Shown: positions 1-64,000 of the stretch, in pieces | Layout: each line of letters starts with the position of its first letter | Position numbering within the stretch: position 1 is the stretch's first letter | Assembly: GCA_013414765.1 (NCBI GenBank) | Contig: CP058708.1 | Coordinates: 2,971,553-3,035,552, forward strand | Length of the DNA stretch: 64,000 nucleotides | Direction: 5' to 3' | DNA from: Candidatus Accumulibacter cognatus | Lineage (GTDB): Bacteria > Pseudomonadota > Gammaproteobacteria > Burkholderiales > Rhodocyclaceae | Program-made: the position numbers and the translations under genes | The notes under the pieces: generated by a model | The model's database searches: none | Seen by the model: the letters and a program-made list of their open reading frames with translations, nothing else | Told to the model about the DNA's origin: nothing

Positions 1-236
1 TCGACGTCGGCGCACTCGGCACCCGACAGGTCTTTGCCGGCATCAAGACCGCCTACGACCCGGCAAAGCTTGTCGGCCGGCTGACCATGATGGTGGCCAA
101 CCTGGCGCCGCGCAAGATGAAGTTCGGCCTTTCGGAAGGGATGGTGCTGGCCGCCTCCGACCCGGATGGCCAGATGCCGGGCATCTTTCTGCTCTCGCCG
201 GATGCCGGTGCTGAGCCCGGCATGCGCGTCAAGTAG
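1..236 (+). CDS. metG: Methionyl-tRNA synthetase, C-terminal end (partial)
   Basis: Only the last 77 codons are present, read from base 3; the gene starts outside the window. The segment matches the C-terminal tRNA-binding (Trbp111/EMAP-like) OB-fold appended to many bacterial MetRS proteins. Recognisable pieces are [35 protein letters not shown] and a final [12 protein letters not shown]. In the full enzyme this domain dimerises and adds nonspecific tRNA affinity to the aminoacylation core. A stand-alone Trbp111-like protein cannot be excluded because the catalytic part is not visible, but the sequence ends as MetG does. Confidence 0.85.
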
Positions 237-324
237 TCCGGAAGGAATGGACCGCCGGCGGCCTCTGAGCTCAGTTCGGAGGCCATCGTGAGAACTCCAG
301 CCGTGAAATAATGCCCAAGCAACG

Positions 325-347
325 CTGCCGCTGATGGTCAACGGCAG
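325..347 (+). terminator. Possible hairpin terminator after metG
   Basis: CTGCCG and CGGCAG pair around an 11-base loop, followed by the pyrimidine-rich TCTCTTC rather than a true T-run. It lies between the metG stop and tpx, so it could end metG transcription. The stem is short; weak call. Confidence 0.22.
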
Positions 348-386
348 TCTCTTCAATTCACACCCCATCAGGAATCAGGAATCCAC

Positions 387-890
387 ATGACAAACACAGT
401 GACACTCGGCGGCAGGCCGTTTCAGGTCAATGGCAATTTTCCACAAAAGGGCGAGGTGGCAGCGGCGTTTACGCTGGTCGGCAAGGATCTGGCCGATGTG
501 TCGCTAAGCAGTTTTGCCGGCCAGCGCAAGATTCTCAACATCTTTCCGAGCATCGACACACCGACTTGTGCGACCTCGGTACGCAAGTTCAACGAAAGGG
601 CCAGCGCACTGAGCAATACGGTCGTACTCTGCATTTCCGCCGACCTGCCCTTCGCACAGAGCCGTTTTTGCGGTGCCGAAGGTCTGGACAAGGTGTTGAC
701 GTTGTCCTGCATGCGCGGTCGTGATTTTCTCGAAGCCTACGGCGTGGCCTTGAGCAATGGACCGCTGGCGGGGCTGGCGGCGCGCGCGGTGGTGGTCCTC
801 GATGCCGATGACCGCGTACTGCACTGCCAGTTGGTTGCCGAGATCAAGGACGAGCCTGACTACGAGGCCGCATTGCAGGCGCTGGCCTGA
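387..890 (+). CDS. tpx: Thiol peroxidase (Tpx)
   Basis: This 167-residue protein has the length of Tpx peroxiredoxins, which reduce H2O2 and alkyl hydroperoxides with thioredoxin as electron donor. The peroxidatic cysteine is Cys61 in the motif [13 protein letters not shown] and the resolving cysteine is Cys95 in SRFCGAEG, the same numbers as in E. coli Tpx. Asp-Leu-Pro-Phe-Ala-Gln (86-91) matches the family too. The ATG follows AGGAATCC, a modest ribosome site. The IclR-type gene follows 16 bases later on the same strand, so the two may be co-transcribed. Confidence 0.95.
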
Positions 891-906
891 TCTCCGAAAG
901 GAAACG

Positions 907-1731
907 ATGTCCGAAACCAGTAGCGCTGAACCAGCCAAACAACGACAAGGCATCCAGTCGATTGAAGTCGGTACGCGCCTGCTGCGGGCACTGGCAGCCG
1001 GCCGGCGGGCAATGATGCTGCGTGATATTGCCCGAAACGCCGGCATGCCAGCCGCCAAGGCACACCGCTACCTGGTGAGCTTCATGCGCATGGGCCTTGT
1101 CGAACAGGATGCGAATACCGGCCGCTACGATCTCGGCGGGTTTGCGCTCGAACTTGGGCTCGCGAGTCTGGCCCGGCTCGATCCCGTGCGTCTGGCAGGG
1201 CCGGTGCTTGACGACCTCTGCGAGCGTAGTGGCGAAACAGTGGCACTCGCCATGTGGGGCAATCACGGCGCAACCTGTGTACGCTGGGTCGAAGCCGGCG
1301 GTCCGGTCACCATTACCCTGCGAACCGGCGTCGTGCTTCCGCTCACTTCGTCAGCGACTGGTCTGGCTTTCTCGGCTTTCTATCGCTCGCCGTATCTCAA
1401 AAAGATGCTTGACGCTGAGGTGCGGGCAACTGCCGAGGCAAGGAATGCGCAGCCGGAGGCGGTACTCGCCGCGCTCATGGCGCAACTCGACGAGATCCGC
1501 GGCCACGGCATCTCGCGCGCTTCGGGCAGTGTCACCCCGGGAATCAATGGCTTCAGCGCTCCGGTCTTCGATCACAGCGGCCGCATGGTCGCCGCGATCA
1601 CTTCGCTGGGCATCATCGGGAACTTCGACATCGACTGGGAAAGCCCGATCGCACAGAGTACGCGCGAGGCGGCAGCGACGCTTTCCCGGCGGCTCGGTCA
1701 CGGCAGCGTCGATGCTGACAGCATGGCGTGA
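907..1731 (+). CDS. IclR-family transcriptional regulator
   Basis: The 274-residue protein has an N-terminal winged helix-turn-helix (about residues 17-80: IEVGTRLLRALAAG, LRDIARNAGMPAAKAHRYL) and a C-terminal IclR effector-binding domain ending in a GISRASGSVTPGINGFSAPVFD-like segment. I start at 907 because GAAAGGAAACG directly precedes that ATG; an upstream in-frame start would lie inside tpx. IclR proteins usually control catabolic operons, often by repression relieved by an aromatic or short-chain acid. The ligand and target cannot be read here; the only same-strand neighbour is tpx. Confidence 0.9.
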   Translation: MSETSSAEPAKQRQGIQSIEVGTRLLRALAAGRRAMMLRDIARNAGMPAAKAHRYLVSFMRMGLVEQDANTGRYDLGGFALELGLASLARLDPVRLAGPVLDDLCERSGETVALAMWGNHGATCVRWVEAGGPVTITLRTGVVLPLTSSATGLAFSAFYRSPYLKKMLDAEVRATAEARNAQPEAVLAALMAQLDEIRGHGISRASGSVTPGINGFSAPVFDHSGRMVAAITSLGIIGNFDIDWESPIAQSTREAAATLSRRLGHGSVDADSMA

Positions 1732-2015
1732 ATGCCGGCCCGCCTGCGCGGCCTGTTGCATCGCACCCTCGATCACAACCGCGATGCCAGGCCACCCCAA
1801 CGGTAAACCGGCCGGCGAACACTGCGCGAATCTGACCGAAGACTGGCGCTGTGGTTTGTGGGGCCGCCCCGAGCGGCCGTCATGCTGCTCCGGACTGCAG
1901 CCCTCCGTCGAAATGTGCGGAGACCATCGACAACAGGCGATCGCCTGGCTAGCCGCACTGGAACAGGCAACCCGACCCTAGGTGCTAGAATGCCGCTTTT
2001 TGTCGAAAGCCCTCT

Positions 2016-2837
2016 GTGGACCTGTTGCTCCTGCTGAAAGCGCTGATTCTCGGTCTTGTCGAAGGCCTCACCGAGTTCCTGCCGGTATCATCGACCGGCC
2101 ACCTGATCCTCGCTGGCGACCTGCTCGACTTCAACGATGAGCGCGGCAAGCTATTCGAGATCGTCATCCAGTCCGGCGCGATCCTGGCGGTGTGCTGGGA
2201 GTATCGCGCGAAGCTCTCGCAGGTCCTGCTCGGACTGGCCAGCGAACGTGCCGCGCAGCGTTTTGCACTCAATCTTCTGGTGGCCTTCCTGCCGCTGGCG
2301 ATCATCGGCCTGCTGTTCGGTAAGACGATCAAGGCGCATCTGTTCAACGCGCCGGTGGTGGCGCTAGCCTTCATTGCGGGCGGTTTCCTCATTCTCTGGG
2401 CCGAGCGGCGCGAACATCGCATTCGCGTCGAATCGGTCGATGATCTGTCGCTGACCGACGCTTTCAAGCTCGGCTGCGCACAGGCATTGGCATTGATCCC
2501 CGGCACCTCGCGATCAGGAGCGACGATCATCGGTGGCCTGTTCTTCGGCCTGTCGCGCCGTGCAGCTACCGAGTTTTCGTTTTTCCTGGCGATTCCGACG
2601 CTGATCATCGCCACCCTCTACCAGCTCTACAGGGAACGCGCACTACTCTCCTTCGACGACCTGGGAATGTGGGTCGTCGGTTTTCTGGCCGCCTTCATCT
2701 CGGCGTTCTGGGCAGTGCGCGGGCTGCTTCGCTACATCAGTACGCACGACTTTTCGATTTTCGCCTGGTACCGCATTGTATTCGGCATCGTCGTGCTGCT
2801 CACCTGGCATTACAACTGGGTTTCCTGGACCTACTGA
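2016..2837 (+). CDS. uppP: Undecaprenyl-diphosphatase
   Basis: This 273-residue integral membrane enzyme (BacA/UppP) dephosphorylates undecaprenyl pyrophosphate to recycle the lipid carrier for peptidoglycan and surface polysaccharide synthesis. Both family signatures are present: [15 protein letters not shown] near residue 17 and [10 protein letters not shown] near residue 160. About eight hydrophobic segments fit the polytopic fold. Translation starts at a GTG giving [17 protein letters not shown], the standard N-terminus. The next gene begins two bases after the stop, implying co-transcription. A TGCTAGAAT box at about 1982-1990 could be an extended -10, but no good -35 accompanies it. Confidence 0.95.
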
Positions 2838-2838
2838 A

Positions 2839-3411
2839 GTGACGACTCCAAACATTCTTTATCTGCATGGCTTCTGCTCGTCGCCAGCGTCCTGGAAGGC
2901 CAGGTTGCTCGGTGAACGCTTGGCTGAGATCGGTTTTGGTGACCGTTTCCAGTGCCCTCAGTTGTCGCCGGTGCCGCTGACGGCGATTGCCAGGGTCGAG
3001 GCGCTGTTGGCCGGCAACGACGGTCCAACGACGCTCGTCGGCAGTTCGCTGGGGGGCTTCTATGCCAGCTGGCTGGCCGAAAAGCACGACTTGCGCGCAG
3101 TCCTGATCAACCCGGCAGTCATGGCACCGATGCTGCTCGACGGGATGGTCGGCACGCATCGCAACTTCCATACCGGCGAGACCTTCGAGTTTACGTTGGC
3201 GCACGTCGACCAACTGCGCGCGCTCGACACACCGATCGTAACGGCTGCGCGCTATCTATTGCTGATCGAAACCGGAGATGAGGTGCTCGACTACCGTCAG
3301 GCTGTCGCGCGCTACGCCGGCTGTCGCCAGATGGTTCTTGCCGGGGGCGATCACAGCTTTACACGCTTCCCTGATCTTGTACCGCAAATCATTGAATTCT
3401 GTAGGCTATAA
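2839..3411 (+). CDS. YqiA/YcfP-family alpha/beta-hydrolase fold esterase
   Basis: The 190-residue protein starts at a GTG almost abutting the uppP stop. Family marks are ILYLHGFCSSPASWKA (oxyanion loop), the nucleophile elbow VGSSLGGFYA (Ser at about 72), the acid region ETGDEVLDY and the histidine in GGDHSFTRFP. YqiA-type proteins are small cytoplasmic esterases, usually near cell-envelope or DNA topology genes; the natural substrate is poorly known. Starts further upstream in this frame would lie within uppP and are not needed. The RNB nuclease gene begins eight bases downstream. Confidence 0.88.
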   Translation: MTTPNILYLHGFCSSPASWKARLLGERLAEIGFGDRFQCPQLSPVPLTAIARVEALLAGNDGPTTLVGSSLGGFYASWLAEKHDLRAVLINPAVMAPMLLDGMVGTHRNFHTGETFEFTLAHVDQLRALDTPIVTAARYLLLIETGDEVLDYRQAVARYAGCRQMVLAGGDHSFTRFPDLVPQIIEFCRL

Positions 3412-3412
3412 T
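3407..3412 (+). promoter_or_regulatory. Possible -10 box just upstream of the RNB nuclease start
   Basis: A perfect TATAAT overlaps the stop codon of the preceding gene and lies seven bases before the ATG at 3420. If it is used, the message would be leaderless or nearly so. No convincing -35 is found at 16-18 bases upstream. Confidence 0.25.
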
Positions 3413-3419
3413 CGCTGCA

Positions 3420-5342
3420 ATGCATGTTCTATTCGAAGAAGAGGGGGCTTTCAAGGCAGCCACCATCGTGACCGACAACGAGACCTCGTTGCAGGTCGAA
3501 ACGGCCTCGGGCAAGCGCAGCAAAATCAAGTCGGCAAACGTCCTGTTGCGCTACAGCGAACCGGCAGCGACGGGACTGCTCGATCAGGCGGAAGCACTGG
3601 CTGCCGATATCGAGCCCGAATTTCTATGGGAGTGTGTCGGTGACGGCGAGTTTTCTTTTTCTGATTTTGCCAACGAGTACTTCGGTCACATCGCCACGGC
3701 GCTTGAAGCCACTGCGCTCCTTCTGGCCCTGCATGCGGCGCCGATCTATTTTCATCGCAAGGGCAAAGGTCGTTTCCGCAAGGCACCGACCGAGATTCTC
3801 CAGGCCGCCCTTGCCGGCCTCGAAAGGAAACGCCAGCAAGCCCTGACCATCGAGCGCATGGTTGGAGAACTCAAGGCCTTCTCCTTGCCCCCCGAGTTTC
3901 TGCCCATCCTCAACCAATTGCTCTACAAGCCTGACCGCAACCGCAACGAGACCAAGGCACTCGAAGCAGCGTGTAGTGAAACGGGTTTGTCGGCAGTACA
4001 GTTGCTCGAAAAGTGTGGCGGCATCCGCTCGGCACACGACTATCACCTGAAGCATTTCCTGCTTGAACAGTTCCCGCACGGTACGGCTTTCCCGGTGACG
4101 GCGGCACCGGCACTACCGGTCGGTCTACCGCGTGCCGATGTGCAGGCCTTTTCGATCGACGACGCGACAACGACCGAAATCGACGACGCGTTTTCCCTGC
4201 AGACACTGCCTGGCCTGGGCTGGCGGGTCGGAATCCACATTGCAGCACCGTCGCTGGGTATCGCACCGGGGTCGCCACTGGACCACATCGCGCGCGCCAG
4301 GCTGTCGACGGTCTACCTGCCGGGCAGCAAGATCACCATGCTGCCGGATACGGTACTGGATTCCTTCACCCTTTCGAGTGGCCGCGACTGCCCCGCCATT
4401 TCGCTGTATCTCACGGTCAGCCCCGAGTTCGAGATTACGGCCCACGAGTCGCGCATCGAAATCGTTCCTGTGGTCGCCAACCTACGCCACCACGACATCG
4501 AACCGCTGTTCAACGAGCAGACGATTGCCGATGGTCTGCCCGAGTTTCCCTTCCATGATCAACTGCTGACCCTCTGGCACCTCGCCAACGCCTGCGAAGG
4601 CCGACGCGGCAAGCCTTCGGCGGTGCAAGGCCATTTTGACTACAACTTCCGGGTCGACGGCGATCTCGGAGATGCCGAGGCCTGCCGAATCGAGATTTCC
4701 GCACGCAAGCGTGGCAGCCCGCTCGACAAATTGGTCGCCGAGTTGATGATTGTTGCCAACAGCACCTGGGGCGGGCTGCTGGCAGCACGGGGCGTGCCCG
4801 CAATCTATCGCGTACAGACCGGCGGCAAGGTGCGCATGAGCACTTCGCCGCAGCCGCACGAGGGCCTCGGGGTAAAACAGTACGCCTGGTCGTCGTCGCC
4901 GCTGCGTCGTTATGTCGACCTGATCAACCAGTGGCAGTTGATTGCCAGCCTGCGGGGAGAGACACCACCGTTCGCGGCACGTTCCGACACCCTCTTCACC
5001 GCAATGCGCGATTTCGAGCTGACCTACAGCGCCTACGCCGAATTTCAGCGCAACATGGAACGGTACTGGTGCCTGCGCTGGCTGCGCCAACAAGGAATCG
5101 ACCGCATCGGGGCAACGATCGGCCGCGAGAATCTCGCCAGGCTTGACCATCTGCCGCTGGTACAGCGAGTACCCTCGGCACCGGAACTCAAACCCGGCCA
5201 GCGTATCCGACTGCGTATCGAGTCGGTCGACTATCTGACCCTGGCACTGGGCTGTCGCTATCTCGAAACCGTCGCCGTGGCAGGAGCCCGTATCGAGAAT
5301 GCCGCAGAGGAGGCTCCGGAGGTCCTGGAGGCGGTCGATTGA
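3420..5342 (+). CDS. RNB-domain ribonuclease (RNase II/R family)
   Basis: The 640-residue protein carries the RNB exoribonuclease core from about residue 235. The metal-binding cluster is AFSIDDATTTEIDDAFS, followed by a family-like LPDTVLDSFTLSSGRDCPAIS and RVQTGGKVRMSTSPQPH. The enzyme degrades single-stranded RNA 3' to 5'. The N-terminal 230 residues are not the usual two cold-shock domains of RNase R; this shorter architecture is common in betaproteobacterial RNB proteins. A short S1-like end (LKPGQRIRLRIESVDYLTLALGC) closes the protein. No Shine-Dalgarno is evident before the ATG. The tonB-type gene follows directly. Confidence 0.9.
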   Translation: MHVLFEEEGAFKAATIVTDNETSLQVETASGKRSKIKSANVLLRYSEPAATGLLDQAEALAADIEPEFLWECVGDGEFSFSDFANEYFGHIATALEATALLLALHAAPIYFHRKGKGRFRKAPTEILQAALAGLERKRQQALTIERMVGELKAFSLPPEFLPILNQLLYKPDRNRNETKALEAACSETGLSAVQLLEKCGGIRSAHDYHLKHFLLEQFPHGTAFPVTAAPALPVGLPRADVQAFSIDDATTTEIDDAFSLQTLPGLGWRVGIHIAAPSLGIAPGSPLDHIARARLSTVYLPGSKITMLPDTVLDSFTLSSGRDCPAISLYLTVSPEFEITAHESRIEIVPVVANLRHHDIEPLFNEQTIADGLPEFPFHDQLLTLWHLANACEGRRGKPSAVQGHFDYNFRVDGDLGDAEACRIEISARKRGSPLDKLVAELMIVANSTWGGLLAARGVPAIYRVQTGGKVRMSTSPQPHEGLGVKQYAWSSSPLRRYVDLINQWQLIASLRGETPPFAARSDTLFTAMRDFELTYSAYAEFQRNMERYWCLRWLRQQGIDRIGATIGRENLARLDHLPLVQRVPSAPELKPGQRIRLRIESVDYLTLALGCRYLETVAVAGARIENAAEEAPEVLEAVD

Positions 5343-5343
5343 G

Positions 5344-6234
5344 GTGAGCGCCGGATCGCGTGAAATGGTTGTACGCTGGTTGGCAACACATGCTCTGGGG
5401 CTGGCACTCGCGGCCTCGCTGCTTCTGCATGGTCTGCTGCTGTCGCTGCACTTTAGTTACCCGGATCCCTCGCGCGTTATCAAGGACCGCGCCTTCGACA
5501 TCATTCTGGTCAATAGCCGTTCAGCTCGCGCTCCTGCCGACGCGCAGGTGCAAGCGCAGGCCAATCTCGACCATGGCGGAAATACCGAGCAGGATCGCCG
5601 AGCCAGGACACCCTTGCCGGCTACCCCCAGACATCAGGTGGGTGACGACCTCGAACACTCGCAAAAGCGCGTCCAGGCCCTCGAAGCGCATCAGCAGCGA
5701 CTGGTGGCGCAAAGGGAGAGCAGGACCATGGTCGCTGCGAAAGCCGAGAAGGAGGCACAGCCCGATCCGGTGCACAATGTCAGCGGTCGCGACCTGGCGC
5801 AAAGCGCCTTGGCGATGGCACGTCTCGAAGGCGAGATCGCCAAGGAACTCGACGACTACAACAAGCGGCCACGCAAGAGATTCATCGGCGCCAGCGCAGT
5901 GGAGTACCGCGATGCACAATACCTTGATGAATGGCGGCGAAAGATCGAGCACGTCGGCACGCTCAATTACCCGGAAGCAGCGCGGGGCAAACTGTACGGC
6001 AACTTGGTCATGACGGTGACTCTCAGGAGCGACGGCACGGTCGCCGGAATCGAGATCAACCGTTCCTCAGGGCACCGTATTCTCGACGACGCAGCGCGGC
6101 GGATCGTTGCCATGGCCGCACCGTTCGCCGAATTCCCACCCGCCATCCGGCACGATACCGACATTCTGACGTTTACCCGAACCTTCAACTTCACTCAGCG
6201 TGACAGCCTGGAAACCAAGGCCGGCAAGCGATGA
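5344..6234 (+). CDS. TonB-family energy transducer
   Basis: The 296-residue protein has a short cytoplasmic start and one N-terminal membrane helix (about residues 13-32, ALGLALAASLLLHGLLLSL). A charged, Gln/Ala-rich periplasmic linker with predicted coiled-coil (about 90-170) follows, then a C-terminal TonB domain (about 205-290: LNYPEAARGKLYGNLVM, SDGTVAGIEINRSSGHRILDDAA). It should couple ExbB/ExbD proton-motive energy to an outer-membrane receptor. I chose GTG 5344, which sits after GGAGG and one base after the RNB stop; ATG 5365 is an alternative. No exbBD lies nearby. Confidence 0.85.
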   Translation: MSAGSREMVVRWLATHALGLALAASLLLHGLLLSLHFSYPDPSRVIKDRAFDIILVNSRSARAPADAQVQAQANLDHGGNTEQDRRARTPLPATPRHQVGDDLEHSQKRVQALEAHQQRLVAQRESRTMVAAKAEKEAQPDPVHNVSGRDLAQSALAMARLEGEIAKELDDYNKRPRKRFIGASAVEYRDAQYLDEWRRKIEHVGTLNYPEAARGKLYGNLVMTVTLRSDGTVAGIEINRSSGHRILDDAARRIVAMAAPFAEFPPAIRHDTDILTFTRTFNFTQRDSLETKAGKR

Positions 6235-6356
6235 GCACTGGTGACTACGTATTCGGCAAGCCGCTCGACCACTTCAAGCCCAAACCTCCTGCCTTCGCCA
6301 TGGGGAGGGGCATCATGCGACGCGCCGGGGCTACGAAGGTCGTCACAACCGGATGA
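6231..6356 (+). pseudogene. 41-codon ORF resembling the start of aroE (shikimate dehydrogenase remnant)
   Basis: ATG 6231 overlaps the tonB stop as ATGA, and the TGA at 6354 overlaps the mtgA start in the same way. The peptide begins MSTGDYVFGKPLDHFKPKPP. Its YVFGKPLDHFK stretch is close to the AroE N-terminal pattern Y-x-V-hydrophobic-G-N-P-[IL]-x-H-S-K-S-P. In several betaproteobacteria aroE sits next to mtgA, so a large internal deletion that kept the translational overlaps is the simplest reading. The rest of the peptide does not look like AroE. A genuine small coupling gene, or an assembly deletion, are alternatives. Confidence 0.5.
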
Positions 6357-7048
6357 GTTTCGTGTTGCTGTGGGCCAAGCGGCTGCTTCTCGGCTGCTTC
6401 GCGCTGCTGCTGCTCTACCAGTTCTGGCTATTTGGATGGGTCCTGTGGTGGAACTGGGTCAACCCGGACACCACTCGTTTCATGAACATTCGCCTTGAGG
6501 AGTCGCAAGTCAAGGATCCACAGGCGCAACTAAAAAAGCAGTGGGTCGGCTACGAGCGCATCTCGATCAATCTCAAACGTGCGATCATCGCGGCCGAGGA
6601 CGCCAAGTTTGTCGACCATGAGGGCTTCGACTGGGAAGGCATCCAGCACGCCATCGAAAGGAATCAACAAAAGGGACGTGTCGTCGCCGGTGGATCGACG
6701 ATCTCGCAGCAACTCGCGAAGAACCTCTTTCTGACACCCGCCAAGACCCCGTGGCGAAAGGCTGAAGAGGCAGTCATCACGCTGATGTTAGAATCCGTAT
6801 GGAGCAAGCAACGGATCCTCGAGGTTTATCTCAACGTCATCGAGTGGGGCAACGGTGTTTTCGGAGCCGACGCCGCCGCGCGTCATTACTATGGCGTTTC
6901 CGCCTCGCAGCTTTCACCCGAGCAAGCTGCGAGGCTGGCCGGAATGGTCCCCAGCCCGCGCTTTTACGACCGTAACCGCAACGCACCGGGATTGGCCAGA
7001 AAAACCGCCATCATCCTGGCGCGCATGCGCTCTGCGGATCCACCCTGA
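6353..7048 (+). CDS. mtgA: Monofunctional biosynthetic peptidoglycan transglycosylase
   Basis: The 231-residue protein has an N-terminal membrane anchor (about residues 6-30, rich in Leu/Trp) followed by a GT51 glycosyltransferase domain. Motifs in order are IIAAEDAKFVDHEGFDW (catalytic Glu), GGSTISQQLAKNLFL, KAEEAVITLMLE and ILEVYLNVIEWGNGVFG. It polymerises lipid II into glycan strands on the periplasmic face, without a transpeptidase domain. The ATG overlaps the stop of the small aroE-like ORF. The length equals typical MtgA. Confidence 0.96.
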   Translation: MSFVLLWAKRLLLGCFALLLLYQFWLFGWVLWWNWVNPDTTRFMNIRLEESQVKDPQAQLKKQWVGYERISINLKRAIIAAEDAKFVDHEGFDWEGIQHAIERNQQKGRVVAGGSTISQQLAKNLFLTPAKTPWRKAEEAVITLMLESVWSKQRILEVYLNVIEWGNGVFGADAAARHYYGVSASQLSPEQAARLAGMVPSPRFYDRNRNAPGLARKTAIILARMRSADPP

Positions 7049-7080
7049 CATCGGTGAAGCATAAGAGAGTGTTGACCATC

Positions 7081-8664
7081 ATGAACGATTCAAGCGGCCG
7101 CGACTTCCCCGACGCGGAGACGGGAGAGCGGCTGATCGACGACCAGCAGTTTCGCGAGCTGATCCGCGCACGCTGCCGGCCACTGCTGGAACTCGTCCGC
7201 GGCCTGACTGCAGGGGGGGTCGGCGAGCTCGCTCTGACGCGGCTGCTGAGTGGTCGGCTACTACTCGAATCGAGCCAGATGGAAGAGCTGCTCGACGAAT
7301 ACGGAGCTTCCCAGAACCGCCGCTGGAGCCGCTTGCGGGCCCTGGTCGCGGCGCTGCGCAACTTCGCACGCATCGGACGGACCCTGGCGCATGTGCAGCG
7401 TCGCCTGCCGACCTACCGCCTGCTGGCGGTGGACGCCGATTTCCATGCGGCGACGGGCGAACGCCTGTGCCTGGTGGGCAGCGTTGTCAGCGCGGTGGCC
7501 ACCAGTCTGCTGGAGGAAGCGCGGTTGCTCGGTGTCGCGATCGCCGACATCGTTCCGACTCCGGAGGATTTTGCCGAACAATTGCCGCCTGGTCGCCTGG
7601 CTCGCAATCGCGACGACCGCATCACCACCGACGCGAGCATCACCGTCACCTACCTGGCAACGGAGTTCCTCAATCTGGCGGCGGAAAGCGAGCTGTTGCG
7701 CACTTCGGCCCGCGTGCCGCCGCAGGACTATGCGCATTGCTTCCCGGATCCGGTCAGCGAGGAACGTCTGCGCCAGCTCAGCTTCCGTTTCCACAATCTG
7801 CAGTCACTCTACGATACCCATGTTTCCAGAACCTGGGTCGAGACCTCGGACCCGGAGCTGTCGATCCTGCGCGGCCACGCCAGCGTCATCTATCATCTTC
7901 TCAAGATCGCCACTGACCTGGCCCACTACTACGAGCGGCACGTCAGCCCGCAGACCGGCGATGGTCTGCTGTGCGAACGGCCGGTGGTCGATACCGACGC
8001 CATCATGGCCACCCTTTTCGCCTACGCCATGGCTTTCTCGAGCGATGTTCTGGACGGCGGCCAGCGCCTCAGCCAGAACATCCTGCGCCGCTACGCCGAG
8101 CCGGGGCGGCTGGAGGTTCCGGTGCCCAGCTACCGGGGCTTCCACGTGCGGCCATCGAATCTGGTGGCGCGCATCGTCGCGCATTACGGCAGCGAGGTGC
8201 AGATGGATCTGGACGGCAAGCTCTTCGACGCCGGCTCGCCGCTCGATCTCTTCCGCGCCAACGAAACCATCAATGCTCGCAAGCGGCGCTGGCTGGCGGC
8301 GGAAATCGCACGCGTTCATCCCGACCAGGATGGTGTACTGGAGCCCTCGGCGATCGCTGCCGCCGTGCTGGCCATCGTGCATCGGCTGTCCGGCGAAGGC
8401 AAGGTGATTCTCTACCGCCAGCCGCTGGAGATCTCTGACGAAATCGGTCGCCGTGAGGGTGGTGTCCTCGAAAACACCGTTGCCGAGATCGCACGCCTGC
8501 AGGCCACGGGACAACTCGACATCCGCACCGACCTGACCGTTACCTTCATCGGCGACAAGCGCGTCCTGGCCGATGTGGACGTCCTGGCCAGGGTTGGCTA
8601 CGGTGAGGATGGTTTCGGCAACAACGTGGTGCTGCCAAAGGAACTGTCGTATCTGCGGCGCTGA
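7081..8664 (+). CDS. Uncharacterised protein with embedded HPr-like domain
   Basis: I take ATG 7081 (527 residues); GTG 7054 is the upstream alternative. Most of the protein is not recognisable and looks soluble and helical. Residues about 345-400 resemble the phosphocarrier HPr: YRGFHVRPSNLVARIVAHYG has the G-[FL]-H-x-R-P signature, placing His355 where HPr is phosphorylated. It continues SEVQMDLDGKLFDAGSPLDL, corresponding to the HPr strand and regulatory-site helix. Whether it is phosphorylated by a PTS enzyme I, or is a receiver-like degenerate domain, cannot be told. It follows mtgA by 32 bases and may be in its transcript. Confidence 0.75.
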   Translation: MNDSSGRDFPDAETGERLIDDQQFRELIRARCRPLLELVRGLTAGGVGELALTRLLSGRLLLESSQMEELLDEYGASQNRRWSRLRALVAALRNFARIGRTLAHVQRRLPTYRLLAVDADFHAATGERLCLVGSVVSAVATSLLEEARLLGVAIADIVPTPEDFAEQLPPGRLARNRDDRITTDASITVTYLATEFLNLAAESELLRTSARVPPQDYAHCFPDPVSEERLRQLSFRFHNLQSLYDTHVSRTWVETSDPELSILRGHASVIYHLLKIATDLAHYYERHVSPQTGDGLLCERPVVDTDAIMATLFAYAMAFSSDVLDGGQRLSQNILRRYAEPGRLEVPVPSYRGFHVRPSNLVARIVAHYGSEVQMDLDGKLFDAGSPLDLFRANETINARKRRWLAAEIARVHPDQDGVLEPSAIAAAVLAIVHRLSGEGKVILYRQPLEISDEIGRREGGVLENTVAEIARLQATGQLDIRTDLTVTFIGDKRVLADVDVLARVGYGEDGFGNNVVLPKELSYLRR

Positions 8665-8784
8665 AGGGGTCAGGCCAGCCAGTTGACCGAGAACCCACGG
8701 AAGTCGCCTGCCGGCCCGCACGGTGGATTGCCCGGCTGGTAAGGGGCCCGTGCCGACCCCTGCCATGAAGAACTTGCTCCCGCC

Positions 8785-9879
8785 ATGAGAACATTGCTTA
8801 CATTTACCCTTTTGGCATGGGCCAGTGTGGCCGCGGCGCTGCCGTTGGAAACCATCAAGTTGCCGCCAGGTTTTGCCATCGAGCTTTGGGCGCGTGTCGA
8901 CAATGCCCGCCAGATGGCGCTCGGCGGTGTCGATGCCAACGGCGGCATCCTCTATGTCGGCTCGATGCGCGCCGGCAAGGTGCATGCGGTGCGCTTCGAT
9001 GCCGCCTATCGCGCTGGCACCGTCACGCGCATCGCCGACGGCCTGCCATTACCGACCGGCCTGGCCTGGAAGAACGGTGCGCTATATGTCGCGGCGGTGA
9101 ATCGCATCCTGCGCTACGATGATATCGACCGTCGGCTCAATCAGCCGCCGGCGCCGGTCATCGTCACCGATTCACTGCCGAAGGATACCCATCACGGCTG
9201 GAAGTTCATCGCTTTCGGGCCGGACGGAAAGCTCTACGTTCCCGTCGGTGCGCCGTGCAACATCTGCGCCCCCGGCGATCCCTATGCGGTCATCCTGCGG
9301 ATGAATGCCGACGGATCGGGCCGTGAAATCTTTGCCCGTGGCGTGCGCAACAGTGTCGGTTTCGACTGGAGCCCCGAGGACGGTGTCCTGTGGTTCACCG
9401 ACAACGGCCGCGACTGGCTGGGCGACGACACGCCGCCGGACGAACTCAACCGTGCCCCGCGCCCGGCCATGCATTTTGGTTTTCCCTACTGCCACGGCGG
9501 CGAACTGGCAGATCCGGAATTCGGCGCGCAACGCAGATGCAGCGAATTCGAGCTGCCGGCGCAAAAGCTCGGCCCCCATGTCGCCAGCCTCGGCATCCGC
9601 TTCTACACCGGCAGCATGTTTCCCGCCGAGTACGGCAAACAGATCTTCATTGCCGAACACGGCTCATGGAACCGTTCGAGCAAGATCGGCTACCGCATCA
9701 GTCTGGTGCGCGTGCAGGAGGGGCGCGCCGTCGCCTACGAGACCTTCGCCAGTGGCTGGCTGCAGAATCAATCGGCCTGGGGCCGCCCGGCCGACGTGCA
9801 AACTCTGCCCGACGGCTCGCTGCTGGTCTCTGACGATTACGCCGGAGCCATCTACCGCATCACCTGGCGCAAACCATGA
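8785..9879 (+). CDS. Secreted sorbosone/glucose dehydrogenase-like beta-propeller protein
   Basis: The 364-residue protein has a Sec signal peptide (MRTLLTFTLLAWASVAAA, cleavage near residue 18) and then a repeated-strand fold typical of PQQ-type glucose/sorbosone dehydrogenases (GSDH): LPPGFAIELWARV, LPLPTGLAWKNGALYVAAV, HHGWKFIAFGPDGKLYV, GVRNSVGFDWSP, FTDNGRDWLGDD and IFIAEHGSWNRSSKIGYRI. These periplasmic proteins oxidise aldoses in some cases, but many homologues have no tested activity. The NICAPGDP segment contains two cysteines nine residues apart with an earlier one. It is flanked by spacers of about 120 and 270 bases, so it is probably a single-gene unit. Confidence 0.82.
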   Translation: MRTLLTFTLLAWASVAAALPLETIKLPPGFAIELWARVDNARQMALGGVDANGGILYVGSMRAGKVHAVRFDAAYRAGTVTRIADGLPLPTGLAWKNGALYVAAVNRILRYDDIDRRLNQPPAPVIVTDSLPKDTHHGWKFIAFGPDGKLYVPVGAPCNICAPGDPYAVILRMNADGSGREIFARGVRNSVGFDWSPEDGVLWFTDNGRDWLGDDTPPDELNRAPRPAMHFGFPYCHGGELADPEFGAQRRCSEFELPAQKLGPHVASLGIRFYTGSMFPAEYGKQIFIAEHGSWNRSSKIGYRISLVRVQEGRAVAYETFASGWLQNQSAWGRPADVQTLPDGSLLVSDDYAGAIYRITWRKP

Positions 9880-10151
9880 AAGCGGCAATCCTCCTCGGTC
9901 AGCCTGCTGCGGAGCTCAGGCATGTCTGGTGGCGGGGCAAACCTGCCAGCTGCGCTGGCCAGCAAGACGCCAGCGCAGACACCGCTAGCAACAGCAGGCT
10001 ATGGGATGCCAAAATGCCGGGATGCCGATTCTGCGCGTATTGTTGATGGCACGCCGGCGTGAACCATCGTTTATCATAGCGTCGTGAGGAGAGACTGCGC
10101 CGGGATTCCGGGATTGTCCTCGTTGACCAACACTGAGGGGAAAGTTTCGCC

Positions 10152-11114
10152 ATGAAGGGAAAGACATTGCTGGTATTGCGGCACGGTAAGTCGGACTGGA
10201 GCACCGGTCACGAGGATTTTCAGCGCCCGCTGGTCGAACGAGGTCGTCTCGGCAGCCAGAAAATGGGGGCCTGGATCAAGCGCCAGAAACTGGTACCGGA
10301 CGCGGTGCTCAGTTCCACGGCCGAGCGCGCGCGCGCCACGACGACGGCTGCCTGCAAGGCGATGGGGGTGCCGTTGAGCAAAGTGCGCTGGGACGACCGT
10401 CTCTATGCGGCGCCAGTCGAAGATCTGCTGGCGGCGCTGGCCGATTGCCCGAAGAGTGCCCACCGGGTGATGGTGGTCGGACATAATCCGGGGCTCGAAG
10501 AACTGATAGATTATCTGAACGAAGGCCAGATCGAGGTTCCGGACGATGGCAAGGTGCTGCCGACTTCGGCACTCGCCCAATTGGGAATGATCGAAGACTG
10601 GACGAAGCTCGAGCCAGGCTGCGCCACTCTGGTCTCGGTCACCCGACCAGGACAGGTGCCGGACGATCTGGCCATGGACGACGAGCCGCAGGGTCCGGTT
10701 CCTGACTACTTCTTTACCCAGTCGGCAGTGCTCCCCTATCGTCGGATCGATGGCCAACTGGAAATCATGGTTATCGCCTCGCGCAAGGGAACTCGCTGGG
10801 TGATCCCCAAGGGTGTCAAGGAACCCGAGCTGTCCTTGCGTGATTCAGCCGGCAAGGAAGCACTGGAGGAGGCCGGCGTGCGCGGTCGCCTCGACGAGCA
10901 GCCGATTGGCCATTACGATTACAAGAAATGGGGCGGTGTGTGCCATGTGGCGGTATTTCCAATGGAAGTCAGCGAAAGCGTTCCCGAAGACGAGTGGGAA
11001 GAGAGCCACCGCGAACGGCGCTGGCTGGAGGTCGGGAAAGCCAGGGGCATGGTCAACGAGCGGGCCTTGCGCAAGCTGATCGACAAACTGGCCAAACGGG
11101 TCGGCAAACGCTGA
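10152..11114 (+). CDS. SixA-type histidine phosphatase fused to a Nudix hydrolase
   Basis: The 320-residue protein joins two phosphate-cleaving domains. Residues 1-150 are a SixA-like histidine phosphatase: LLVLRHGKSDW puts the catalytic His at residue 11, SSTAERARATTTA follows, and the second His is in VVGHNPGLEEL. Residues about 185-315 are Nudix: WVIPKGVKEPELSL then GKEALEEAGVRG. The Nudix box is slightly degenerate (Leu for the first Glu, Lys for the first Arg), as in diphosphoinositol-polyphosphate-type Nudix proteins. SixA proteins dephosphorylate phosphohistidine; the combined substrate is unknown. AGGGGAAAG precedes the ATG. Confidence 0.88.
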   Translation: MKGKTLLVLRHGKSDWSTGHEDFQRPLVERGRLGSQKMGAWIKRQKLVPDAVLSSTAERARATTTAACKAMGVPLSKVRWDDRLYAAPVEDLLAALADCPKSAHRVMVVGHNPGLEELIDYLNEGQIEVPDDGKVLPTSALAQLGMIEDWTKLEPGCATLVSVTRPGQVPDDLAMDDEPQGPVPDYFFTQSAVLPYRRIDGQLEIMVIASRKGTRWVIPKGVKEPELSLRDSAGKEALEEAGVRGRLDEQPIGHYDYKKWGGVCHVAVFPMEVSESVPEDEWEESHRERRWLEVGKARGMVNERALRKLIDKLAKRVGKR

Positions 11115-11496
11115 AGCGAAGAAGGATTCTGCAGACGGCTAGCGGTAGTGCATGCCGTCACTGTAACGTCTGGCCGCCGGTTTTTGCCGTCGAGGGCAGA
11201 GATCGTGGAAAGCGAATGCGCCTGCCGGGCATTTCGCCAGACGTTCCTCATGATTCAAGAGAGATTCGGGTCGAATCTATAAGCGCTTCCAGAAAAGTTC
11301 TTCGGCATTGATACGGCGGCATTCCTCGGGCTGGCGCTGTTGGAATGTCGGGAGACTGATCCGATGGCAACATGCCTGTCCCCGGAACTCTTGAGCCGGA
11401 TCCGAAATTTGCTGACAATAGATGCCGCGCTAACCATACCTGTTGAGCGTATCTGGACATCGGACACCAGACCCTTTGCCACAGGGAGGAGCGGGC
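11115..11496. other. Intergenic stretch without recognisable genes
   Basis: About 380 bases separate the SixA-Nudix gene from the interrupted cyclic-di-GMP gene. Both strands show only short ORFs with no family resemblance. No tRNA, strong hairpin with T-run, or repeat was seen. It presumably holds the promoter of the downstream response-regulator gene, but I could not place boxes. Confidence 0.5.
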
Positions 11497-12903
11497 ATGC
11501 ATGATGTGAATGATGAACTGGTCTTCGTCGAAGACGACGGACCTTGGAGCGATAAAGACGGAGCGGCCTGTCCGTGGCGAATCCTGGTGGTGGACGACGA
11601 TCCGGGAGTTCATGAGGCAACCCGCTTCGCTCTTGCCAATATCATCATTCTCGATCGTCCTCTGGCGCTGTTTCATGCCAGTTCGGGAGCCGAGGCTGTG
11701 GCCCTTCTGCGGGTCACGGAAAAAATTGCGGTGGTTCTCCTCGACGTGGTCATGGAAAGCGACGATGCCGGCCTACGCATGGTCGATATCATTCGCAACG
11801 AGCTCAAGCTGGCCAACTGTCGCATCATTTTGCGTACCGGCCAGCCGGGCCAGGCACCGGAAGCCGAAACGATCACCCGCTATGACATCAACGACTACAA
11901 GACCAAGAGCGAACTGACCCAGAACAGGCTGTTCCTCACCCTCACCACGGCGATTCGTTCCTACGACCAATTGCTGCGCCTGGATGCCACCCGCAGGGGT
12001 CTGGAAAAGATCGTCGCCGCCAGTAACCAGTTCATCGCCGAGCAGGGATTGCAAAGCTTTGCCGACGGCGTCATAACCCAGATTGCCGGTTTGCTCGGCG
12101 TCGAGCCGGAGGGCCTGGTCTGCTGTGCTGCCGCCCAGGACAGCCCCTTGGTCAATGGTCGCCGCGAGTTTCACATCATCGCCGCTGCCGGCCATTTTCG
12201 TGCGCTCATCCAGCGGCGCCTGTGCGAGATCGACGACCCACGCATTCTCGGTCAACTGATGATGGCGCTGAAGGAGCGCCGCAGCCTCATTGAACCCAAC
12301 AACATCACGCTCTATTTCGCCAAGACCCCTGCAGAGGGTTTCGCGGCCTTTATCGATTCGGCCAGGCCCATCAGTGAGGTGGATCAGGAACTGCTCAAGG
12401 TCTTTTGCACAAACATCGCGCTTTGTGCGAAGAATATCGAGCTGGTGACAAAACTGCGCCGTGATGCCTTCTTCGACCGGCAGTTGGGCCTGCCCAACCG
12501 TACGGCACTGGTTTGCGAACTCGACCAGACGATGACGAAACAGGAGAGCGGCTGTGCCCTGGCCATCGTTGACATCGACCAGTTTGCTGTGGCCAATGAT
12601 TTGCTCGGTCACGACTACGGCGATGCCCTGCTCAAGGCGACCGCCCAGCGTCTGGGTGAGCACCTGCCAGCCAACGTCTTCATCGCCCGCCTCGGTGGCG
12701 ATGCCTTCGCGGTCATGGGTCCGAAAATTTCGGTCAACGGGGAAACCATCCAGGCCTGTTTTCAGACTCCTTTCGTGATCGAGGGAGTGCACCAACCAGT
12801 ATCCGCCTGCGTCGGCATCACTCTGCTGGAGAGCGGTCTACGTTCCGGGATCGAGTACATCAGAGACAGCTACCTGGCTCTGAAACAGGCGCAGACAACC
12901 TGA
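11497..12903 (+). pseudogene. 5' half of REC-DUF3369-GGDEF-EAL protein, interrupted by an IS
   Basis: ATG 11497 follows AGGGAGGA. In order the reading frame encodes a receiver domain (about 25-150; ILVVDDDPG, phosphoacceptor Asp in VLLDVVMES), a DUF3369 region (about 165-330; KIVAASNQFIAEQGLQSFADGV) and a GGDEF-type domain (about 335-465). The GGDEF signature reads RLGGDAF, with Ala for the catalytic Glu, so cyclase activity is doubtful. The frame ends on a TGA inside the terminal repeat of the inserted element. Removing the IS and one AGGCG copy joins it in frame to the EAL half, giving about 745 residues. Confidence 0.9.
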
Positions 12904-15318
12904 TCTCGGCGCCATGACGTTTGCACGAGTGGCATCACGAATCCGCAGTAGTTCATACGGTTAGCGCGCTGACAAAGCACTGGCGCGGGTTTATGGCGAG
13001 GGGCGTGGCAGATATTGCGAAGATACCGAAAATTGGCGATAGTCCGGTTTTTTGGCCGGCGCCACGCCGATCTTGCGGGAGAATCGGATGCCCCAACTGC
13101 TGTTGCCGATCTTTCCGGATGCCGTGACGCCGATCAAGGACCTGCTGTCTGTCGGGAAGCAGGACGGGCGAGTCGTGTATTTCCACGGCGTCCTGCCGGT
13201 GTTTAGTCATGGGGAAGAGGATTTGGCGACCTTCCGGATGATTACGGCGCAGTTTATCGCGCAGGGTCATCTTCGGGTGGTGGACGTGTCGCGCGCCTTC
13301 GGGGTGCCGGCGTTGAGTGTCAAGCGAGCGTTGAAGCGCTATCGGCAAGAGGGGCCGAAAGGGTTCTACGTTCCGCCGCGGCGCCGGGGTCCGGCGGTGC
13401 TGACGGCAGAGGTGTTGCAGCAGGCGCAGGCCCTGTTCGACGGCGGACAGACGGTCCCGAGCGTTGCGACAGAACTGGGGATCAAGAGCGACACCCTGTC
13501 GAAGGCGGTGCGTGCCGGACGGCTGCATGTTCCGGTGGGGAAAGGGGTCTGCGCGGTCGTCTCGAGCACCAAGAGCGAGCGGAGCGCACTCGACAGCGCG
13601 GCCCCGATGGGGGTTGGGGCGAGCAACGTGGTTGCCCGGGTGGCGGCCAGCGTGGGCGGGCTGAATGCCGTTGCTCCGCAGTTCCAGGCGGCCGTTGATG
13701 TACCGCGTGGCGGGGTGCTGTTCGCGCTGCCTGCCTTATTGGCGGTCGGATTGCTCGACGGGTCGGAGGGTCTTCCGCTGCCAGCGGGTTACTACGGGAT
13801 CGACAGTCTGTTGATGTTGATTGCCTTCATGGCCCTGGCGCGACTGGAATCGGTCGAGTCTCTGCGCTCGTGTGCGCCAGGCGAGTGGGGCAAGTTACTG
13901 GGTCTCGATCGGATTCCCGAAGTGCGCACCCTGCGCGAGAAGATAGGGCTCCTGAGCCAGGGCGATCATGCCGAGAAATGGAGTGCCGACCTGTGTCGGC
14001 GCTGGATGGCGGCGGCGCCGGAACAAGCGGGCATCCTCTACGTCGACGCGCATGTGCGGGTGTATTACGGCGAGCAGACCCAATTGCCGCGCCACTACAT
14101 CGCGCGGCAGCGGCTGTGCCAGCGTGCGACCGCCGATTACTGGGTCAACGCGATCGACGGGCAGCCCTTCTTCCGGGTCACGCAATCCGTCGACCCGGGC
14201 CTGATCAAGGTTCTTGAAGGCGAGATCCTGCCTCGGCTGGAACGGGACATCCCGGGCCAGCCGAGCGCCGAAGCGCTCGCGGCCGACCCGCTGCGCCATC
14301 GCTTCACCCTGGTCTTCGATCGCGAAGGCTATAGCCCAGAGTTGTTCAAGCGTCTGAAGGCGCGTCGCGTTGCCTGCCTCTCCTATCGCAAGTACGCCGG
14401 CGACGATTGGTCGCCCGAGGAATTCGTCGACGCCACGATCGAACTTCGCCGTGGCCAGCAGGTACGCATGCGACTCGCCGAACGGGGAACGCTGCTCGGC
14501 GGCGTGGTGTGGGTACGCGAGATACGCAAGGTCTGTGACACCGGTCGCCAGGTCGCCCTGATCAGCACGGATTACCAATCTGGCATAGGGCGCCTGGCGG
14601 CCACCCTGTTCGCCAGGTGGTCTCAGGAAAACTTCTTCAAGTATGCGCGTGAACACTTTGCCCTGGACCGCCTGGTGGATTATCAGATGGAAGAAATTCC
14701 TGATACCGCACGCGTTGTCAACCCAGCTCGCCGAACCCTCGACGGCCAGGTTCGCGCGCTGACCAGCAAGCTCAGCCGCAGGCTCGCCCAATTCGGCGCG
14801 CTTAACCTCAACGAGACGATTGAACCAGCGAAAGTCGAGGCCTTTGTCGCGAAAAAAGCCGCTGCCCACGACGAGATCGAACATCTGCAGGACGAACTCA
14901 AGGCCCTGAAGGAACAACGTAAAGAAACCCCCTCCCATCTCGCCCTCAAGGATTTGCCGGAAGAACAGCAGTTCCGCCGGCTGAGCACCCACAGCAAGCA
15001 GCTACTCGACACGCTCAAGATGATTGCCTATCGCGCGGAAACGGCCATGGCCAACGTCCTGGCACCGCTTCTCTCGCGCCCGGACGAGGCACGCAGCTTG
15101 CTGCGCGCGATCTACACGACCGAAGCGGACTTGCTGCCCGATCCTAACGCCGGCACCCTGACCGTACGCCTCCACCACATGGCCAATGGCGTGTCGGACC
15201 GCGCCGTCCGCAAACTCTGTGACGAGTTGAACTCTACCAAGACGCTCTTCCCACGCTCCAACCTCCGCCTGATTCTGCAACTCGGTACGTCGCAAAATCC
15301 GTGAGATCAGGTTGTCTG
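12892..15318 (+). mobile_element. 2427-bp insertion sequence, copy 1
   Basis: The ends are the inverted repeat CAGACAACCTGATCTC (left) and its complement (right). The flanks are a 5-bp target duplication, AGGCG, at 12887-12891 and 15319-15323. One transposase gene (13088-15304) fills most of it. An apparently identical copy lies at 53686-56112 with a different target duplication (ATCCA), which fixes the ends to the base. The copy splits a cyclic-di-GMP signalling gene in the gene's own orientation. The IS family is not assigned. Confidence 0.96.
13088..15304 (+). CDS. Transposase of the 2427-bp IS (copy 1)
   Basis: The 738-residue protein starts at ATG 13088 after GGGAGAATCG; an in-frame upstream TTG is less likely. 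An N-terminal helix-turn-helix pair (about residues 60-150: VVDVSRAFGVPALSVKRALKRY and VATELGIKSDTLSKAV) precedes a probable RNase H-like DDE core: ILYVDAHVRVYYGEQ, LVFDREGYSPELFK and an acidic/ARWSQENFFKYA segment near residue 520. The C-terminus is a coiled-coil-rich tail. It is larger than common IS transposases. I could not place it in an IS family with confidence. It is intact and identical to copy 2, hence probably active recently. Confidence 0.9.
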   Translation: MPQLLLPIFPDAVTPIKDLLSVGKQDGRVVYFHGVLPVFSHGEEDLATFRMITAQFIAQGHLRVVDVSRAFGVPALSVKRALKRYRQEGPKGFYVPPRRRGPAVLTAEVLQQAQALFDGGQTVPSVATELGIKSDTLSKAVRAGRLHVPVGKGVCAVVSSTKSERSALDSAAPMGVGASNVVARVAASVGGLNAVAPQFQAAVDVPRGGVLFALPALLAVGLLDGSEGLPLPAGYYGIDSLLMLIAFMALARLESVESLRSCAPGEWGKLLGLDRIPEVRTLREKIGLLSQGDHAEKWSADLCRRWMAAAPEQAGILYVDAHVRVYYGEQTQLPRHYIARQRLCQRATADYWVNAIDGQPFFRVTQSVDPGLIKVLEGEILPRLERDIPGQPSAEALAADPLRHRFTLVFDREGYSPELFKRLKARRVACLSYRKYAGDDWSPEEFVDATIELRRGQQVRMRLAERGTLLGGVVWVREIRKVCDTGRQVALISTDYQSGIGRLAATLFARWSQENFFKYAREHFALDRLVDYQMEEIPDTARVVNPARRTLDGQVRALTSKLSRRLAQFGALNLNETIEPAKVEAFVAKKAAAHDEIEHLQDELKALKEQRKETPSHLALKDLPEEQQFRRLSTHSKQLLDTLKMIAYRAETAMANVLAPLLSRPDEARSLLRAIYTTEADLLPDPNAGTLTVRLHHMANGVSDRAVRKLCDELNSTKTLFPRSNLRLILQLGTSQNP

Positions 15319-15323
15319 AGGCG

Positions 15324-16166
15324 AAAACGGCTGGCCTGGGGCAAACGGTGCTGTTCTCCCAGGAACTCGGCAGCGCAGTTCGGGAGCGCGCACATCTGCT
15401 GCGCGATCTTCGCCTGTCCTTCGAGCAGCAGCAATTGTTCCTTACCTATCAACCCCAGATCGAACTGAGTTCTGGCCGCATCATCGGCGTCGAAGCCCTG
15501 ATGCGCTGGCGTCGCGAGGACGGTGCTCTGGTGCCGCCGGAAAGCTTCATTCCCATTGCCGAGCAATCGGGCCTGATTGTCGATATGGGGCGCTGGCTGC
15601 TGCAGACAGCCCTCCAGGCACTGCAGCGTTTTCGCGTCGTCGGCTGCACGGACCTGCGGATGGCGGTGAACATCTCGCCGGTACAGCTACGCCAACCGGG
15701 TTTCATCGAGTCGGTCAGCGAGGCCCTGCACTTGACCCGGAGCAGACCCGCCGATCTAGAACTGGAAATCACTGAATCGGTCGCCGTCGGTGGCCTCGAA
15801 CCCGTCATTGCCCTGCTCAAACGCCTGCGTGCCATGGGAGTGACGGTGGCCATCGACGACTTCGGTACCGGTTACTCGTCCCTGGCCTATCTCGACAAGC
15901 TGCCGGCCGACCGTCTCAAGCTCGACCGCAGCTTCGTCCGCGCTCTTGAACGCGACGACAACGGTACCCGCATCGCCCGCATGATCGTCGTCCTTGGCCG
16001 GGAACTGGGTTTGCAGGTCATCGCCGAGGGTGTCGAAAACCAGAAACTGGAGGAGCTGGTCATGGCTCTGGGTTGCAACGAGACCCAGGGCTACCACTAC
16101 GGCCACCCCATGCAGGAAAGCGAATTCATTGCCTGGCATGCCCGGTACAAAGGAAAACAGGGTTGA
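15324..16166 (+). pseudogene. 3' half of the split gene: EAL phosphodiesterase domain
   Basis: These 280 codons continue the interrupted reading frame (KTAGLGQTVLFSQELGS). They encode a full EAL domain: LTYQPQIELSSGRIIGVEALMRW, MAVNISPVQLRQPG, LEITES, AIDDFGTGYSSLAYLDKLPAD, VIAEGVE and ETQGYHYGHPM. All metal- and c-di-GMP-binding motifs look intact, so this part would hydrolyse c-di-GMP if translated. A TTG at 15312 in the IS terminal repeat opens a 284-codon frame in phase with it, so expression driven from the IS is conceivable. It lacks the receiver domain that would have regulated it. Confidence 0.88.
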
Positions 16167-16306
16167 AATTCTCCAGTTTCGACCAATGGCCCGGGGGCAT
16201 CCCCCAGGACGACAGCCTGGCAGATGCCGGTACCACCTTTACCATCAGCCTGTCCTCGTCGCACTGACCATACTGGCTGCCGTTTGAGTGCTCCCGCCCG
16301 GAACAT

Positions 16307-17998
16307 TCATGCGGCCCGTGTTTTGCTGCCGACGCAAGCGCTCGCGGCCAGTCGATTGACGCCATTTACCAAGGCACGGATTGACGCGGTCACGATATTC
16401 GCATCGATGCCCACGCCGTAACATTCGCCAGCGCTGCCGGCGCGCGTCAGTTCCATGAACGCACAGGCGCTGGCATCGCTGCCGCTGCCGCTCATCGAGC
16501 GTTCTTCATAGCTGCGCACCTGCAAGATCAGACCGGCGCCACGCAGTGCCTGTACCGCTGCATCGATGGGACCATTGCCTTCGCCCGCCAGCAAGTGCGC
16601 CCGGCCGTCGATCTCGACGCTGAGGCGGATGCCCTGGGCGCTACCATGCTCGAAAAGGTGGTGTTCGATGTAGCGCACGGGATGATCGACGCCGAGATAG
16701 CTTCTGGAGAACAATTGCCAGATGTCGGCGGCGCTCATTTCTCCACCATGGCTATCGGTATGCGCCTGTACTATCCGCGAAAACTCAACCTGCAGGCGAC
16801 GCGGCAGGACGATGCCGTATTCGGCTTCGAGCAGGTAAGCAATGCCGCCTTTTCCGGATTGGCTATTGACCCGAATGACCGAATCGTAGCTGCGGCCGAC
16901 GTCGGCCGGGTCGATCGGCAGATAGGGAATGCTCCACGCGGCATCGGGCTGCTGAACGGCAAAACCTTTCCGGATCGCATCCTGGTGCGATCCGGAAAAA
17001 GCCGTGAACACCAGGTCGCCGACGTAGGGGTGGCGCGGATGGATCGGCAGACGGTTGCAGTGCTCGACGGTACGTGCGACGGCGTTGATGTCCGAGAAAT
17101 CGAGACCTGGCGGCACGCCTTGCGTGTACAGATTGAGCGCCAGGGTGACGAGGTCGACATTGCCGGTACGTTCGCCATTGCCAAAAAGGCAACCCTCGAC
17201 GCGCTCGGCGCCGGCCATCATCGCCAACTCGGCAGCAGCCACCGCCGTGCCGCGGTCGTTGTGCGGATGCACGCTGAGGATGATACTGTCACGGCGCGCG
17301 AGGTGGCGGTGCATCCACTCGATCTGATCGGCGTAGACGTTCGGTGTCGTTACCTCGACCGTTGTCGGCAGATTGAGAATCACCTTGTCCTCTGGCGTCG
17401 CTCTCCAGGCGGCAGTCACCGCGTCGCAGATTTCGAGGGCAAAATCGAGCTCGGTGGCAGTGAAGGTTTCCGGGCTGTATTCCAGCACCCATTCGGTCTC
17501 CGGTTGTGCGTCGGTGAGTTCCCTGATCAGGTGTACGGCGGCGACTGCCATGTTCACGACCTCGGTCTTGCTCAGCGCAAAGACATGCTCCCGGAACGGC
17601 TTCGAGGTGGCATTGTAGACATGCACGATTGCCCGCCGCGCTCCTTTGAGCGATTCGATGCTGCGACGGATCAGGTGCTCGCGAGCCTGCGTGAGCACCT
17701 CGATGCTGACATCGTCGGGAACATGGCCGCCTTCGATCAACTCGCGAACGAAGTCGAAATCGGTTTGTGAGGCGGAAGGGAAGGCCACCTCGATTTCCTT
17801 GAAACCGATCTTGCAGAGGGTGCGGAACAGGCGCATCTTGCGTTCCGTGTTCATCGGCTCGAAAAGTGCCTGGTTACCGTCACGCAGATCGGTGCTCATC
17901 CAGATGGGTGCCGTGCTGAGGGTTCGACCCGGCCATTGACGATCAGTGAGTTTGACTGCCGGGAAAGGGCTGTACTTGAGTGAAGGATTGTTCAACAT
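16307..17998 (-). CDS. leuA: 2-isopropylmalate synthase
   Basis: The 563-residue protein is the long (type 2) LeuA, which condenses acetyl-CoA with 2-oxoisovalerate in the first leucine-specific step. Visible motifs are the catalytic/metal start [15 protein letters not shown], the metal-binding [16 protein letters not shown] and the [14 protein letters not shown] strand. A C-terminal LeuA dimer domain provides leucine feedback. Start 17998 ([22 protein letters not shown]) follows AGGAG; in-frame codons further upstream are probably untranslated. It is divergent from an Lrp-type regulator, a plausible leucine-responsive controller. Confidence 0.95.
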
Positions 17999-18060
17999 GA
18001 TCGTGGGCTCCTGAGTGTTTGCTGACAGGACAGATGCTACGCAGGATTGCCCGGCAGGTG

Positions 18061-18162
18061 TTTGCGTTTTTGTGCGCATTACACTACATATTTCGCAGAT
18101 AATTGCTTATAATATAATAATAAAAGCAGATTCTGCGGTGAATCCTCTTCACAGGAGACTTT
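18061..18162. promoter_or_regulatory. leuA-lrp divergent control region
   Basis: The intergenic DNA is strikingly AT-rich compared with the rest of the window. On the plus strand TATAAT occurs at 18108-18113 and again at 18113-18118, usable as -10 boxes for the lrp-type gene, though -35 boxes are poor. An 11-bp palindrome, GCAGATTCTGC, lies at 18126-18136. AT-rich tracts with small palindromes are typical of Lrp/AsnC operators, so feedback by the adjacent regulator on both genes is plausible. Confidence 0.4.
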
Positions 18163-18636
18163 ATGGTCCTTGATCGCTTTGACCGACAGATTCTGCAGGT
18201 CCTGCAGCAGGAGGGACGCATCAGCAATCAGGAACTCGCCGACCGTATCGGCCTTTCGCCATCCCCCTGTCTGCGTCGCGTTCGTGCCCTCGAAGAAGCT
18301 GGTCTGATCACCGGCTACCGTGCGCTGCTCGATGCCAGGGCACTCGGGCTGTCACTGATGGCGCTGATCCACATTTCGATGGACCAACATACGCCCGAGC
18401 GTTTCAGTCACCTCGAAGCGGCCATCCGGGAAATTCCCGAGGTCATGGAATGCCTGCTGATTACCGGCCAGGCCGCCGATTACCAGCTCAAGGTGGTGGT
18501 CAAGGACATGGATGCCTACCAGGACCTGTTGCTCAATCGCATTACCGGTATTCAGGGGGTGACCGGTGTGCATTCGAGCTTTGTGTTGCGCCGGGTGGTG
18601 GACAAGACCGCCTTGCCGGTTGGTGGCAAACCGTGA
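18163..18636 (+). CDS. Lrp/AsnC-family transcriptional regulator
   Basis: The 157-residue protein has an N-terminal helix-turn-helix (FDRQILQVLQQEGRISNQELADRIGLSPSPCLRRVRALEEAGLI in pieces, residues 5-50). A C-terminal RAM effector domain follows (about 65-145), with the strand pair LMALIHISMD and the DYQLKVVVKDMDAY loop. AGGAG lies seven bases before the ATG. Divergence from leuA suggests a role in branched-chain amino-acid control, although Lrp-family ligands vary. Whether it is the global Lrp or a local paralogue cannot be decided from this window. Confidence 0.92.
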   Translation: MVLDRFDRQILQVLQQEGRISNQELADRIGLSPSPCLRRVRALEEAGLITGYRALLDARALGLSLMALIHISMDQHTPERFSHLEAAIREIPEVMECLLITGQAADYQLKVVVKDMDAYQDLLLNRITGIQGVTGVHSSFVLRRVVDKTALPVGGKP

Positions 18637-18766
18637 GGCCAGGCATTGCTTGGGACGCGCTTGCCAGTGCGTCAGGAGATCGCCTCTAACGCATCGGTTC
18701 AAGCTTCTGGCCATGGCTTCGCGACAGTCGACACGGTCATTGACGGCACCTCCTTCCCTGTACTGC

Positions 18767-19963
18767 TCAGTTCGCCGCAGTGTCCCCGATCGCCTGCCCG
18801 GCGCGTTCACGCCGCACGCGGTCGAGGTATTCGCGGCTGCGCGCGAGTTCGCTTTGCAGAATCTCGTTGTTGCGGCCCATCACCGTGATCGCCTGGCTGC
18901 GGAAGTCGTCGATCGCGTCCATCGCCTGATAGGTCTGGGCAAACATCTGCTTGATCTCTTCAATGCCCAACAGCGGGTTTTCGGCGAACCGGGTGGTCCC
19001 TGACACATGCGCGTTGAGTTGCTCGCCAGTTTGCTGAATCAGGCGACCGATGGTGCCGCTGACGCCTTGCAGCATGTCCATCACCTCGACCTGATTGCCG
19101 GTGGCGCGTGCCACCGTTTGTGCCACGGCCAGGGCGCTCATGCCGGTGGTGGCCACACGGGTGCAGCCATTGATCAGTTCGCGGCCGGTTTTCTTGATCA
19201 CGTCCAGCGCCAGATAGCCATTGATGCTGACCGCCTGCTGGGTCAACATGTCTTGCAGATTCTGGCGGGCGTAGAACTGCACTTCCTGCTCGAGCGCCTT
19301 GGCACGCAGTGGATCGGTGACCCTGAGCCCCTCGACTTGCTGCGCCAGGCGGGTGTCCAGCATTTCAGCGAAGCGGATTGCCTCGGCCATTTTCTGCATG
19401 CCGTCCCAGATCTTGCCGCGCTGTGACTCCAGTGCAAGCAGGTCTTTCTGCACTTCGTCGCGCGCGGCATAGAGCTGGCCCATGATGACCTTGATCTGCG
19501 TCGCTGCCGTCTGGTAGCGTCGGAAATAGGACTGCAGTTTACTGCCCCAGGGAATCAGGCCCAGGAGCCGCTTGGGTTCCAGCAGATTGCCCTGGTTGCC
19601 AGGGTTGAGCTTGTCGAGTTCGCCGCGCAACTCGGAGATGGCCTGAAAAGCCGGCGTCTCCTTGGCGCTGACGAAATTCTTTTCGAGCAGGCGGCCTTGC
19701 AGCAGCGCGGCCGATACCGATACTTCCTGTCGACCCAGCGCAAACGTCTGATCAAGCTTGTCCTTGAAGTCCTGCGAATGCAGGTCTGCCGACATCAGCA
19801 CACCAAGAAAGCTCTCCACCTGTTGTTCGATTTCGCTCAAGCGTTCGGGTTTGACGGTGACCAACTCCACGGCCTGGTCCTGATGCACCGGTGCCATCAC
19901 CTCGGGCGGGGTCAGTTGAAACGCAGGTTCAGCGGCAGTGCCGGATTGCCGGTCAATGCGCAT
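18767..19963 (-). CDS. TelA-family 'toxic anion resistance' protein (locus 1)
   Basis: The 398-residue, mostly helical protein has the TelA/KlaA core: LQSYFRRYQTAATQIKVIM, then a long coiled-coil (RDEVQKDLLALESQRGKIW) and the ending SQAITVMGRNNEILQSELAR. TelA proteins are soluble partners of Ter-type membrane stress systems; the tellurite phenotype that named them is probably indirect. It is last in a minus-strand chain: solute-binding-like protein, VWA lipoprotein, XpaC-like protein, TelA. XpaC-TelA adjacency is known from Bacillus, supporting the assignment. A second TelA lies at 28429. Confidence 0.88.
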   Translation of the reverse strand: MRIDRQSGTAAEPAFQLTPPEVMAPVHQDQAVELVTVKPERLSEIEQQVESFLGVLMSADLHSQDFKDKLDQTFALGRQEVSVSAALLQGRLLEKNFVSAKETPAFQAISELRGELDKLNPGNQGNLLEPKRLLGLIPWGSKLQSYFRRYQTAATQIKVIMGQLYAARDEVQKDLLALESQRGKIWDGMQKMAEAIRFAEMLDTRLAQQVEGLRVTDPLRAKALEQEVQFYARQNLQDMLTQQAVSINGYLALDVIKKTGRELINGCTRVATTGMSALAVAQTVARATGNQVEVMDMLQGVSGTIGRLIQQTGEQLNAHVSGTTRFAENPLLGIEEIKQMFAQTYQAMDAIDDFRSQAITVMGRNNEILQSELARSREYLDRVRRERAGQAIGDTAAN

Positions 19964-20002
19964 GGCCCAATCCTCCTGTAGGTTGCAGAAAATCCCGGCG
20001 CT

Positions 20003-20689
20003 TCAACGCAGCGCCTGTTTGCGCGTACCGAACTTTTCATCCAGAAAGCGCGAATGCGCCAGAAAAGCCTGCGCGTCCTGGCCGGCCAGATCATCGGCCA
20101 ACTGCCCGACCTTGGCGGACAAGTCATCCAGCGCCAACACCAGGGTGTCGTGGGCGGTGCGGCCATTCTCGAGCAGGCGCTCGCTGGCGAAGTCCTTCGG
20201 GATCGACAGATAGGTCTTCAAGGCCTGTGGCAAATAGGCGCTGGCCAGATGGCGCGCATGAAACTCTTCTTCCAGCGACAGCGTCCCCTTGCTGCCCTCC
20301 CACTGGATCAGCAGACCCTCCAGTCGATCACAGAGGCCCAGCACTCGCTGCTGCAGGATATTCGAGAGACACTGATCGGGATTGTGCATCACCAGGCTGC
20401 GAATGCCACGCAAAGCAGTGTCTATCACCTGCCGGGCATCGCCATTGTCGTCAAAGCTCAGTTCGGCCTCCCAGGGCCTTTTACCCAGCACGGGAAAGCC
20501 GAACAGCAGTCCGCCCGCGATAAAACCTGCCAGATAGCCGCCCAGCGCGAGCAGGTAGGCCTCGGGGCCGAGCAGGCCCGCACCCTTCAACAACAGCGGT
20601 AGCGCGGCCAGGAGAAGCCCGCACCCGTTGGGCATACTGCTCAGGCCACGCAGGGCGCGGCAGCTCCAGTCTGGCCATCGGCTGCTCAC
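20003..20689 (-). CDS. XpaC-like membrane protein partner of TelA
   Basis: The 228-residue protein has two close hydrophobic segments near the N-terminus (GLLLAALPLLLKGAGLL and YLLALGGYLAGFIAGGLLFGF, residues about 24-65). A soluble helical C-terminal part follows (LEEEFHARHLASAYLPQALKTYLSIP). This layout and its place before telA fit the XpaC family (5-bromo-4-chloroindolyl-phosphate hydrolysis protein), though sequence similarity by eye is modest. The ATG overlaps the stop of the VWA lipoprotein gene by four bases, so translation is coupled. The catalytic role, if any, is unknown. Confidence 0.65.
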   Translation of the reverse strand: MSSRWPDWSCRALRGLSSMPNGCGLLLAALPLLLKGAGLLGPEAYLLALGGYLAGFIAGGLLFGFPVLGKRPWEAELSFDDNGDARQVIDTALRGIRSLVMHNPDQCLSNILQQRVLGLCDRLEGLLIQWEGSKGTLSLEEEFHARHLASAYLPQALKTYLSIPKDFASERLLENGRTAHDTLVLALDDLSAKVGQLADDLAGQDAQAFLAHSRFLDEKFGTRKQALR

Positions 20690-22347
20690 TGGTAGGCCCG
20701 AATGTCCTTGAAGACACTGTAGAGCGGCGTATGGCGAGCATCAAAAACGAGCCCGCCGGTGACCTTGACCAGGGCTTTCAACTCGGATTCCTGGGCGTCA
20801 CCGAATAGGATCATGAACACCGGAATCGCTCGGGCATCCTCGGACAATCGGGCATAGTCCTCCTGGAAAGCCTGGAAGCCACGGCCATGGGAGTTCTCGC
20901 CATCGGTGAAACCGATCACCGAGTACTGGTAATCGGGGTGCAGCTTCTTCTGTTCGGCCATCATCTGGAGGGCTACCAACACGCTGTCGTACAGCGCGGT
21001 GCCGCCGTCAGCCCGCAAGGTGTCGGCATAGGCACGCACTGCGGCCATGACCTTGAGCTTGGCGGCTGACTCGGGGTTGGCGGCAAGACCCTTGCCGGCA
21101 CGCTTGCCGGCTGGAATCTCGAACAGCTCGGGCTTGCCTGGCCTGGTCGAGAACGGCAGCAGCCAGACCTTTTCGCGCTCGTTCAGGCGGGCGATGCGCC
21201 CGGTCAGCGAAGCGTCATCGCCCGCCACATAGTGAATCGCCTCGATCAGGCGCTCCAGCCGCTTTTCCCTGCCCATGCTGCCGCTCACGTCGAGCACGAA
21301 GGTCGACGCCACCGGCTTGCGAAACTCGTTCAGATAGGCCGAGATCAGCCCGTCGGCCAATTGCCGGTTGGGTGAGAAGGGCAGTTCCACGAGCAGGCCG
21401 GAGCTGGTAAAGCGGCCCGCCAATGACGCCGCCACTTCGCTGTTGACCGGCCGGCGCAGGGTCTGCTGCGCCAGCCAGGTCTGGGCTTCCTTGCCCTTCA
21501 GCCAATCGACCAGCTTGAGATAGTCTTCGCGCCGCGCTTCGTCGAGCAGCATCAAGGGATAATCGGCCGTGGCCACGCCCTCGCGCGGATAGACCAAGAG
21601 CAGCTTTTCGCGCAGCTTGCCGCTGGCGTTGAGACTCAGAAGCCAGCTTTCGTAGTTGATGAAAGCGTTCAAGCGCGGCCCCTGGCCTTCGATGAACTTC
21701 TCCGACAAATAGCTGGAGTTGTCGCCGCTCAGTTTGTAACCCTTCAGGAATGTGGCGATGGCTTGGCGATTCACATCCTCCGGCGCCAGCGCTTCGGCCT
21801 TGCCGGCCGCCGCCGCCACGACGCCCATCAGGGCCATGAACCCCTGGTTCGAAGTGGCCGGGTTGGAAAGGGCATAGAACAGCTTGCCCGCGCCAGCGGC
21901 CTCGGTGATGGTCTTCCAGGTCACCTTGGCGGCGACCTCGGGCCGGTCCCAGCCGAGCGCCCGGGCAGCCGATTCGCTGACTCCCACCGCAATCGGCGAG
22001 AGCATGATTTTTTCCTGCAGTTTGACGCGGCTCTGGCCCTGGCTGTCGCTGAGCAGGTATTTGGCATTGGCGAACCAGGCAGCGGCGGCATGGGCACGCC
22101 CGGTCAGCACCGCTTCGGTACTCTCCATCGTGCCGCCATAGCGGAACCTCAGATTCACGCCGGTGGCCTGCAAGGCCATTTTCTCCAGCGCCTGGGCATC
22201 CTTGAGGTCACTGGTGGCGAGCACCTCGAACACCGGCGCCGCATGGCTGGCGGGTGGTGAGGCCGGAGCAGGCGAGTCCTGTTTGCCGCAAGCGCTCAGG
22301 ATGGCGAGCAAGCCGGCCAGCAAGGCAATCCTCAAGCAGATTTTCAT
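20686..22347 (-). CDS. Lipoprotein with solute-binding and VWA domains
   Basis: The 553-residue protein begins with a lipoprotein signal (LLAGLLAILSAC, lipidated Cys near 20). Residues about 38-300 resemble a periplasmic solute-binding protein of the extracellular type (EVLATSDLKDAQALEKMALQ, AAWFANAKYLL). Residues about 340-550 form a von Willebrand A domain with MIDAS motif FVLDVSGSMG (Asp near 349) and a later GFTDGENSHGRGF. The fusion puts a metal-dependent adhesion domain on the periplasmic face. It overlaps both neighbours by ATGA and belongs to the TelA chain. Its ligand is unknown. Confidence 0.85.
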   Translation of the reverse strand: MKICLRIALLAGLLAILSACGKQDSPAPASPPASHAAPVFEVLATSDLKDAQALEKMALQATGVNLRFRYGGTMESTEAVLTGRAHAAAAWFANAKYLLSDSQGQSRVKLQEKIMLSPIAVGVSESAARALGWDRPEVAAKVTWKTITEAAGAGKLFYALSNPATSNQGFMALMGVVAAAAGKAEALAPEDVNRQAIATFLKGYKLSGDNSSYLSEKFIEGQGPRLNAFINYESWLLSLNASGKLREKLLLVYPREGVATADYPLMLLDEARREDYLKLVDWLKGKEAQTWLAQQTLRRPVNSEVAASLAGRFTSSGLLVELPFSPNRQLADGLISAYLNEFRKPVASTFVLDVSGSMGREKRLERLIEAIHYVAGDDASLTGRIARLNEREKVWLLPFSTRPGKPELFEIPAGKRAGKGLAANPESAAKLKVMAAVRAYADTLRADGGTALYDSVLVALQMMAEQKKLHPDYQYSVIGFTDGENSHGRGFQAFQEDYARLSEDARAIPVFMILFGDAQESELKALVKVTGGLVFDARHTPLYSVFKDIRAYQ

Positions 22348-23552
22348 TTCGCCATCTCCCGGGTCAGCACCTCCACCATCTCCGACATCAACTCGTAGGC
22401 CGGCGGGTCGATGACCTGGCTGATACGCTCCTGCACCCCCAGACCCGAGGGTTTGACGGCGGCCGTAAACAGAGCGGGGTCGGCGACGCGCAAACCGTAT
22501 TCGACCGCAATCCTTTGCAATTCGGGGTTGCCGGCCAACTCGGCCTGCACGGCGCGAGCGCGCGCGCTGGTGGCGAGCAGGACGAACTTGTTGACGATCG
22601 TCGGTTCGGGGTACATCAGCACCATGTCGGGCTGAATTGCCTTGCTCCGGTTCAGTGCATGACCGACGATCTGATATTCGTAGATGAAAGCCAGCGGCGC
22701 CTTGCCCATGCCGATCTGCAGGTAGTCGTCGAAGTTGCCGTTGACATAGTTCTCCTGGTAGCCCTGACGCTTGAACAGCCCGGCCAACTTCTCGGCCGCG
22801 GCACTCGCGCTGGCGCGGTCGGTCACCACTTCGCCGAGCAGCGCATGGCTGGCCAGTGCCAGATACATGACCGCCGAATTGCTCTTGCGCACATCGGTGG
22901 TGGATACCAGCACCCCTCGGTTGACCGCAAAAGCCTCTGCCGCCTTGAGTTCGCTCCAGCGTTTCCTGGCCAGCATCGCCGCCACCAGGCGCTCCATGTT
23001 CAGTGCATAAACGCGCTCGCCGCTGGGTCTGGCGATGCCATTGGCCACCAGGATCGCAGCGATCGGCTGCCAGCTCGCCACCACCATCGGGCTGTTGAAC
23101 GGTGCAGTCTGAGTGGCGTTGATGCCCGCCTTCCGGGCCTCGTCGGCGATCTGATTCGCCGCCAGCACGCCGGCCGGGAAGTAGAAATCGGCCACTCCCC
23201 CCGCAGGGCCGCCGCCACGCATCGCCGCAGCAGCGAGCTGGGCAGCCATGTCGCGGCTGCCGACGCGGGTCACCCTGACTGGCAACTTGCGCTCGCGCAG
23301 GATCTTTTGTACCCGGACGTCCGCAAAAAAGGGCTCCAAGTCGACGGACACCAGGCCGCTCATTTCCGTCACGCTGTCCACAGCGCCACGTTCCTGTGCC
23401 TCCGGCCGCTGCAGTTGCTGCCCCTGGTGCTCCTGCGTGGCATACCAGAGCGCCCCCCCGAACAGTGCCAGTACCAGCACTGTGGCCAGCAGCCTCTTTC
23501 CAGCCTGCATCACATCACTCGGCGGCATGGCCCGGTCATGGGGGCGAATCAT
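22344..23552 (-). CDS. Membrane-anchored solute-binding-like protein
   Basis: The 402-residue protein has one N-terminal membrane helix (about residues 19-37, LLATVLVLALFGGALWYA) and a periplasmic body. The body resembles the solute-binding half of the next protein (SVDLEPFFADVRVQKILRER, GVADFYFPAGVLAANQIADEA, PLAFIYEYQIVG). Start 23552 is chosen because the ATG overlaps the stop of the upstream lipoprotein gene as ATGA. No ABC permease or ATPase is nearby, so it is more likely a sensor or scaffold for the Ter/TelA-type complex than a transporter component. That role is inference. Confidence 0.72.
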   Translation of the reverse strand: MIRPHDRAMPPSDVMQAGKRLLATVLVLALFGGALWYATQEHQGQQLQRPEAQERGAVDSVTEMSGLVSVDLEPFFADVRVQKILRERKLPVRVTRVGSRDMAAQLAAAAMRGGGPAGGVADFYFPAGVLAANQIADEARKAGINATQTAPFNSPMVVASWQPIAAILVANGIARPSGERVYALNMERLVAAMLARKRWSELKAAEAFAVNRGVLVSTTDVRKSNSAVMYLALASHALLGEVVTDRASASAAAEKLAGLFKRQGYQENYVNGNFDDYLQIGMGKAPLAFIYEYQIVGHALNRSKAIQPDMVLMYPEPTIVNKFVLLATSARARAVQAELAGNPELQRIAVEYGLRVADPALFTAAVKPSGLGVQERISQVIDPPAYELMSEMVEVLTREMAK

Positions 23553-24196
23553 TCGCCTCGATAGGTCACCTGGCTCAGGATCTCCGGGCTGCCTTCAATC
23601 CGGGTGACCTCCTTGTTGCGCGACCAATAGACGTAATAGGGCCCGGAGCTCGCCCACCAGTAGCGCCAGTACAGGACGTCGAGCCAGGGTGTCTCGTCGC
23701 TCTGCGGGTAGCCGGCGGCCATGATCACCTGTTCCCTGGTCATTCCCCGCATGACGCGACCAAGCCAGATGGCCTCGCGGATTAGCGGTGGAAAGGTGGC
23801 CAAGCGCGTTCTCGGATCGTCGAGAACGACCACCTTGTTGACCCATTGCTCGGTGGTTTCCTGGCCCCGGCCGTAATCCAGGCCCATGCGCATGGGTCTG
23901 CCGGCGACATCCACATAGGCACGATACCGATAACGGTCTATTTTCTTGACCGTGATCGGTGTGCCGACCGGGATGAAGGAAAGCTGCGTGTAATTGGAAT
24001 CGCTGATCCAGTCGCCGCTGTAATGGAGGTTGCAGCATGCATAGCCGATACGCACCGGGAGCGCTTGTTCCGTCTGCGTCGACTGTGCGTCGCCGGGCCA
24101 GGTGCCCACCGGCCCACCGGCGCAGCCGGCAAGCAGAACAACGAAGGCGGCTACGGTCAAGCGTCCGAAAGATCTGAAAAGCGCTTTGTTGGGCAT
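23549..24196 (-). CDS. Outer-membrane-type lipoprotein, SmpA/BamE-like C-terminal part
   Basis: The 215-residue protein starts at ATG 24196 after AGGAGA. It has a lipobox (VVLLAGC, Cys25). The middle is strand-rich; near residues 155-195 the pattern LGRVMRGMTREQVIMAAGYP, followed by an aromatic stretch (YWRYWWASSGPYYVYW), resembles SmpA/OmlA-BamE domains. The upstream in-frame codons (from 24337) are probably not translated. It heads the minus-strand chain that ends in telA and overlaps the next gene by four bases, so an envelope location fits the chain. Confidence 0.7.
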   Translation of the reverse strand: MPNKALFRSFGRLTVAAFVVLLAGCAGGPVGTWPGDAQSTQTEQALPVRIGYACCNLHYSGDWISDSNYTQLSFIPVGTPITVKKIDRYRYRAYVDVAGRPMRMGLDYGRGQETTEQWVNKVVVLDDPRTRLATFPPLIREAIWLGRVMRGMTREQVIMAAGYPQSDETPWLDVLYWRYWWASSGPYYVYWSRNKEVTRIEGSPEILSQVTYRGE

Positions 24197-24347
24197 GCTT
24201 GGTGTCTCCTGCGTCTCCTGGTCGGTATCCGGATCATACACCCCTTCCCGGGTGCTGATGATGCGGGCAGCAGCGGCGTGGCGGCGTGCCCCCTGGGACG
24301 GGCGGCCGCCACCACTCAGGGGCAGGCCTGCAATCATGTCTGCCCGG

Positions 24348-24872
24348 CTAGCGGGTTTTCAGACGCAGTGTCCCCAGATAGTCACGCTTGCCCAAAGGGA
24401 CACCCTTTGAACGCAGGATGTCGTAAGCGGTCGTGGCGTGGAAATGGAAATTCGGCAGAGAAAATGACAGCAGGAACTCTTCGGTCGTGAATGGCAAGCT
24501 GTTATTACGGAACTCGAAGATGACCGTACCACCTTCATAGGCATTGATCGCCGCGGGTGTCAGGTTCTTGAGCGCGTCGCCTGCGTCGACGATCAGTGCT
24601 TGCAGAGCCGGGTAGTCATGTGCCGGGAGGTCGGCTGGCGGCCGAAAGACGCCGTTCTTGATGCCCTCTATCGCACCCAGGGAATGATGAACAACAGACT
24701 GAACCTGGAAGCGAAACGGCAGCATGTCCGGGTAAAGGCGAGTCTCGACAATCTCCTCCGGGTCGAGATTCTTCTCCCGGCAATAGGCAAGACCTCGGTC
24801 CAGAAAGCCGCTGACCGCTGCCAGCGTTTGCAGGTAGCTCCTTACACTTGTGTCATAGAGCGAAATCGCCAT
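24348..24872 (-). CDS. DUF1993-family protein
   Basis: The 174-residue protein matches the DUF1993 family: MAISLYDTSVRSYLQTLAAV at the N-terminus, DMLPFRFQVQSVVHHSLGAI in the middle and SLPNFHFHATTAYDILRSKG near the end. The fold is expected to be a DinB-like four-helix bundle, with His residues (VHHS, FHFHATTAYDI) reminiscent of metal sites. Function is unknown; members are common in Proteobacteria and fungi. Start 24872 follows AGGAAAACAACC. It stands alone, about 150 bases from each neighbour. Confidence 0.85.
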   Translation of the reverse strand: MAISLYDTSVRSYLQTLAAVSGFLDRGLAYCREKNLDPEEIVETRLYPDMLPFRFQVQSVVHHSLGAIEGIKNGVFRPPADLPAHDYPALQALIVDAGDALKNLTPAAINAYEGGTVIFEFRNNSLPFTTEEFLLSFSLPNFHFHATTAYDILRSKGVPLGKRDYLGTLRLKTR

Positions 24873-25023
24873 GGTTGTTTTCCTGGTGGGTGCCTGGGTC
24901 GAGCTCCGGCGAGGAAGCTGCCGGCCAACGTCGGCGGGTGGGGGGAAGGTTGAAGGGGGGATCAGCGTGCTGGTCGGAAATATAGCAGATCCGGCCGGCC
25001 TGCAAATGCGAGAAGTTGCGGTT

Positions 25024-25638
25024 TCAGGGTGTATCGCCGAGCGTTTGCCGTACAGCAAAGTTGCTCTGTGAGAGCCGCCGGCCATGGTGTAGCGGAGCAA
25101 GAACCCCGGCATGGCGCAACTGGCTGACCATGCGCGATACCGTTTCCAGGGTCAGCGCGGTGATGTCGGCCATATCCTGCCGTGACGGCAGGGTCACCTG
25201 CAATTCGGCTGCCGCGTGGGTCGGTTGTTCCACAGCCGAATGTGCGAGGATCATGACCAGGCGACGGACACGGTCAGCGGCCTGACCACAGCGCAGGGCG
25301 ATGACCTCGGCGGCGCGTCGCTCGGCTTTGGCCAGCGTACGCAGTAACGAATCGCTGACAGGAGAATCATGGCCTTCCGGCCATGATTCGAGAACGCAGG
25401 CGGTGAGCGCCGTTGCCGTAAAGCCGTATTTTCCGAACAGCAGTGTCTCGGCACCGATCACGTCACCTCTGATGGCGAGGTTGGCAAAGCTATGTTCACC
25501 GTTGGGTTCCTCGCGGTCCAGACGAACCGAACCGCTGACGATGCGCCAGGCAGTACCCTTGGTATCACGGACATGGATACGCTGGCCACGGTCGAAACGG
25601 AGCAACCAACGCTTTCCCTGGATCTTGGCGAACTGCAT
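25024..25638 (-). CDS. Crp/Fnr-family transcriptional regulator
   Basis: The 204-residue protein has a cyclic-nucleotide-binding-like N-terminal half (RIVSGSVRLDREEPNGEHSFANLAIRGDVIGAETLLFG). Its C-terminal winged helix has the Crp-type recognition helix LPSRQDMADITALTLETVSRMVSQLRHAGVL (in two pieces). I start at ATG 25638; the longer in-frame extension to 25734 is Cys-rich but has no ribosome site. No N-terminal Fe-S cysteine cluster of the Fnr kind appears in the chosen form. It is flanked by the DUF1993 and DUF2235 genes on the same strand with gaps of about 150 and 135 bases; the target is unknown. Confidence 0.85.
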   Translation of the reverse strand: MQFAKIQGKRWLLRFDRGQRIHVRDTKGTAWRIVSGSVRLDREEPNGEHSFANLAIRGDVIGAETLLFGKYGFTATALTACVLESWPEGHDSPVSDSLLRTLAKAERRAAEVIALRCGQAADRVRRLVMILAHSAVEQPTHAAAELQVTLPSRQDMADITALTLETVSRMVSQLRHAGVLAPLHHGRRLSQSNFAVRQTLGDTP

Positions 25639-25773
25639 GGCGAACTTTTTTCCGGGTTGTGATCGCCGGGATTCTAGGAGATGAGGCTTTACCGGAAAAT
25701 GCGGCATATCGCCGCACCCGCAGCGGTCGGACAACAGAATCGTGACGTGCTTCCGTCTCGACTGGCTCCCTGT

Positions 25774-28026
25774 TCAGTGGTCTTCCGCCTCCAGGGCCTC
25801 GCGGACGTTTGGTCGGTGCCGGACGCGTTCCTGGAAAGTCAGCAGCGTCGGCCAGCACGCGATGTCCAGGCCGATTCGATTGCACCAGGTAAGGACGGTG
25901 AACAGGTAGGCGTCAGCGACGGTGAATTGGTTGCCCAGGAGATAATTCCTGCCCGCAAGGCGGGCCTCGACGTAGCCCAGACGGCTGGCGATGATTTCCT
26001 GGAGGCGGAGCCTGTCATCCTCCGGGGTATCCGGCTTGAACAGTGGCGTGAAAGTCTTGTGCAGCTCGGCACTGATGAAGGCCAGCCATTCCTGCAACTG
26101 GTAACGTTCGAGAGTGTAAGGACGTGGCGCCAGTCCGCTCTCCGGAATGCGGTCGGCAATGTACTGAACGATGGCCGGAACTTCGGTGAGACGGACGTCA
26201 TCGCCGATTTCGAGCACCGGCACGTAGCCCTTGGGGTTGATGGCGTTGAAGTCGCTGCCGTCGGCCAACTGGTGCTGGCGGATATCGACGCGCACCAGTT
26301 CGAAGTCGAGGCCGCATTCACGCAAAGCGATGTGCGCGGCTAGCGAGCAGGTGCCGGGAGCATAGTACAGCTTGACGTCCAGACTGCCGGGGAGCGACTG
26401 TGGCGTCGCCAGGGGTTTCTGGTCTTCTTCAGGGGACCAGGGGAGGCGGGTGACTTCGACGGTGAGGAAGCCGCTGTTGTTGCCATAGGAAAACGGGGAG
26501 TCGTTGGCGAAGAAGTACAGGAAACCCGCTTCGCTGATCTCGATTTCGCAAGCATTCGGGGTGGCCATCAGGTTGCTCTCGTCGTCGATGCGCGCGACGC
26601 CGTTGATGGTGCTTTCGACCAGCCCGGTGAGCACGTTTTCCGAGTCAGGGTTGTTCGCTTCCAGATCGGGTCGTGGATGGATGGCGGCAATCAGCGAGAA
26701 CCACGGGCGTTCTTCCAGGCGGCGGCTGCCCTTCGCAAGATCCATGAACCAGGTGGTGGATTCGTAGCCGTCGGCACCTGCGGGCGTCCCTTTGTCGATC
26801 CACGCTCCGCTGGCTTCAATGCGGTATTTCTCGCCGACATCGACTTCGACCCCCGAGGCATTCCACCATTTATGCGCGTAGGCCGGAAAGCGTATCGAGC
26901 CGTCAATCGGCAGTTTGCGGAAGGGGAGGGGTTCGCGTTCCGGCTGCAACTGTTCCTCGGGAGGCGCCTCGTCCGTCCGGTAGAAGGTATTGCTGGCAGA
27001 AACGTCCTCCAGTGCCTTGGGGCGATAGTCGGCGCGCTCCTGCAACCGCAACAGCACGCTGGGGTGCAGTTCGGCATCGTCAGGAATCTTGCGCTCGTCA
27101 TGTGGGCGTGACCGCCAGACCAGGTTGTGCGTCTCGTCGTGCCGGTCATCCAGGGCGTTCGGCGCCAGCGGCTCGCTGAGTTGCGCAGGCAACAGCCGTA
27201 GGCCGGCGTCGAGGTCGTTGACCTCGTTGATCATCCATTCGAGCGCGATGTCCGATAGGCCGTGGTGTTCATAGCCGCCACCGATGTCCGCATGCACACC
27301 GGCGAACCAGACCTGCTTGATTCCCTCGCGCTCGTTCCACAGAGTCGGCGGGAAGTCGGCCCGTTCTTCGTCCACCGCCAAGGCCTGGCGACCGTACTCG
27401 ACCTGCCTGCTCAGTTCGCGGTCGGCGAACTTCATGAAACGCAGTTCGTCGCGGTCGAACATGCGCAGGCCGTTGAACTGTGGTACGCCGAATTCGCCAA
27501 CAGTGTCCCAGACACCGATCATCCGGATCGGCATCTTGTCGTGGTGTTTCCAGAAACGTCCACCGCGTTTCATGCCACGGCCTTCCTTGTAGGCCAGCCA
27601 GATGTTTTCGGCCATGTCGGCGGCGTTGTCGTCGAAGGCATCGGCTGCCCAGATCAGGCCGGTGCGGGCGATGAAGGCGCCCAGGCTGCGGGCTGCCCAG
27701 GCGCCACGCGAGAAGCCAAACAGCCAGATCTTGTCGCCGCTCTGGTACACCTGCGAGACCAGGACATAGGCGTCGATCATGCAATCGTGTAGGCCGATTC
27801 CCTGCGTGCTGCCCAGCAGGCTCTGCGTGCGCCCGCCGTTGCCGACACTTTTCAGATAAAAGGCGGCAAGTTCCTCATTGCGCTTGCTGAGATGGGAACG
27901 GATCGGTCCTTGTTCCTCGACAAACTGTTCCTTGCCGGGCAGCATCTCGAACAGGCGATACACATTGGTTTGTTCGATCGGGTCGTTCCAGGTGCCATCC
28001 ATGCAAACAACTATCTGTTTGGTCAT
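25774..28026 (-). CDS. DUF2235 hydrolase - PA-IL-like lectin - glutathione transferase fusion
   Basis: The 750-residue protein starts at ATG 28026 after GAGGAGAAAC. Residues 1 to about 370 are a DUF2235 alpha/beta hydrolase (VVCMDGTWND; nucleophile elbow GFSRGAW with Ser106; VWDTVGEFGVP; FAGVHADIGGGY), the family of type VI secretion phospholipase effectors. Residues about 380-530 resemble the galactose lectin PA-IL: the loop NDSPFSYGNNSGFLTVEV is very close to its sugar/calcium site. From about 548 a complete beta-class glutathione transferase follows (VKLYYAPGTCSLAAHIAL; NPKGYVPVLEI; NQFTVADAYLFTVL). No stop or restart separates the parts. No vgrG or PAAR is adjacent. Confidence 0.85.
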   Translation of the reverse strand: MTKQIVVCMDGTWNDPIEQTNVYRLFEMLPGKEQFVEEQGPIRSHLSKRNEELAAFYLKSVGNGGRTQSLLGSTQGIGLHDCMIDAYVLVSQVYQSGDKIWLFGFSRGAWAARSLGAFIARTGLIWAADAFDDNAADMAENIWLAYKEGRGMKRGGRFWKHHDKMPIRMIGVWDTVGEFGVPQFNGLRMFDRDELRFMKFADRELSRQVEYGRQALAVDEERADFPPTLWNEREGIKQVWFAGVHADIGGGYEHHGLSDIALEWMINEVNDLDAGLRLLPAQLSEPLAPNALDDRHDETHNLVWRSRPHDERKIPDDAELHPSVLLRLQERADYRPKALEDVSASNTFYRTDEAPPEEQLQPEREPLPFRKLPIDGSIRFPAYAHKWWNASGVEVDVGEKYRIEASGAWIDKGTPAGADGYESTTWFMDLAKGSRRLEERPWFSLIAAIHPRPDLEANNPDSENVLTGLVESTINGVARIDDESNLMATPNACEIEISEAGFLYFFANDSPFSYGNNSGFLTVEVTRLPWSPEEDQKPLATPQSLPGSLDVKLYYAPGTCSLAAHIALRECGLDFELVRVDIRQHQLADGSDFNAINPKGYVPVLEIGDDVRLTEVPAIVQYIADRIPESGLAPRPYTLERYQLQEWLAFISAELHKTFTPLFKPDTPEDDRLRLQEIIASRLGYVEARLAGRNYLLGNQFTVADAYLFTVLTWCNRIGLDIACWPTLLTFQERVRHRPNVREALEAEDH

Positions 28027-28428
28027 TGTTTCTCCTCGTTGTCGCTGCGTTGGTGACCTCGTCGTACGCCAGGGTTGCCGTCCCTGCGCGCCGCGCCTTT
28101 GTTGGGGATCCGATAGGATAGCCTGCTTGTGGGTTGTCGGGGAGGCCATATGCGGCGACGGGTCTGACCCTTTCGCTGAGCGTGTCTCCTCCCGCCCTCT
28201 TTTCCCTGCACGGTCCTCGCCTTATACTGCGGCACACCAAACGGTCATGACTTTGCAAGACACCCCCCCGATGATGAAAGTCATGACCGTTTCCCTCTGC
28301 TCGTTCCCCTCCCTTGCGAGGGGGAGGGGAGATGCGTGAGTCGCTCACGACTTTCATAGTAATGTGCGAAATTGTCGAAGTATTACAGTCGGACGCTACC
28401 GATCAACCCCTCTTTTCCGGGAGTTGCC
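28027..28428. other. Divergent intergenic region containing a palindromic repeat
   Basis: About 400 bases between the minus-strand DUF2235 fusion and the plus-strand TelA gene. It must hold both promoters, but I could not place convincing boxes. The half nearer telA is a dispersed palindromic repeat (28234-28356). No protein family is recognisable in its short ORFs. Confidence 0.6.
28234..28356 (+). repeat. Dispersed palindromic repeat, copy B
   Basis: The repeat contains a perfect 16-bp inverted repeat (AAACGGTCATGACTTT at 28239-28254, complement at 28277-28292), then a C/G-rich hairpin (CCCCTCCC...GGGAGGGG), then the unit GTGAGTCGCTCACGACTTTCAT. It aligns almost base for base with the reverse complement of 43005-43128. 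It has no coding capacity and resembles a MITE- or REP-like unit. Confidence 0.75.
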
Positions 28429-29556
28429 ATGAAACCACTGTTTGCCGATGCTTCCCCCGCCAACAAGCCCTCCCCGCTGGCCAGTCCGACGGCCGAATTT
28501 CTGCCGGCTACGGAACCCTTGCCGGTCAATCCTCCGGTGCCAGTACCAGCGCGTGCGGTGATGCCGCTGGCGGCAAACCTGAGTGCGCCGTCAGCCAGGG
28601 TGACCGTCAGCGAGTCCGACCTTGCGGCGCTCGGCGACAAATCCACCCGGCGGGTGGCGGCGATTTCCGAGCAACTGCTCGGCATGGTGCGCGGGACTGG
28701 CGCCGACCAGTTCGGCATCTCTCTGAGCCAGCTCGTTGCGACGGCTCAGCAGCTCGATCCCAAGCTCCTCTTCGACAAGTCGCTGCTCGGCAAGCTCAAG
28801 GGGTTCTTCATTTCGGCCAAGGAACAGGTCAGGTCGCAGTTCCAGTCGGTATCCGGCCAGCTTGACGCACTCGTCGGCGAACTCGAACGCTCGGCACGCA
28901 CCTACGAACAGCGGATTCGCGAACTGGATGACATGTATGTTGCCAACGGGGAAGAGTACAAGGCGCTCGGCGAGTCCGTCATCCAGGGCCAGGAGCTGCT
29001 GGCCGCGCTGCACGAGGAACTGACGGGCACGCCCGAAACAAGCGACCCGATGCAGGCGCAGGCCATCGCCGATCGCCGTCAGCTTGCTGTGCGGCTCGAA
29101 AAGCGGATCGACGATCTGAAGCGCGCGCAGATGATCGCCATGCAGACTGCTCCGGAGATCAGGCTGTTGCAGAACAATTCGCGGATGCTGATCGCGAAGT
29201 TCCAGGATATCGTTGCGGTGACGATTCCCGCCTGGAAGAAGCAGTTCTCGCTGCACATTCTGCTGCAGGAGCAGGCGAAGTCGGCCGAACTGGTGACAGC
29301 GGTCGACGACGCGACCAACGCAGCCTTGCGCCGCAATGCCGACCTGCTGCGCCAGAATACCACCGAGATTGCACGTGCCAATCAGCGGGCACTGGTCGAG
29401 ATGGAGACCCTCGAACATGTGCAGAAACAGTTGCTCGGCGCTTTCGAGGACGTTCAGAAGATCAACGAGGAGGCCGCGGCGGCAAGGGCGCAGACCGACG
29501 CCAAGCTCGGTGCCTTGCGCGAAGAACTGATTACCCGCTTCCAGAAAACCCGCTAG
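28429..29556 (+). CDS. TelA-family protein (locus 2)
   Basis: The 375-residue protein starts at ATG 28429 after CCGGGAG. A Pro/Ala-rich N-terminal 60 residues precede the TelA core (VAATAQQLDPKLL-like VATAQQLDPKLLFDK, a long coiled-coil from about 120, RLLQNNSRMLIAKFQDIVAVTIPAWKKQF in pieces, and EIARANQRALVEMETLEHVQKQLL). It is the first gene of a plus-strand Ter chain with a VWA protein and TerD 12 and about 800 bases downstream. It is clearly diverged from the TelA at 18767, so the two are not a recent tandem duplication. Confidence 0.88.
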   Translation: MKPLFADASPANKPSPLASPTAEFLPATEPLPVNPPVPVPARAVMPLAANLSAPSARVTVSESDLAALGDKSTRRVAAISEQLLGMVRGTGADQFGISLSQLVATAQQLDPKLLFDKSLLGKLKGFFISAKEQVRSQFQSVSGQLDALVGELERSARTYEQRIRELDDMYVANGEEYKALGESVIQGQELLAALHEELTGTPETSDPMQAQAIADRRQLAVRLEKRIDDLKRAQMIAMQTAPEIRLLQNNSRMLIAKFQDIVAVTIPAWKKQFSLHILLQEQAKSAELVTAVDDATNAALRRNADLLRQNTTEIARANQRALVEMETLEHVQKQLLGAFEDVQKINEEAAAARAQTDAKLGALREELITRFQKTR

Positions 29557-29568
29557 AAAGGATTCGTC

Positions 29569-30276
29569 ATGTCACTGATCGACCTCAAGAAGAAGACCCG
29601 AATCGTCCTCGAGAAGCGTGCGCTACCACAGCCGCCACGCTGCCGGGTGGGGCTTTGCATCGATATTTCCGGTTCGATGCACAACGAGTACCAGGATGGT
29701 CTCGTTCAGGCAACGGTTGACCGCCTGCTCGCCATCGCCGGCACCTTCGATGACAACGGCGAGATGGAGGTATGGACCTTCAACCAGAAATACTCGACGC
29801 CGCCGGTCGCGAAAGCCGCCGATTTCGGCAACTACGTCAAGAAGGCGATCCTCGACAACCCGAACGTGAACAAGTGGGGAGGGACCAACTACGCGCCGGT
29901 GATGAACGCGGTCCTCGACACCTACTTTCGCGGCGAACGCGTCGTCACTTCGAGCGGTTTTCTCGGCATGTTCAAGAAAACCGAGCAGCGCGCGCCCAGG
30001 GAGACGCATATCCCGGCGCTATGTTTGTTCATCACCGACGGCGACAACAGCGATGAAGCCGAGGCCGAGAAGATCCTGCGCGAGGCACGTCAGTACCAGA
30101 TTTACTGGCAACTGGTCGGCATCGGCACCGACACCGATTTCCGTTTCATCAAGAAAATGGCCGACGACCTGCCCAATGCCGGCTTCTGCCATTTCCCAAA
30201 CCTCAAGATCAGCGACGAGGCCATCTACGAGGCGTTGCTGACCACCGAACTGTGCGACTGGCTGCGCAAGCTCTGA
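29569..30276 (+). CDS. VWA-domain protein of the Ter type (TerF/TerY-like)
   Basis: The 235-residue protein is essentially a single von Willebrand A domain. MIDAS residues are visible in LCIDISGSMHNEYQDG (Asp about 30), KWGGTNYAPVMNAV (Thr about 107) and FITDGDNSDEAEAE. Cytoplasmic VWA proteins of this size accompany TerD and TelA in Ter stress systems, where they are thought to organise metal-dependent complexes. AAAGGATTC precedes the ATG, 12 bases after the TelA stop, so the genes are one transcript. Confidence 0.9.
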   Translation: MSLIDLKKKTRIVLEKRALPQPPRCRVGLCIDISGSMHNEYQDGLVQATVDRLLAIAGTFDDNGEMEVWTFNQKYSTPPVAKAADFGNYVKKAILDNPNVNKWGGTNYAPVMNAVLDTYFRGERVVTSSGFLGMFKKTEQRAPRETHIPALCLFITDGDNSDEAEAEKILREARQYQIYWQLVGIGTDTDFRFIKKMADDLPNAGFCHFPNLKISDEAIYEALLTTELCDWLRKL

Positions 30277-30357
30277 TCCGCAGGTCGCGGCGAACGCTGG
30301 GCAAGGCCTGCAGCAGCGATCCGCCTATCCGTTTCATTTCGAGCAAAGGAGTTCCAC

Positions 30358-30939
30358 ATGGCCATCAATCTGAAGAAGGGGCAGGGGATCAACCTGACCA
30401 AAGCCGCGCCGAAGCTGCGCGTCGTCCGGGTCGGAATCGGCTGGGACATCACACGGGTTCTCGGGCAGTGTGACCTCGACGTCTGCGCCTTCGTCCTCAA
30501 GACGGTCGGCGATGCACCGGTCTGTCTGTCCGATGGGCACTTCGTCTTTTTCAACAATCTGCAAAGCCCCGAGGGATTCGTCACGCATACCGGCGACAAC
30601 CGTACCGGGGTTGGCGAAGGTGATGACGAAACGCTGAAGATTGACCTCGCCGTCGCTCCTGAGGATGCGGTTGAGGTTTCTTTCATCGTCACGATGCACG
30701 AGGCGCTCACTCGTCGGCAGCACTTCGGGATGGTTCAGAACGCCTATCTGAAGGTCTACAACGACGAGACTGGCGAAGTTCTCGCCGAATACGATCTCGA
30801 CGAGGAGTTCGCCGGGCAGACCGCCGTCCAGATCGGTTCGTTGTTCAGGGTCGGCAATGAGTGGCAGTTCCAGGCGGTTGGCGCAGGCTATCAGCGTGAC
30901 CTGCTCGACTTCGTGCGGGGTTATGGTCTCGAAGCCTGA
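30358..30939 (+). CDS. TerD-family calcium-binding stress protein
   Basis: The 193-residue protein is a full-length TerD/CABP1 domain: MAINLKKGQGINLTK, VRVGIGWD, DLDVCAFVL, HFVFFNNLQSPEGFVTHTGDN (the calcium-site loop), DETLKIDLAVAPEDA and the ending GNEWQFQAVGAGY. TerD proteins bind calcium and are linked to tellurite, phage and envelope stress. AAAGGAG precedes the ATG. Terminators are not visible between it and the VWA gene 81 bases upstream. It overlaps the next gene by 17 bases. Confidence 0.95.
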   Translation: MAINLKKGQGINLTKAAPKLRVVRVGIGWDITRVLGQCDLDVCAFVLKTVGDAPVCLSDGHFVFFNNLQSPEGFVTHTGDNRTGVGEGDDETLKIDLAVAPEDAVEVSFIVTMHEALTRRQHFGMVQNAYLKVYNDETGEVLAEYDLDEEFAGQTAVQIGSLFRVGNEWQFQAVGAGYQRDLLDFVRGYGLEA

Positions 30940-31918
30940 TTCACGGGTCCGGCCGCTGTTCCAGGATGCCGCGGCGGCATCCGTAGCACCTGTTTGTCCG
31001 CCGCTTGCATCGAATCCGGCCGAAGCGGCACCTCGGCCGGCCGAGCCAGAGGGATCGCCACCCGCGCGTCAGGTGCGACCGCTCGAGCTGCCGCCGGCAC
31101 AGCCGCCGCCGCAGGCCAAGGCGCGTATTGCACCGTTGAGACTGCCCGAGCGCGCAGCCTTCTCCTCCCCGCTACCCGTGTCCACACCAGCACCGGTGCA
31201 GGCACTGCTGCTGCCGGAACGGGCACTGCCTGCGGCCGCCGAGCCGGCGTATGCGCCAGCGTCCCTGCTCTTCGACGAGGGTCGAGGCTCCGACCTGGAA
31301 CGGCTGAAACGCCAGGCCATCGAAGCCTTGCCGGCGATATCCGCCAGGCAGCTCGATGCGCTCGACCAGGCGATTCGTGAGTTATTGCCGGTCGAAGTCG
31401 CGAACCTCGCCGCCTGGGGGAATCCCCTGCTGCGACGCGTCGAAGCGATGACCATCGAACTGCAACGACTGACTGCAGTGGTCGTGAGCTGGAACGCTGG
31501 CGAGCTGATCGAGCGGTGCAACCGGGCAATGGGCGCTGCCGGTCTATGGAAAATCTTCCAACGCAACTCGCCGGGATCGTTGAAACCCGCGCTCGAGCTG
31601 ATTCTCGCGCAGGCGGCGCCGACGCTCGACGCTCTCGACGTCCTGGCCGGCCGCTTTGTACCCTGCCGCGATGACCTGTTTGCATCGCTGCTGCTGTTCA
31701 AGATCGCGCCGCAGGTGCTTGCACTACGCGACATCGAAGCCGAAGCGCTGTCGCGTCGCGGCCACTTGCTGACGCTCTCGGCCCAGCACTTCGATCTCCT
31801 CGAACCGCAGCTTGAGCAGCTCAGGCGTCAGGTGATCACCTGGCAGAGCGAGATCGAGCAGCTTGTCCGGGTCACCATCCCAGTCTGGGAACTCGCTCAC
31901 GGCAAGGCCAGCGGTTGA
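30923..31918 (+). CDS. Unknown protein with proline/alanine-rich N-terminus, Ter locus 2
   Basis: I choose ATG 30923, which overlaps the terD end by 17 bases (331 residues). Residues 1-125 are low-complexity, rich in Pro, Ala and Arg, likely disordered. Residues about 130-330 are helical (LKRQAIEALPAISARQLDALDQAI, VEAMTIELQRLTAVVVSWNAGELIERC, ending VRVTIPVWELAHGKASG). The final VTIPVWE echoes the VTIPAWK of the TelA protein in the same locus, hinting at a distant TelA relationship. No named family recognised. Translational overlap with terD ties it to the Ter complex. Confidence 0.7.
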   Translation: MVSKPDSRVRPLFQDAAAASVAPVCPPLASNPAEAAPRPAEPEGSPPARQVRPLELPPAQPPPQAKARIAPLRLPERAAFSSPLPVSTPAPVQALLLPERALPAAAEPAYAPASLLFDEGRGSDLERLKRQAIEALPAISARQLDALDQAIRELLPVEVANLAAWGNPLLRRVEAMTIELQRLTAVVVSWNAGELIERCNRAMGAAGLWKIFQRNSPGSLKPALELILAQAAPTLDALDVLAGRFVPCRDDLFASLLLFKIAPQVLALRDIEAEALSRRGHLLTLSAQHFDLLEPQLEQLRRQVITWQSEIEQLVRVTIPVWELAHGKASG

Positions 31919-31995
31919 GATGGCCGATGCCAGCCGGCCCGGGGGGGTGGTTCGCCGAACGCTGTGCTTGACTCGCTCGGCCATCGCCAGCGAAC

Positions 31996-33159
31996 CTAGA
32001 GGGAAGCGCTGCGGTCGCTGTTGACGAAGCCCAGCAGGGGTTCGCTGATGCCTTTGCCGAGAGCGAGCACCTTGAAAAGCTCTCCCATTTCTGCTGGGGA
32101 GACCAGTTTCTGCGCTGCGTTGGCGAGCGGCAGGTAGCGCATCGGGTCGCTCGCCGGTGTTCTTGCCAGGATTTCGGTCAGGCCGCAGTTGAAGAGAAAG
32201 CTCGACTGCGTGGTATAGCCCAGCAAATCCAGTCCGGCTTCGCAGCCGGCTTCGACGATGGCGGTAAAGTCGATATGCGCGGTAATGTCCTGCAAGCCCG
32301 GCAGGTAGAAGGGCTCACCATGTGAGTGGTGGCGGTAGTGACACATCAGCGTGCCGGCATCGCGTTGCGGGTGGTAGTACTCGCGCCGAGGGAAGCCATA
32401 GTCGATCAGGAGCAGCGCACCGCGTCCCAGGATCGTTGCCCATTGCGCCACCCAGGCTGGCGCCAGCAATGCGATTTCACTCAGATAGCCGGGGGCTATC
32501 GCACATTCCTCGGCCAGCGCCTGTGCATGTTCGAGCAGCCGACCACCGGCTCGGCGATCGCGCCAGATGAACTGTCCATCTTTGACCGCGACACCGCGCT
32601 CGGCAATGGCCTCTGTGGCCCAGGTCACGAGATGGACCGGCATTGCATCGAGCACTTCGTTGGCCAGCACCAGACCATCGACATGCTCGGGCAGATAGTC
32701 AAGCCAGCGTACGCAGTGCAGGTGATGCGGCGCACGCTGACCAATCGTATTGCGCTGGCGGGCGCGCAATTCACCAGACACTTCGAGGATCTCGTAGCGC
32801 TTGGGGAGCTGGCCGCGCCGCGCAAGTTCGAGCAACAGGTCGGCGGCGAACTGCCCGCTGCCGGCGCCGACCTCGACGATGTGCGGAGAAGTCAGGTCGA
32901 GCAGTTGCGCGACCTGCACGGCCAGGGTCTGAGCGAAGGTTGCGCTGATTTCGGGCGCGGTCAGGAAATCTCCGCCGGCGCCAAACTTGTACGCGCCTCC
33001 GGCATAATAGCCCCGGCCCGGCGAGTAGAGCGCGAGGTTCATGAAGTGATCAAAGCCGATCCAGCCCCCCGCGGCTTCGATTCGCGCCGTAATGTCGCGG
33101 CTGAGCTCCCTGCTGCAGGCCAGCGCCTCGGCCGTAGGGACGGGCAGCGAGGCTGCCAT
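31996..33159 (-). CDS. SAM-dependent methyltransferase, NDUFAF7 (COG1565) family
   Basis: The 387-residue protein matches the family of mitochondrial NDUFAF7, which methylates an arginine of complex I in eukaryotes; the bacterial target is not established. Motifs are IGFDHFMNLALYSPGRGYYAGG, GGDFLTAPEISATFAQTLA, the SAM-binding VEVGAGSGQFAADLL, LANEVLDAMPVH and LLIDYGFPRREYYHPQR. Start 33159 gives MAASLPVPTAEALACSREL; the ribosome site is weak. It lies 16 bases after the upstream unknown gene on the same strand and so is probably translated from that transcript. Confidence 0.9.
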   Translation of the reverse strand: MAASLPVPTAEALACSRELSRDITARIEAAGGWIGFDHFMNLALYSPGRGYYAGGAYKFGAGGDFLTAPEISATFAQTLAVQVAQLLDLTSPHIVEVGAGSGQFAADLLLELARRGQLPKRYEILEVSGELRARQRNTIGQRAPHHLHCVRWLDYLPEHVDGLVLANEVLDAMPVHLVTWATEAIAERGVAVKDGQFIWRDRRAGGRLLEHAQALAEECAIAPGYLSEIALLAPAWVAQWATILGRGALLLIDYGFPRREYYHPQRDAGTLMCHYRHHSHGEPFYLPGLQDITAHIDFTAIVEAGCEAGLDLLGYTTQSSFLFNCGLTEILARTPASDPMRYLPLANAAQKLVSPAEMGELFKVLALGKGISEPLLGFVNSDRSASL

Positions 33160-33175
33160 CCGGGTAGTCAATGCT

Positions 33176-34024
33176 TCACTGTTCGCACACTTCGAAGCGG
33201 ACCTGGCCGTACATTTCGGGATGCGTTGTCGCCAGCCAATGCTCCGCTTCCGATTCGGCACGCGCCCAGGTGGCTGCGCGCAAGGGCACGAACTGTTTGC
33301 GGTCGTCGGCTTCGGGCCATTCGAGTGTGTAGCTGTGGAAACCTCCGTGTCCTTGCAGGTGGATTTTGCGCGTCATACTCGGCGGTTCGCGATGCAGTCG
33401 GGCAGTCGTGTCCATCAGCAGCAGCCGGTACCGCGGTCCCTTGCCCTGGTACTGCACGATGAATTCCTGTTGCTCGGCGTCTTCGTCGATGACCTGCCAC
33501 TCGGCACAACCTTCGATGATCGCCCCGATCGGGAGGTCCGCTTCATCACGAATGACCTCGGCGTTAACCATGTGGGTTTGTTCCGCCCTTCCTTCGAGCA
33601 GTTCATGCCAGGGCAAGCCCTGCCGGGTCGGCGGTGCAAACGGAAGGGCGTGCTTGCCCTGGCGAATACGGGCGAAGAGCGAGGATTTCCGAATGTCTTC
33701 GAGATCAATCGACGGAAAGTTCGAGCGTGGGTCGGCACGAAAGTTACCGGCTCCCATGTAGCCGACATTCCACAGGGTTTTCAACCATTCAGCGGTGTCG
33801 AGAGCGAGCTGTGCCAGGTGATCGTCCAGCTCGGCGCTATGCGCTTCCGTTTCTCGCCGGAGCGTTGCTTCCCCGGCCAGCAATTCAGCCTCGCGCGCGC
33901 GCGCGCGCAGTAACTCCTGCAGCAGGAGGCTGACCCATTCGGCTTCGGCGGCAGGGAGTTTGGCGATACGCTCGCTAATCGTCATCAGATCGTCGGCGTC
34001 GAGTGGAGTGTCCAGATGGCTCAT
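33176..34024 (-). CDS. Conserved-looking protein of unknown function
   Basis: I start at ATG 34024 because GGGAGATTATTG precedes it (282 residues). The first 95 residues are helical and charged, including the Arg/Ala run RARAREAE encoded by a 17-base alternating C-G tract (33892-33908). The rest is strand-rich with many aromatic residues (TLWNVGYMGAGNFRADPRSNF, YRLLLMDTTARLH, HGGFHSYTLEWPEADD). No signal peptide or membrane helix. No family recognised. It is in tandem with the NDUFAF7-type methyltransferase. Confidence 0.7.
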   Translation of the reverse strand: MSHLDTPLDADDLMTISERIAKLPAAEAEWVSLLLQELLRARAREAELLAGEATLRRETEAHSAELDDHLAQLALDTAEWLKTLWNVGYMGAGNFRADPRSNFPSIDLEDIRKSSLFARIRQGKHALPFAPPTRQGLPWHELLEGRAEQTHMVNAEVIRDEADLPIGAIIEGCAEWQVIDEDAEQQEFIVQYQGKGPRYRLLLMDTTARLHREPPSMTRKIHLQGHGGFHSYTLEWPEADDRKQFVPLRAATWARAESEAEHWLATTHPEMYGQVRFEVCEQ

Positions 34025-34171
34025 CAATAATCTCCCAATGTCGATTTTTTTCACAGTTTACCGCGACCCCGATGGAAAGGCGCGTTTTTCGGAAGACGGT
34101 GGCAAGAATCCGTTAAAATCAAGGCTTGGTTGCTTTCCTGATCGTTGGGATAGCATGGGAATGGGTGGGGG

Positions 34172-34909
34172 ATGAGCGGAAAAACGATCTTGGTAACCGG
34201 CGCCGCCAGGCGGGTGGGCCGCGCCATCGCGCGCGAAATGCACGCGACCGGAGCCAATATCATGGTGCACTACCGCCAGGCTTCGGCAGCGGCCGAGGCG
34301 CTGATTGCCGAACTGAATGCCCTCAGACCCTTCTCAGCCGCGTGTCTGCAGGCCGATCTGCAGGATCTCGAGGTCTTGCCATGGCTGGTGTCCTGCACCG
34401 TGGATCGTTTCGGTCGTCTCGATGCCCTGGTGAACAACGCCTCAAGCTTCTTTCCGACACCCTTCGGCAGTATTGACCAGGCGGCCTGGGATGACCTGGT
34501 GGGCAGCAATCTCAAGGCCCCCCTGTTTCTGACCCAGGCTGCCGCGCCACATCTGCTGGCTGCGCGCGGCGCCGTCGTCAACATCACCGACATCCATGCC
34601 GAAAGACCACTTGCCGGCTATCCCCTGTATTGCGCAGCGAAAGCGGGTCTGCTGGGGCTGACGCGTGCCCTGGCCATTGAGCTGGGGCCGCGGGTACGAG
34701 TGAATGCCGTTGCTCCGGGGCCGATCCTGTGGCCTGAGGAGGGCTTTTTTGACAGCACCACGCGTGCAGCAATCGTGGCACATACCTTCCTGGAGCGTGC
34801 CGGCTGTCCGCAGGACATCGCCCGAGCGGTACACTATCTGCTTGAAGATGCGACCTACGTGACCGGCCAGGTGATCAATGTGGATGGCGGTCGCAGCGCG
34901 CATCTGTAA
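34172..34909 (+). CDS. Pteridine reductase (short-chain dehydrogenase)
   Basis: The 245-residue SDR enzyme has the NADPH-binding motif TGAARRVGRAIA; the Arg-rich form is typical of pteridine reductases PTR1/FolM rather than of ordinary SDRs. It continues LVNNASSFFPTPFGS, the active-site pair YPLYCAAKAGL (Tyr and Lys) and VNAVAPGPILWPE. The likely reaction is reduction of dihydrobiopterin or dihydrofolate. ttcA starts seven bases after the stop, a pairing I know from other betaproteobacteria. A TTAAAAT box near 34113 may be the -10 of this pair. Confidence 0.88.
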   Translation: MSGKTILVTGAARRVGRAIAREMHATGANIMVHYRQASAAAEALIAELNALRPFSAACLQADLQDLEVLPWLVSCTVDRFGRLDALVNNASSFFPTPFGSIDQAAWDDLVGSNLKAPLFLTQAAAPHLLAARGAVVNITDIHAERPLAGYPLYCAAKAGLLGLTRALAIELGPRVRVNAVAPGPILWPEEGFFDSTTRAAIVAHTFLERAGCPQDIARAVHYLLEDATYVTGQVINVDGGRSAHL

Positions 34910-34915
34910 TTCATC

Positions 34916-35821
34916 ATGCGATTGGAAAGGGCCTCTTTGGAACCGTCGAATAACCTGCTGCGCCTGAGAAAGCGCCTTGAGAGCAAGGCCGGCAAGGCGA
35001 TTGCCGATTACCACATGATCGAGGATGGCGATACGGTTCTGGTCTGCATTTCCGGCGGCAAGGACTCGTACACGCTGCTGTCGCTTCTGATGGCCTTGCG
35101 CGAACGTGCGCCGGTCAGTTTTCGCTTGATTGCCATGAACCTCGACCAGAAACAGCCGGGGTTTCCGGCTGACGTGCTGCCGCGCTATCTGGCGAATATT
35201 GGTGTCGAGTACCGGATCGTCGAGCGGGATACCTATTCGGTGGTCAAGAGCAAGATTCCGGAGGGCAAGACGACCTGTTCGCTGTGTTCTCGACTGCGCC
35301 GTGGCATCATTTATCGTACAGCCAAGGAAATCGGCGCCAACAAGATTGCTCTTGGTCACCATCGCGATGACATCGTGCACACGCTTTTTCTCAATCTTTT
35401 CTTTGCCGGGCAGCTCAAGGCCATGCCGCCCAAGTTGGTCACCGACGACGGCGCGCATGTGGTGATCCGGCCGCTGGCCTACTGCGGCGAAACGGACATC
35501 GCTCGTTTTGCGCGCGCTATGGACTACCCGATCATTCCCTGTAATCTCTGCGGCTCGCAGGACAATCTGCAACGCCAGAAGATTCGCGAAATGATGGCTG
35601 ATTGGGACCGGCGCTACCCCGGACGCACTGAGTCGGTATTTTCTGCGCTCCAGAAGATTGTTCCCTCACATCTGGCCGACCAGACCTTGTTCGATTTCAA
35701 GGATCTGCGTCCTGGGGCAGCGCTGACAAGCATGGCGGGCGGTGATTCGGTATTCGACCCGCAGCCTCTTGGCGATGACTGCTCATTGCTGCAGCCAATT
35801 CCGCTACAGGTATGGCGATGA
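34916..35821 (+). CDS. ttcA: tRNA 2-thiocytidine biosynthesis protein TtcA
   Basis: The 301-residue protein thiolates C32 of certain tRNAs. It has the PP-loop ATPase motif [10 protein letters not shown] and the Fe-S ligand pair Cys121 and Cys124 in [12 protein letters not shown] further cysteine lies in [12 protein letters not shown], and [17 protein letters not shown] is also present. The first 18 residues vary in the family, so the exact start is uncertain: ATG 34916 is used here, and TTG near 34937, preceded by GGAAAGG, is a candidate. Confidence 0.95.
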
Positions 35822-35906
35822 GCAGTCATTCCACCGGCGATGATGAACGGTCTGCAGAATCGATAGGGCAGGCCGATGCACAAGGGCAAGACAGGGAGTG
35901 TGATGC

Positions 35907-36806
35907 ATGAGCAGCAAGGAAAGAATGCTATCGGTCGTGTTTGTTGTGGTTGCCGGGAGCCAAAGACTATTCGAGAAACTCGGGGGTACCGAAGCCCTGC
36001 ACGCCGTTGACCGTTGCATGAAACGCATGCAACGGGGCATCGACGGCTTTCACGGCCAGATCATGAAGGCCGGTCGGGACGATCTCGCCGCCATCTTCGC
36101 CAACGCCAACGATGCCTGCCAGGCGGCCATTGCCATGCAGCGGCGGGTTGCCGACCTGCCACCCGTTTCCGGAGTTCAGCTGGCGATCAAGGTAGGTTTT
36201 CATCAAGGTGCAGCAATCGAGGAAATGGGTGAATTCCTCGGCGAGTGCGTGAACACTGCCGAATCACTGGCGGGGCTGGCCAGCGCCGGGCAGGTGTTGA
36301 CCAACAGCGCAACATGGGCGCTGTTGTCGCCGCATCTGCAATCATCGACTCGCCTCCTGAAGAACCTGTCGATTGCCGGGCAGCCTGCGGAACGGCAGGT
36401 CTTCGAAGTACTCTGGCGAGAGCATGCGAGCAATGCTGCCAAAGTGATCGTCGATCATCCGCAGGCCCCCGTCAAGGAGCAGGAGTTGCGGCTCTGCATA
36501 CGTTATCGCCTCTCTGTGAAAGTGCTCGACAAGCACCGGCCCCACTTGCTGATGGGCCGTGATCTGAGTTGCGATATTGCGATTCACGATCGTCGTGCTT
36601 CGCGTAACCACGCGTTGATCGAGCGGCGAGGCGAGCATTTCGTAATCAAGGATACCAGTACCAACGGCACTTTTGTGACCATCAACGGTGAGCCGGAACT
36701 GTTACTGAAACACGATGAGTTGGTGTTGCACGGCAGTGGCGTCATCGCTTTTGCCTCCCCAATGGGCAGTCCAGGCGCTGACATTGCCGAGTTCGAGCAT
36801 CTTTGA
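35907..36806 (+). CDS. Adenylate cyclase-like domain fused to FHA domain
   Basis: The 299-residue protein starts at ATG 35907 after AGGGAGTG. Residues 1-170 resemble a class III nucleotide cyclase (VFVVVAGSQRLFEKLGG, IDGFHGQIMKAGRDDLAAIFAN, VGFHQGAAIEEMGEFLGECVNTAESL). The usual metal-binding aspartates are not both evident: VVVAGSQRL stands where DIxGST is expected, so catalysis is unlikely. Residues about 200-295 are a canonical FHA phosphothreonine-binding domain (LLMGRDLSCDIAIHDRRASRNHA, DTSTNGTFV). It may act as a signalling adaptor. It is about 85 bases downstream of ttcA. Confidence 0.82.
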   Translation: MSSKERMLSVVFVVVAGSQRLFEKLGGTEALHAVDRCMKRMQRGIDGFHGQIMKAGRDDLAAIFANANDACQAAIAMQRRVADLPPVSGVQLAIKVGFHQGAAIEEMGEFLGECVNTAESLAGLASAGQVLTNSATWALLSPHLQSSTRLLKNLSIAGQPAERQVFEVLWREHASNAAKVIVDHPQAPVKEQELRLCIRYRLSVKVLDKHRPHLLMGRDLSCDIAIHDRRASRNHALIERRGEHFVIKDTSTNGTFVTINGEPELLLKHDELVLHGSGVIAFASPMGSPGADIAEFEHL

Positions 36807-36886
36807 GTAGATCTGAGCGCTGTTTCTGCGCCTCATCCGGGCAGGCGACAGGTCGCATCGGAAATCCGTTCCAGAGCGACTGGCGA

Positions 36887-37594
36887 TTACACGGGCATGG
36901 TGCGGGCGACGACCAGCAGTGCGACCTGCGCGGCGCCGTGCAACTTCAGCGTACGTGCCAATTCGTTCAGAGATGCACCGGTGGTCATCACATCGTCGAC
37001 CAGGAGGAGTCGCTTGTTGGTGTAATCAGACGTGCAGTGAAATGCACCACGCACGTTCCTTGCTCTTTCTCGCCAGGGCAGGTCAGCCTGGATGGCCGTA
37101 TGACGGATGCGGCTGCAACTGCGCGCGTCGATCGGAATTCGGCAGGCCTTGCCGACCGGCCGGGCGAGTTCGAGCGCCTGGTTGAAGCCTCGTTCGCGAA
37201 GGCGCAGGGGATGTAGAGGTAAGGGGATGATCAGGTCGGCAGCGGCGATCTCGCTCAGCCAGGCCAACTGGCGGCCGAAGTAGCCTGCGAGTGCCAGACG
37301 ATGGCCATACTTGAATGACTGCACCAGCTTGTCAATCGGGAAGGCATAGCGAAAGGCGGCGGACGTGGCATCATAGTACGGTGGCCTGACGAGGCAGCGA
37401 CCGCAGACTTCGCCATGTAGGGTTGGCAGCGCACAGCGTGGACAGGCTGGCGACGACGGTCGCGGCAAATCCGTCTCACAGGCTTGGCAGAGGAGGGTTT
37501 CGCCGCTGTTGGCGCCACACAGTAGGCAGTCCTGCGACAGCAGGTGTCCCCACGATCTGCGAATCAGTCCGGCGCTTTGAGTTAAGATTGACAT
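36887..37594 (-). CDS. ComF-family phosphoribosyltransferase-like protein
   Basis: The 235-residue protein carries an N-terminal zinc-finger-like double CxxC region (CLLCGANSGETLLCQAC and CPRCALPTLHGEVCGRC). A type I phosphoribosyltransferase domain follows (FNQALELARPVGKA; PRPP loop LLLVDDVMTTGASLNELART). ComF/GntX proteins take part in DNA uptake or intermembrane DNA transfer in competent bacteria, but the reaction is unknown. It is divergent from bioB; comF beside biotin genes is common in Beta- and Gammaproteobacteria. Confidence 0.93.
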   Translation of the reverse strand: MSILTQSAGLIRRSWGHLLSQDCLLCGANSGETLLCQACETDLPRPSSPACPRCALPTLHGEVCGRCLVRPPYYDATSAAFRYAFPIDKLVQSFKYGHRLALAGYFGRQLAWLSEIAAADLIIPLPLHPLRLRERGFNQALELARPVGKACRIPIDARSCSRIRHTAIQADLPWRERARNVRGAFHCTSDYTNKRLLLVDDVMTTGASLNELARTLKLHGAAQVALLVVARTMPV

Positions 37595-37665
37595 CTCTCA
37601 AGTGCTCGCAAGGAATTTGTATTGTCGGGCCTTAATTTACCCCAACCCTTCAAGGTTTACAGACC

Positions 37666-38658
37666 ATGAACGCAATTCCTCAAGCCGCCGCGCTTACTCC
37701 CGAACACACCGCTGCTGCAGCCCGCACAGCGCGCTGGACTGTCGCCGAAGTCGAGGCGCTATACCAGCTCCCTCTGATGGATCTGATCTTTCGCGCACAA
37801 CAGGTGCACCGCAAGCACTTTGACGCCAACGAGATTCAGCTCTCGACGCTGCTCTCCGTCAAGACCGGTGGCTGTTCCGAGGATTGCGGCTATTGCTCGC
37901 AGTCCGCACGCTACAAGACCGAAACCGAGCGCGAAGACTTGCTGCCTCTCGACGAAGTCGTCGCCGCAGCACAGGCTGCCAAGGACAAGGGCGCCTCGCG
38001 CTTCTGCATGGGCGCTGCCTGGCGAGGTCCAAAAGACAAGGATCTCGCGAAAGTCAGCGAGATGATTCGTGCGGTCAAGGGCCTCGGCCTGCAGACTTGC
38101 GTCACCCTGGGCATGCTCAAGGACGGGCAGGCCAGCGAACTCAAGGAAGCTGGCCTCGATTACTACAACCACAACCTCGATACCGACGCCTCTTTCTATG
38201 GACAGGTGATTACCACCCACAAGCACGCCGACCGTATCGATACCCTGGGCCAGGTGCGCGAAGCCGGAATCAAGGTCTGTTCCGGCGGAATCATCGGCAT
38301 GGGCGAGTCGCGCCGCAACCGTGCGGCATTGATTGCTCAGCTCGCCAATCTCAATCCGCCGCCGGAGTCGGTGCCGATCAACAATCTCGTCCCGATTCCA
38401 GGTACGCCGTTGGCCGAGGTGGCGCCGCTCGATGGTTTCGAGTTCGTGCGTACCATTGCCGCCGCGCGCATCACCATGCCGTCCAGTTTCGTTCGCCTGT
38501 CGGCCGGCCGTCAGGCGATGGCCGAAGAACTGCAGGCCCTATGTTTTCTGGCCGGTGCCAATTCGATCTTCTACGGCGATAAGCTGCTGACCACCGGCAA
38601 CCCCGAAGCCGATCGTGATCAAGTGTTGTTCGAGAAGCTTGGGCTACGGCCGATCTAG
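37666..38658 (+). CDS. bioB: Biotin synthase
   Basis: The 330-residue radical-SAM enzyme inserts sulfur into dethiobiotin. The SAM-cluster cysteines are Cys70, Cys74 and Cys77 in [17 protein letters not shown]. Other family motifs are [27 protein letters not shown] and [17 protein letters not shown]. The first 30 residues (Ala-rich) are longer than in E. coli, usual in this group. bioC follows 15 bases downstream, and comF is divergent. No other bio genes are in the window. Confidence 0.97.
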
Positions 38659-38673
38659 TCGTCCCGCTCGTCG

Positions 38674-39561
38674 ATGAAGACGCAGGCGCAGTTCGTCGAG
38701 CAGCGCCAGGTACAACGAAATTTTGCGCGGGCTGCGTCCACCTACGATGAAGTGGCGGTGTTGCAGCGCGAAGTCGGCAGGCGCATGCTCGAACGCCTCG
38801 ACTATGTGCGCATCGAACCGCAGCGAGTCCTTGATCTTGGTTGCGGCACCGGCGCCAGTCTCAGCGCACTGCGCGAACGTTATCCCAAGGCATTGCTGTT
38901 GGGCGTCGATCTTTGCGAAGCGATGCTGCAGGCCGGACAGGCGCAGCGCTCGCGGTTGCGCTGGTTGCTCCCTTTCCTGCGCGGCAGGCCGCCACCGCTG
39001 CTGGTCGCAGATGCCGCCAGCCTGCCCTTGCCAGGACAGTCGATCGGTTTCATGTGGTCGAACCTGATGCTGCCCTGGCTTGACGATCCCATGGCCGTAT
39101 TTCGTGAAGTGCATCGACTGCTTGCAGTCGAGGGGCTCCTGATGTTTTCGACTTTCGGGCCGGACACTCTGAAGGAATTGCGCGCCAGCTTTTGCGATGG
39201 TTACGTCCATACCCAGCGCTTTATCGACATGCACGACTACGGCGACATGCTCGTCAAGTGTGGTTTTGCAGATCCGGTGATGGATGCCGAGGTACTGACG
39301 ATGACCTACGCGAGCTTCGACGACCTGCTCAACGATCTGCGTCGCAGCGGTTCAAGCTGTGCGATGCGCGCTCGACGACATGGTCTGATGGGACGATCAG
39401 CCTGGGCCGAGGTACGCGCCGCCTATCAGCAACTCGCGAACGCCGGACGGCTGCCGGCGACCGTCGAAGTGGTTTATGGACACGCCTGGAAGGCCCCGCC
39501 GAGAAAGATGGCCGACGGGCGGGCAATCGTCCGTTTTGACCCTAAACAGCGCGTGCGCTGA
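38674..39561 (+). CDS. bioC: Malonyl-ACP O-methyltransferase BioC
   Basis: The 295-residue protein has the BioC N-terminal motif VQRNFARAASTYDEVAVLQREVGRRM. The SAM site is VLDLGCGTGASLSALRERYP, followed by FMWSNLMLPWLDDP and LLMFSTFGPDTLKELR. BioC methylates malonyl-ACP to disguise it for fatty-acid synthesis and start pimelate assembly. It follows bioB directly, so the two biotin genes form one unit. The bioH esterase needed to remove the methyl group was not seen beside it; the alpha/beta hydrolase at 42058 is not an obvious BioH. Confidence 0.94.
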   Translation: MKTQAQFVEQRQVQRNFARAASTYDEVAVLQREVGRRMLERLDYVRIEPQRVLDLGCGTGASLSALRERYPKALLLGVDLCEAMLQAGQAQRSRLRWLLPFLRGRPPPLLVADAASLPLPGQSIGFMWSNLMLPWLDDPMAVFREVHRLLAVEGLLMFSTFGPDTLKELRASFCDGYVHTQRFIDMHDYGDMLVKCGFADPVMDAEVLTMTYASFDDLLNDLRRSGSSCAMRARRHGLMGRSAWAEVRAAYQQLANAGRLPATVEVVYGHAWKAPPRKMADGRAIVRFDPKQRVR

Positions 39562-39650
39562 TTCGGCAGGAAGGAGCAACGGACACATCATCAAATCGCT
39601 ATCCATCCCGTTCCATCCCAAGATACAATCGCAGGATTCTTTTCGAAGGC

Positions 39651-40925
39651 ATGCTTCCGATCAAAAACCCTCTCAGTACCCTTTCCGCTACTTTCCTCGT
39701 CGTGGCCAGCATGTTGGGTACGGGAATCCTCACTACGACAGGAATCATACTTTCTCTGCTCAAGGCGCCGGAGGCGGTGATCCTTGTCTGGGTGATGGGG
39801 GGTATTCTGGCCTGTTTCGGCGCCTTCTGCTATGGGGTCATCGTCAAGGCTTTGCCCAGGAACGGCGGTGAGGCGATCATCCTGCGGGAATTCTTTTCCC
39901 CGGTCCTTGGGGAGATTGCCGGCTGGACGTCCTTTGTCGTCGGTTTTGCCGCCTCCAACGCGGCTACCTCGCTGGCCCTCGCTGCTTATCTGGATGCCGC
40001 ACTTCCTCAGCTTGCGCTGTCGCATGAGCTGGTAGCCTGCGGCACGCTCGTCTTGGTGACCGCACTGCACAGTATCGTGGGGCCGTCAGGCATACGTATC
40101 CAGACCTTGCTGGCCATCATCAAATTTTCTCTTCTGGCCGGCCTCGGTCTATATGGATTGATGTTGGCCTCTCCCCCCACGCCGGCCGATGTCGAGTCGG
40201 CATCCAGAATGGCGGGTTTCGGCCCAGACTGGGGCGTCGCCATGATGCTGGTCATGTTTGCCTACAGCGGTTGGAATGCCGCCATTTACGTTGCCGAGGA
40301 AGCACCCAACCCGGGGCGTACCGTGCGTAATGCGATGGTTATTGGGGCGATCATTACTCTTCTCCTTTATGTGACCCTCAACCTGGCGCTGCTCAACAGC
40401 CTGCCGACCACCGAAATTGATGGCGTCATCCCGGTGATGGCGATCCTGGTGAAATCGCTCTTCGGCACACAGGCCTCAGCCTGGTTCTCCGGAATCGTCG
40501 CTTTCGCTCTGCTTTCCTCCCTCGGCGCATCCGCTTTCATCGGGCCGCGGGTGCTGGCGACAGTGCTCTCCTGGTTGGCCCCCCAGAAACCCACCTCTTC
40601 GCCCTCGGCCGAGGTTTCTCCCCAGTTATTTTGGCTACAGGCAGGGCTCTCCATTCTGATGGTGATTACCGGCACCTTCGAGCAGATCCTCACGATCATG
40701 GGGTTCCTTCTCGGCGTCTTCCCGGTACTCTGCGTGCTGGGCATGTACCGGATCAAGGAACAGACGCCCGCTGTCGCCCGCTATCTGTTCGCTCCCTTGT
40801 TTGTTGGCGTCATGAGCATCATCCTGATCCTGGGTGCGGTGCAACGTCCCGCGGAAGTGAGCATTGCGCTGCTCCTGGTCTTCGCTTTTTCTCTCCTGCG
40901 CTTCGGCAAGTACCGATTCGCCTGA
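39651..40925 (+). CDS. APC-superfamily amino acid permease
   Basis: The 424-residue polytopic protein has about 11-12 hydrophobic segments. Family traits include the helix-1 SAM-LGTGI-like turn (VVASMLGTGILTTTGIIL) and FAYSGWNAAIYVAEEAPNPGRTVRNAM, a typical APC helix-6/loop motif. It should be a cation- or proton-coupled amino-acid transporter in the inner membrane. The substrate cannot be read. Upstream spacing from bioC is about 90 bases. A secreted protein gene follows after 27 bases, so the two may be co-transcribed. Confidence 0.88.
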   Translation: MLPIKNPLSTLSATFLVVASMLGTGILTTTGIILSLLKAPEAVILVWVMGGILACFGAFCYGVIVKALPRNGGEAIILREFFSPVLGEIAGWTSFVVGFAASNAATSLALAAYLDAALPQLALSHELVACGTLVLVTALHSIVGPSGIRIQTLLAIIKFSLLAGLGLYGLMLASPPTPADVESASRMAGFGPDWGVAMMLVMFAYSGWNAAIYVAEEAPNPGRTVRNAMVIGAIITLLLYVTLNLALLNSLPTTEIDGVIPVMAILVKSLFGTQASAWFSGIVAFALLSSLGASAFIGPRVLATVLSWLAPQKPTSSPSAEVSPQLFWLQAGLSILMVITGTFEQILTIMGFLLGVFPVLCVLGMYRIKEQTPAVARYLFAPLFVGVMSIILILGAVQRPAEVSIALLLVFAFSLLRFGKYRFA

Positions 40926-40952
40926 TTCACTGGTTTCTGGAGATCCCTGCCC

Positions 40953-42077
40953 ATGCCTCGTTCGCTGCGCTGCCATCGCCATCTGGTTCTGATTGGGCTT
41001 TTCCTGGCCTTGTTGGGCGCCGGCGGATCTGCCAATGCCCGTACCACCGATTCGCTGGCCCGTGCCTACGCTGGCCTGCCGGATTCCCGGCAAGCCACTT
41101 CGAACGACGTTCCGGAAGCCGGTGCGGCCTATGGCAAGACGGTGGACCAGTCGTGGATTGCTTACCGCAATAGTACTGGCCAACCAGCGGCAAACTGGGC
41201 AGCCAAACACATCGCTGCACCGGCGGGTGGCACGGTTTTTTATCCCTTCGCTGGCCCGGACCTGGTGACGGTTGCCCAGTTATTCCCTGCCGCTGAGCGC
41301 TATGTGCTGGTGGCCATGCAGCCTGCCCAGCCGCCGGTAGACCCGTTGCAGTTGTCGGAAGCCGCACGCCAGAATTTCTACCGGAAATTCAGTGGCGAGT
41401 GGCGGAAGTTCGGTCGCCTCGGTTTCTTTCGCACCAACGATCTGGATGCCGATGTCCGCGATAAGCAGGTCAGAATAGGTCTGACGCCTATCTTGATGGC
41501 CTTTGCCGCCCGCTTGGGATATACAGTCGTCGAGGTATCTCCGATTGCCCTGAGCCCGGAAACCGGCGAATTCGAGCCTCTCGTGAACGCGCGTACGGAC
41601 GCCTGGAACGCTGTCCGGCTCACCCTCTCCCGGGCTGGGAAAACCGTGCGGGTCGATTATGTGCGCATGGATCTTTCCAATTCCTACCTGGAATCCCACG
41701 AATTGTCGCGGGTCTGGATGACACGCATGGCGCGCCATCCGGTTCTTCTCAAGGCTGCCTCCCATTTGCCCCAGAACGCTAGTTTTTCGATCATACGGGA
41801 TGCGCTGGTGACTAATACCCCGCTACTTGTGCAGGATGAAACCGGCGTTGACTATCGCGAGTTGGGCAAGATCGGCGACGTGGCGTTGTATGGCCATTTC
41901 GAGCGGCCGCATCCCCTGTTCAATCCGAAATCCCAGCAATCCTTGGCAGCCGCCTATCGTGTCGGCAAGACCAGCGGCGAACTCCCGTTTGCCTTTAGTT
42001 ACCAGAAGGGCAGCAACCAGCGATGTCTCCAGGTGGTTCGGCGGCGGGTCGTGGGAGCTACGGCACAAGTTTACTGA
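40953..42077 (+). CDS. Secreted protein of unknown function
   Basis: The 374-residue protein has a Sec signal peptide (VLIGLFLALLGAGGSANA, cleavage near residue 29). The mature part includes TVFYPFAGPDLVTVAQLFP, RFGRLGFF-like FGRLGFFRTNDLDADVRD, VRVDYVRMDLSNSYLESH and PLLVQDETGVDYRELGK. No catalytic motif or family name recognised. Only one cysteine remains in the mature part (near residue 358). Its last 20 bases overlap the 3' end of the convergent alpha/beta hydrolase gene. Location is probably periplasmic. Confidence 0.75.
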   Translation: MPRSLRCHRHLVLIGLFLALLGAGGSANARTTDSLARAYAGLPDSRQATSNDVPEAGAAYGKTVDQSWIAYRNSTGQPAANWAAKHIAAPAGGTVFYPFAGPDLVTVAQLFPAAERYVLVAMQPAQPPVDPLQLSEAARQNFYRKFSGEWRKFGRLGFFRTNDLDADVRDKQVRIGLTPILMAFAARLGYTVVEVSPIALSPETGEFEPLVNARTDAWNAVRLTLSRAGKTVRVDYVRMDLSNSYLESHELSRVWMTRMARHPVLLKAASHLPQNASFSIIRDALVTNTPLLVQDETGVDYRELGKIGDVALYGHFERPHPLFNPKSQQSLAAAYRVGKTSGELPFAFSYQKGSNQRCLQVVRRRVVGATAQVY

Positions 42078-42975
42078 AGACCCGGAGAGAGAAGTTCCGG
42101 ACCAGAGTGTTGAAATCATCCGCGGCCTCGTAGAAAAGCGCGTGACCGGCGTCCTCGTAGATTTTGATTTCTGCCAGATCAGGTCCACGCTTCCGACTCA
42201 GGGCGGCGGCTTGGTCACGCAGACGGGGCGTCACCGCGTAGAGGACCGGAACCTCTTGCCGGTTGACGATATCTCGCCAATAGGTACGCGGATAGGGTTG
42301 GGCGAGCAATTCCATTGCGGCCTTGGGCGGGACTCCCAGGGCTGAAGCCAGTACCGCCTGGCGTAAGGCCGGCGGCAGTGGCTGGCGGAAGATGGAGTCG
42401 CAGAAACCGGTGAGATAGGGGACGCGTCGCTGCGGATCGGCCAGATTCTCCTGGCGTCGGGAGGGTCGAGGCGGCGGAGGGTTGCCCTCGCCTATCGAGT
42501 TGTCAATCAGGATCAGACCCCGCAACCGGGCCGGTCGGCGCTGCTCGATGAAATCCAGGGTTTCCAGGACACCCAGTGACCAGCCCGCCAGGATGAAATC
42601 CCCCACACCCGCTGCCGCTAGCAGCTCATCCATATCCCGGAGGCGAATCTCGGGGCGATGGGATCCTGGGTACACCTGGGAAAGCCCCTGCGAGCGAGGG
42701 TCGAAGGCGATCACGCGGAACTCCCTGGACAAACCAGCCAGTTGCGCTTCGAAAACGGCCGCAGGCATCAGCCAACCAGGAACAAACAGCAGCGTGCGTT
42801 CACCTGAACCTGCCTCCAGGTAGTGGAGCCGCAATCCATCGGAAGTCTCAAAGTACCTGTCCATGGTAGCTGTCATACCCATCGCGCTGAAAATTCCTAG
42901 CGATACAAATACCCACACCTGCCTCAAAGCCAATCTGAGGGCTGTCCTGTTGAGTCGATGGCCAAAGTCTCTCAT
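42058..42975 (-). CDS. Alpha/beta hydrolase, membrane-anchored or exported
   Basis: The 305-residue protein starts at ATG 42975. The longer in-frame extension to 43116 reads through a repeat (PLPRPLPHAGGG) and is rejected. An N-terminal hydrophobic stretch (about 17-36) is a signal or anchor. The hydrolase core has LFVPGWLMPAAVF (oxyanion), LAGWSLGVLETL (nucleophile Ser), IDNSIGEG and the histidine in YEDAGHALFYEAADDF. The substrate is unknown; the fold includes esterases, haloperoxidases and lactonases. Convergent 20-base overlap with the secreted-protein gene. Confidence 0.85.
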   Translation of the reverse strand: MRDFGHRLNRTALRLALRQVWVFVSLGIFSAMGMTATMDRYFETSDGLRLHYLEAGSGERTLLFVPGWLMPAAVFEAQLAGLSREFRVIAFDPRSQGLSQVYPGSHRPEIRLRDMDELLAAAGVGDFILAGWSLGVLETLDFIEQRRPARLRGLILIDNSIGEGNPPPPRPSRRQENLADPQRRVPYLTGFCDSIFRQPLPPALRQAVLASALGVPPKAAMELLAQPYPRTYWRDIVNRQEVPVLYAVTPRLRDQAAALSRKRGPDLAEIKIYEDAGHALFYEAADDFNTLVRNFSLRVFSKLVP

Positions 42976-43004
42976 GATGCCCTTGCGCGCTGCTTTTATA
43001 TAAT

Positions 43005-43150
43005 GTGAAAGTCGCGTATGCGACTCACGAATCTCCCCTCCCCCCGCGTGGGGGAGGGGTCGGGGGAGAGGGATACGGTCATGACTTTCATGATCGGGGG
43101 TGCCTGGAAAAGTCATGACCGTTGGTGTGAAAGTCGCGTTGGCGACTCAC
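43005..43150 (-). repeat. Dispersed palindromic repeat, copy A
   Basis: Read on the minus strand, the element has a 24-bp palindromic unit (GTGAGTCGCCAACGCGACTTTC and the next bases) at each end, at 43127-43150 and 43005-43028. Between them lie the inverted repeat ACGGTCATGACTTT/AAAGTCATGACCGT (43075-43088 and 43109-43122) and a C/G-rich hairpin. The minus-strand sequence aligns with 28234-28356. It spans the junction of a gene fragment and the promoter of the alpha/beta hydrolase. Confidence 0.75.
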
Positions 43151-43382
43151 CCGTCACCGCATCAGCAACCTGCCTGGCCCATCCCGTCAGAAGCTCTTGG
43201 CCCGTCTCCCGGAGGATTGCTGTCACGCGCCGCCCGGCTTCGTCGGCACGCCGTAGGTCTCTCTGGGCATTCTCCATCAGATCCAGCTTCTCCAGCAGCT
43301 TGGCCAACCTCTTGGGCTGGGCAGCCAGGCGGGCCGCCAAGACTCTCGTATCGAAAGCTTCGTCGCAGGAAATGAGGGGCAT
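43113..43382 (-). pseudogene. Gene fragment ending inside the palindromic repeat
   Basis: ATG 43382 follows CGGAGAGAAGCC. The first 75 residues look like real helical coding sequence (DTRVLAARLAAQPKRLAKLL, RRADEAGRRVTAILRETGQEL). The last 12 residues are translated from the palindromic repeat, so the original gene was probably longer and was cut by the repeat. The N-terminal segment could be the start of a transposase-type protein, but I cannot name the family. Confidence 0.5.
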
Positions 43383-43485
43383 GGCTTCTCTCCGGGGATG
43401 GGAACGCTACTCTACCGCAGACTCCTCGCCAATTTGTCAAAGTTGCTGACTATTATCGGCGTAGGGACTCGTCCAACACTCTCAT

Positions 43486-43758
43486 TCACACCCGCAAACG
43501 GCTGACCGCCACCGATTCGATGCCGCTGTCCGGCGTCAACGTAAAGGCGAATTCGTGCCGGCGGAGCGCGCCCAGGTCGTACATGCGCTTGTCAGCGGGG
43601 GGCAGTCAGCAAATCCCCGCACTTGAGGATGTGCTCTGCGTTTCCTCAATCGCCGCGAAATCAAACTCCTGCAACAGCTCGCCTGCCGAGAAGCAGCGCA
43701 CCAATCGTGGATTCGGCATCTGTCGGAAGAAATCGCGGGTCGAGTAGTGGCTGGTCAT
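43486..43758 (-). pseudogene. Internally deleted remnant of an unknown island gene
   Basis: ATG 43758 opens MTSHYSTRDFFRQMPNPRLV, an N-terminus I associate with long uncharacterised proteins of mobile islands. The frame stops after 50 codons at 43606. Just beyond, another minus-strand frame reads LPPADKRMYDLGALRRHEF and then FTLTPDSGIESVAVSRLRV, ending at 43486, which resembles the C-terminal part of the same kind of protein. A large internal deletion would account for both. Function unknown. Confidence 0.45.
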
Positions 43759-43814
43759 GTCTCACTTCCATGGGACCGAACATGTCATGAATTTGGATTG
43801 TGCCGGACTTTCCG

Positions 43815-43839
43815 GTACATTACCGTACTTCCGCAGTAC
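43815..43839. promoter_or_regulatory. Probable operator of the RHH gene (three GTAC boxes)
   Basis: GTAC occurs at 43815, 43825 and 43836, 10 and 11 bases apart, on one face of the helix. The cluster is 23-47 bases before the RHH start. Palindromic boxes at this spacing suit cooperative binding by ribbon-helix-helix dimers, so autoregulation is likely. Confidence 0.4.
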
Positions 43840-43861
43840 AAGCGCCACACAAGGAGAAACC

Positions 43862-44098
43862 ATGGCTCCCGGCAAGACAGCCATCTTGAGTCTTCGCATC
43901 GAACCCGGTCTGAAGGAAGCACTGCGCGCCGCCGCCGAACAGGAACACCGCAGCATCGCCAACATGGTGGAAGTGATGATCCGCGAGTATTGCGGGCGGA
44001 ACAGCGTCGCCCTTGCCGAACAACCTGCACCCATCTACAGCAAGCAGTCTCGCGCAGCCGACGAGACAAAATCGCCAAGAACCAAGAAAGACGCATGA
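43862..44098 (+). CDS. Ribbon-helix-helix DNA-binding protein
   Basis: The 78-residue protein starts at ATG 43862 after AAGGAG. Residues about 8-45 form an Arc/CopG-type ribbon-helix-helix: AILSLRIEPGLKEALRAAA then EQEHRSIANMVEVMIREYC. The Lys/Arg/Thr-rich C-terminus is probably disordered. Such proteins serve as antitoxins or as autorepressors of island genes. Its stop overlaps the ATG of a truncated partner gene (44095), suggesting a two-gene unit before IS insertion. Confidence 0.8.
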   Translation: MAPGKTAILSLRIEPGLKEALRAAAEQEHRSIANMVEVMIREYCGRNSVALAEQPAPIYSKQSRAADETKSPRTKKDA

Positions 44099-44190
44099 AC
44101 ACCAAGGAAGTCATCGACCGGATCTTCAAGGAACCCGGCGTCCAGTTTGAACTGAGAGAGGTGGCCCCGGAAATTCGGACAGGAGGATAA
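44095..44190 (+). pseudogene. Truncated partner of the RHH gene
   Basis: ATG 44095 overlaps the RHH stop (ATGA). The frame encodes MNTKEVIDRIFKEPGVQFEL plus two or three more native residues and then enters the left end of the IS3-family element at 44162, stopping at 44190. The missing remainder is not found on the other side of the IS, where hsdM sequence begins. It is too short to name; it could be a toxin or the first gene of the modification operon. Confidence 0.6.
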
Positions 44191-44246
44191 GTGGTAGCCT
44201 TGCCCCCACGAACGGCTGCGGAAGCAGCCCCAACAGGAGCAAGAGC

Positions 44247-44552
44247 ATGACAAGAAGGACGAGACGGAACCACACACCGGCATTCAAGGCACAAGTGTCC
44301 CTGGCGGCGCTGAAGAGCGACAAGACGCTAGCGGAGCTGGCGCAGCAGTATGACCTTCACCCGAATCAGATCACGGACTGGAAGCGGCAACTGACGGAGC
44401 GTGCGGTGCAGGTTTTTGGGGACACCGGCAGCCCGACGAACAGCGATCCTGACCTGACGAAGCTGCACGCCAAGATCGGCCAGTTGACGCTGGAAAACGA
44501 TTTTTTAGAACATGCGCTCACCCAGGCGGGCCTGCTGAGCGCAAGACGATGA
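44247..44552 (+). CDS. IS3-family transposase OrfA
   Basis: The 101-residue protein is the helix-turn-helix and leucine-zipper subunit of IS3 elements. RRNHTPAFKAQVSLAALKSD and LAELAQQYDLHPNQITDWKR form the HTH_Tnp_1 domain; LHAKIGQLTLENDFLEHAL is the zipper. Its stop overlaps the OrfB start as ATGA; many IS3 elements instead fuse the two by -1 frameshifting, and a TTTTTT run at about 44499 is the only slippery stretch seen. Confidence 0.93.
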   Translation: MTRRTRRNHTPAFKAQVSLAALKSDKTLAELAQQYDLHPNQITDWKRQLTERAVQVFGDTGSPTNSDPDLTKLHAKIGQLTLENDFLEHALTQAGLLSARR

Positions 44553-45382
44553 TTGACCGCAACCACAAGCTCCCCGTATCGCATCAGTGTCCCCTGCTGG
44601 GGCTGGCGCGTTCGACCGCCTACTACACGCCCCGCGAGGTCTCAGCGGAGGACTTGGCGCTGATGCGCCGGATAGACGAGTTACATCTTGATCACCCGTT
44701 CGCCGGCGCCCGCATGTTGCGCGATCTACTCCGCCCCGAGGGCTTCGAGGCCGGGCGCAAGCACATCGGCACCCTGATGGCGCGCATGGGGATCGAAGCC
44801 CTCTATCGGAAGCCCCACACCTCTCGTCGGCAGCGGGGGGATGAAATCCATCCCTACCTCCTGCGCGGCCTCGCGATCGAGCGGCCCAATCAAGCGTGGG
44901 CGGCGGACATCACCTACATCCCGATGCGCCGAGGCTTTCTCTACCTGTTCGCCGTGATCGACGGGTTCTCGCGGCGGGTCCTTGCCTGGCGGCTTTCCAA
45001 CACCTTGACGACCGACTTCTGTCTGGACGCGGTGCGGGAAGCCATCCACCGCCACGGCTGCCCGGAGATCTTCAACACTGATCAGGGTGGCCAATTCACC
45101 AGCGGCGAATTCACCGGTTTGCTCAAGGCGCACGACATCCGGATCAGTATGGACGGCAAGGGGTCCTGGCGGGACAACGTCTTCGTCGAGCGCCTGTGGA
45201 AAAGCGTCAAGTACGAAGAGGGGTATCTCAAGGCCTATGACAACGTCGCCGATGCGAAAGCCAACCTGGCCACGTATCTGCGTTTCTACAACGAGCGACG
45301 ACCGCATCGTTCCCGGGAGGGCAAGACGCCGGACGTTGCCTACTTCGTGGCGCTCGCGTCGGCAACCCCAGGAGCGGCGTAA
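44549..45382 (+). CDS. IS3-family transposase OrfB (integrase core)
   Basis: The 277-residue protein has an HTH_21-type start (LALMRRIDELHLDHPFAGARM). The retroviral-type integrase core is complete: first Asp in AWAADITYIPMRRGFLYLF, second Asp in EIFNTDQGGQFTSGEFTG and the Glu in GSWRDNVFVERLWKSVKYEE. A YLRFYNERRPHRSREGKTPD ending is typical. No frameshift or stop interrupts it, so the element may still transpose. Confidence 0.94.
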   Translation: MIDRNHKLPVSHQCPLLGLARSTAYYTPREVSAEDLALMRRIDELHLDHPFAGARMLRDLLRPEGFEAGRKHIGTLMARMGIEALYRKPHTSRRQRGDEIHPYLLRGLAIERPNQAWAADITYIPMRRGFLYLFAVIDGFSRRVLAWRLSNTLTTDFCLDAVREAIHRHGCPEIFNTDQGGQFTSGEFTGLLKAHDIRISMDGKGSWRDNVFVERLWKSVKYEEGYLKAYDNVADAKANLATYLRFYNERRPHRSREGKTPDVAYFVALASATPGAA

Positions 45383-45623
45383 GACATGAGGAAGGGGCTC
45401 CGTGGATTTGTGGACGATGCGCTGTCGCGCACCGGGCCGCTTGCCGTGGAAAAGTCTGGCGACTTTCCCACCGCGCGTCCCTTCGCCCACAAGCTCCACC
45501 GAGCTCTATTCGTTTCGTATAATATCTTGGAAGGTCAAAACCAACCGCATCACCGGTCAGTCGACCGCAACTGGCAAGGTTCCACTTATCAAAGAACGTT
45601 TTCTGTCCAAACAAACGGGGCCA

Positions 45624-47014
45624 CCTCTGTCTCCGGAAGGGAAACCTTACCGCCAAGCCAATTCCGCCCACCGACCCACTTACTGACGACAGCAAGGCTT
45701 GGGAGTATTTCGACGAGCTGAAGTTCGACGTGATCCTCGCCAATCCACCTCGCCGGCGAGATGAAAGACCGCAAAATGCTCGCACGCTACGAGCTGGCGA
45801 AGCCCGCACTGAAGCGCGCCGGCGATGACAAGCAGCCGAAGGAAGAGCGCGACGTACTCTTCATCGAGCGCATCCTGAAAATGCTCAAACCCGGCGGGCG
45901 TGCCGCCATCGTCCTGCCGCAGGGCAAGTTCAACAATTCCTCGCTGGCCTTCATCCGCGAGTGGATTCTCAAGAAGGCGCGGCTGCTGGCGGTCGTCGGC
46001 CTGCACCCGAACACCTTCAAGCCGCATACCGGCACCAAGACCTCGGTGCTGTTCGTCCAGAAATACACGCCGGAACAGCTCGCCCGGATTGCGCAGGTCC
46101 ATGACCAAGTCGCCGGCGCCTGCCCGGATTACGAAGCGCAGATCAAGGCGCTGCTGGCGGCCCATGATGCGGCGGTCGACGTGCCCGATGAAACCATCCC
46201 CGAAGCGGTGGCCGACCTGATCGCCGAAACCTTCGGCGAACCGGAAGCGGACGAAGCGGCCAACGGCAACGGGGACGAGGAAAACGGCGAAGGCGGCTAC
46301 GAGGATGTGGCCACTGCCGACCAGGACCGCATCGCCGCCGCCGAAGAAAGGCTGCACGCCCTCAAGGCCGCGCTCGTCAAGGCCAGGCAGCGGCTGATCA
46401 ACCTCGACAGCGATCTCGAAGCGCTCGCGCTCAAGCAGTCGCAGGAAATCGACGCCTGCACGACGCAATGGAGCGGCGAAAAGAGCGCGCTTCGCCACCA
46501 GATCCAGGAAGTCCGCCAGCGCTATCGAATCAGCGTCCAGGAGATGAAGGAAGTGCAGAAAGCGCAGCAGCGAGTCATCAAGGTCGAGATCAAGGGGCTG
46601 GAGAAACAGATTCCGCACGCCGAGAAGGCGCTGCAACTGCTCAGCAATCGCGGACGGCTGCAATTGCTGCTGGCCGATGATGAACTGATCGGCACGCTCA
46701 AGGAACGCTGGATCGCCGCCGAAGTCGCCAAGCAACTCGACTACCCGATTTTCATGGCGGTCAGCGAGCGCGGCGGCAAGGACAATTCCGGGGACTACAA
46801 ACACCTGCTGGATGAGCAAGGCAGCCTCGTCGAATTCCCCGATGGTCATCCGCAGGAAGGGCAACTGATCGTCGATCAGGATCTGGTCAATTACGACTTG
46901 CGCGCTGAAGACCTCGCCGACGCGGCCAGGATTCCCGACGAACAATTGTGTGTGGCGGAGGCATTCGTTCGCTTCGCTCAGGCGCAGAAGTTTCGCTTCT
47001 GGAGGGGCGAGTAA
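45624..47014 (+). pseudogene. hsdM: Type I N6-adenine methyltransferase subunit HsdM, truncated and frameshifted
   Basis: Coding resemblance begins exactly at the IS3 right end (PLTDDSKAWEYFDELKFDVILANPP). Methyltransferase motif I and the whole N-terminal part are missing. In motif IV the expected NPPF is broken: two bases are lacking after CCACC at about 45750, and the rest continues in another frame (AGEMKDRKMLARYELAKPAL, RDVLFIERILKMLKPGGRAAIVLPQG, VVGLHPNTFKPHTGTKTSVL). A long coiled-coil insert occupies the middle of the remaining frame. The TAA overlaps the hsdS start. Catalysis should be lost. Confidence 0.85.
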
Positions 47015-48366
47015 TGGCGGTCTGGAGCACTGTCGATGTTTCCGAACTAGGGCATGCGCAACGTATAGAAGCCGACTATTACCGGCCGCACTATCTCGAA
47101 GTTTCTGCGCGACTGGAGGCAGTCAAGTCGGTCCCATTGACGCGACATCTTGGGTATCTGACTGATGGTACGCACGTAACACCAAATTATGTGCCGCAGG
47201 GCGTCCCATTTCTCTCGTCAAGTGATATTGACCCGTTCATTGTTTCTCCGGTCATCGAGAAATTCATTTCTGAGGCGGAGCATTTACGCCTGCGCCATTG
47301 CCAACCCGATGCAGGCGACATTCTTATGTCGAAATCCGGTCGAATCGGATCGTGTGCGGTAGTACCGGCGTCAATCAAGAAGGGGGACTGGAATATCTAC
47401 GAAGGCGTTGCACTACTTCGGGTCGACGGAGTCGAGCCGCACTACGTTGCTGCCTTTCTGAACTCAAAATACGGCCATTCCCAGATCCGACGCGAGTTGA
47501 AAGGCGTTGCCCAACCGCATCTCCATTTAGAAGACATACGAAGACTGAAGCTCTTTGTCCCGGAACCTCACGAAATGGCTGAGGTATCGGCACTGGTGCT
47601 TGGCGGCACGGGACGAGCACAATGTGCTCATCGTCTTTTTCAAGACGCGCTGGCTGCTCTCGAAACTGAGCTTGGGCTGGACAAACTGACCATCCAGAAA
47701 ACCGTGGGCTACGCCACTCAGTTAAGCAATATTGAGGTGTCTCGGAGATTCGACCCAGAGCATTACTTTCCAGCATTCAGCACTTTCTGCGCCGGATTGC
47801 CATCTCGTGTCGCCCTTTCACCGCTAGTGAATCACCTTGAGTTCTGTCAGCGTGGAAAGCAGCCGGTTTATGCAAAGACTGGCCTGCCGGTAATCAACTC
47901 AAAACACGTTCAGCCGAACCGGGTCATACTGGAAGGCAACCGTTTTGCCTTGGCTAATCCGGTCGATGATCTTCAGATTCGCGCTGGCGACACGCTCATC
48001 AACGGAACCGGGCGCGGAACCATAGGACGGGCAGCGCCTTACATCAGTGACACGCCTGCCGTGGCGGACAATCACGTCACCATCCTCCGATCGAGTAGCC
48101 TGGACCCGGCTTATTTGTCCCTCTATCTCAATAGTGCGGCGGGGCAGATGCAGGTCGAGATGCATCAACGGGGTACGTCGGGGCAACTTGAGCTGTACCC
48201 GTTCGATATTCGAAAGTTTCTCGTCTGGCCCGCGCCTGGCGAATTGCAGCGAGACCTGCGCGATCTTTACGACAAGGCGACAAAAGCAGAGCGGGAATCC
48301 AAGCGCTTGCTTGATCAAGCCAAGACCCGGGTCGAACAACTCATCGAAGCCGCCGTCCAGCCATGA
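47014..48366 (+). CDS. hsdS: Type I restriction-modification specificity subunit HsdS
   Basis: The 450-residue protein starts at ATG 47014, sharing one base with the hsdM stop. Two target-recognition halves are visible. The first (about 1-210) includes GVPFLSSSDIDPF and DILMSKSGRIGSCAVV. The second (about 235-445) includes GLPVINSKHVQPN and DTLINGTGRGTIGRAA. Each half ends in a coiled-coil spacer; the last is DKATKAERESKRLLDQAKTRVEQLI. HsdS chooses the DNA sequence modified by HsdM. It overlaps rhuM by four bases. Base composition is lower in GC than its neighbours, as is usual for recognition domains. Confidence 0.9.
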   Translation: MAVWSTVDVSELGHAQRIEADYYRPHYLEVSARLEAVKSVPLTRHLGYLTDGTHVTPNYVPQGVPFLSSSDIDPFIVSPVIEKFISEAEHLRLRHCQPDAGDILMSKSGRIGSCAVVPASIKKGDWNIYEGVALLRVDGVEPHYVAAFLNSKYGHSQIRRELKGVAQPHLHLEDIRRLKLFVPEPHEMAEVSALVLGGTGRAQCAHRLFQDALAALETELGLDKLTIQKTVGYATQLSNIEVSRRFDPEHYFPAFSTFCAGLPSRVALSPLVNHLEFCQRGKQPVYAKTGLPVINSKHVQPNRVILEGNRFALANPVDDLQIRAGDTLINGTGRGTIGRAAPYISDTPAVADNHVTILRSSSLDPAYLSLYLNSAAGQMQVEMHQRGTSGQLELYPFDIRKFLVWPAPGELQRDLRDLYDKATKAERESKRLLDQAKTRVEQLIEAAVQP

Positions 48367-49406
48367 GCGACGTGTTTCCCGACCCCGCCGCACCCGGCAA
48401 AGGCCAGTTCCTGGTCTATGAAGCCGAAGACGGTCGCATCAAGATCGACGTGCGGCTGGACGAGGAAACGCTCTGGCTGCCGCAGGCGCAACTGGCCGAG
48501 CTGTTCCAGACCAGCCAGCAGAACATCAGCCTGCATATCCAGCACATCTACGAGGAAGGCGAACTGCTGCCGGAGGCAACTCACAAGAAATACTTGTTGG
48601 TTCGCGCCGAGGGCGGGCGCGAGGTCAAGCGTCTCGTCGACCACTACAACCTCGACATGATCATCTCGGTCGGCTACCGGGTGAAGAGCCATGTCGCGAC
48701 GCGCTTTCGCATCTGGGCGACGCAGCGCCTCAAGGAATACATCGTCAAGGGTTTTACGCTCGACGACGAGCGGCTGAAGAACCCGCAGCAGCCCTTCGAC
48801 TACTTCGAAGAGCTGACCCGCCGCATCCAGGACATCCGCACCTCGGAGCGGCGTTTCTACCAGAAGATCACCGACATCTACGCGACCAGCATCGACTACG
48901 ACCCGACGCTGGAGATCAGCCTGACCTTCTTCAAGACCGTGCAGAACAAGATGCACTGGGCGATCACCGGCCAGACCGCCGCCGAGATCGTGCATGCGCG
49001 CGCCGATGCCGACAAGCCCCACATGGGCCTGACTACCTGGCGCGGCGCCAGGGTACGCAAGCAGGATGTCGGTATCGCCAAGAACTATCTGGCGGAAGAC
49101 GAACTGCGCGCCCTGAACAACCTGGCCGAACAATATCTGATCTTCGCCGAAGGCCAGGCGATGCGCCGCATCCCCATGCACATGCGCGACTGGATCAGGA
49201 AGCTCGACGGTTTTCTGAACATCAACGACCGCGACATCCTGACCCACGCCGGAAAAATCTCGCACGAGATGGCGCAGCAGCGAGCCGAGGCCGAATACGA
49301 GCAATATCACCGGCGGCGGATCGCCGAGCAATCGCAGGCCGTCAGCGACTTCGACCGCATGGCCAGGCAATTGACGAACAGCGAACGAGGCAAAAAGAAA
49401 CCATGA
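48363..49406 (+). CDS. rhuM: RhuM-family protein
   Basis: The 347-residue protein belongs to the RhuM family, named for a Salmonella pathogenicity-island gene and often found inside type I restriction operons. Visible parts are LDEETLWLPQAQLAELFQTS, NISLHIQHIYEEGEL, DMIISVGYRVKSHVATRFRI and WATQRLKEYIVKGF. A C-terminal part follows (HARADADKPHMGLTTWRGAR). The function is unproven; the N-terminal part looks like a DNA-binding KilA/BRO-like module. ATGA overlaps link it to hsdS and to the next small ORF. Confidence 0.9.
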   Translation: MSDVFPDPAAPGKGQFLVYEAEDGRIKIDVRLDEETLWLPQAQLAELFQTSQQNISLHIQHIYEEGELLPEATHKKYLLVRAEGGREVKRLVDHYNLDMIISVGYRVKSHVATRFRIWATQRLKEYIVKGFTLDDERLKNPQQPFDYFEELTRRIQDIRTSERRFYQKITDIYATSIDYDPTLEISLTFFKTVQNKMHWAITGQTAAEIVHARADADKPHMGLTTWRGARVRKQDVGIAKNYLAEDELRALNNLAEQYLIFAEGQAMRRIPMHMRDWIRKLDGFLNINDRDILTHAGKISHEMAQQRAEAEYEQYHRRRIAEQSQAVSDFDRMARQLTNSERGKKKP

Positions 49407-49597
49407 ACATGACGCCCGACGACGGCCGGCTGCTGGCGGATTTGTGCGAGCAGCATGGCGTGAGCGCCGACAAGGTGCGAAAGCTGCTCGATGCCGTGCG
49501 CGACTACGAATTCAAGGACCGGCGAACCGGGGTGTATGACGCACTGCGCGAGATTCTGAAGAGCAAGCCGGCTACCAAAACGGAGCGCCGGGCATGA
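49403..49597 (+). CDS. Small helical protein of the modification operon (64 aa)
   Basis: ATG 49403 overlaps the rhuM stop by four bases and its own stop overlaps the next start. The protein (GRLLADLCEQHGVSADKVRKL, FKDRRTGVYDALREIL) is helical with a possible helix-turn-helix. I recall small proteins of this sort beside DndD-like and DNA-modification genes, but I cannot name a characterised homologue. The double ATG at 49403/49409 leaves the start slightly open. Confidence 0.75.
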   Translation: MNMTPDDGRLLADLCEQHGVSADKVRKLLDAVRDYEFKDRRTGVYDALREILKSKPATKTERRA

Positions 49598-49854
49598 GCG
49601 ACGGTGTGGACAGGGATCGTTTCGTCAAGGACCCGGGCCTGCTGGTCGAACTGTGCCGAAAGGTGATCGACGAACTCGATTCCGGCGCCTGCGACTCCGG
49701 CGTTGCCGAACGTGAGGCGCAACTGCGCGAGATCGCGAAGACCATCGAGCGACTGGAAAAGGCCCAGTGGGTGAGGTATCAAATGACTCAGGACGGTACC
49801 CTGCGCGCCGATTCACCCTACGGGATTTGGGTGCTGAGGGAGAGCCCCCGATGA
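49594..49854 (+). CDS. Small coiled-coil protein of the modification operon (86 aa)
   Basis: The ATG overlaps the previous stop and the TGA overlaps the dndD-like start, both as ATGA. Residues 10-60 look like one helical hairpin (LLVELCRKVIDELDSG, VAEREAQLREIAKTIERLEKA). The end, QDGTLRADSPYGIWVLRESP, is different in character. No family recognised. The unbroken chain of overlaps suggests fixed stoichiometry with its neighbours. Confidence 0.72.
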   Translation: MSDGVDRDRFVKDPGLLVELCRKVIDELDSGACDSGVAEREAQLREIAKTIERLEKAQWVRYQMTQDGTLRADSPYGIWVLRESPR

Positions 49855-51854
49855 AATTCCGCAAGCTCACCCTCGAAAATTACAAGTCCTTCCAGTTCCC
49901 GACGGAGATCGTTTTCCCGATCGGCGACGATGGTCGCAGCATCTTCCTGATCGGCGGCATGAACGGCGCGGGCAAGACCTCGATCATGGAGGCAGTGACG
50001 TTCTGCCTGTATGGCGGCAAGGTCGACGACATTTACCGCAACATCAACCGGCGCGAGAAGGCCAAGGGCAATGCCAACGTGGCCTTCGAGATCGTCATCG
50101 TGATGGATGACGGTTCGGAGCTGGTGGTCAAGCGCTCCTGGACGGCCGGCGCGGTCAGCGAGCCGCGGGCGCGCGATCTGACTGAACGGCTGGTGGTCGT
50201 GCGCGACGGCAAGCGCGTGTCGGTGCAAAACCAGGAAATCTGGCAGGACTTCATCCGCGCGGCGATCCCGCCGGGCATCACGCAGTTCTTCTTCTTCGAC
50301 GGCGAGAAGACTCAGCAGATTGCCGCCGACGATCATTCGGAGGTCCGCCTGAAATCATCGCTGGAGGCCGCGCTGGGCATCCAGTACATCAACCGGCTGG
50401 CCAGCGACATCGTCTATATCAAGCAGCAGGAGCGGCAAGGCTTTGTCGAGATTTCGGACGCAGACCTGGAATTCAAGCAGAGCGAGCTGAAGCGCGAGAA
50501 GAGCAAGCGGGCGCGCAAACATCAGGAGCGAGACGGCTTGCGCGTCGAACTGGACGGCTTCAAGGCCCAACTGGGCGATGCCAGGAAGCGCTTCGAGGCG
50601 TCCTTCCACGCCGCGCCGGAATCGCGCGAGGCGATGCGCGAGCAGGAGAAGAAGCGCGTGCTCGCGGCCAACCGGCTGGCGCAGGTGGACAGCGAGATTC
50701 GCAACCTCTGCGAAAAAGCCTTGCCATTCAGCATTGCGGGCAAGCTGTTTGGCGGCATCCGGCGGCAGATTGAAGCCGAGCGCGAATCGGCCAGCGGTGA
50801 GGCGATCAAGGAGAACGCCGCCTTGCTGGCGAAGCGCATCGTGCGCGTGGTCGAGGAACCAGAACCCATCTACCGGGAGAAATTGTCGGCCGAGCGCATG
50901 GCCGAGCTGGAACGGCGCATCTTCCGCATGCTCAAGGAAGGCGACCACAATGCGGAGGTGACGAAGGTTCTCGACCTATCCGATCGCGACGCGGCGCGGG
51001 TCCTGAACCGTATGGAAGCCCTGGAAAACAGCGATGTCTTCCTGCTCAAGCCATTGCTGGAAGAAGCCGACAGTCTCAAGGTGCAGCTCCGGCAACTGGA
51101 AGGTGTCGTTGGCCAGGTGGGTGCGTTGTCACCCACCGAACGTGACCTGTTCGACGAATTGCAATCGGTGATGGAGAGCTGTTCGACGCAGATCGGGCGG
51201 AAGACCGAACAACTGCGACTGGTCGAGGAAGATGTTCTGACCCTCGACAAGCGCATTGCCGCCATCGAGGTGGAGATCGAGAAGCTCTACGAGAAGCACA
51301 ACGTCTCGAAGGAAAAGGTCGACTTCATCGAGGAGTGCGATGCCATCGCCAGCGTGCTGAACCAGTTCATTGTCCGCCTGCGCAAGAGCAAGGTGCATGT
51401 GCTGCAGGAGAAGACCTTCGAGATGTACCGGCTTCTTTCCAGCCGCAGCGGCCTGATCAAGGACATCACCATCGACGACAAGACCTACGAGGTCCGGATC
51501 ACCGACCGCAACGGACACGAGATTCGCAAGTCGTCGATGGCGGCTGGCGAAAAGGAAGTGTTTGCGATTTCGCTGCTGTGGGGGCTGGCGCAGACCAGCG
51601 AACTCAAGCTGCCGATCATCATCGACACCCCCCTATCGCGCCTCGACAGCACGCATCGCGACAACATCGTCAACCACTACTTCCCGAATGCCGGCGAGCA
51701 GGTGGTGATCCTTTCGACCGACACGGAGATCGATACCAGCTACTACCGATCCCTCAAGCCTCGCCTCAGCGGCGCGGCGTGTCTTGAATTTGATCAGAGG
51801 CAAGAGCTGACGACGTTCCGGCAAGGGTATTTCTGGGAGACCCGCCATGGCTGA
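49851..51854 (+). CDS. DndD-like SMC/Rad50-type ATPase
   Basis: The 667-residue protein starts at ATG 49851, not at the in-frame upstream codons. It has an N-terminal ABC-type P-loop (IFLIGGMNGAGKTSIMEAVTF, residues 32-52), a DndD-like FFFFDGEKTQQIA near 150 and long coiled-coils (about 215-310 and 430-520). The C-terminal signature/Walker B region is MAAGEKEVFAISLLWGLAQ and LPIIIDTPLSRLDSTHRDNI. DndD is the DNA-nicking/ATPase partner in phosphorothioate modification. No dndA, dndB or dndC is present here. Its end overlaps the next gene by eight bases. Confidence 0.85.
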   Translation: MKFRKLTLENYKSFQFPTEIVFPIGDDGRSIFLIGGMNGAGKTSIMEAVTFCLYGGKVDDIYRNINRREKAKGNANVAFEIVIVMDDGSELVVKRSWTAGAVSEPRARDLTERLVVVRDGKRVSVQNQEIWQDFIRAAIPPGITQFFFFDGEKTQQIAADDHSEVRLKSSLEAALGIQYINRLASDIVYIKQQERQGFVEISDADLEFKQSELKREKSKRARKHQERDGLRVELDGFKAQLGDARKRFEASFHAAPESREAMREQEKKRVLAANRLAQVDSEIRNLCEKALPFSIAGKLFGGIRRQIEAERESASGEAIKENAALLAKRIVRVVEEPEPIYREKLSAERMAELERRIFRMLKEGDHNAEVTKVLDLSDRDAARVLNRMEALENSDVFLLKPLLEEADSLKVQLRQLEGVVGQVGALSPTERDLFDELQSVMESCSTQIGRKTEQLRLVEEDVLTLDKRIAAIEVEIEKLYEKHNVSKEKVDFIEECDAIASVLNQFIVRLRKSKVHVLQEKTFEMYRLLSSRSGLIKDITIDDKTYEVRITDRNGHEIRKSSMAAGEKEVFAISLLWGLAQTSELKLPIIIDTPLSRLDSTHRDNIVNHYFPNAGEQVVILSTDTEIDTSYYRSLKPRLSGAACLEFDQRQELTTFRQGYFWETRHG

Positions 51855-53376
51855 CCGCCTTTACACCTCAAGCGAGGCCGATGAGGTCCTGAGTGCGCTG
51901 CGTTTTGAAACGAAGCTGGAGAAAGCGACGCTGGCGCGGATCGCCTTCGCACTTTCGCTGGTCAAGGACGGCGCAGGCGTTGCACCCAGTCCGAGTTTCA
52001 GCGGCGGCGAGATGAAGCGGCCGACCTTCGTCGGCGAGGACGAGGTATTTCTGCGTACCCTGGTCGCACAGACCTACGGCAAGCGCGACTTCAGCGAGGA
52101 CGAGTTCTTCTCCAACCGCTCGGTCATCAAGAACCATATTGACAGCGGCGCGGCCTGGTTGGCGAGATTGTTTGAGGAAGCCGGCCGCAGTGGCGAGGCG
52201 CTGATTCGGCGGCTGCTGGACGAAGTGGAATTCGCCGGACGCCGCGAGCATTTGGGTAGTGGCCTGGACATCTTCATCGGTCGGACGCTGTTGCAGCGAA
52301 CCGAGTTGGTCATGGAACTGAACAACACGACCAGGCATGCCAACTCGCACCTGGCCATCATGGGCATGCCCGGAGTCGGCAAGACGCAATTTCTGCTCAA
52401 GATACTCGCCGACATCCGCATCCAGTCGAATTACCAGACCCACTTCATCTACTTCGACTACAAGGGCGACGTGGTGGACAACGCCCGCTTTCTCGAAGTG
52501 GCGCGAGTGCAGCCCTTCCGGTTGCTACAAGGCGGGCAGAACCTGCCCATCAATCCTTTCATCTTGCCGGCCTACGACGAGCAGACCATCAATGTCTCGG
52601 CGCGCGAGAAGGCCGAGAGTTTTGCGTCGATCAACGGTAAGCTCGGCCCCGTACAAAAAGGGGCATTGACCGAAGCGATACGCGCCGCCTATGCCAAACG
52701 TACTGGATCGGCTTCACCCTACCCGGACTTTCCCGATGTCCTTGAAGTCGCCGCGGCGGCGTATGAAGAAGACGGCAAGAGAGACGACAGCCTGATCGAA
52801 GTGCTGCGCGACCTCTCCGACTTCGACCTCTTCTGGCGCCATGGCAACGAGGCCGCGCCCATGGACCGGGTAGCGAACCGCACGATGTTGATTGACGTGC
52901 ATGCGATGCCGGTGCTCAAGGAATTGGTCGCCTATCTGGTGATCGAGCGGCTCTACAAGGAAATGGCAACGCTGCCCGACAGCCCGGTCACCGAAGGTCG
53001 GCGCACCATTCGGACCATTCTGGTCATCGACGAAGCGCACAACTATCTCAGCCAGAAGAACATGTTCCTTCAGCGCATCATCCGCGAAGGGCGTTCAAAA
53101 GGGGTGGTCGTGTTTTTCGCCAGCCAATCGCCCAACGACTACCAGCAGAAATTCTTCAACTTCCAGCAGTTGCTCAGTTTCGCTTACATTTTCCAGTGCG
53201 ATGGCGTAGCGGCGGGATCGGTCCAGGACATTCTTGGTTGCAGTGCCAAAACGGCGAGGGACTTGCAGACGGAGATCGCTCGTTTGGAACCATGGCAGGT
53301 CATCGCGCGCAGTCAGGAGAAGACCGAGGAGTTCGTGAAGTTCACCGCCGAGGCGTTCTACAAGACCTACGCATGA
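51847..53376 (+). CDS. DndE-like domain fused to HerA/FtsK-type ATPase
   Basis: The 509-residue protein begins with a DndE-like region (LYTSSEADEVLSALRFETKL, LARIAFALSLVKDG, residues 4-42 and on to about 110). A HerA-type DNA translocase core follows: Walker A in IMGMPGVGKTQFLLKIL (about 172-188), FIYFDYKGDVVDNARF, Walker B in ILVIDEAHNYLSQ (about 390) and the arginine region IIREGRSKGVVVFFASQSP. Fusing a DndE nicked-DNA-binding domain to the motor suggests a restriction or remodelling role coupled to the DndD-like ATPase. It is the last gene of the operon. Confidence 0.82.
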   Translation: MADRLYTSSEADEVLSALRFETKLEKATLARIAFALSLVKDGAGVAPSPSFSGGEMKRPTFVGEDEVFLRTLVAQTYGKRDFSEDEFFSNRSVIKNHIDSGAAWLARLFEEAGRSGEALIRRLLDEVEFAGRREHLGSGLDIFIGRTLLQRTELVMELNNTTRHANSHLAIMGMPGVGKTQFLLKILADIRIQSNYQTHFIYFDYKGDVVDNARFLEVARVQPFRLLQGGQNLPINPFILPAYDEQTINVSAREKAESFASINGKLGPVQKGALTEAIRAAYAKRTGSASPYPDFPDVLEVAAAAYEEDGKRDDSLIEVLRDLSDFDLFWRHGNEAAPMDRVANRTMLIDVHAMPVLKELVAYLVIERLYKEMATLPDSPVTEGRRTIRTILVIDEAHNYLSQKNMFLQRIIREGRSKGVVVFFASQSPNDYQQKFFNFQQLLSFAYIFQCDGVAAGSVQDILGCSAKTARDLQTEIARLEPWQVIARSQEKTEEFVKFTAEAFYKTYA

Positions 53377-53424
53377 GGCTACCGATTTCTTCAGGTGCGA
53401 TAGCAGATAGCCCGCTGTCTCCCC

Positions 53425-53685
53425 CTACGCGGCCCTGATGATCGGTATGGCTGCACCGCTCACCTTCAGCCGCTCCAGGTAGTCGGCCCACTGCTGCATC
53501 ATGGTCTGGCGCTCTTTCAGGAACCTGGTCCGGTTGTAGGCCGTGCCCAGGGCATCAGGGGCCTGATGTGCAAGCTGATGCCCGATGACATCGGGCTTGA
53601 TGTGCAACTCCTCGTGCAGGATCGTTCGCGCCATCGCGCGAAATCCGTGCCCGGTGATTTCGGTCTTGGTGTCGTAGCCCATCCA
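53425..53685 (-). pseudogene. Tyrosine integrase, C-terminal fragment
   Basis: The fragment encodes the catalytic end of a P4-type integrase: MGYDTKTEITGHGFRAMART (Arg in HGFR), VIGHQLAHQAPDALGTAYNR (His and nucleophile Tyr) and a short tail. Upstream coding is cut at 53685 by the second copy of the 2427-bp IS. Deleting the IS and one ATCCA copy rejoins it in frame to 56113-56387 (NAALRW-MGYDTKTE). Confidence 0.88.
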
Positions 53686-56112
53686 CAGACAACCTGATCT
53701 CGGCGCCATGACGTTTGCACGAGTGGCATCACGAATCCGCAGTAGTTCATACGGTTAGCGCGCTGACAAAGCACTGGCGCGGGTTTATGGCGAGGGGCGT
53801 GGCAGATATTGCGAAGATACCGAAAATTGGCGATAGTCCGGTTTTTTGGCCGGCGCCACGCCGATCTTGCGGGAGAATCGGATGCCCCAACTGCTGTTGC
53901 CGATCTTTCCGGATGCCGTGACGCCGATCAAGGACCTGCTGTCTGTCGGGAAGCAGGACGGGCGAGTCGTGTATTTCCACGGCGTCCTGCCGGTGTTTAG
54001 TCATGGGGAAGAGGATTTGGCGACCTTCCGGATGATTACGGCGCAGTTTATCGCGCAGGGTCATCTTCGGGTGGTGGACGTGTCGCGCGCCTTCGGGGTG
54101 CCGGCGTTGAGTGTCAAGCGAGCGTTGAAGCGCTATCGGCAAGAGGGGCCGAAAGGGTTCTACGTTCCGCCGCGGCGCCGGGGTCCGGCGGTGCTGACGG
54201 CAGAGGTGTTGCAGCAGGCGCAGGCCCTGTTCGACGGCGGACAGACGGTCCCGAGCGTTGCGACAGAACTGGGGATCAAGAGCGACACCCTGTCGAAGGC
54301 GGTGCGTGCCGGACGGCTGCATGTTCCGGTGGGGAAAGGGGTCTGCGCGGTCGTCTCGAGCACCAAGAGCGAGCGGAGCGCACTCGACAGCGCGGCCCCG
54401 ATGGGGGTTGGGGCGAGCAACGTGGTTGCCCGGGTGGCGGCCAGCGTGGGCGGGCTGAATGCCGTTGCTCCGCAGTTCCAGGCGGCCGTTGATGTACCGC
54501 GTGGCGGGGTGCTGTTCGCGCTGCCTGCCTTATTGGCGGTCGGATTGCTCGACGGGTCGGAGGGTCTTCCGCTGCCAGCGGGTTACTACGGGATCGACAG
54601 TCTGTTGATGTTGATTGCCTTCATGGCCCTGGCGCGACTGGAATCGGTCGAGTCTCTGCGCTCGTGTGCGCCAGGCGAGTGGGGCAAGTTACTGGGTCTC
54701 GATCGGATTCCCGAAGTGCGCACCCTGCGCGAGAAGATAGGGCTCCTGAGCCAGGGCGATCATGCCGAGAAATGGAGTGCCGACCTGTGTCGGCGCTGGA
54801 TGGCGGCGGCGCCGGAACAAGCGGGCATCCTCTACGTCGACGCGCATGTGCGGGTGTATTACGGCGAGCAGACCCAATTGCCGCGCCACTACATCGCGCG
54901 GCAGCGGCTGTGCCAGCGTGCGACCGCCGATTACTGGGTCAACGCGATCGACGGGCAGCCCTTCTTCCGGGTCACGCAATCCGTCGACCCGGGCCTGATC
55001 AAGGTTCTTGAAGGCGAGATCCTGCCTCGGCTGGAACGGGACATCCCGGGCCAGCCGAGCGCCGAAGCGCTCGCGGCCGACCCGCTGCGCCATCGCTTCA
55101 CCCTGGTCTTCGATCGCGAAGGCTATAGCCCAGAGTTGTTCAAGCGTCTGAAGGCGCGTCGCGTTGCCTGCCTCTCCTATCGCAAGTACGCCGGCGACGA
55201 TTGGTCGCCCGAGGAATTCGTCGACGCCACGATCGAACTTCGCCGTGGCCAGCAGGTACGCATGCGACTCGCCGAACGGGGAACGCTGCTCGGCGGCGTG
55301 GTGTGGGTACGCGAGATACGCAAGGTCTGTGACACCGGTCGCCAGGTCGCCCTGATCAGCACGGATTACCAATCTGGCATAGGGCGCCTGGCGGCCACCC
55401 TGTTCGCCAGGTGGTCTCAGGAAAACTTCTTCAAGTATGCGCGTGAACACTTTGCCCTGGACCGCCTGGTGGATTATCAGATGGAAGAAATTCCTGATAC
55501 CGCACGCGTTGTCAACCCAGCTCGCCGAACCCTCGACGGCCAGGTTCGCGCGCTGACCAGCAAGCTCAGCCGCAGGCTCGCCCAATTCGGCGCGCTTAAC
55601 CTCAACGAGACGATTGAACCAGCGAAAGTCGAGGCCTTTGTCGCGAAAAAAGCCGCTGCCCACGACGAGATCGAACATCTGCAGGACGAACTCAAGGCCC
55701 TGAAGGAACAACGTAAAGAAACCCCCTCCCATCTCGCCCTCAAGGATTTGCCGGAAGAACAGCAGTTCCGCCGGCTGAGCACCCACAGCAAGCAGCTACT
55801 CGACACGCTCAAGATGATTGCCTATCGCGCGGAAACGGCCATGGCCAACGTCCTGGCACCGCTTCTCTCGCGCCCGGACGAGGCACGCAGCTTGCTGCGC
55901 GCGATCTACACGACCGAAGCGGACTTGCTGCCCGATCCTAACGCCGGCACCCTGACCGTACGCCTCCACCACATGGCCAATGGCGTGTCGGACCGCGCCG
56001 TCCGCAAACTCTGTGACGAGTTGAACTCTACCAAGACGCTCTTCCCACGCTCCAACCTCCGCCTGATTCTGCAACTCGGTACGTCGCAAAATCCGTGAGA
56101 TCAGGTTGTCTG
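53686..56112 (+). mobile_element. 2427-bp insertion sequence, copy 2
   Basis: The element has the same terminal repeats and length as copy 1, here flanked by ATCCA at 53681-53685 and 56113-56117. It interrupts the integrase gene in antisense orientation to it. The encoded proteins of the two copies are identical, so at least one transposition is recent. Different target duplications show two independent insertions. Confidence 0.96.
53882..56098 (+). CDS. Transposase of the 2427-bp IS (copy 2)
   Basis: The 738-residue protein is identical to that at 13088-15304, with the same ATG preceded by GGGAGAATCG. No stop or frameshift is present, so both copies could supply transposase. Domain content is as described for copy 1: helix-turn-helix region, probable DDE core, coiled-coil tail. 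Confidence 0.9.
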   Translation: MPQLLLPIFPDAVTPIKDLLSVGKQDGRVVYFHGVLPVFSHGEEDLATFRMITAQFIAQGHLRVVDVSRAFGVPALSVKRALKRYRQEGPKGFYVPPRRRGPAVLTAEVLQQAQALFDGGQTVPSVATELGIKSDTLSKAVRAGRLHVPVGKGVCAVVSSTKSERSALDSAAPMGVGASNVVARVAASVGGLNAVAPQFQAAVDVPRGGVLFALPALLAVGLLDGSEGLPLPAGYYGIDSLLMLIAFMALARLESVESLRSCAPGEWGKLLGLDRIPEVRTLREKIGLLSQGDHAEKWSADLCRRWMAAAPEQAGILYVDAHVRVYYGEQTQLPRHYIARQRLCQRATADYWVNAIDGQPFFRVTQSVDPGLIKVLEGEILPRLERDIPGQPSAEALAADPLRHRFTLVFDREGYSPELFKRLKARRVACLSYRKYAGDDWSPEEFVDATIELRRGQQVRMRLAERGTLLGGVVWVREIRKVCDTGRQVALISTDYQSGIGRLAATLFARWSQENFFKYAREHFALDRLVDYQMEEIPDTARVVNPARRTLDGQVRALTSKLSRRLAQFGALNLNETIEPAKVEAFVAKKAAAHDEIEHLQDELKALKEQRKETPSHLALKDLPEEQQFRRLSTHSKQLLDTLKMIAYRAETAMANVLAPLLSRPDEARSLLRAIYTTEADLLPDPNAGTLTVRLHHMANGVSDRAVRKLCDELNSTKTLFPRSNLRLILQLGTSQNP

Positions 56113-56387
56113 ATCCAGCGCAAGGCCGCGTTGATCGCCGCCTCGCTCATGGCATTTTGCGGATCGAGGCCGGGAAAAACGTGTCGCCGATTCCCGCTCA
56201 GTTCGTGCAATTCGCGGAGGATCAACACAGCCTGAGACGTGAACGGAACAAGGTGCTCGCTCTTGGTCTTGCTCACCAGCTCAGCCTTGGGAACCGGTAT
56301 CGCGCCATTTAGGTCCGGGCAGGGGTCGAGTTCGGCCCGGCCTGTGGCGATCGCATAGCGGAAGGCTCGGCTGATTTCGCTGCGCAC
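56113..56387 (-). pseudogene. Tyrosine integrase, middle fragment lacking its N-terminus
   Basis: Minus-strand codons give RSEISRAFRYAIATGRAELD, then KSEHLVPFTSQAVLILREL and VFPGLDPQNAMSEAAINAAL, the part of P4-type integrases just before the catalytic Arg-His-Tyr region. About 170 N-terminal residues that should precede it are absent: only some 110 bases separate it from the tRNA. So the gene was first cut at its 5' end and is also split by the IS. It cannot mobilise the island now. Confidence 0.8.
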
Positions 56388-56445
56388 ACGATGTGCTGTA
56401 TAGCGTGGGATTGCAATAGATGACTTGGGGCTTACGTGGACAAAG

Positions 56446-56488
56446 AAAAGGCCAGAATCCTTGCTGTTGCTTGGAGTTCTGGCCTTTT
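56446..56488 (-). terminator. Intrinsic terminator downstream of tRNA-Leu
   Basis: AAAAGGCCAGAA (56446-56457) and TTCTGGCCTTTT (56477-56488) form a perfect 12-bp stem with a 19-base loop and T-runs on both strands. It lies 23 bases past the tRNA 3' end on the minus strand and should end its transcript. It could also act on the plus strand. Confidence 0.7.
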
Positions 56489-56510
56489 GGGACTACCTTG
56501 TACTTGTTCT

Positions 56511-56595
56511 TGGTGCCCAGGAAGGGAGTCGAACCCCCACACCTTGCGGCGGCAGGACCTAAACCTGCTGCGTCTACCAATTTCGCCACCTGGGC
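56511..56595 (-). tRNA. tRNA-Leu (anticodon UAG)
   Basis: The 85-base minus-strand gene begins GCCCAGGTGGCGAAATTGG and ends CCTGGGC-A-CCA with encoded CCA. The 7-bp acceptor stem pairs perfectly. The anticodon arm is GCAGG-TTTAGGT-CCTGC, giving UAG. The long variable arm (CGCCGCAAGGTGTG) and D-loop (TTGGTAGAC) are those of leucine tRNAs. It reads CUA-type codons. The integrase remnant begins within 125 bases of its 3' end, the usual arrangement for a tRNA-integrated element. Confidence 0.97.
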
Positions 56596-56763
56596 ACGGC
56601 CAACCCTGACAAGGGGTACATGCGCTGCACAGTCGGTCACTCGTTCGCCGGCGACCGCCGCTCGGCTGTTTATCGCATGAGGTCGATATTCTAACCGCGA
56701 CAATCCTATACTGTCAGCTCTCCGCGATTCCGGTCAAGCCGGACCAGGCCAATTCCCTCCCCG

Positions 56764-57573
56764 ATGCCCGTCGACCACTACGAAAACTTCCCGGTTGCCT
56801 CGCTGCTGCTGCCGCGACGCCTGCGTCGGCCGGTCGAGGCAATCTATCGTTTCGCGCGCGCTGCCGACGACCTCGCCGACGAGGGCGATGCCAGCGACGA
56901 GGTACGCCTGCGGGGACTCGCCGGGTATCTGGAGGAACTCGACGCCATCGAGCGCGGTGAACCTCCGGCCGGGCAGGATTTCGCGGAGTTGGCGACGATC
57001 ATCCGGGAGTGGCATCTGCCCGTGCAGTTGCTGCGCGACCTGCTCGACGCGTTTGCGCAGGATGTCGTCAAGAAGCGCTATGCGGATTACCCGGAGCTCC
57101 TCGACTACTGCCGACGTTCCGCCAATCCGGTGGGCCGGCTGCTGCTGCACCTGGTCGGGCAAGACAACGAGGCGAACCTGCACCGTTCGGACTGCATCTG
57201 CTCCGCTCTGCAACTGGTCAATTTCTGGCAGGACATCGCGATCGACTGGCAAAAGCAGCGCATCTATCTGCCGCTTGGCGACCTTGAACGCTTCGGCATT
57301 GCCGAATCAGACATCGCTGGCGGGCGCTGGAGCGAGGCATGGGCAGCGCTGCTCGATTTCCAGGTCGAACGGACGCGTCGCCTGATGGGCGAGGGCGCAT
57401 CGCTGGTCCAGCAACTGCCGGGCCGCATGGGCTGGGAGATACGGGTGACGGTACAGGGGGGGCTACGCATCCTGGAGAAGATTCAGCGCGTCCGCGGCAA
57501 CGTCTTCCGGCATCGCCCTGTGCTCGGCGCCGGTGACTGGCTGTGCATCGGCGGACGCGCGTTGGCCATGTAA
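56764..57573 (+). CDS. hpnC: Squalene-synthase-like HpnC
   Basis: The 269-residue protein is the first of the HpnCDE squalene pathway, which makes squalene from two farnesyl diphosphates through presqualene diphosphate and hydroxysqualene. Prenyl-synthase motifs are RFARAADDLADEGDASD (first Asp-rich, residues about 29-45) and ALQLVNFWQDIAIDWQKQRI (second Asp-rich, about 147-166). HpnC is held to convert presqualene diphosphate to hydroxysqualene. hpnD and hpnE follow. Hopanoid cyclase genes are not in the window. Confidence 0.95.
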   Translation: MPVDHYENFPVASLLLPRRLRRPVEAIYRFARAADDLADEGDASDEVRLRGLAGYLEELDAIERGEPPAGQDFAELATIIREWHLPVQLLRDLLDAFAQDVVKKRYADYPELLDYCRRSANPVGRLLLHLVGQDNEANLHRSDCICSALQLVNFWQDIAIDWQKQRIYLPLGDLERFGIAESDIAGGRWSEAWAALLDFQVERTRRLMGEGASLVQQLPGRMGWEIRVTVQGGLRILEKIQRVRGNVFRHRPVLGAGDWLCIGGRALAM

Positions 57574-57616
57574 GTCATGGGAGAATGGCGGCCCTGTGCC
57601 GATCCCGAGATTGCGA

Positions 57617-58450
57617 ATGACCCCCGACGAATATTGCCAACAGAAAGCCGCCCGCAGTGGCTCAAGCTTCTATTACAGCTTTCTCTTCCTGCCGCCAAAC
57701 CGGCGGCGTGCAATCACGGCGCTCTATGCCTTCTGCCGGGAAGTCGACGATGTCGTCGATGAATGCCAGGAGCCGCAGCTTGCAGCGACCAAGCTGGCCT
57801 GGTGGCGACAGGAGCTGGCTCGCTTCAGCGCCGGCCAGGCGCAGCATCCGGTAACCCAGGCACTGCAGGCGGCGAGCGCCGAATTCCATCTGCCCGAGGA
57901 ACAATTGCAGGAAATCATCGATGGCATGGAGATGGACCTGCAACAGTCGCGCTACCTCGATTTCAAGGCGCTGTCGCTCTATTGTTATCGCGTTGCTGGC
58001 GTCGTCGGTCTGCTCGCCGCGGAAATCTTCGGCTACCAGGATCGCAAGACACAGAAGTATGCGCACGATCTCGGCATCGCTTTTCAGCTCACCAATATCA
58101 TCCGCGACGTCGGCGAGGATGCGCGCATGGGCCGAATCTACCTGCCGATCGAGGATCTGCAGCGTTTCGGGGTGACCGCCGCCGATATCCTCAAGTCTCG
58201 CCATTCAGAGAATTTCCGCCGTCTGATGGACTTCCAGATCGAGCGCGCCGAGCGTTATTACGTCCAGGCGATCGACGAACTGCCGGCGGCTGACCGCCGG
58301 GCACAGCGTCCGGGTCTGGTGATGGCGGCGATCTATCGCACCCTGCTGGACGAAATCAAACGGGATGGCTGTCAGGTCCTGACGCAGCGCACTTCGCTGA
58401 CGCCGCTGCGCAAGCTCTGGATCGCCTGGCGGACCTGGGTGCGTGGATGA
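57617..58450 (+). CDS. hpnD: Presqualene diphosphate synthase HpnD
   Basis: The 277-residue protein starts at ATG 57617 (MTPDEYCQQKAARSGSSFYY); longer in-frame starts lie inside hpnC. The two aspartate motifs are complete: YAFCREVDDVVDECQE and FQLTNIIRDVGEDARMGRIY. HpnD condenses two farnesyl diphosphates to presqualene diphosphate. Its stop overlaps hpnE as ATGA, so the last two steps are translationally coupled. Confidence 0.96.
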   Translation: MTPDEYCQQKAARSGSSFYYSFLFLPPNRRRAITALYAFCREVDDVVDECQEPQLAATKLAWWRQELARFSAGQAQHPVTQALQAASAEFHLPEEQLQEIIDGMEMDLQQSRYLDFKALSLYCYRVAGVVGLLAAEIFGYQDRKTQKYAHDLGIAFQLTNIIRDVGEDARMGRIYLPIEDLQRFGVTAADILKSRHSENFRRLMDFQIERAERYYVQAIDELPAADRRAQRPGLVMAAIYRTLLDEIKRDGCQVLTQRTSLTPLRKLWIAWRTWVRG

Positions 58451-59808
58451 GAGCCGCGATCATCGGCGGCGGCTGGGCGGGCCTGTCCGCCGCTGTCGAA
58501 CTGGCAAAAGCCGGTGTCCGGGTGACGGTCTTCGAAGCGGCGAAGCAACTCGGGGGCCGTGCCCGCAGCGTCGAGGTGCAAGGGCAGCAGCTCGACAACG
58601 GACAGCACATCCTGGTCGGCGCCTATCGCGAAACGCTGCGCCTGATGCAGGAAGTCGGCGCCGATCCGGAGCGGCTGCTCAGGCGCCTGCCCCTTGAACT
58701 GAGCTTCCCGGCCAGCCAGCCGCTTCCCTTTCACCTGCGGCTGCCGCGCCTGCCCGCACCATGGCATCTGGCGTGCGGATTGCTGGCGGCGCGCGGTGTC
58801 CGTCTGAGCGAAAAGATCAGCGCCGTTCGCTTCATGCGCTGGCTCAAGGTCGCGGCCTACCGGATCGGCGAAGACTGCACGGTGACGACCTTGCTCGATC
58901 GCCATCACCAGCACGGTAGCCTGCGCCGCCACCTCTGGGAGCCACTCTGTCTGGCAGCGCTCAATACCCCGCCGGCACAGGCCTCGGCGCAGATTTTCGT
59001 CAATACCTTGCGCGACAGTCTCGGCAGTGGGCGTGCCGCAACCGATCTCTTGCTGCCGGCAGCCGACCTCGATCGGCTGTTCCCGGCTGCCGCGGCGAAC
59101 TTCATTCGCGCGCGTGGCGGTGAAATCCATCTGTCGGCCCGTGTCGACGCGATTGACACCGGGCCCGGCATTCGTGGCGAGTCCTTCGACCACGTGATCG
59201 TAGCAGCCGGCCCGCAGCACGCGGCGGCCTTGCTTGCCCGGCACGAGGCAACGATCGCCAGCGCGCAACTGCTTGCCGAGTATACCTTCGAGCCGATCGG
59301 CACCGTCTATGGGGGCTATCCGCAGCAAGTACGCCTGCCCTTGCCGATGCTCGGGCTCTATGATCGTGCTGGCGGTCAGGTCGGGCAGTGGGTTTTTGAT
59401 CGCGGTGCGCTTTGCGGCACCGCCGGCGTCATGGCCTTCGTTCTCAGCGGCCATGGCGCCTGGGAAGCGCTCGACAATGCCGCGCTGGCCGCCCTTCTGC
59501 ATCACCAACTCGCCGTCACCCTCGATCGCCGGTTGCCGGCAATGCTCTGGTTCCAGGTGATCCGCGAACGGCGGGCAACCTTCCGCTGCCGCCCCAATCT
59601 GCGCCGGCTCAGCGCCAGAACCGATCTCGCCGGCTGCTGGCTGGCGGGTGACTACGTCTGCGCCGAGTATCCGGCAACGCTTGAAGCGGCGGTCCGCAGC
59701 GGTGTCGCGGCGGCCCGCGAAATCCTGCTCAGCGAATCTCTTCCAGTTGCCCGGCGTGCATACGCAAGCGGCGGCAACAGCGCGCCGCAATTTCCTCGTC
59801 ATGGGTGA
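58447..59808 (+). CDS. hpnE: Hydroxysqualene dehydroxylase HpnE
   Basis: The 453-residue FAD-dependent amine-oxidase-fold protein has the Rossmann start MRAAIIGGGWAGLSAAVELA and GGRARSVEVQGQQLDNGQHI. A C-terminal FAD-contact segment reads LAGCWLAGDYVCAEYPATLEA. It removes the hydroxyl group of hydroxysqualene to give squalene. The C-terminus runs about 25 residues beyond the usual end and overlaps the convergent ATPase gene by 80 bases, so an alternative frame-end or recent stop loss is possible. Confidence 0.94.
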   Translation: MRAAIIGGGWAGLSAAVELAKAGVRVTVFEAAKQLGGRARSVEVQGQQLDNGQHILVGAYRETLRLMQEVGADPERLLRRLPLELSFPASQPLPFHLRLPRLPAPWHLACGLLAARGVRLSEKISAVRFMRWLKVAAYRIGEDCTVTTLLDRHHQHGSLRRHLWEPLCLAALNTPPAQASAQIFVNTLRDSLGSGRAATDLLLPAADLDRLFPAAAANFIRARGGEIHLSARVDAIDTGPGIRGESFDHVIVAAGPQHAAALLARHEATIASAQLLAEYTFEPIGTVYGGYPQQVRLPLPMLGLYDRAGGQVGQWVFDRGALCGTAGVMAFVLSGHGAWEALDNAALAALLHHQLAVTLDRRLPAMLWFQVIRERRATFRCRPNLRRLSARTDLAGCWLAGDYVCAEYPATLEAAVRSGVAAAREILLSESLPVARRAYASGGNSAPQFPRHG

Positions 59809-60397
59809 CGAGAATCAGCGTGGTGCCGCTTTCGGCATTGATCGCAAACATCAACTCGATGACCTGATGACCGGTGGCGGCATCGAGATTGCCGGTCGGC
59901 TCGTCGGCGAGCACCAGCCGGGGCTTCGGTGCAAAGGCACGGGCCAGGGCCACCCGCTGCTGCTCGCCGCCGGAGAGATGTTTCGGATAATGCCGCAGGC
60001 GGTGCGCCAGCCCGACCCGCTGCAACCAGTGCTCGGCCTCGGCGCGGGCGTTGGCGGTGCCGGCGAGTTCGAGCGGCAGCATCACGTTTTCGATGGCGTT
60101 CAGCGACGGCAGCAACTGGAAGGTCTGAAAGACGAAGCCCAGCAGGCGACCGCGCAGTACCGCCCGTGCATCTTCGTCGAGCCTGCCGAGATCCTCGCCC
60201 GCGAGCGCAACCGAGCCGCTGCTCGGCAGGTCGAGGCCGGCCAGCAGGCCCAGCAGGGTGGATTTTCCGGAACCGGAGGCACCGACGATCGCCACCGTCT
60301 CGCCGGGGGCGACGGCGAACGAAATCTCGTGCAGAATGGTTAACGGCTCGCCTCCGTTATCCACCCGTTTGGCGAGATCTCTCACCTCAACGACCAT
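59729..60397 (-). CDS. ABC transporter ATP-binding protein, YbbA/LolD type
   Basis: The 222-residue ATPase has Walker A in [13 protein letters not shown]-loop [18 protein letters not shown], signature [14 protein letters not shown], Walker [13 protein letters not shown] and the His switch [11 protein letters not shown] start at ATG 60397 ([11 protein letters not shown]); ATG 60415 is an alternative overlapping the tesA start. Divergence from tesA matches the E. coli tesA-ybbAP layout. No ybbP-like permease follows: the gene is convergent with and overlaps hpnE. The partner must be elsewhere or absent. Confidence 0.88.
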
Positions 60398-60413
60398 CGA
60401 TGCATCTCGACCC

Positions 60414-61031
60414 ATGTCCCGTATTCCAAACTGCCGCAGCCTGTTGCTCGCCGGACTCCTGTTGATCGCCCCGGCGGCACAGGCGGTACAAACCATTCTC
60501 GTTTTCGGCGATTCGCTGTCGGCGGGCTACGGCATCCGCCAGGACGCCGCCTGGCCCGTCTTGCTCGCCAAACGCCTGCAGCAAAAGAGGCTCGATTATA
60601 GCGTCGTCAATGCCAGCATTTCGGGAGAAACCACCAGCGGCGGCCGTACCCGCATCGACGCAGCGCTGGCCAGGTACTCGCCACAGGTGGTGATCATTGC
60701 CCTGGGTGCCAACGATGGCCTGCGTGGTCTGCCGGTCGAACAATTGCGCGACAATCTGACCGCCATCGTCACCAGCGCCCAGAAGAAGAACGCGCAGGTG
60801 CTGCTGGTCGGCCAGCGCATCCCGCCCAATTATGGTTCCTACGCCCGGCAATTTCATCTGGTTTTCGGCGAGGTGGCGAAAACCCGCAAGACCGCGCTGG
60901 TCGACTTCCTGCTCGAGGGCGTGGCAACCGAACCCCATCTGTTCCAGTCCGACAACCTGCATCCGACCGCCGAAGCACAACCCCTGCTGTTGAACAACGT
61001 CTGGCGAGGCCTCGCCCCACTGTTAAAATAG
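60414..61031 (+). CDS. tesA: Arylesterase / lysophospholipase-thioesterase TesA
   Basis: The 205-residue protein has a Sec signal peptide (LLLAGLLLIAPAAQA, cleavage near residue 24) and then the SGNH hydrolase blocks: ILVFGDSLSAGYG (Ser34), the glycine block, ALGANDGLRG (Asn), and DNLHPTAEAQ (Asp-His). E. coli TesA is a periplasmic thioesterase, protease I and lysophospholipase L1. The start overlaps that of the divergent ATPase region; the promoter must lie inside that gene. Confidence 0.93.
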   Translation: MSRIPNCRSLLLAGLLLIAPAAQAVQTILVFGDSLSAGYGIRQDAAWPVLLAKRLQQKRLDYSVVNASISGETTSGGRTRIDAALARYSPQVVIIALGANDGLRGLPVEQLRDNLTAIVTSAQKKNAQVLLVGQRIPPNYGSYARQFHLVFGEVAKTRKTALVDFLLEGVATEPHLFQSDNLHPTAEAQPLLLNNVWRGLAPLLK

Positions 61032-61059
61032 CCGATCGTAAACCCATGGCCTTCCCTGC

Positions 61060-62112
61060 ATGAAATCTGACCTGGTCAGCCTCCAACGGCTCGGCGATCT
61101 TGCGGCCTTTGACGAGATCATCGACGTGCGTTCGCCTGCCGAGTTTGCCGAAGACCATATTCCCGGCTCGGTCAACTGTCCGGTTCTCGATGACCAGCAG
61201 CGTATCGAAGTCGGCACCCTCTACAAGCAGGTCTCCCCCTTCGCCGCCCGCAAGGTGGGCGCCGCGCATGTTTCCGAGAACATTGCCGGGCATCTGCGCA
61301 GCCGCTTCTCCGACCGCCCGAAGCACTGGCGACCCTTGGTCCTGTGCTGGCGTGGCGGCCAGCGCAGCGGCTCGATGACCTACGTCCTGCGGCGTGTCGG
61401 CTGGGATGCGCAGCAACTCGAAGGCGGCTACAAGACCTATCGTCGCCTGGTCATCGAGAATCTCTCGGAAGCCCCGCGGTCATTGCGGCTGAAGGTGATC
61501 TGTGGTGCCACCGGCAGCGGCAAGAGCCGCATCCTGCAGGCCATCGGGCAACTCGGAGAACAGGTGCTCGACCTCGAAGAACTGGCCTGTCACAAGGGTT
61601 CGGTACTTGGCGTCCTGCCGGACTGCCCGCAGCCCTCGCAAAAGATGTTCGAATCCCGCCTGCTCACCGCCTTGCAAGGCCTGTTCCCGGATCGGCCGGT
61701 GTATGTCGAGGCGGAGAGCCGCAAGATCGGTTTGCTCCAGCTCCCTGCCGCCCTGATCGAGCGCATGCGCGCTGGCGAGTGTGTGCACATCGAAGCGTCT
61801 TTCGACGCGCGTGTCGATTTCCTGTTGCGCGATTACGACTATTTCCTGGGCGCTCCTGATTCGCTGACTGCCCGACTGCAAGCCTTGCGGCATCTGCAAA
61901 GCACGGAAACGCTGCTGCGCTGGCGAGCGTACATCCATCAGGGAGGCTGGCGCCCACTGGTCAGCGAACTGCTGGCACTGCACTATGACCCGCTCTACCA
62001 GCGCTCGCAGAAGCAGAATTACGCCGGATTCAGTTCGCCACAGAGGTTCGACACCAACGACCTGACGCCCGCCGGCATCGACGCCCTGGCTCGCCGGGTG
62101 TGCGGCAGATGA
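61060..62112 (+). CDS. mnmH: tRNA 2-selenouridine synthase MnmH/SelU
   Basis: The 350-residue protein joins a rhodanese domain (IIDVRSPAEFAEDHIPGSVN; catalytic Cys96 in LVLCWRGGQRSGSM) and a P-loop domain (LKVICGATGSGKSRILQAIG). It replaces the 2-thio sulfur of wobble uridine (mnm5s2U) in tRNA by selenium using selenophosphate, through a geranylated intermediate. The length and ending are typical. A TTAAAAT box at about 61022-61028 may be its -10. Its presence implies selenophosphate synthesis (SelD) elsewhere in the genome. Confidence 0.95.
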   Translation: MKSDLVSLQRLGDLAAFDEIIDVRSPAEFAEDHIPGSVNCPVLDDQQRIEVGTLYKQVSPFAARKVGAAHVSENIAGHLRSRFSDRPKHWRPLVLCWRGGQRSGSMTYVLRRVGWDAQQLEGGYKTYRRLVIENLSEAPRSLRLKVICGATGSGKSRILQAIGQLGEQVLDLEELACHKGSVLGVLPDCPQPSQKMFESRLLTALQGLFPDRPVYVEAESRKIGLLQLPAALIERMRAGECVHIEASFDARVDFLLRDYDYFLGAPDSLTARLQALRHLQSTETLLRWRAYIHQGGWRPLVSELLALHYDPLYQRSQKQNYAGFSSPQRFDTNDLTPAGIDALARRVCGR

Positions 62113-62155
62113 TCGTCGGACCCCGCTTCAGGCCCGGACGGAGGGAACTCCCGCC

Positions 62156-64000
62156 TCATTTCCACATCGCCCGCATGCGCGCCGCAAGGTCGATCGCCTG
62201 CTGCCTGGCGTCCGGATTGGCGGTTGGCGCTGCGGGCGGTGGTGGCCAGGAGATTTGTTCGAAATGCGCTAGCAGGGCATTGGCGATGAAACGCGTGCGC
62301 CCGGCGTAAACGTGACGGTCGCAGAATCCCGGCTGATGGGAAACATAAAAGCGCTGCGGCAGCATGAGTTCGAGGTGCTCCCTGGCACGCGTCATGGCCA
62401 CATACAGCAGCCGCCGTTCCTCCTCGATTTCGACTGTGGAGCCGCTGGCCAGGTCGGAGGGGATGCAGCCGTCGACGGCATTGAGCACGGTGACGGCGGT
62501 CCATTCCTGTCCCTTCGCCGAGTGGATCGTCGACAGGATCAGGTAGTCCTCGTCGAGTAGTGGCGTTCCTGCCTGGTCGCTGCTGGCGTCGGGCGGGTCG
62601 AGCGTCAGTTCGGTGAGGAATCGTTCGGCGTTGGCATAGGTGACGGCAATGCGCGCGAGTTGTTCGATGTCGGCCTGCCGGATCGGCGCGTCTTCATGCA
62701 GACGCTCCATCTGCGCCTGGTACCAACCGCAGATGCGCTCGAAAGCGGCTGGCCAGGGGCTGCTGGCGCTGGCTTCGATGACCGTTGCAAAATCGATCCA
62801 GGCGGCTCTGGCCGCTTCCGGTACCGCGGCCTCCCCGAGCAGTGCGCCAGCCGGGTGCGCCGTGCCGACCCTGGCCAATACCCGGTCGGCGGTTTTCGGG
62901 CCGATGCCGGGAACCAGTTGCATGGCCCGGAAACCTGCCAGCCGGTCGCGCGGATTCTGTCCCCAGCGCAGGATCGCCAGCACGTCCTTGACATGCGCCG
63001 CTTCGAGAAATCTGAGACCGCCGTATTTGACGAAAGGAATGTTGCGTCGGGTCAGCTCAAGCTCCAGCCGCACGCTGTGCTGCGCGGTCCTGAACAGCAC
63101 CGCCTGCGCCTTCAGCTTGATGCCGGCCTCACGGCGGGCAAGCGTCTGTTCGACGACGTAAAGCGCTTGCCCGATGTCGTCGTGCACCGTGACCAGCTTC
63201 GGTTTCTCGGAGGACGCGCGATCGCTCCACAGTTCCTTGGTGAAGCGCTCGGTGGCAGCGGCGATCACCTGGTTGGCAGCGGCCAGAATCGGTTGTGTCG
63301 AACGGTAATTGCGCTGCAAGGTCACCCGCTTTGCCGGGGGATCGAAATGATCGGGGAAGTCGAGGATGTTGCGCACGCATGCCCCGCGGAAGGCATAGAT
63401 CGACTGCGCGTCGTCGCCGACCACGGTGAGACCGTGGCCAGCAGGTTTCATGGCCAGCAGGATCGCAGCCTGCAGGCGGTTGGTATCCTGGTACTCGTCG
63501 ACCAGCACGTACCGGAAGCGTTCGCCGATTTCCCGGCCGATTTCGGGCTCGCCGACCATCTGCGCCCAGTAGAGCAGCAGATCGTCGTAGTCGAGCACTT
63601 GCTGTGCCTGCTTGCTCTCGACGTAGGCGAGGAACAGCCGTTGCAGATCGGACGTCCATTCGCTGCACCAGGGAAAGGAGGATTGCAGCACTTCGCCGAG
63701 CGTCGCCTGCGTGTTGATCACCGCCGAATAGATGGCCAGGCAGGTTCCCTTCAACGGAAAGCGTTTGCCCTTGGCCGAGTAGCCGAGGCCGTGACGAACC
63801 AGATTCATCAGGTCGGCCGAATCCTGCCGGTCATGGATGCTGAATGCCGCGTCGAGACCGATCCGGCCGGCGTACTCTCGCAGCAGGCGCGCGCCGACGG
63901 CATGGAATGTGCCGGACCAGGCCAGGGTGCTCATGCCTGCGGCTAGCGAACGCGTCCCGCCGCGCCGCGTCAGCAGGCGTTCGACGCGCTGGCTCATCTC
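62156..64000 (-). CDS. UvrD/Rep-type DNA helicase, C-terminal part (partial)
   Basis: The frame is open to the right edge, so the N-terminal P-loop is outside the window. Remaining SF1 motifs are FHAVGARLLREYA (Ia/b), VLVDEYQDTNRLQ (motif II), VVGDDAQSIYAFRGA (III), LQRNYRST (IV), STIHSAKGQEWTAV (V) and EEERRLLYVAMTRARE (VI). It is a 3' to 5' superfamily 1 helicase, similar in size to short UvrD/PcrA-like proteins. It converges on mnmH. Exact subfamily is not clear; the C-terminal 60 residues after motif VI are Pro/Ala-rich. Confidence 0.9.
   Translation of the reverse strand, partial: EMSQRVERLLTRRGGTRSLAAGMSTLAWSGTFHAVGARLLREYAGRIGLDAAFSIHDRQDSADLMNLVRHGLGYSAKGKRFPLKGTCLAIYSAVINTQATLGEVLQSSFPWCSEWTSDLQRLFLAYVESKQAQQVLDYDDLLLYWAQMVGEPEIGREIGERFRYVLVDEYQDTNRLQAAILLAMKPAGHGLTVVGDDAQSIYAFRGACVRNILDFPDHFDPPAKRVTLQRNYRSTQPILAAANQVIAAATERFTKELWSDRASSEKPKLVTVHDDIGQALYVVEQTLARREAGIKLKAQAVLFRTAQHSVRLELELTRRNIPFVKYGGLRFLEAAHVKDVLAILRWGQNPRDRLAGFRAMQLVPGIGPKTADRVLARVGTAHPAGALLGEAAVPEAARAAWIDFATVIEASASSPWPAAFERICGWYQAQMERLHEDAPIRQADIEQLARIAVTYANAERFLTELTLDPPDASSDQAGTPLLDEDYLILSTIHSAKGQEWTAVTVLNAVDGCIPSDLASGSTVEIEEERRLLYVAMTRAREHLELMLPQRFYVSHQPGFCDRHVYAGRTRFIANALLAHFEQISWPPPPAAPTANPDARQQAIDLAARMRAMWK

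Follow-up and report, generated by a model that had tools for sequence, protein, structure and literature searches.

The DndD-DndE pair has been described as the scanning core of phosphorothioation modification, and roughly half of the taxa that have Dnd carry DndB (PMC10853773). A DndE-HerA fusion beside a DndD-related ATPase has been noted for clade 3 Dnd systems, and for this fusion PMC10853773 cites a 2020 survey of ABC ATPases. The CxC-DndE system (PbeABCD) combines a CxC ATPase with an HKD-helicase nuclease and cytosine methylases (PMC10853773). The same paper asks whether a different modification is made by DndDE systems that lack DndC; its main text makes no mention of hsdM, hsdS, or rhuM. 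The tail of DndC docks on DndD, and DndC carrying L458D/E462A/R471A loses DndD binding (PMC12193691). Among restriction-modification (RM) enzymes, BsaXI is a type IIB enzyme with the composition (RM)2S (PMC11997821).

Here we describe an operon that shares DndD and the DndE-HerA fusion with clade 3 Dnd systems but has no DndC core; in its stead the operon carries hsdM-hsdS along with a possible reader gene and an accessory gene that is optional. Like PbeABCD, it couples a DndD-type ATPase and a DndE core to a methylase and not to sulfur chemistry, but its DndD lacks CxC, its nuclease domain is HSDR_N, and its methylase is of the N6-adenine type and comes with HsdS. It resembles type I RM systems in its HsdM-HsdS module and HsdR-type nuclease domain, and differs from them in that the nuclease is fused to M, DndD and HerA stand in the place of the helicase motor, and no separate HsdR was found (0 of 50 loci). 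The likeness to type IIB BsaXI lies in an RM fusion subunit (916 aa) with a separate S, although the HSDR_N part of the operon's enzyme matches no solved chain. To our knowledge, BsaXI has neither DndD nor HerA, and MADS systems have no DndD-DndE. MADS is approached in the MAD2-like methylase (the alignment runs from the HSDR_N region onward), the MAD5-like HsdS, and the MAD8-like HerA. We rejected MADS membership because the MAD2 and MAD5 scores (271.7 of 720 bits and 130.1 of 400 bits) are far below the NCBIfam cut-offs. Ten flanking genes at four loci gave one weak mad8 match and no match to another mad family (for one gene, among the best 25 of 54 families). We recognized no description of hsdM-hsdS with DndD and DndE-HerA in the literature that we searched; an earlier mention is possible.

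The copy in the window is interrupted in hsdM

The window is the whole 64,000-nucleotide stretch of DNA that we analyzed. A first-pass annotation of it had described a run of seven genes on one strand overlapping by 1 to 8 bases. Our coordinates, from the open reading frame at 45761 to position 53376 on the plus strand, confirm this run, with junction overlaps of 1, 4, 4, 4, 4, and 8 bases. The first gene had been called an hsdM remnant. The remnant is real, but hsdM starts further upstream than had been thought, at about 44095, and is split around an insertion. Using HsdM of loci L013 and L015 in tblastn, we found the severed 5' end of the gene (about 20 codons) at 44095 to 44154 (+). An IS3-type element with two open reading frames (44247 to 45382, +; HTH_Tnp_1, 1.5e-7; rve, 2.6e-24) takes the place of the missing middle portion of hsdM. 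Coding resumes at 45631, leaving about 430 codons missing relative to L015, and the remnant (45631 to 47014, +; open reading frame 45761 to 47014) was identified by tblastn and by an N6_Mtase match (2.4e-11). What the remnant keeps is the C-terminal part together with the end of the methylase core, frameshifted at the NPPF motif; the methylase core is missing its beginning, and the HSDR_N nuclease domain is absent. This copy, having lost the nuclease along with a portion of the methylase, is probably inactive and so is not itself a test case.

The remaining genes follow on the plus strand. The specificity subunit gene hsdS (47014 to 48366) matched PADLOC PDLC03197 at 7e-70 and was MADS5-like at 95.2 bits (cut-off, 400); its match to Pfam Methylase_S was below the cut-off. 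Next come rhuM (48363 to 49406; Virulence_RhuM PF13310, 2.1e-113) and two small genes, sp1 (49403 to 49597) and small gene 2 (49594 to 49854). They are followed by dndD (49851 to 51854), encoding a coiled-coil ABC ATPase (TIGR03185, 371 bits; cut-off, 245.85), and by the dndE-herA fusion (51847 to 53376), which scored 38.4 bits with DndE PF08870 (cut-off, 25) and 30.6 bits, 4.5e-7, with HerA/DUF87 (cut-off, 23.2). A DndD-family ATPase is thus paired with DndE, both profiles being above their cut-offs. DndD has a Walker A motif and no CxC motif. In the fusion protein, DndE spans residues ~1 to 110 and the HerA ATPase residues ~140 to 505; the latter has its closest relative in the motor of DptH/DndH, a restriction protein (DptH 7es4, 1.4e-18).

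Upstream of hsdM, a small RHH/CopG-like gene (43757 to 44098, +) may encode a regulator; its matches to RHH_5 (4.3e-4) and RHH_1 (1.2e-3) are both below the cut-off. Locus L009 has a gene that looks similar by eye, also 5' of hsdM. Integrase-like pieces and a tRNA-Leu gene lie near the copy in the window.

The gene set recurs without dndC or hsdR

A single genome scan yielded 50 loci. Dropping 10 with a partial dndE-herA left 40, and requiring at least 7 kb of contig upstream left 28. dndD adjoins dndE-herA in all 40 loci with a near-complete dndE-herA. With fragments counted, the 28 well-covered loci contain hsdM and hsdS, the N6 methylase and specificity subunit of the type I arrangement, in 24 each and sp1 in 27, and the gene order is the same in 24. 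This order is conserved across phyla, going by the hosts named in the sequence records. Four of the 28 lack hsdM and four lack hsdS; among these is L045, which has open dndD and dndE-herA. Five HsdR and two DndC references matched neither an hsdR nor a DndC core at any of the 50 loci, and they gave no match within the window.

We compared pairwise identities in the 15 loci left after a length rule on all five core genes excluded 35 of the 50. HsdM, DndD, and DndE-HerA identities correlate (r, 0.76 to 0.91), for which shared host ancestry is a possible cause. In a class sample of 369 genomes, relatives of HsdM with at least 72% identity occurred in 2, both with dndE-herA (at most two candidates scored per genome, among the matches listed). 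Three of the five genomes in that sample with a DndE-HerA relative had no HsdM match (one DndC-type locus and two short or broken ones). Sp-DndD was rejected as a common marker, as it matched in only 3 of 398 genomes of a phylum sample, 2 of them above the cut-off. We likewise rejected a plasmid or phage home for the operon family: the 16 plasmid and 3 phage records found were all below 60% identity, and none covered 80% of the query.

We also looked for Dnd and HsdR genes elsewhere in the hosts. The source genome, one 5.17-Mb contig, has eight hsdR matches, the nearest of the six listed lying about 207 kb before the window. Its sole DndC-profile match is sp1, and DndB gave no match in it. Dnd phosphorothioation by the source genome was rejected because the DndC core is missing. 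Among 43 host genomes, DndB was found in 3, on other contigs or more than 400 kb from the operon, and full DndC scored above the cut-off in 5, in none of them beside the operon. hsdR (TIGR00348) was unmatched in 8 of the 43, including those of L025, L037, and L041, which have intact operons. Halalkalibacter oceani (L037) and Bowmanella sp. (L041) thus combine an intact operon with no hsdR match and with only the tail of DndC. Their genomes are draft records that are not labeled as metagenome bins, so cultures may exist.

The first-pass annotation had proposed a distinct defense architecture, to be checked by searching for the order hsdM-hsdS-rhuM-small-small-dndD-dndE/herA in other genomes. 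We found that the order recurs, with intact hsdM in other loci, neither dndC nor hsdR found at these loci, and dndB far away or absent; dndBC and hsdR are not constant neighbors. These data support the operon as a distinct, recurring architecture.

HsdM carries a nuclease domain

We scanned three intact HsdM proteins and found HSDR_N (PF13588) and methylase (PF02384) domains in all of them. The D..ExK motif of HSDR_N is invariant, with D132, E149, and K151 present in 16 of 16 sequences. Mean identity is 83 to 84% in the HSDR_N and methylase parts and 32% in HsdS, whose gene adjoins hsdM or is fused with it. The best solved relative of HsdM, by way of its methylase part, is RM.BsaXI, a type IIB RM subunit about as long as HsdM; the HSDR_N part had no solved relative up to an E value of 5. 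Because HsdM contains a nuclease domain with an invariant D..ExK motif, HsdM-HsdS resembles type IIB enzymes, with a predicted nuclease-methylase fusion and an S subunit. DndD and DndE-HerA had been suggested to replace HsdR. A motor of another kind does appear to be in place, but HsdR is not wholly replaced, since its type of nuclease domain is retained, fused to HsdM.

sp1 resembles the docking tail of DndC

We found that sp1 matches Sp-DndD PF20306 (51.7 bits against a cut-off of 27.2; 9.2e-14 for the window gene), which makes it a free-standing DndC tail by homology. Comparison with the DndC tail by hhalign gave 96.4%, versus 0.4% and 0.9% for unrelated profiles; the comparison with a single DndC sequence was weak (17.8%; E, 0.0014). 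At two of the three published DndC mutation positions, all 22 sp1 sequences agree, with an L (L28) and an R (R41), and at the position of E462 sp1 has V in 20 of 22. The last DndC helix, a second published DndD contact (PMC12193691), is missing from sp1. From this homology, we predict that sp1 is a DndC tail kept as a free DndD-docking adaptor.

In distant relatives, a DndC core, a separate tail gene, DndD, and a motor protein occur in that order. The DndC core sits where hsdM-hsdS stand in the operon, upstream of the DndC tail gene. Of three plasmid records with a short DndC match that we examined for gene order, L078 and L079 have the split order and L080 (Hymenobacter) does not; in L080, DndC occurs without DndD.

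Small gene 2 is internally deleted in the window, where comparison with relatives of ~211 aa shows that its 86-aa product has lost the middle; it had no profile match above the cut-off. The relatives end in a RAMA domain (above the cut-off, 3 of 3 tested) or an Mrr_N-like domain (below the cut-off, 4 of 4 tested), and no solved relative was found below an E value of 0.1. The domains suggest that the product is perhaps a DNA reader. The two small open reading frames of the first-pass annotation are real genes, but the docking-tail identity of the first and the possible reader identity of the second had been missed, as had the distant relatives with a DndC core. rhuM, which had been counted as an operon member, is present in the window but proved to be optional. 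Between hsdS and sp1, the slot is occupied by RhuM, by DarT-DarG, by a cut rhuM accompanied by DUF4258 and a YgiT finger, or by a NOV_C protein, and it is empty in the intact loci L018, L037, L041, and L048. The existence of intact loci with an empty slot indicates that the core is independent of the accessory gene.

Discussion

On balance, we think that the operon is an RM-like defense system built on a DndD-DndE scanning core, without phosphorothioation, in which the HerA motor drives the HSDR_N nuclease. From the parts, their order and co-inheritance, the conserved catalytic motifs, and the tail homology, we infer the following contacts, methylation, reader role, and restriction. Where the operon is intact, HsdM, with its HSDR_N and N6-adenine methylase domains, would bind and methylate a host sequence together with HsdS. 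DndD, tethered via DndE to the HerA motor, would scan or translocate DNA. sp1 would bind DndD and probably link it to HsdM-HsdS or keep it active. The Mrr_N-like/RAMA protein may read the modification state, and the motor would then activate the HSDR_N nuclease on unmodified invading DNA, with RhuM or DarTG as an optional accessory.

A less favored but serious reading is that two independent systems travel together, one a self-sufficient type IIB-like HSDR_N-HsdM with HsdS, the other a DndD/DndE-HerA system that has a separate effector. HSDR_N-methylase and HsdS pairs without DndD or DndE-HerA do exist (L096 and L098), so the nuclease may not require the motor. The relationship of the HsdM methylase part to type IIB RM.BsaXI and the retention of the Dnd half alone at L045 also fit two systems. 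We nevertheless consider this unlikely, given the gene order conserved across phyla, the finding that, in the class sample as scored above, HsdM relatives of at least 72% identity were always accompanied by dndE-herA, and the placement of hsdM-hsdS at the DndC-core position upstream of a DndC tail gene.

It is less probable still that DndD and DndE-HerA serve modification only, scanning host DNA and loading the methylase while an unlinked nuclease restricts. Such a role would agree with the description of DndDE as a modification scanning core (PMC10853773) and with the resemblance of sp1 to a piece of a modification enzyme, but the operon itself contains a conserved nuclease motif and its HerA most resembles the motor found in DptH/DndH, a restriction protein. 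Abortive-type defense, in which sensing of an invader by the complex would lead the accessory gene (RhuM, DarTG, or another) to kill or stall the cell, would fit the varied contents of the slot; we hold it to be quite improbable, as four intact loci have no slot gene. Chance assembly of island genes, suggested by the IS-interrupted copy near integrase-like pieces and tRNA-Leu, we rejected outright because the gene set recurs in unrelated hosts and keeps its order in 24 of the 28 well-covered loci.

Within the preferred reading of an RM-like system on a DndD-DndE core, we propose more tentatively that DndD-DndE may be a general chassis. In this scenario, the sulfur enzyme was severed at the docking tail and gave way to a type IIB-like nuclease-methylase with HsdS; a methylation-guided nuclease would then be driven by an SMC-like ATPase together with a HerA motor. 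If this is true, DndD-DndE is not bound to sulfur chemistry, and modification enzymes would be swappable via a short docking tail. The predicted adaptor sp1 keeps residues known to matter for DndC-DndD binding. Here, the question of another modification in DndDE systems lacking DndC becomes directly testable, with N6-methyladenine at an HsdS-defined site as the predicted mark.

The operon is interrupted in hsdM

The operon is a plus-strand run of seven genes, namely, the end of hsdM, hsdS, rhuM, two small genes (49403-49597 and 49594-49854), dndD, and a dndE-herA fusion, with junction overlaps of 1, 4, 4, 4, 4, and 8 bases. We found that hsdM is broken. Its initial ~20 codons lie at about 44095-44154, an IS3-type element (44247-45382) separates them from the remainder, and the gene restarts at 45631, frameshifted at the NPPF motif. 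With the related locus L015 as a reference, ~430 codons are missing; judged against L018, a second related locus, these would encode the nuclease domain together with the start of the methylase. Of the second small gene, the first 56 and last ~28 codons survive and the middle is gone. The other five genes (hsdS, rhuM, the first small gene, dndD, and dndE-herA) have open frames. Compared to L015, dN/dS was 0.04 (dndE-herA), 0.08 (dndD), 0.12 (hsdM remnant and rhuM alike), 0.22 (first small gene), and 0.35 (hsdS), the values for dndE-herA and hsdS being rough because dS exceeds 1 for both. These ratios mostly reflect selection that preceded the break and are not evidence of present function.

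Two minus-strand pieces resembling one integrase gene flank a Transposase_29 element (53846-56098). The piece at 56028-56387 matches Phage_int_M under the cutoff (1e-4), and the piece at 53425-53709 was judged by eye and lacks a Pfam integrase match. A tRNA-Leu gene (56511-56595) adjoins this stretch. The operon may lie in an island at tRNA-Leu whose integrase was disrupted by a transposon.

The gene set recurs in other genomes

We scanned genome contigs once using three aligned DndE-HerA proteins, which yielded 50 loci; the scan relied on two short peptide patterns, and distant relatives escape it. Operon parts were placed by tblastn (E 1e-4). DndE-HerA was near complete in 40 of the 50 loci, and dndD adjoined it in all 40. 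Of these 40, 36 have more than 2.5 kb upstream, and the first small gene was present in 35 of those. Among the 28 with at least 7 kb upstream, we found hsdM and hsdS in 24 each (fragments counted), the first small gene in 27, a small gene of the second kind in 19, and rhuM or darG in 19. All five core genes passed the length rule in 15 of the 50 loci; contig ends cut many of the others.

L026, L045, L049, and L053 lack hsdM, and L028, L045, L049, and L053 lack hsdS. The dndE-herA frames are broken in L049 and L053, part of dndD is lost in L028, and hsdS is reduced to a scrap in L026. L045 is a true exception, with dndD and dndE-herA open and neither hsdM nor hsdS. Upstream of the decayed dndD and dndE-herA of L049, genes at 362-5107 resemble type III restriction Mod and Res by eye.

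Record titles include Accumulibacter, Thauera, Nitrosomonas, Thiocapsa, Desulfobacteraceae, Methylotuvimicrobium, Bowmanella, Halalkalibacter, and Bacillota bins; because many loci come from metagenome bins, host names may be wrong. A DndE-HerA relative occurs in 5 of the 369 genomes of the class sample, and the system is therefore rare. The genome carrying L042 (G398) has two hsdM copies, 72% identical to that of L018, on different contigs, each of which also has a DndC-tail match; the system may be present twice there.

HsdR and DndC are absent from the loci

The first-pass annotation had suggested that DndD and the DndE-HerA motor replace HsdR in an operon without hsdR or dndABC. The absence of neighboring hsdR and dndC held: by tblastn, none of the 50 loci matched five HsdR or two DndC references. 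Full DndC was over the cutoff in 5 of 43 host genomes, always away from the operon (>400 kb in G376, about 346 kb in G410, and on other contigs in G369, G383, and G401). In 20 further genomes, the window's own included, the sole DndC match was to its last 50 to 90 positions, and in all three cases placed by coordinates (G000, G388, and G393) this match was the first small gene. DndB was over the cutoff in 3 of the 43 host genomes and had no match over the cutoff in the window's own genome. As expected for a common gene, hsdR was over the cutoff in 30 of 43 host genomes; the absence of hsdR close to the operon rests on tblastn of the 50 loci, not on this whole-genome search. No hsdR match was found in 8 of the 43, including three that carry intact operons (L025, L037, and L041).

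HsdM carries a putative nuclease domain

Intact HsdM (~920 amino acids) has an N-terminal HSDR_N_2 domain (PF13588; E values of 1.2e-21 in L018, 1.6e-19 in L037, and 1.4e-22 in L024) followed by an N6 methylase. All 16 aligned proteins share D132, E149, and K151 (L018 numbering), which we take to be a PD-(D/E)XK pattern. The nuclease and methylase parts have mean identities of 83 to 84% across 15 intact loci. In L024 and L050, the methylase is fused to half an HsdS. The best solved relative of HsdM is the type IIB RM subunit RM.BsaXI, reached via the methylase part; the HSDR_N part searched alone matched no solved chain. Mean identity is 32% for HsdS versus 74 to 78% for HsdM, DndD, and DndE-HerA, and HsdS is the variable part, as expected for a specificity subunit. 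In Bowmanella, a type IV (Mrr-like) restriction gene (L041:2788-3702; PADLOC, 4.4e-79) lies directly upstream of hsdM, and the DndC-type locus L012 has a nearby gene from the same cluster.

The first small protein resembles the DndC tail

An alignment of 22 first small proteins (Sp-DndD, PF20306) matched the tail of eight DndC proteins with 96.4% probability (E 1.1e-9 for the pair); two unrelated profiles scored 0.4% and 0.9%. Against a single DndC sequence, the match was weak (17.8%, E 0.0014). Carried over from that single-sequence alignment, it spans residues 433-484 of Escherichia coli H240 DndC. AlphaFold3 models and pull-downs reported in 2025 (PMC12193691) have DndC residues 433-482 binding the DndD globular domain and the last DndC helix binding coiled coil 1, with L458D/E462A/R471A breaking DndC-DndD binding. 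H240 DndC carries L, E, and R at these three positions. All 22 small-protein sequences retain L458 and R471; at the E462 position, 20 have V and 2 have E. The small protein lacks the last DndC helix, and therefore only the first DndD contact is predicted to be possible.

The Sp-DndD model also matches two longer frames that contain a PP-loop motif, one in L089 (503 amino acids, over the cutoff) and one in L090 (461 amino acids, under it); both are probably full-length DndC. Sp-DndD thus looks like a DndC domain too, and not just a free-standing small protein.

The second small protein and the accessory slot vary

In the structure model of the L015 relative of the second small protein (mean pLDDT, 72.8; pTM, 0.42), the N-terminal half is helical and confident, followed by helix-helix-strand-strand-helix at low confidence. 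Mrr_N matched below the cutoff in 4 of 4 proteins tested, and RAMA matched above it in 3 of 3 tested of the other form. We read the alignment as suggesting that the N-terminal half is shared and that the tail comes in two forms.

The slot between hsdS and the first small gene holds RhuM, DarT-DarG, a shortened rhuM with DUF4258 and a YgiT finger, or a NOV_C protein (L042), or is empty. In L042, a DUF1016/YhcG gene separates hsdM and hsdS. A gene family of up to 260 amino acids sits beside rhuM in three slots (L019:5243-6022, L020:5941-6648, and L021:5627); both members scanned lacked a Pfam match.

Distant relatives pair DndD with a DndC core

Mean identity is 67% for the DndE part and 83% for the HerA part, which is closest to DptH/DndH. 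DndD has no CxC motif. Four distant relatives (DndD 24 to 26% identical), L012, L077 (Methylorubrum extorquens AM1), L078, and L079, have a tail-less DndC core, a small gene, DndD, and a motor protein. DndE is over the cutoff in L012, the DndE-HerA match begins at residue 30 in L077, L078 has an FtsK-like motor in which DndE was not found, and L079 has an SspH-like motor. In single scans, Sp-DndD is over the cutoff in the L078 small gene and weak elsewhere; the joint profile of these small genes matches the DndC tail at 96.7%, and the tail is therefore a separate gene in DndC-type systems. By gene order, hsdM-hsdS occupy the DndC-core position in window-type operons. Any sequence of evolutionary events between the two types is one that we infer. 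Directly after the DndC-type operon of L079, on an Aureimonas plasmid, lies a gene annotated as a TusA-family sulfurtransferase (12911-13147), possibly a sulfur donor.

A combined marking and cutting system is the most likely reading

One alternative is that a type IIB-like enzyme and DndD/DndE-HerA are independent systems. In its favor, stand-alone pairs of HSDR_N-methylase and HsdS are confirmed in L096 and L098, without DndD or DndE-HerA; their methylases are 48% and 44% identical to HsdM. Proteins of ~205 amino acids, alike by eye, follow these pairs (L096:5686-6303 and L098:4221-4835), and that of L096 has no Pfam match. Of the 369 genomes in the class sample, 2 have an HsdM relative at 72% identity or higher, and both also carry DndE-HerA; HsdM had no match in the remaining three of the five genomes that have a DndE-HerA relative. 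Pairwise identities correlate at 0.76 for HsdM-DndD, 0.80 for HsdM-DndE-HerA, and 0.91 for DndD-DndE-HerA, and at 0.33 to 0.65 where HsdS or the first small protein is involved, a measure that cannot tell cotransfer from common descent.

Published work describes DndDE as a core recruiting other modules, notes a HerA-DndE fusion beside a DndD-related ATPase, and places cytosine methylases with the CxC branch (PMC10853773). A term search of that paper's main text found no mention of HsdM, HsdS, or RhuM; the gene order may already appear in earlier literature.

We consider a single combined system most likely, one whose contacts and activities are all predicted and whose homologies, gene order, and conserved residues are observed. 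HsdM-HsdS would put a mark on host sites, DndD and DndE-HerA would scan or pull DNA, the DndC tail (the first small protein) would dock on DndD, the second small protein would report the mark, and the HSDR_N nuclease would cut unmarked DNA.
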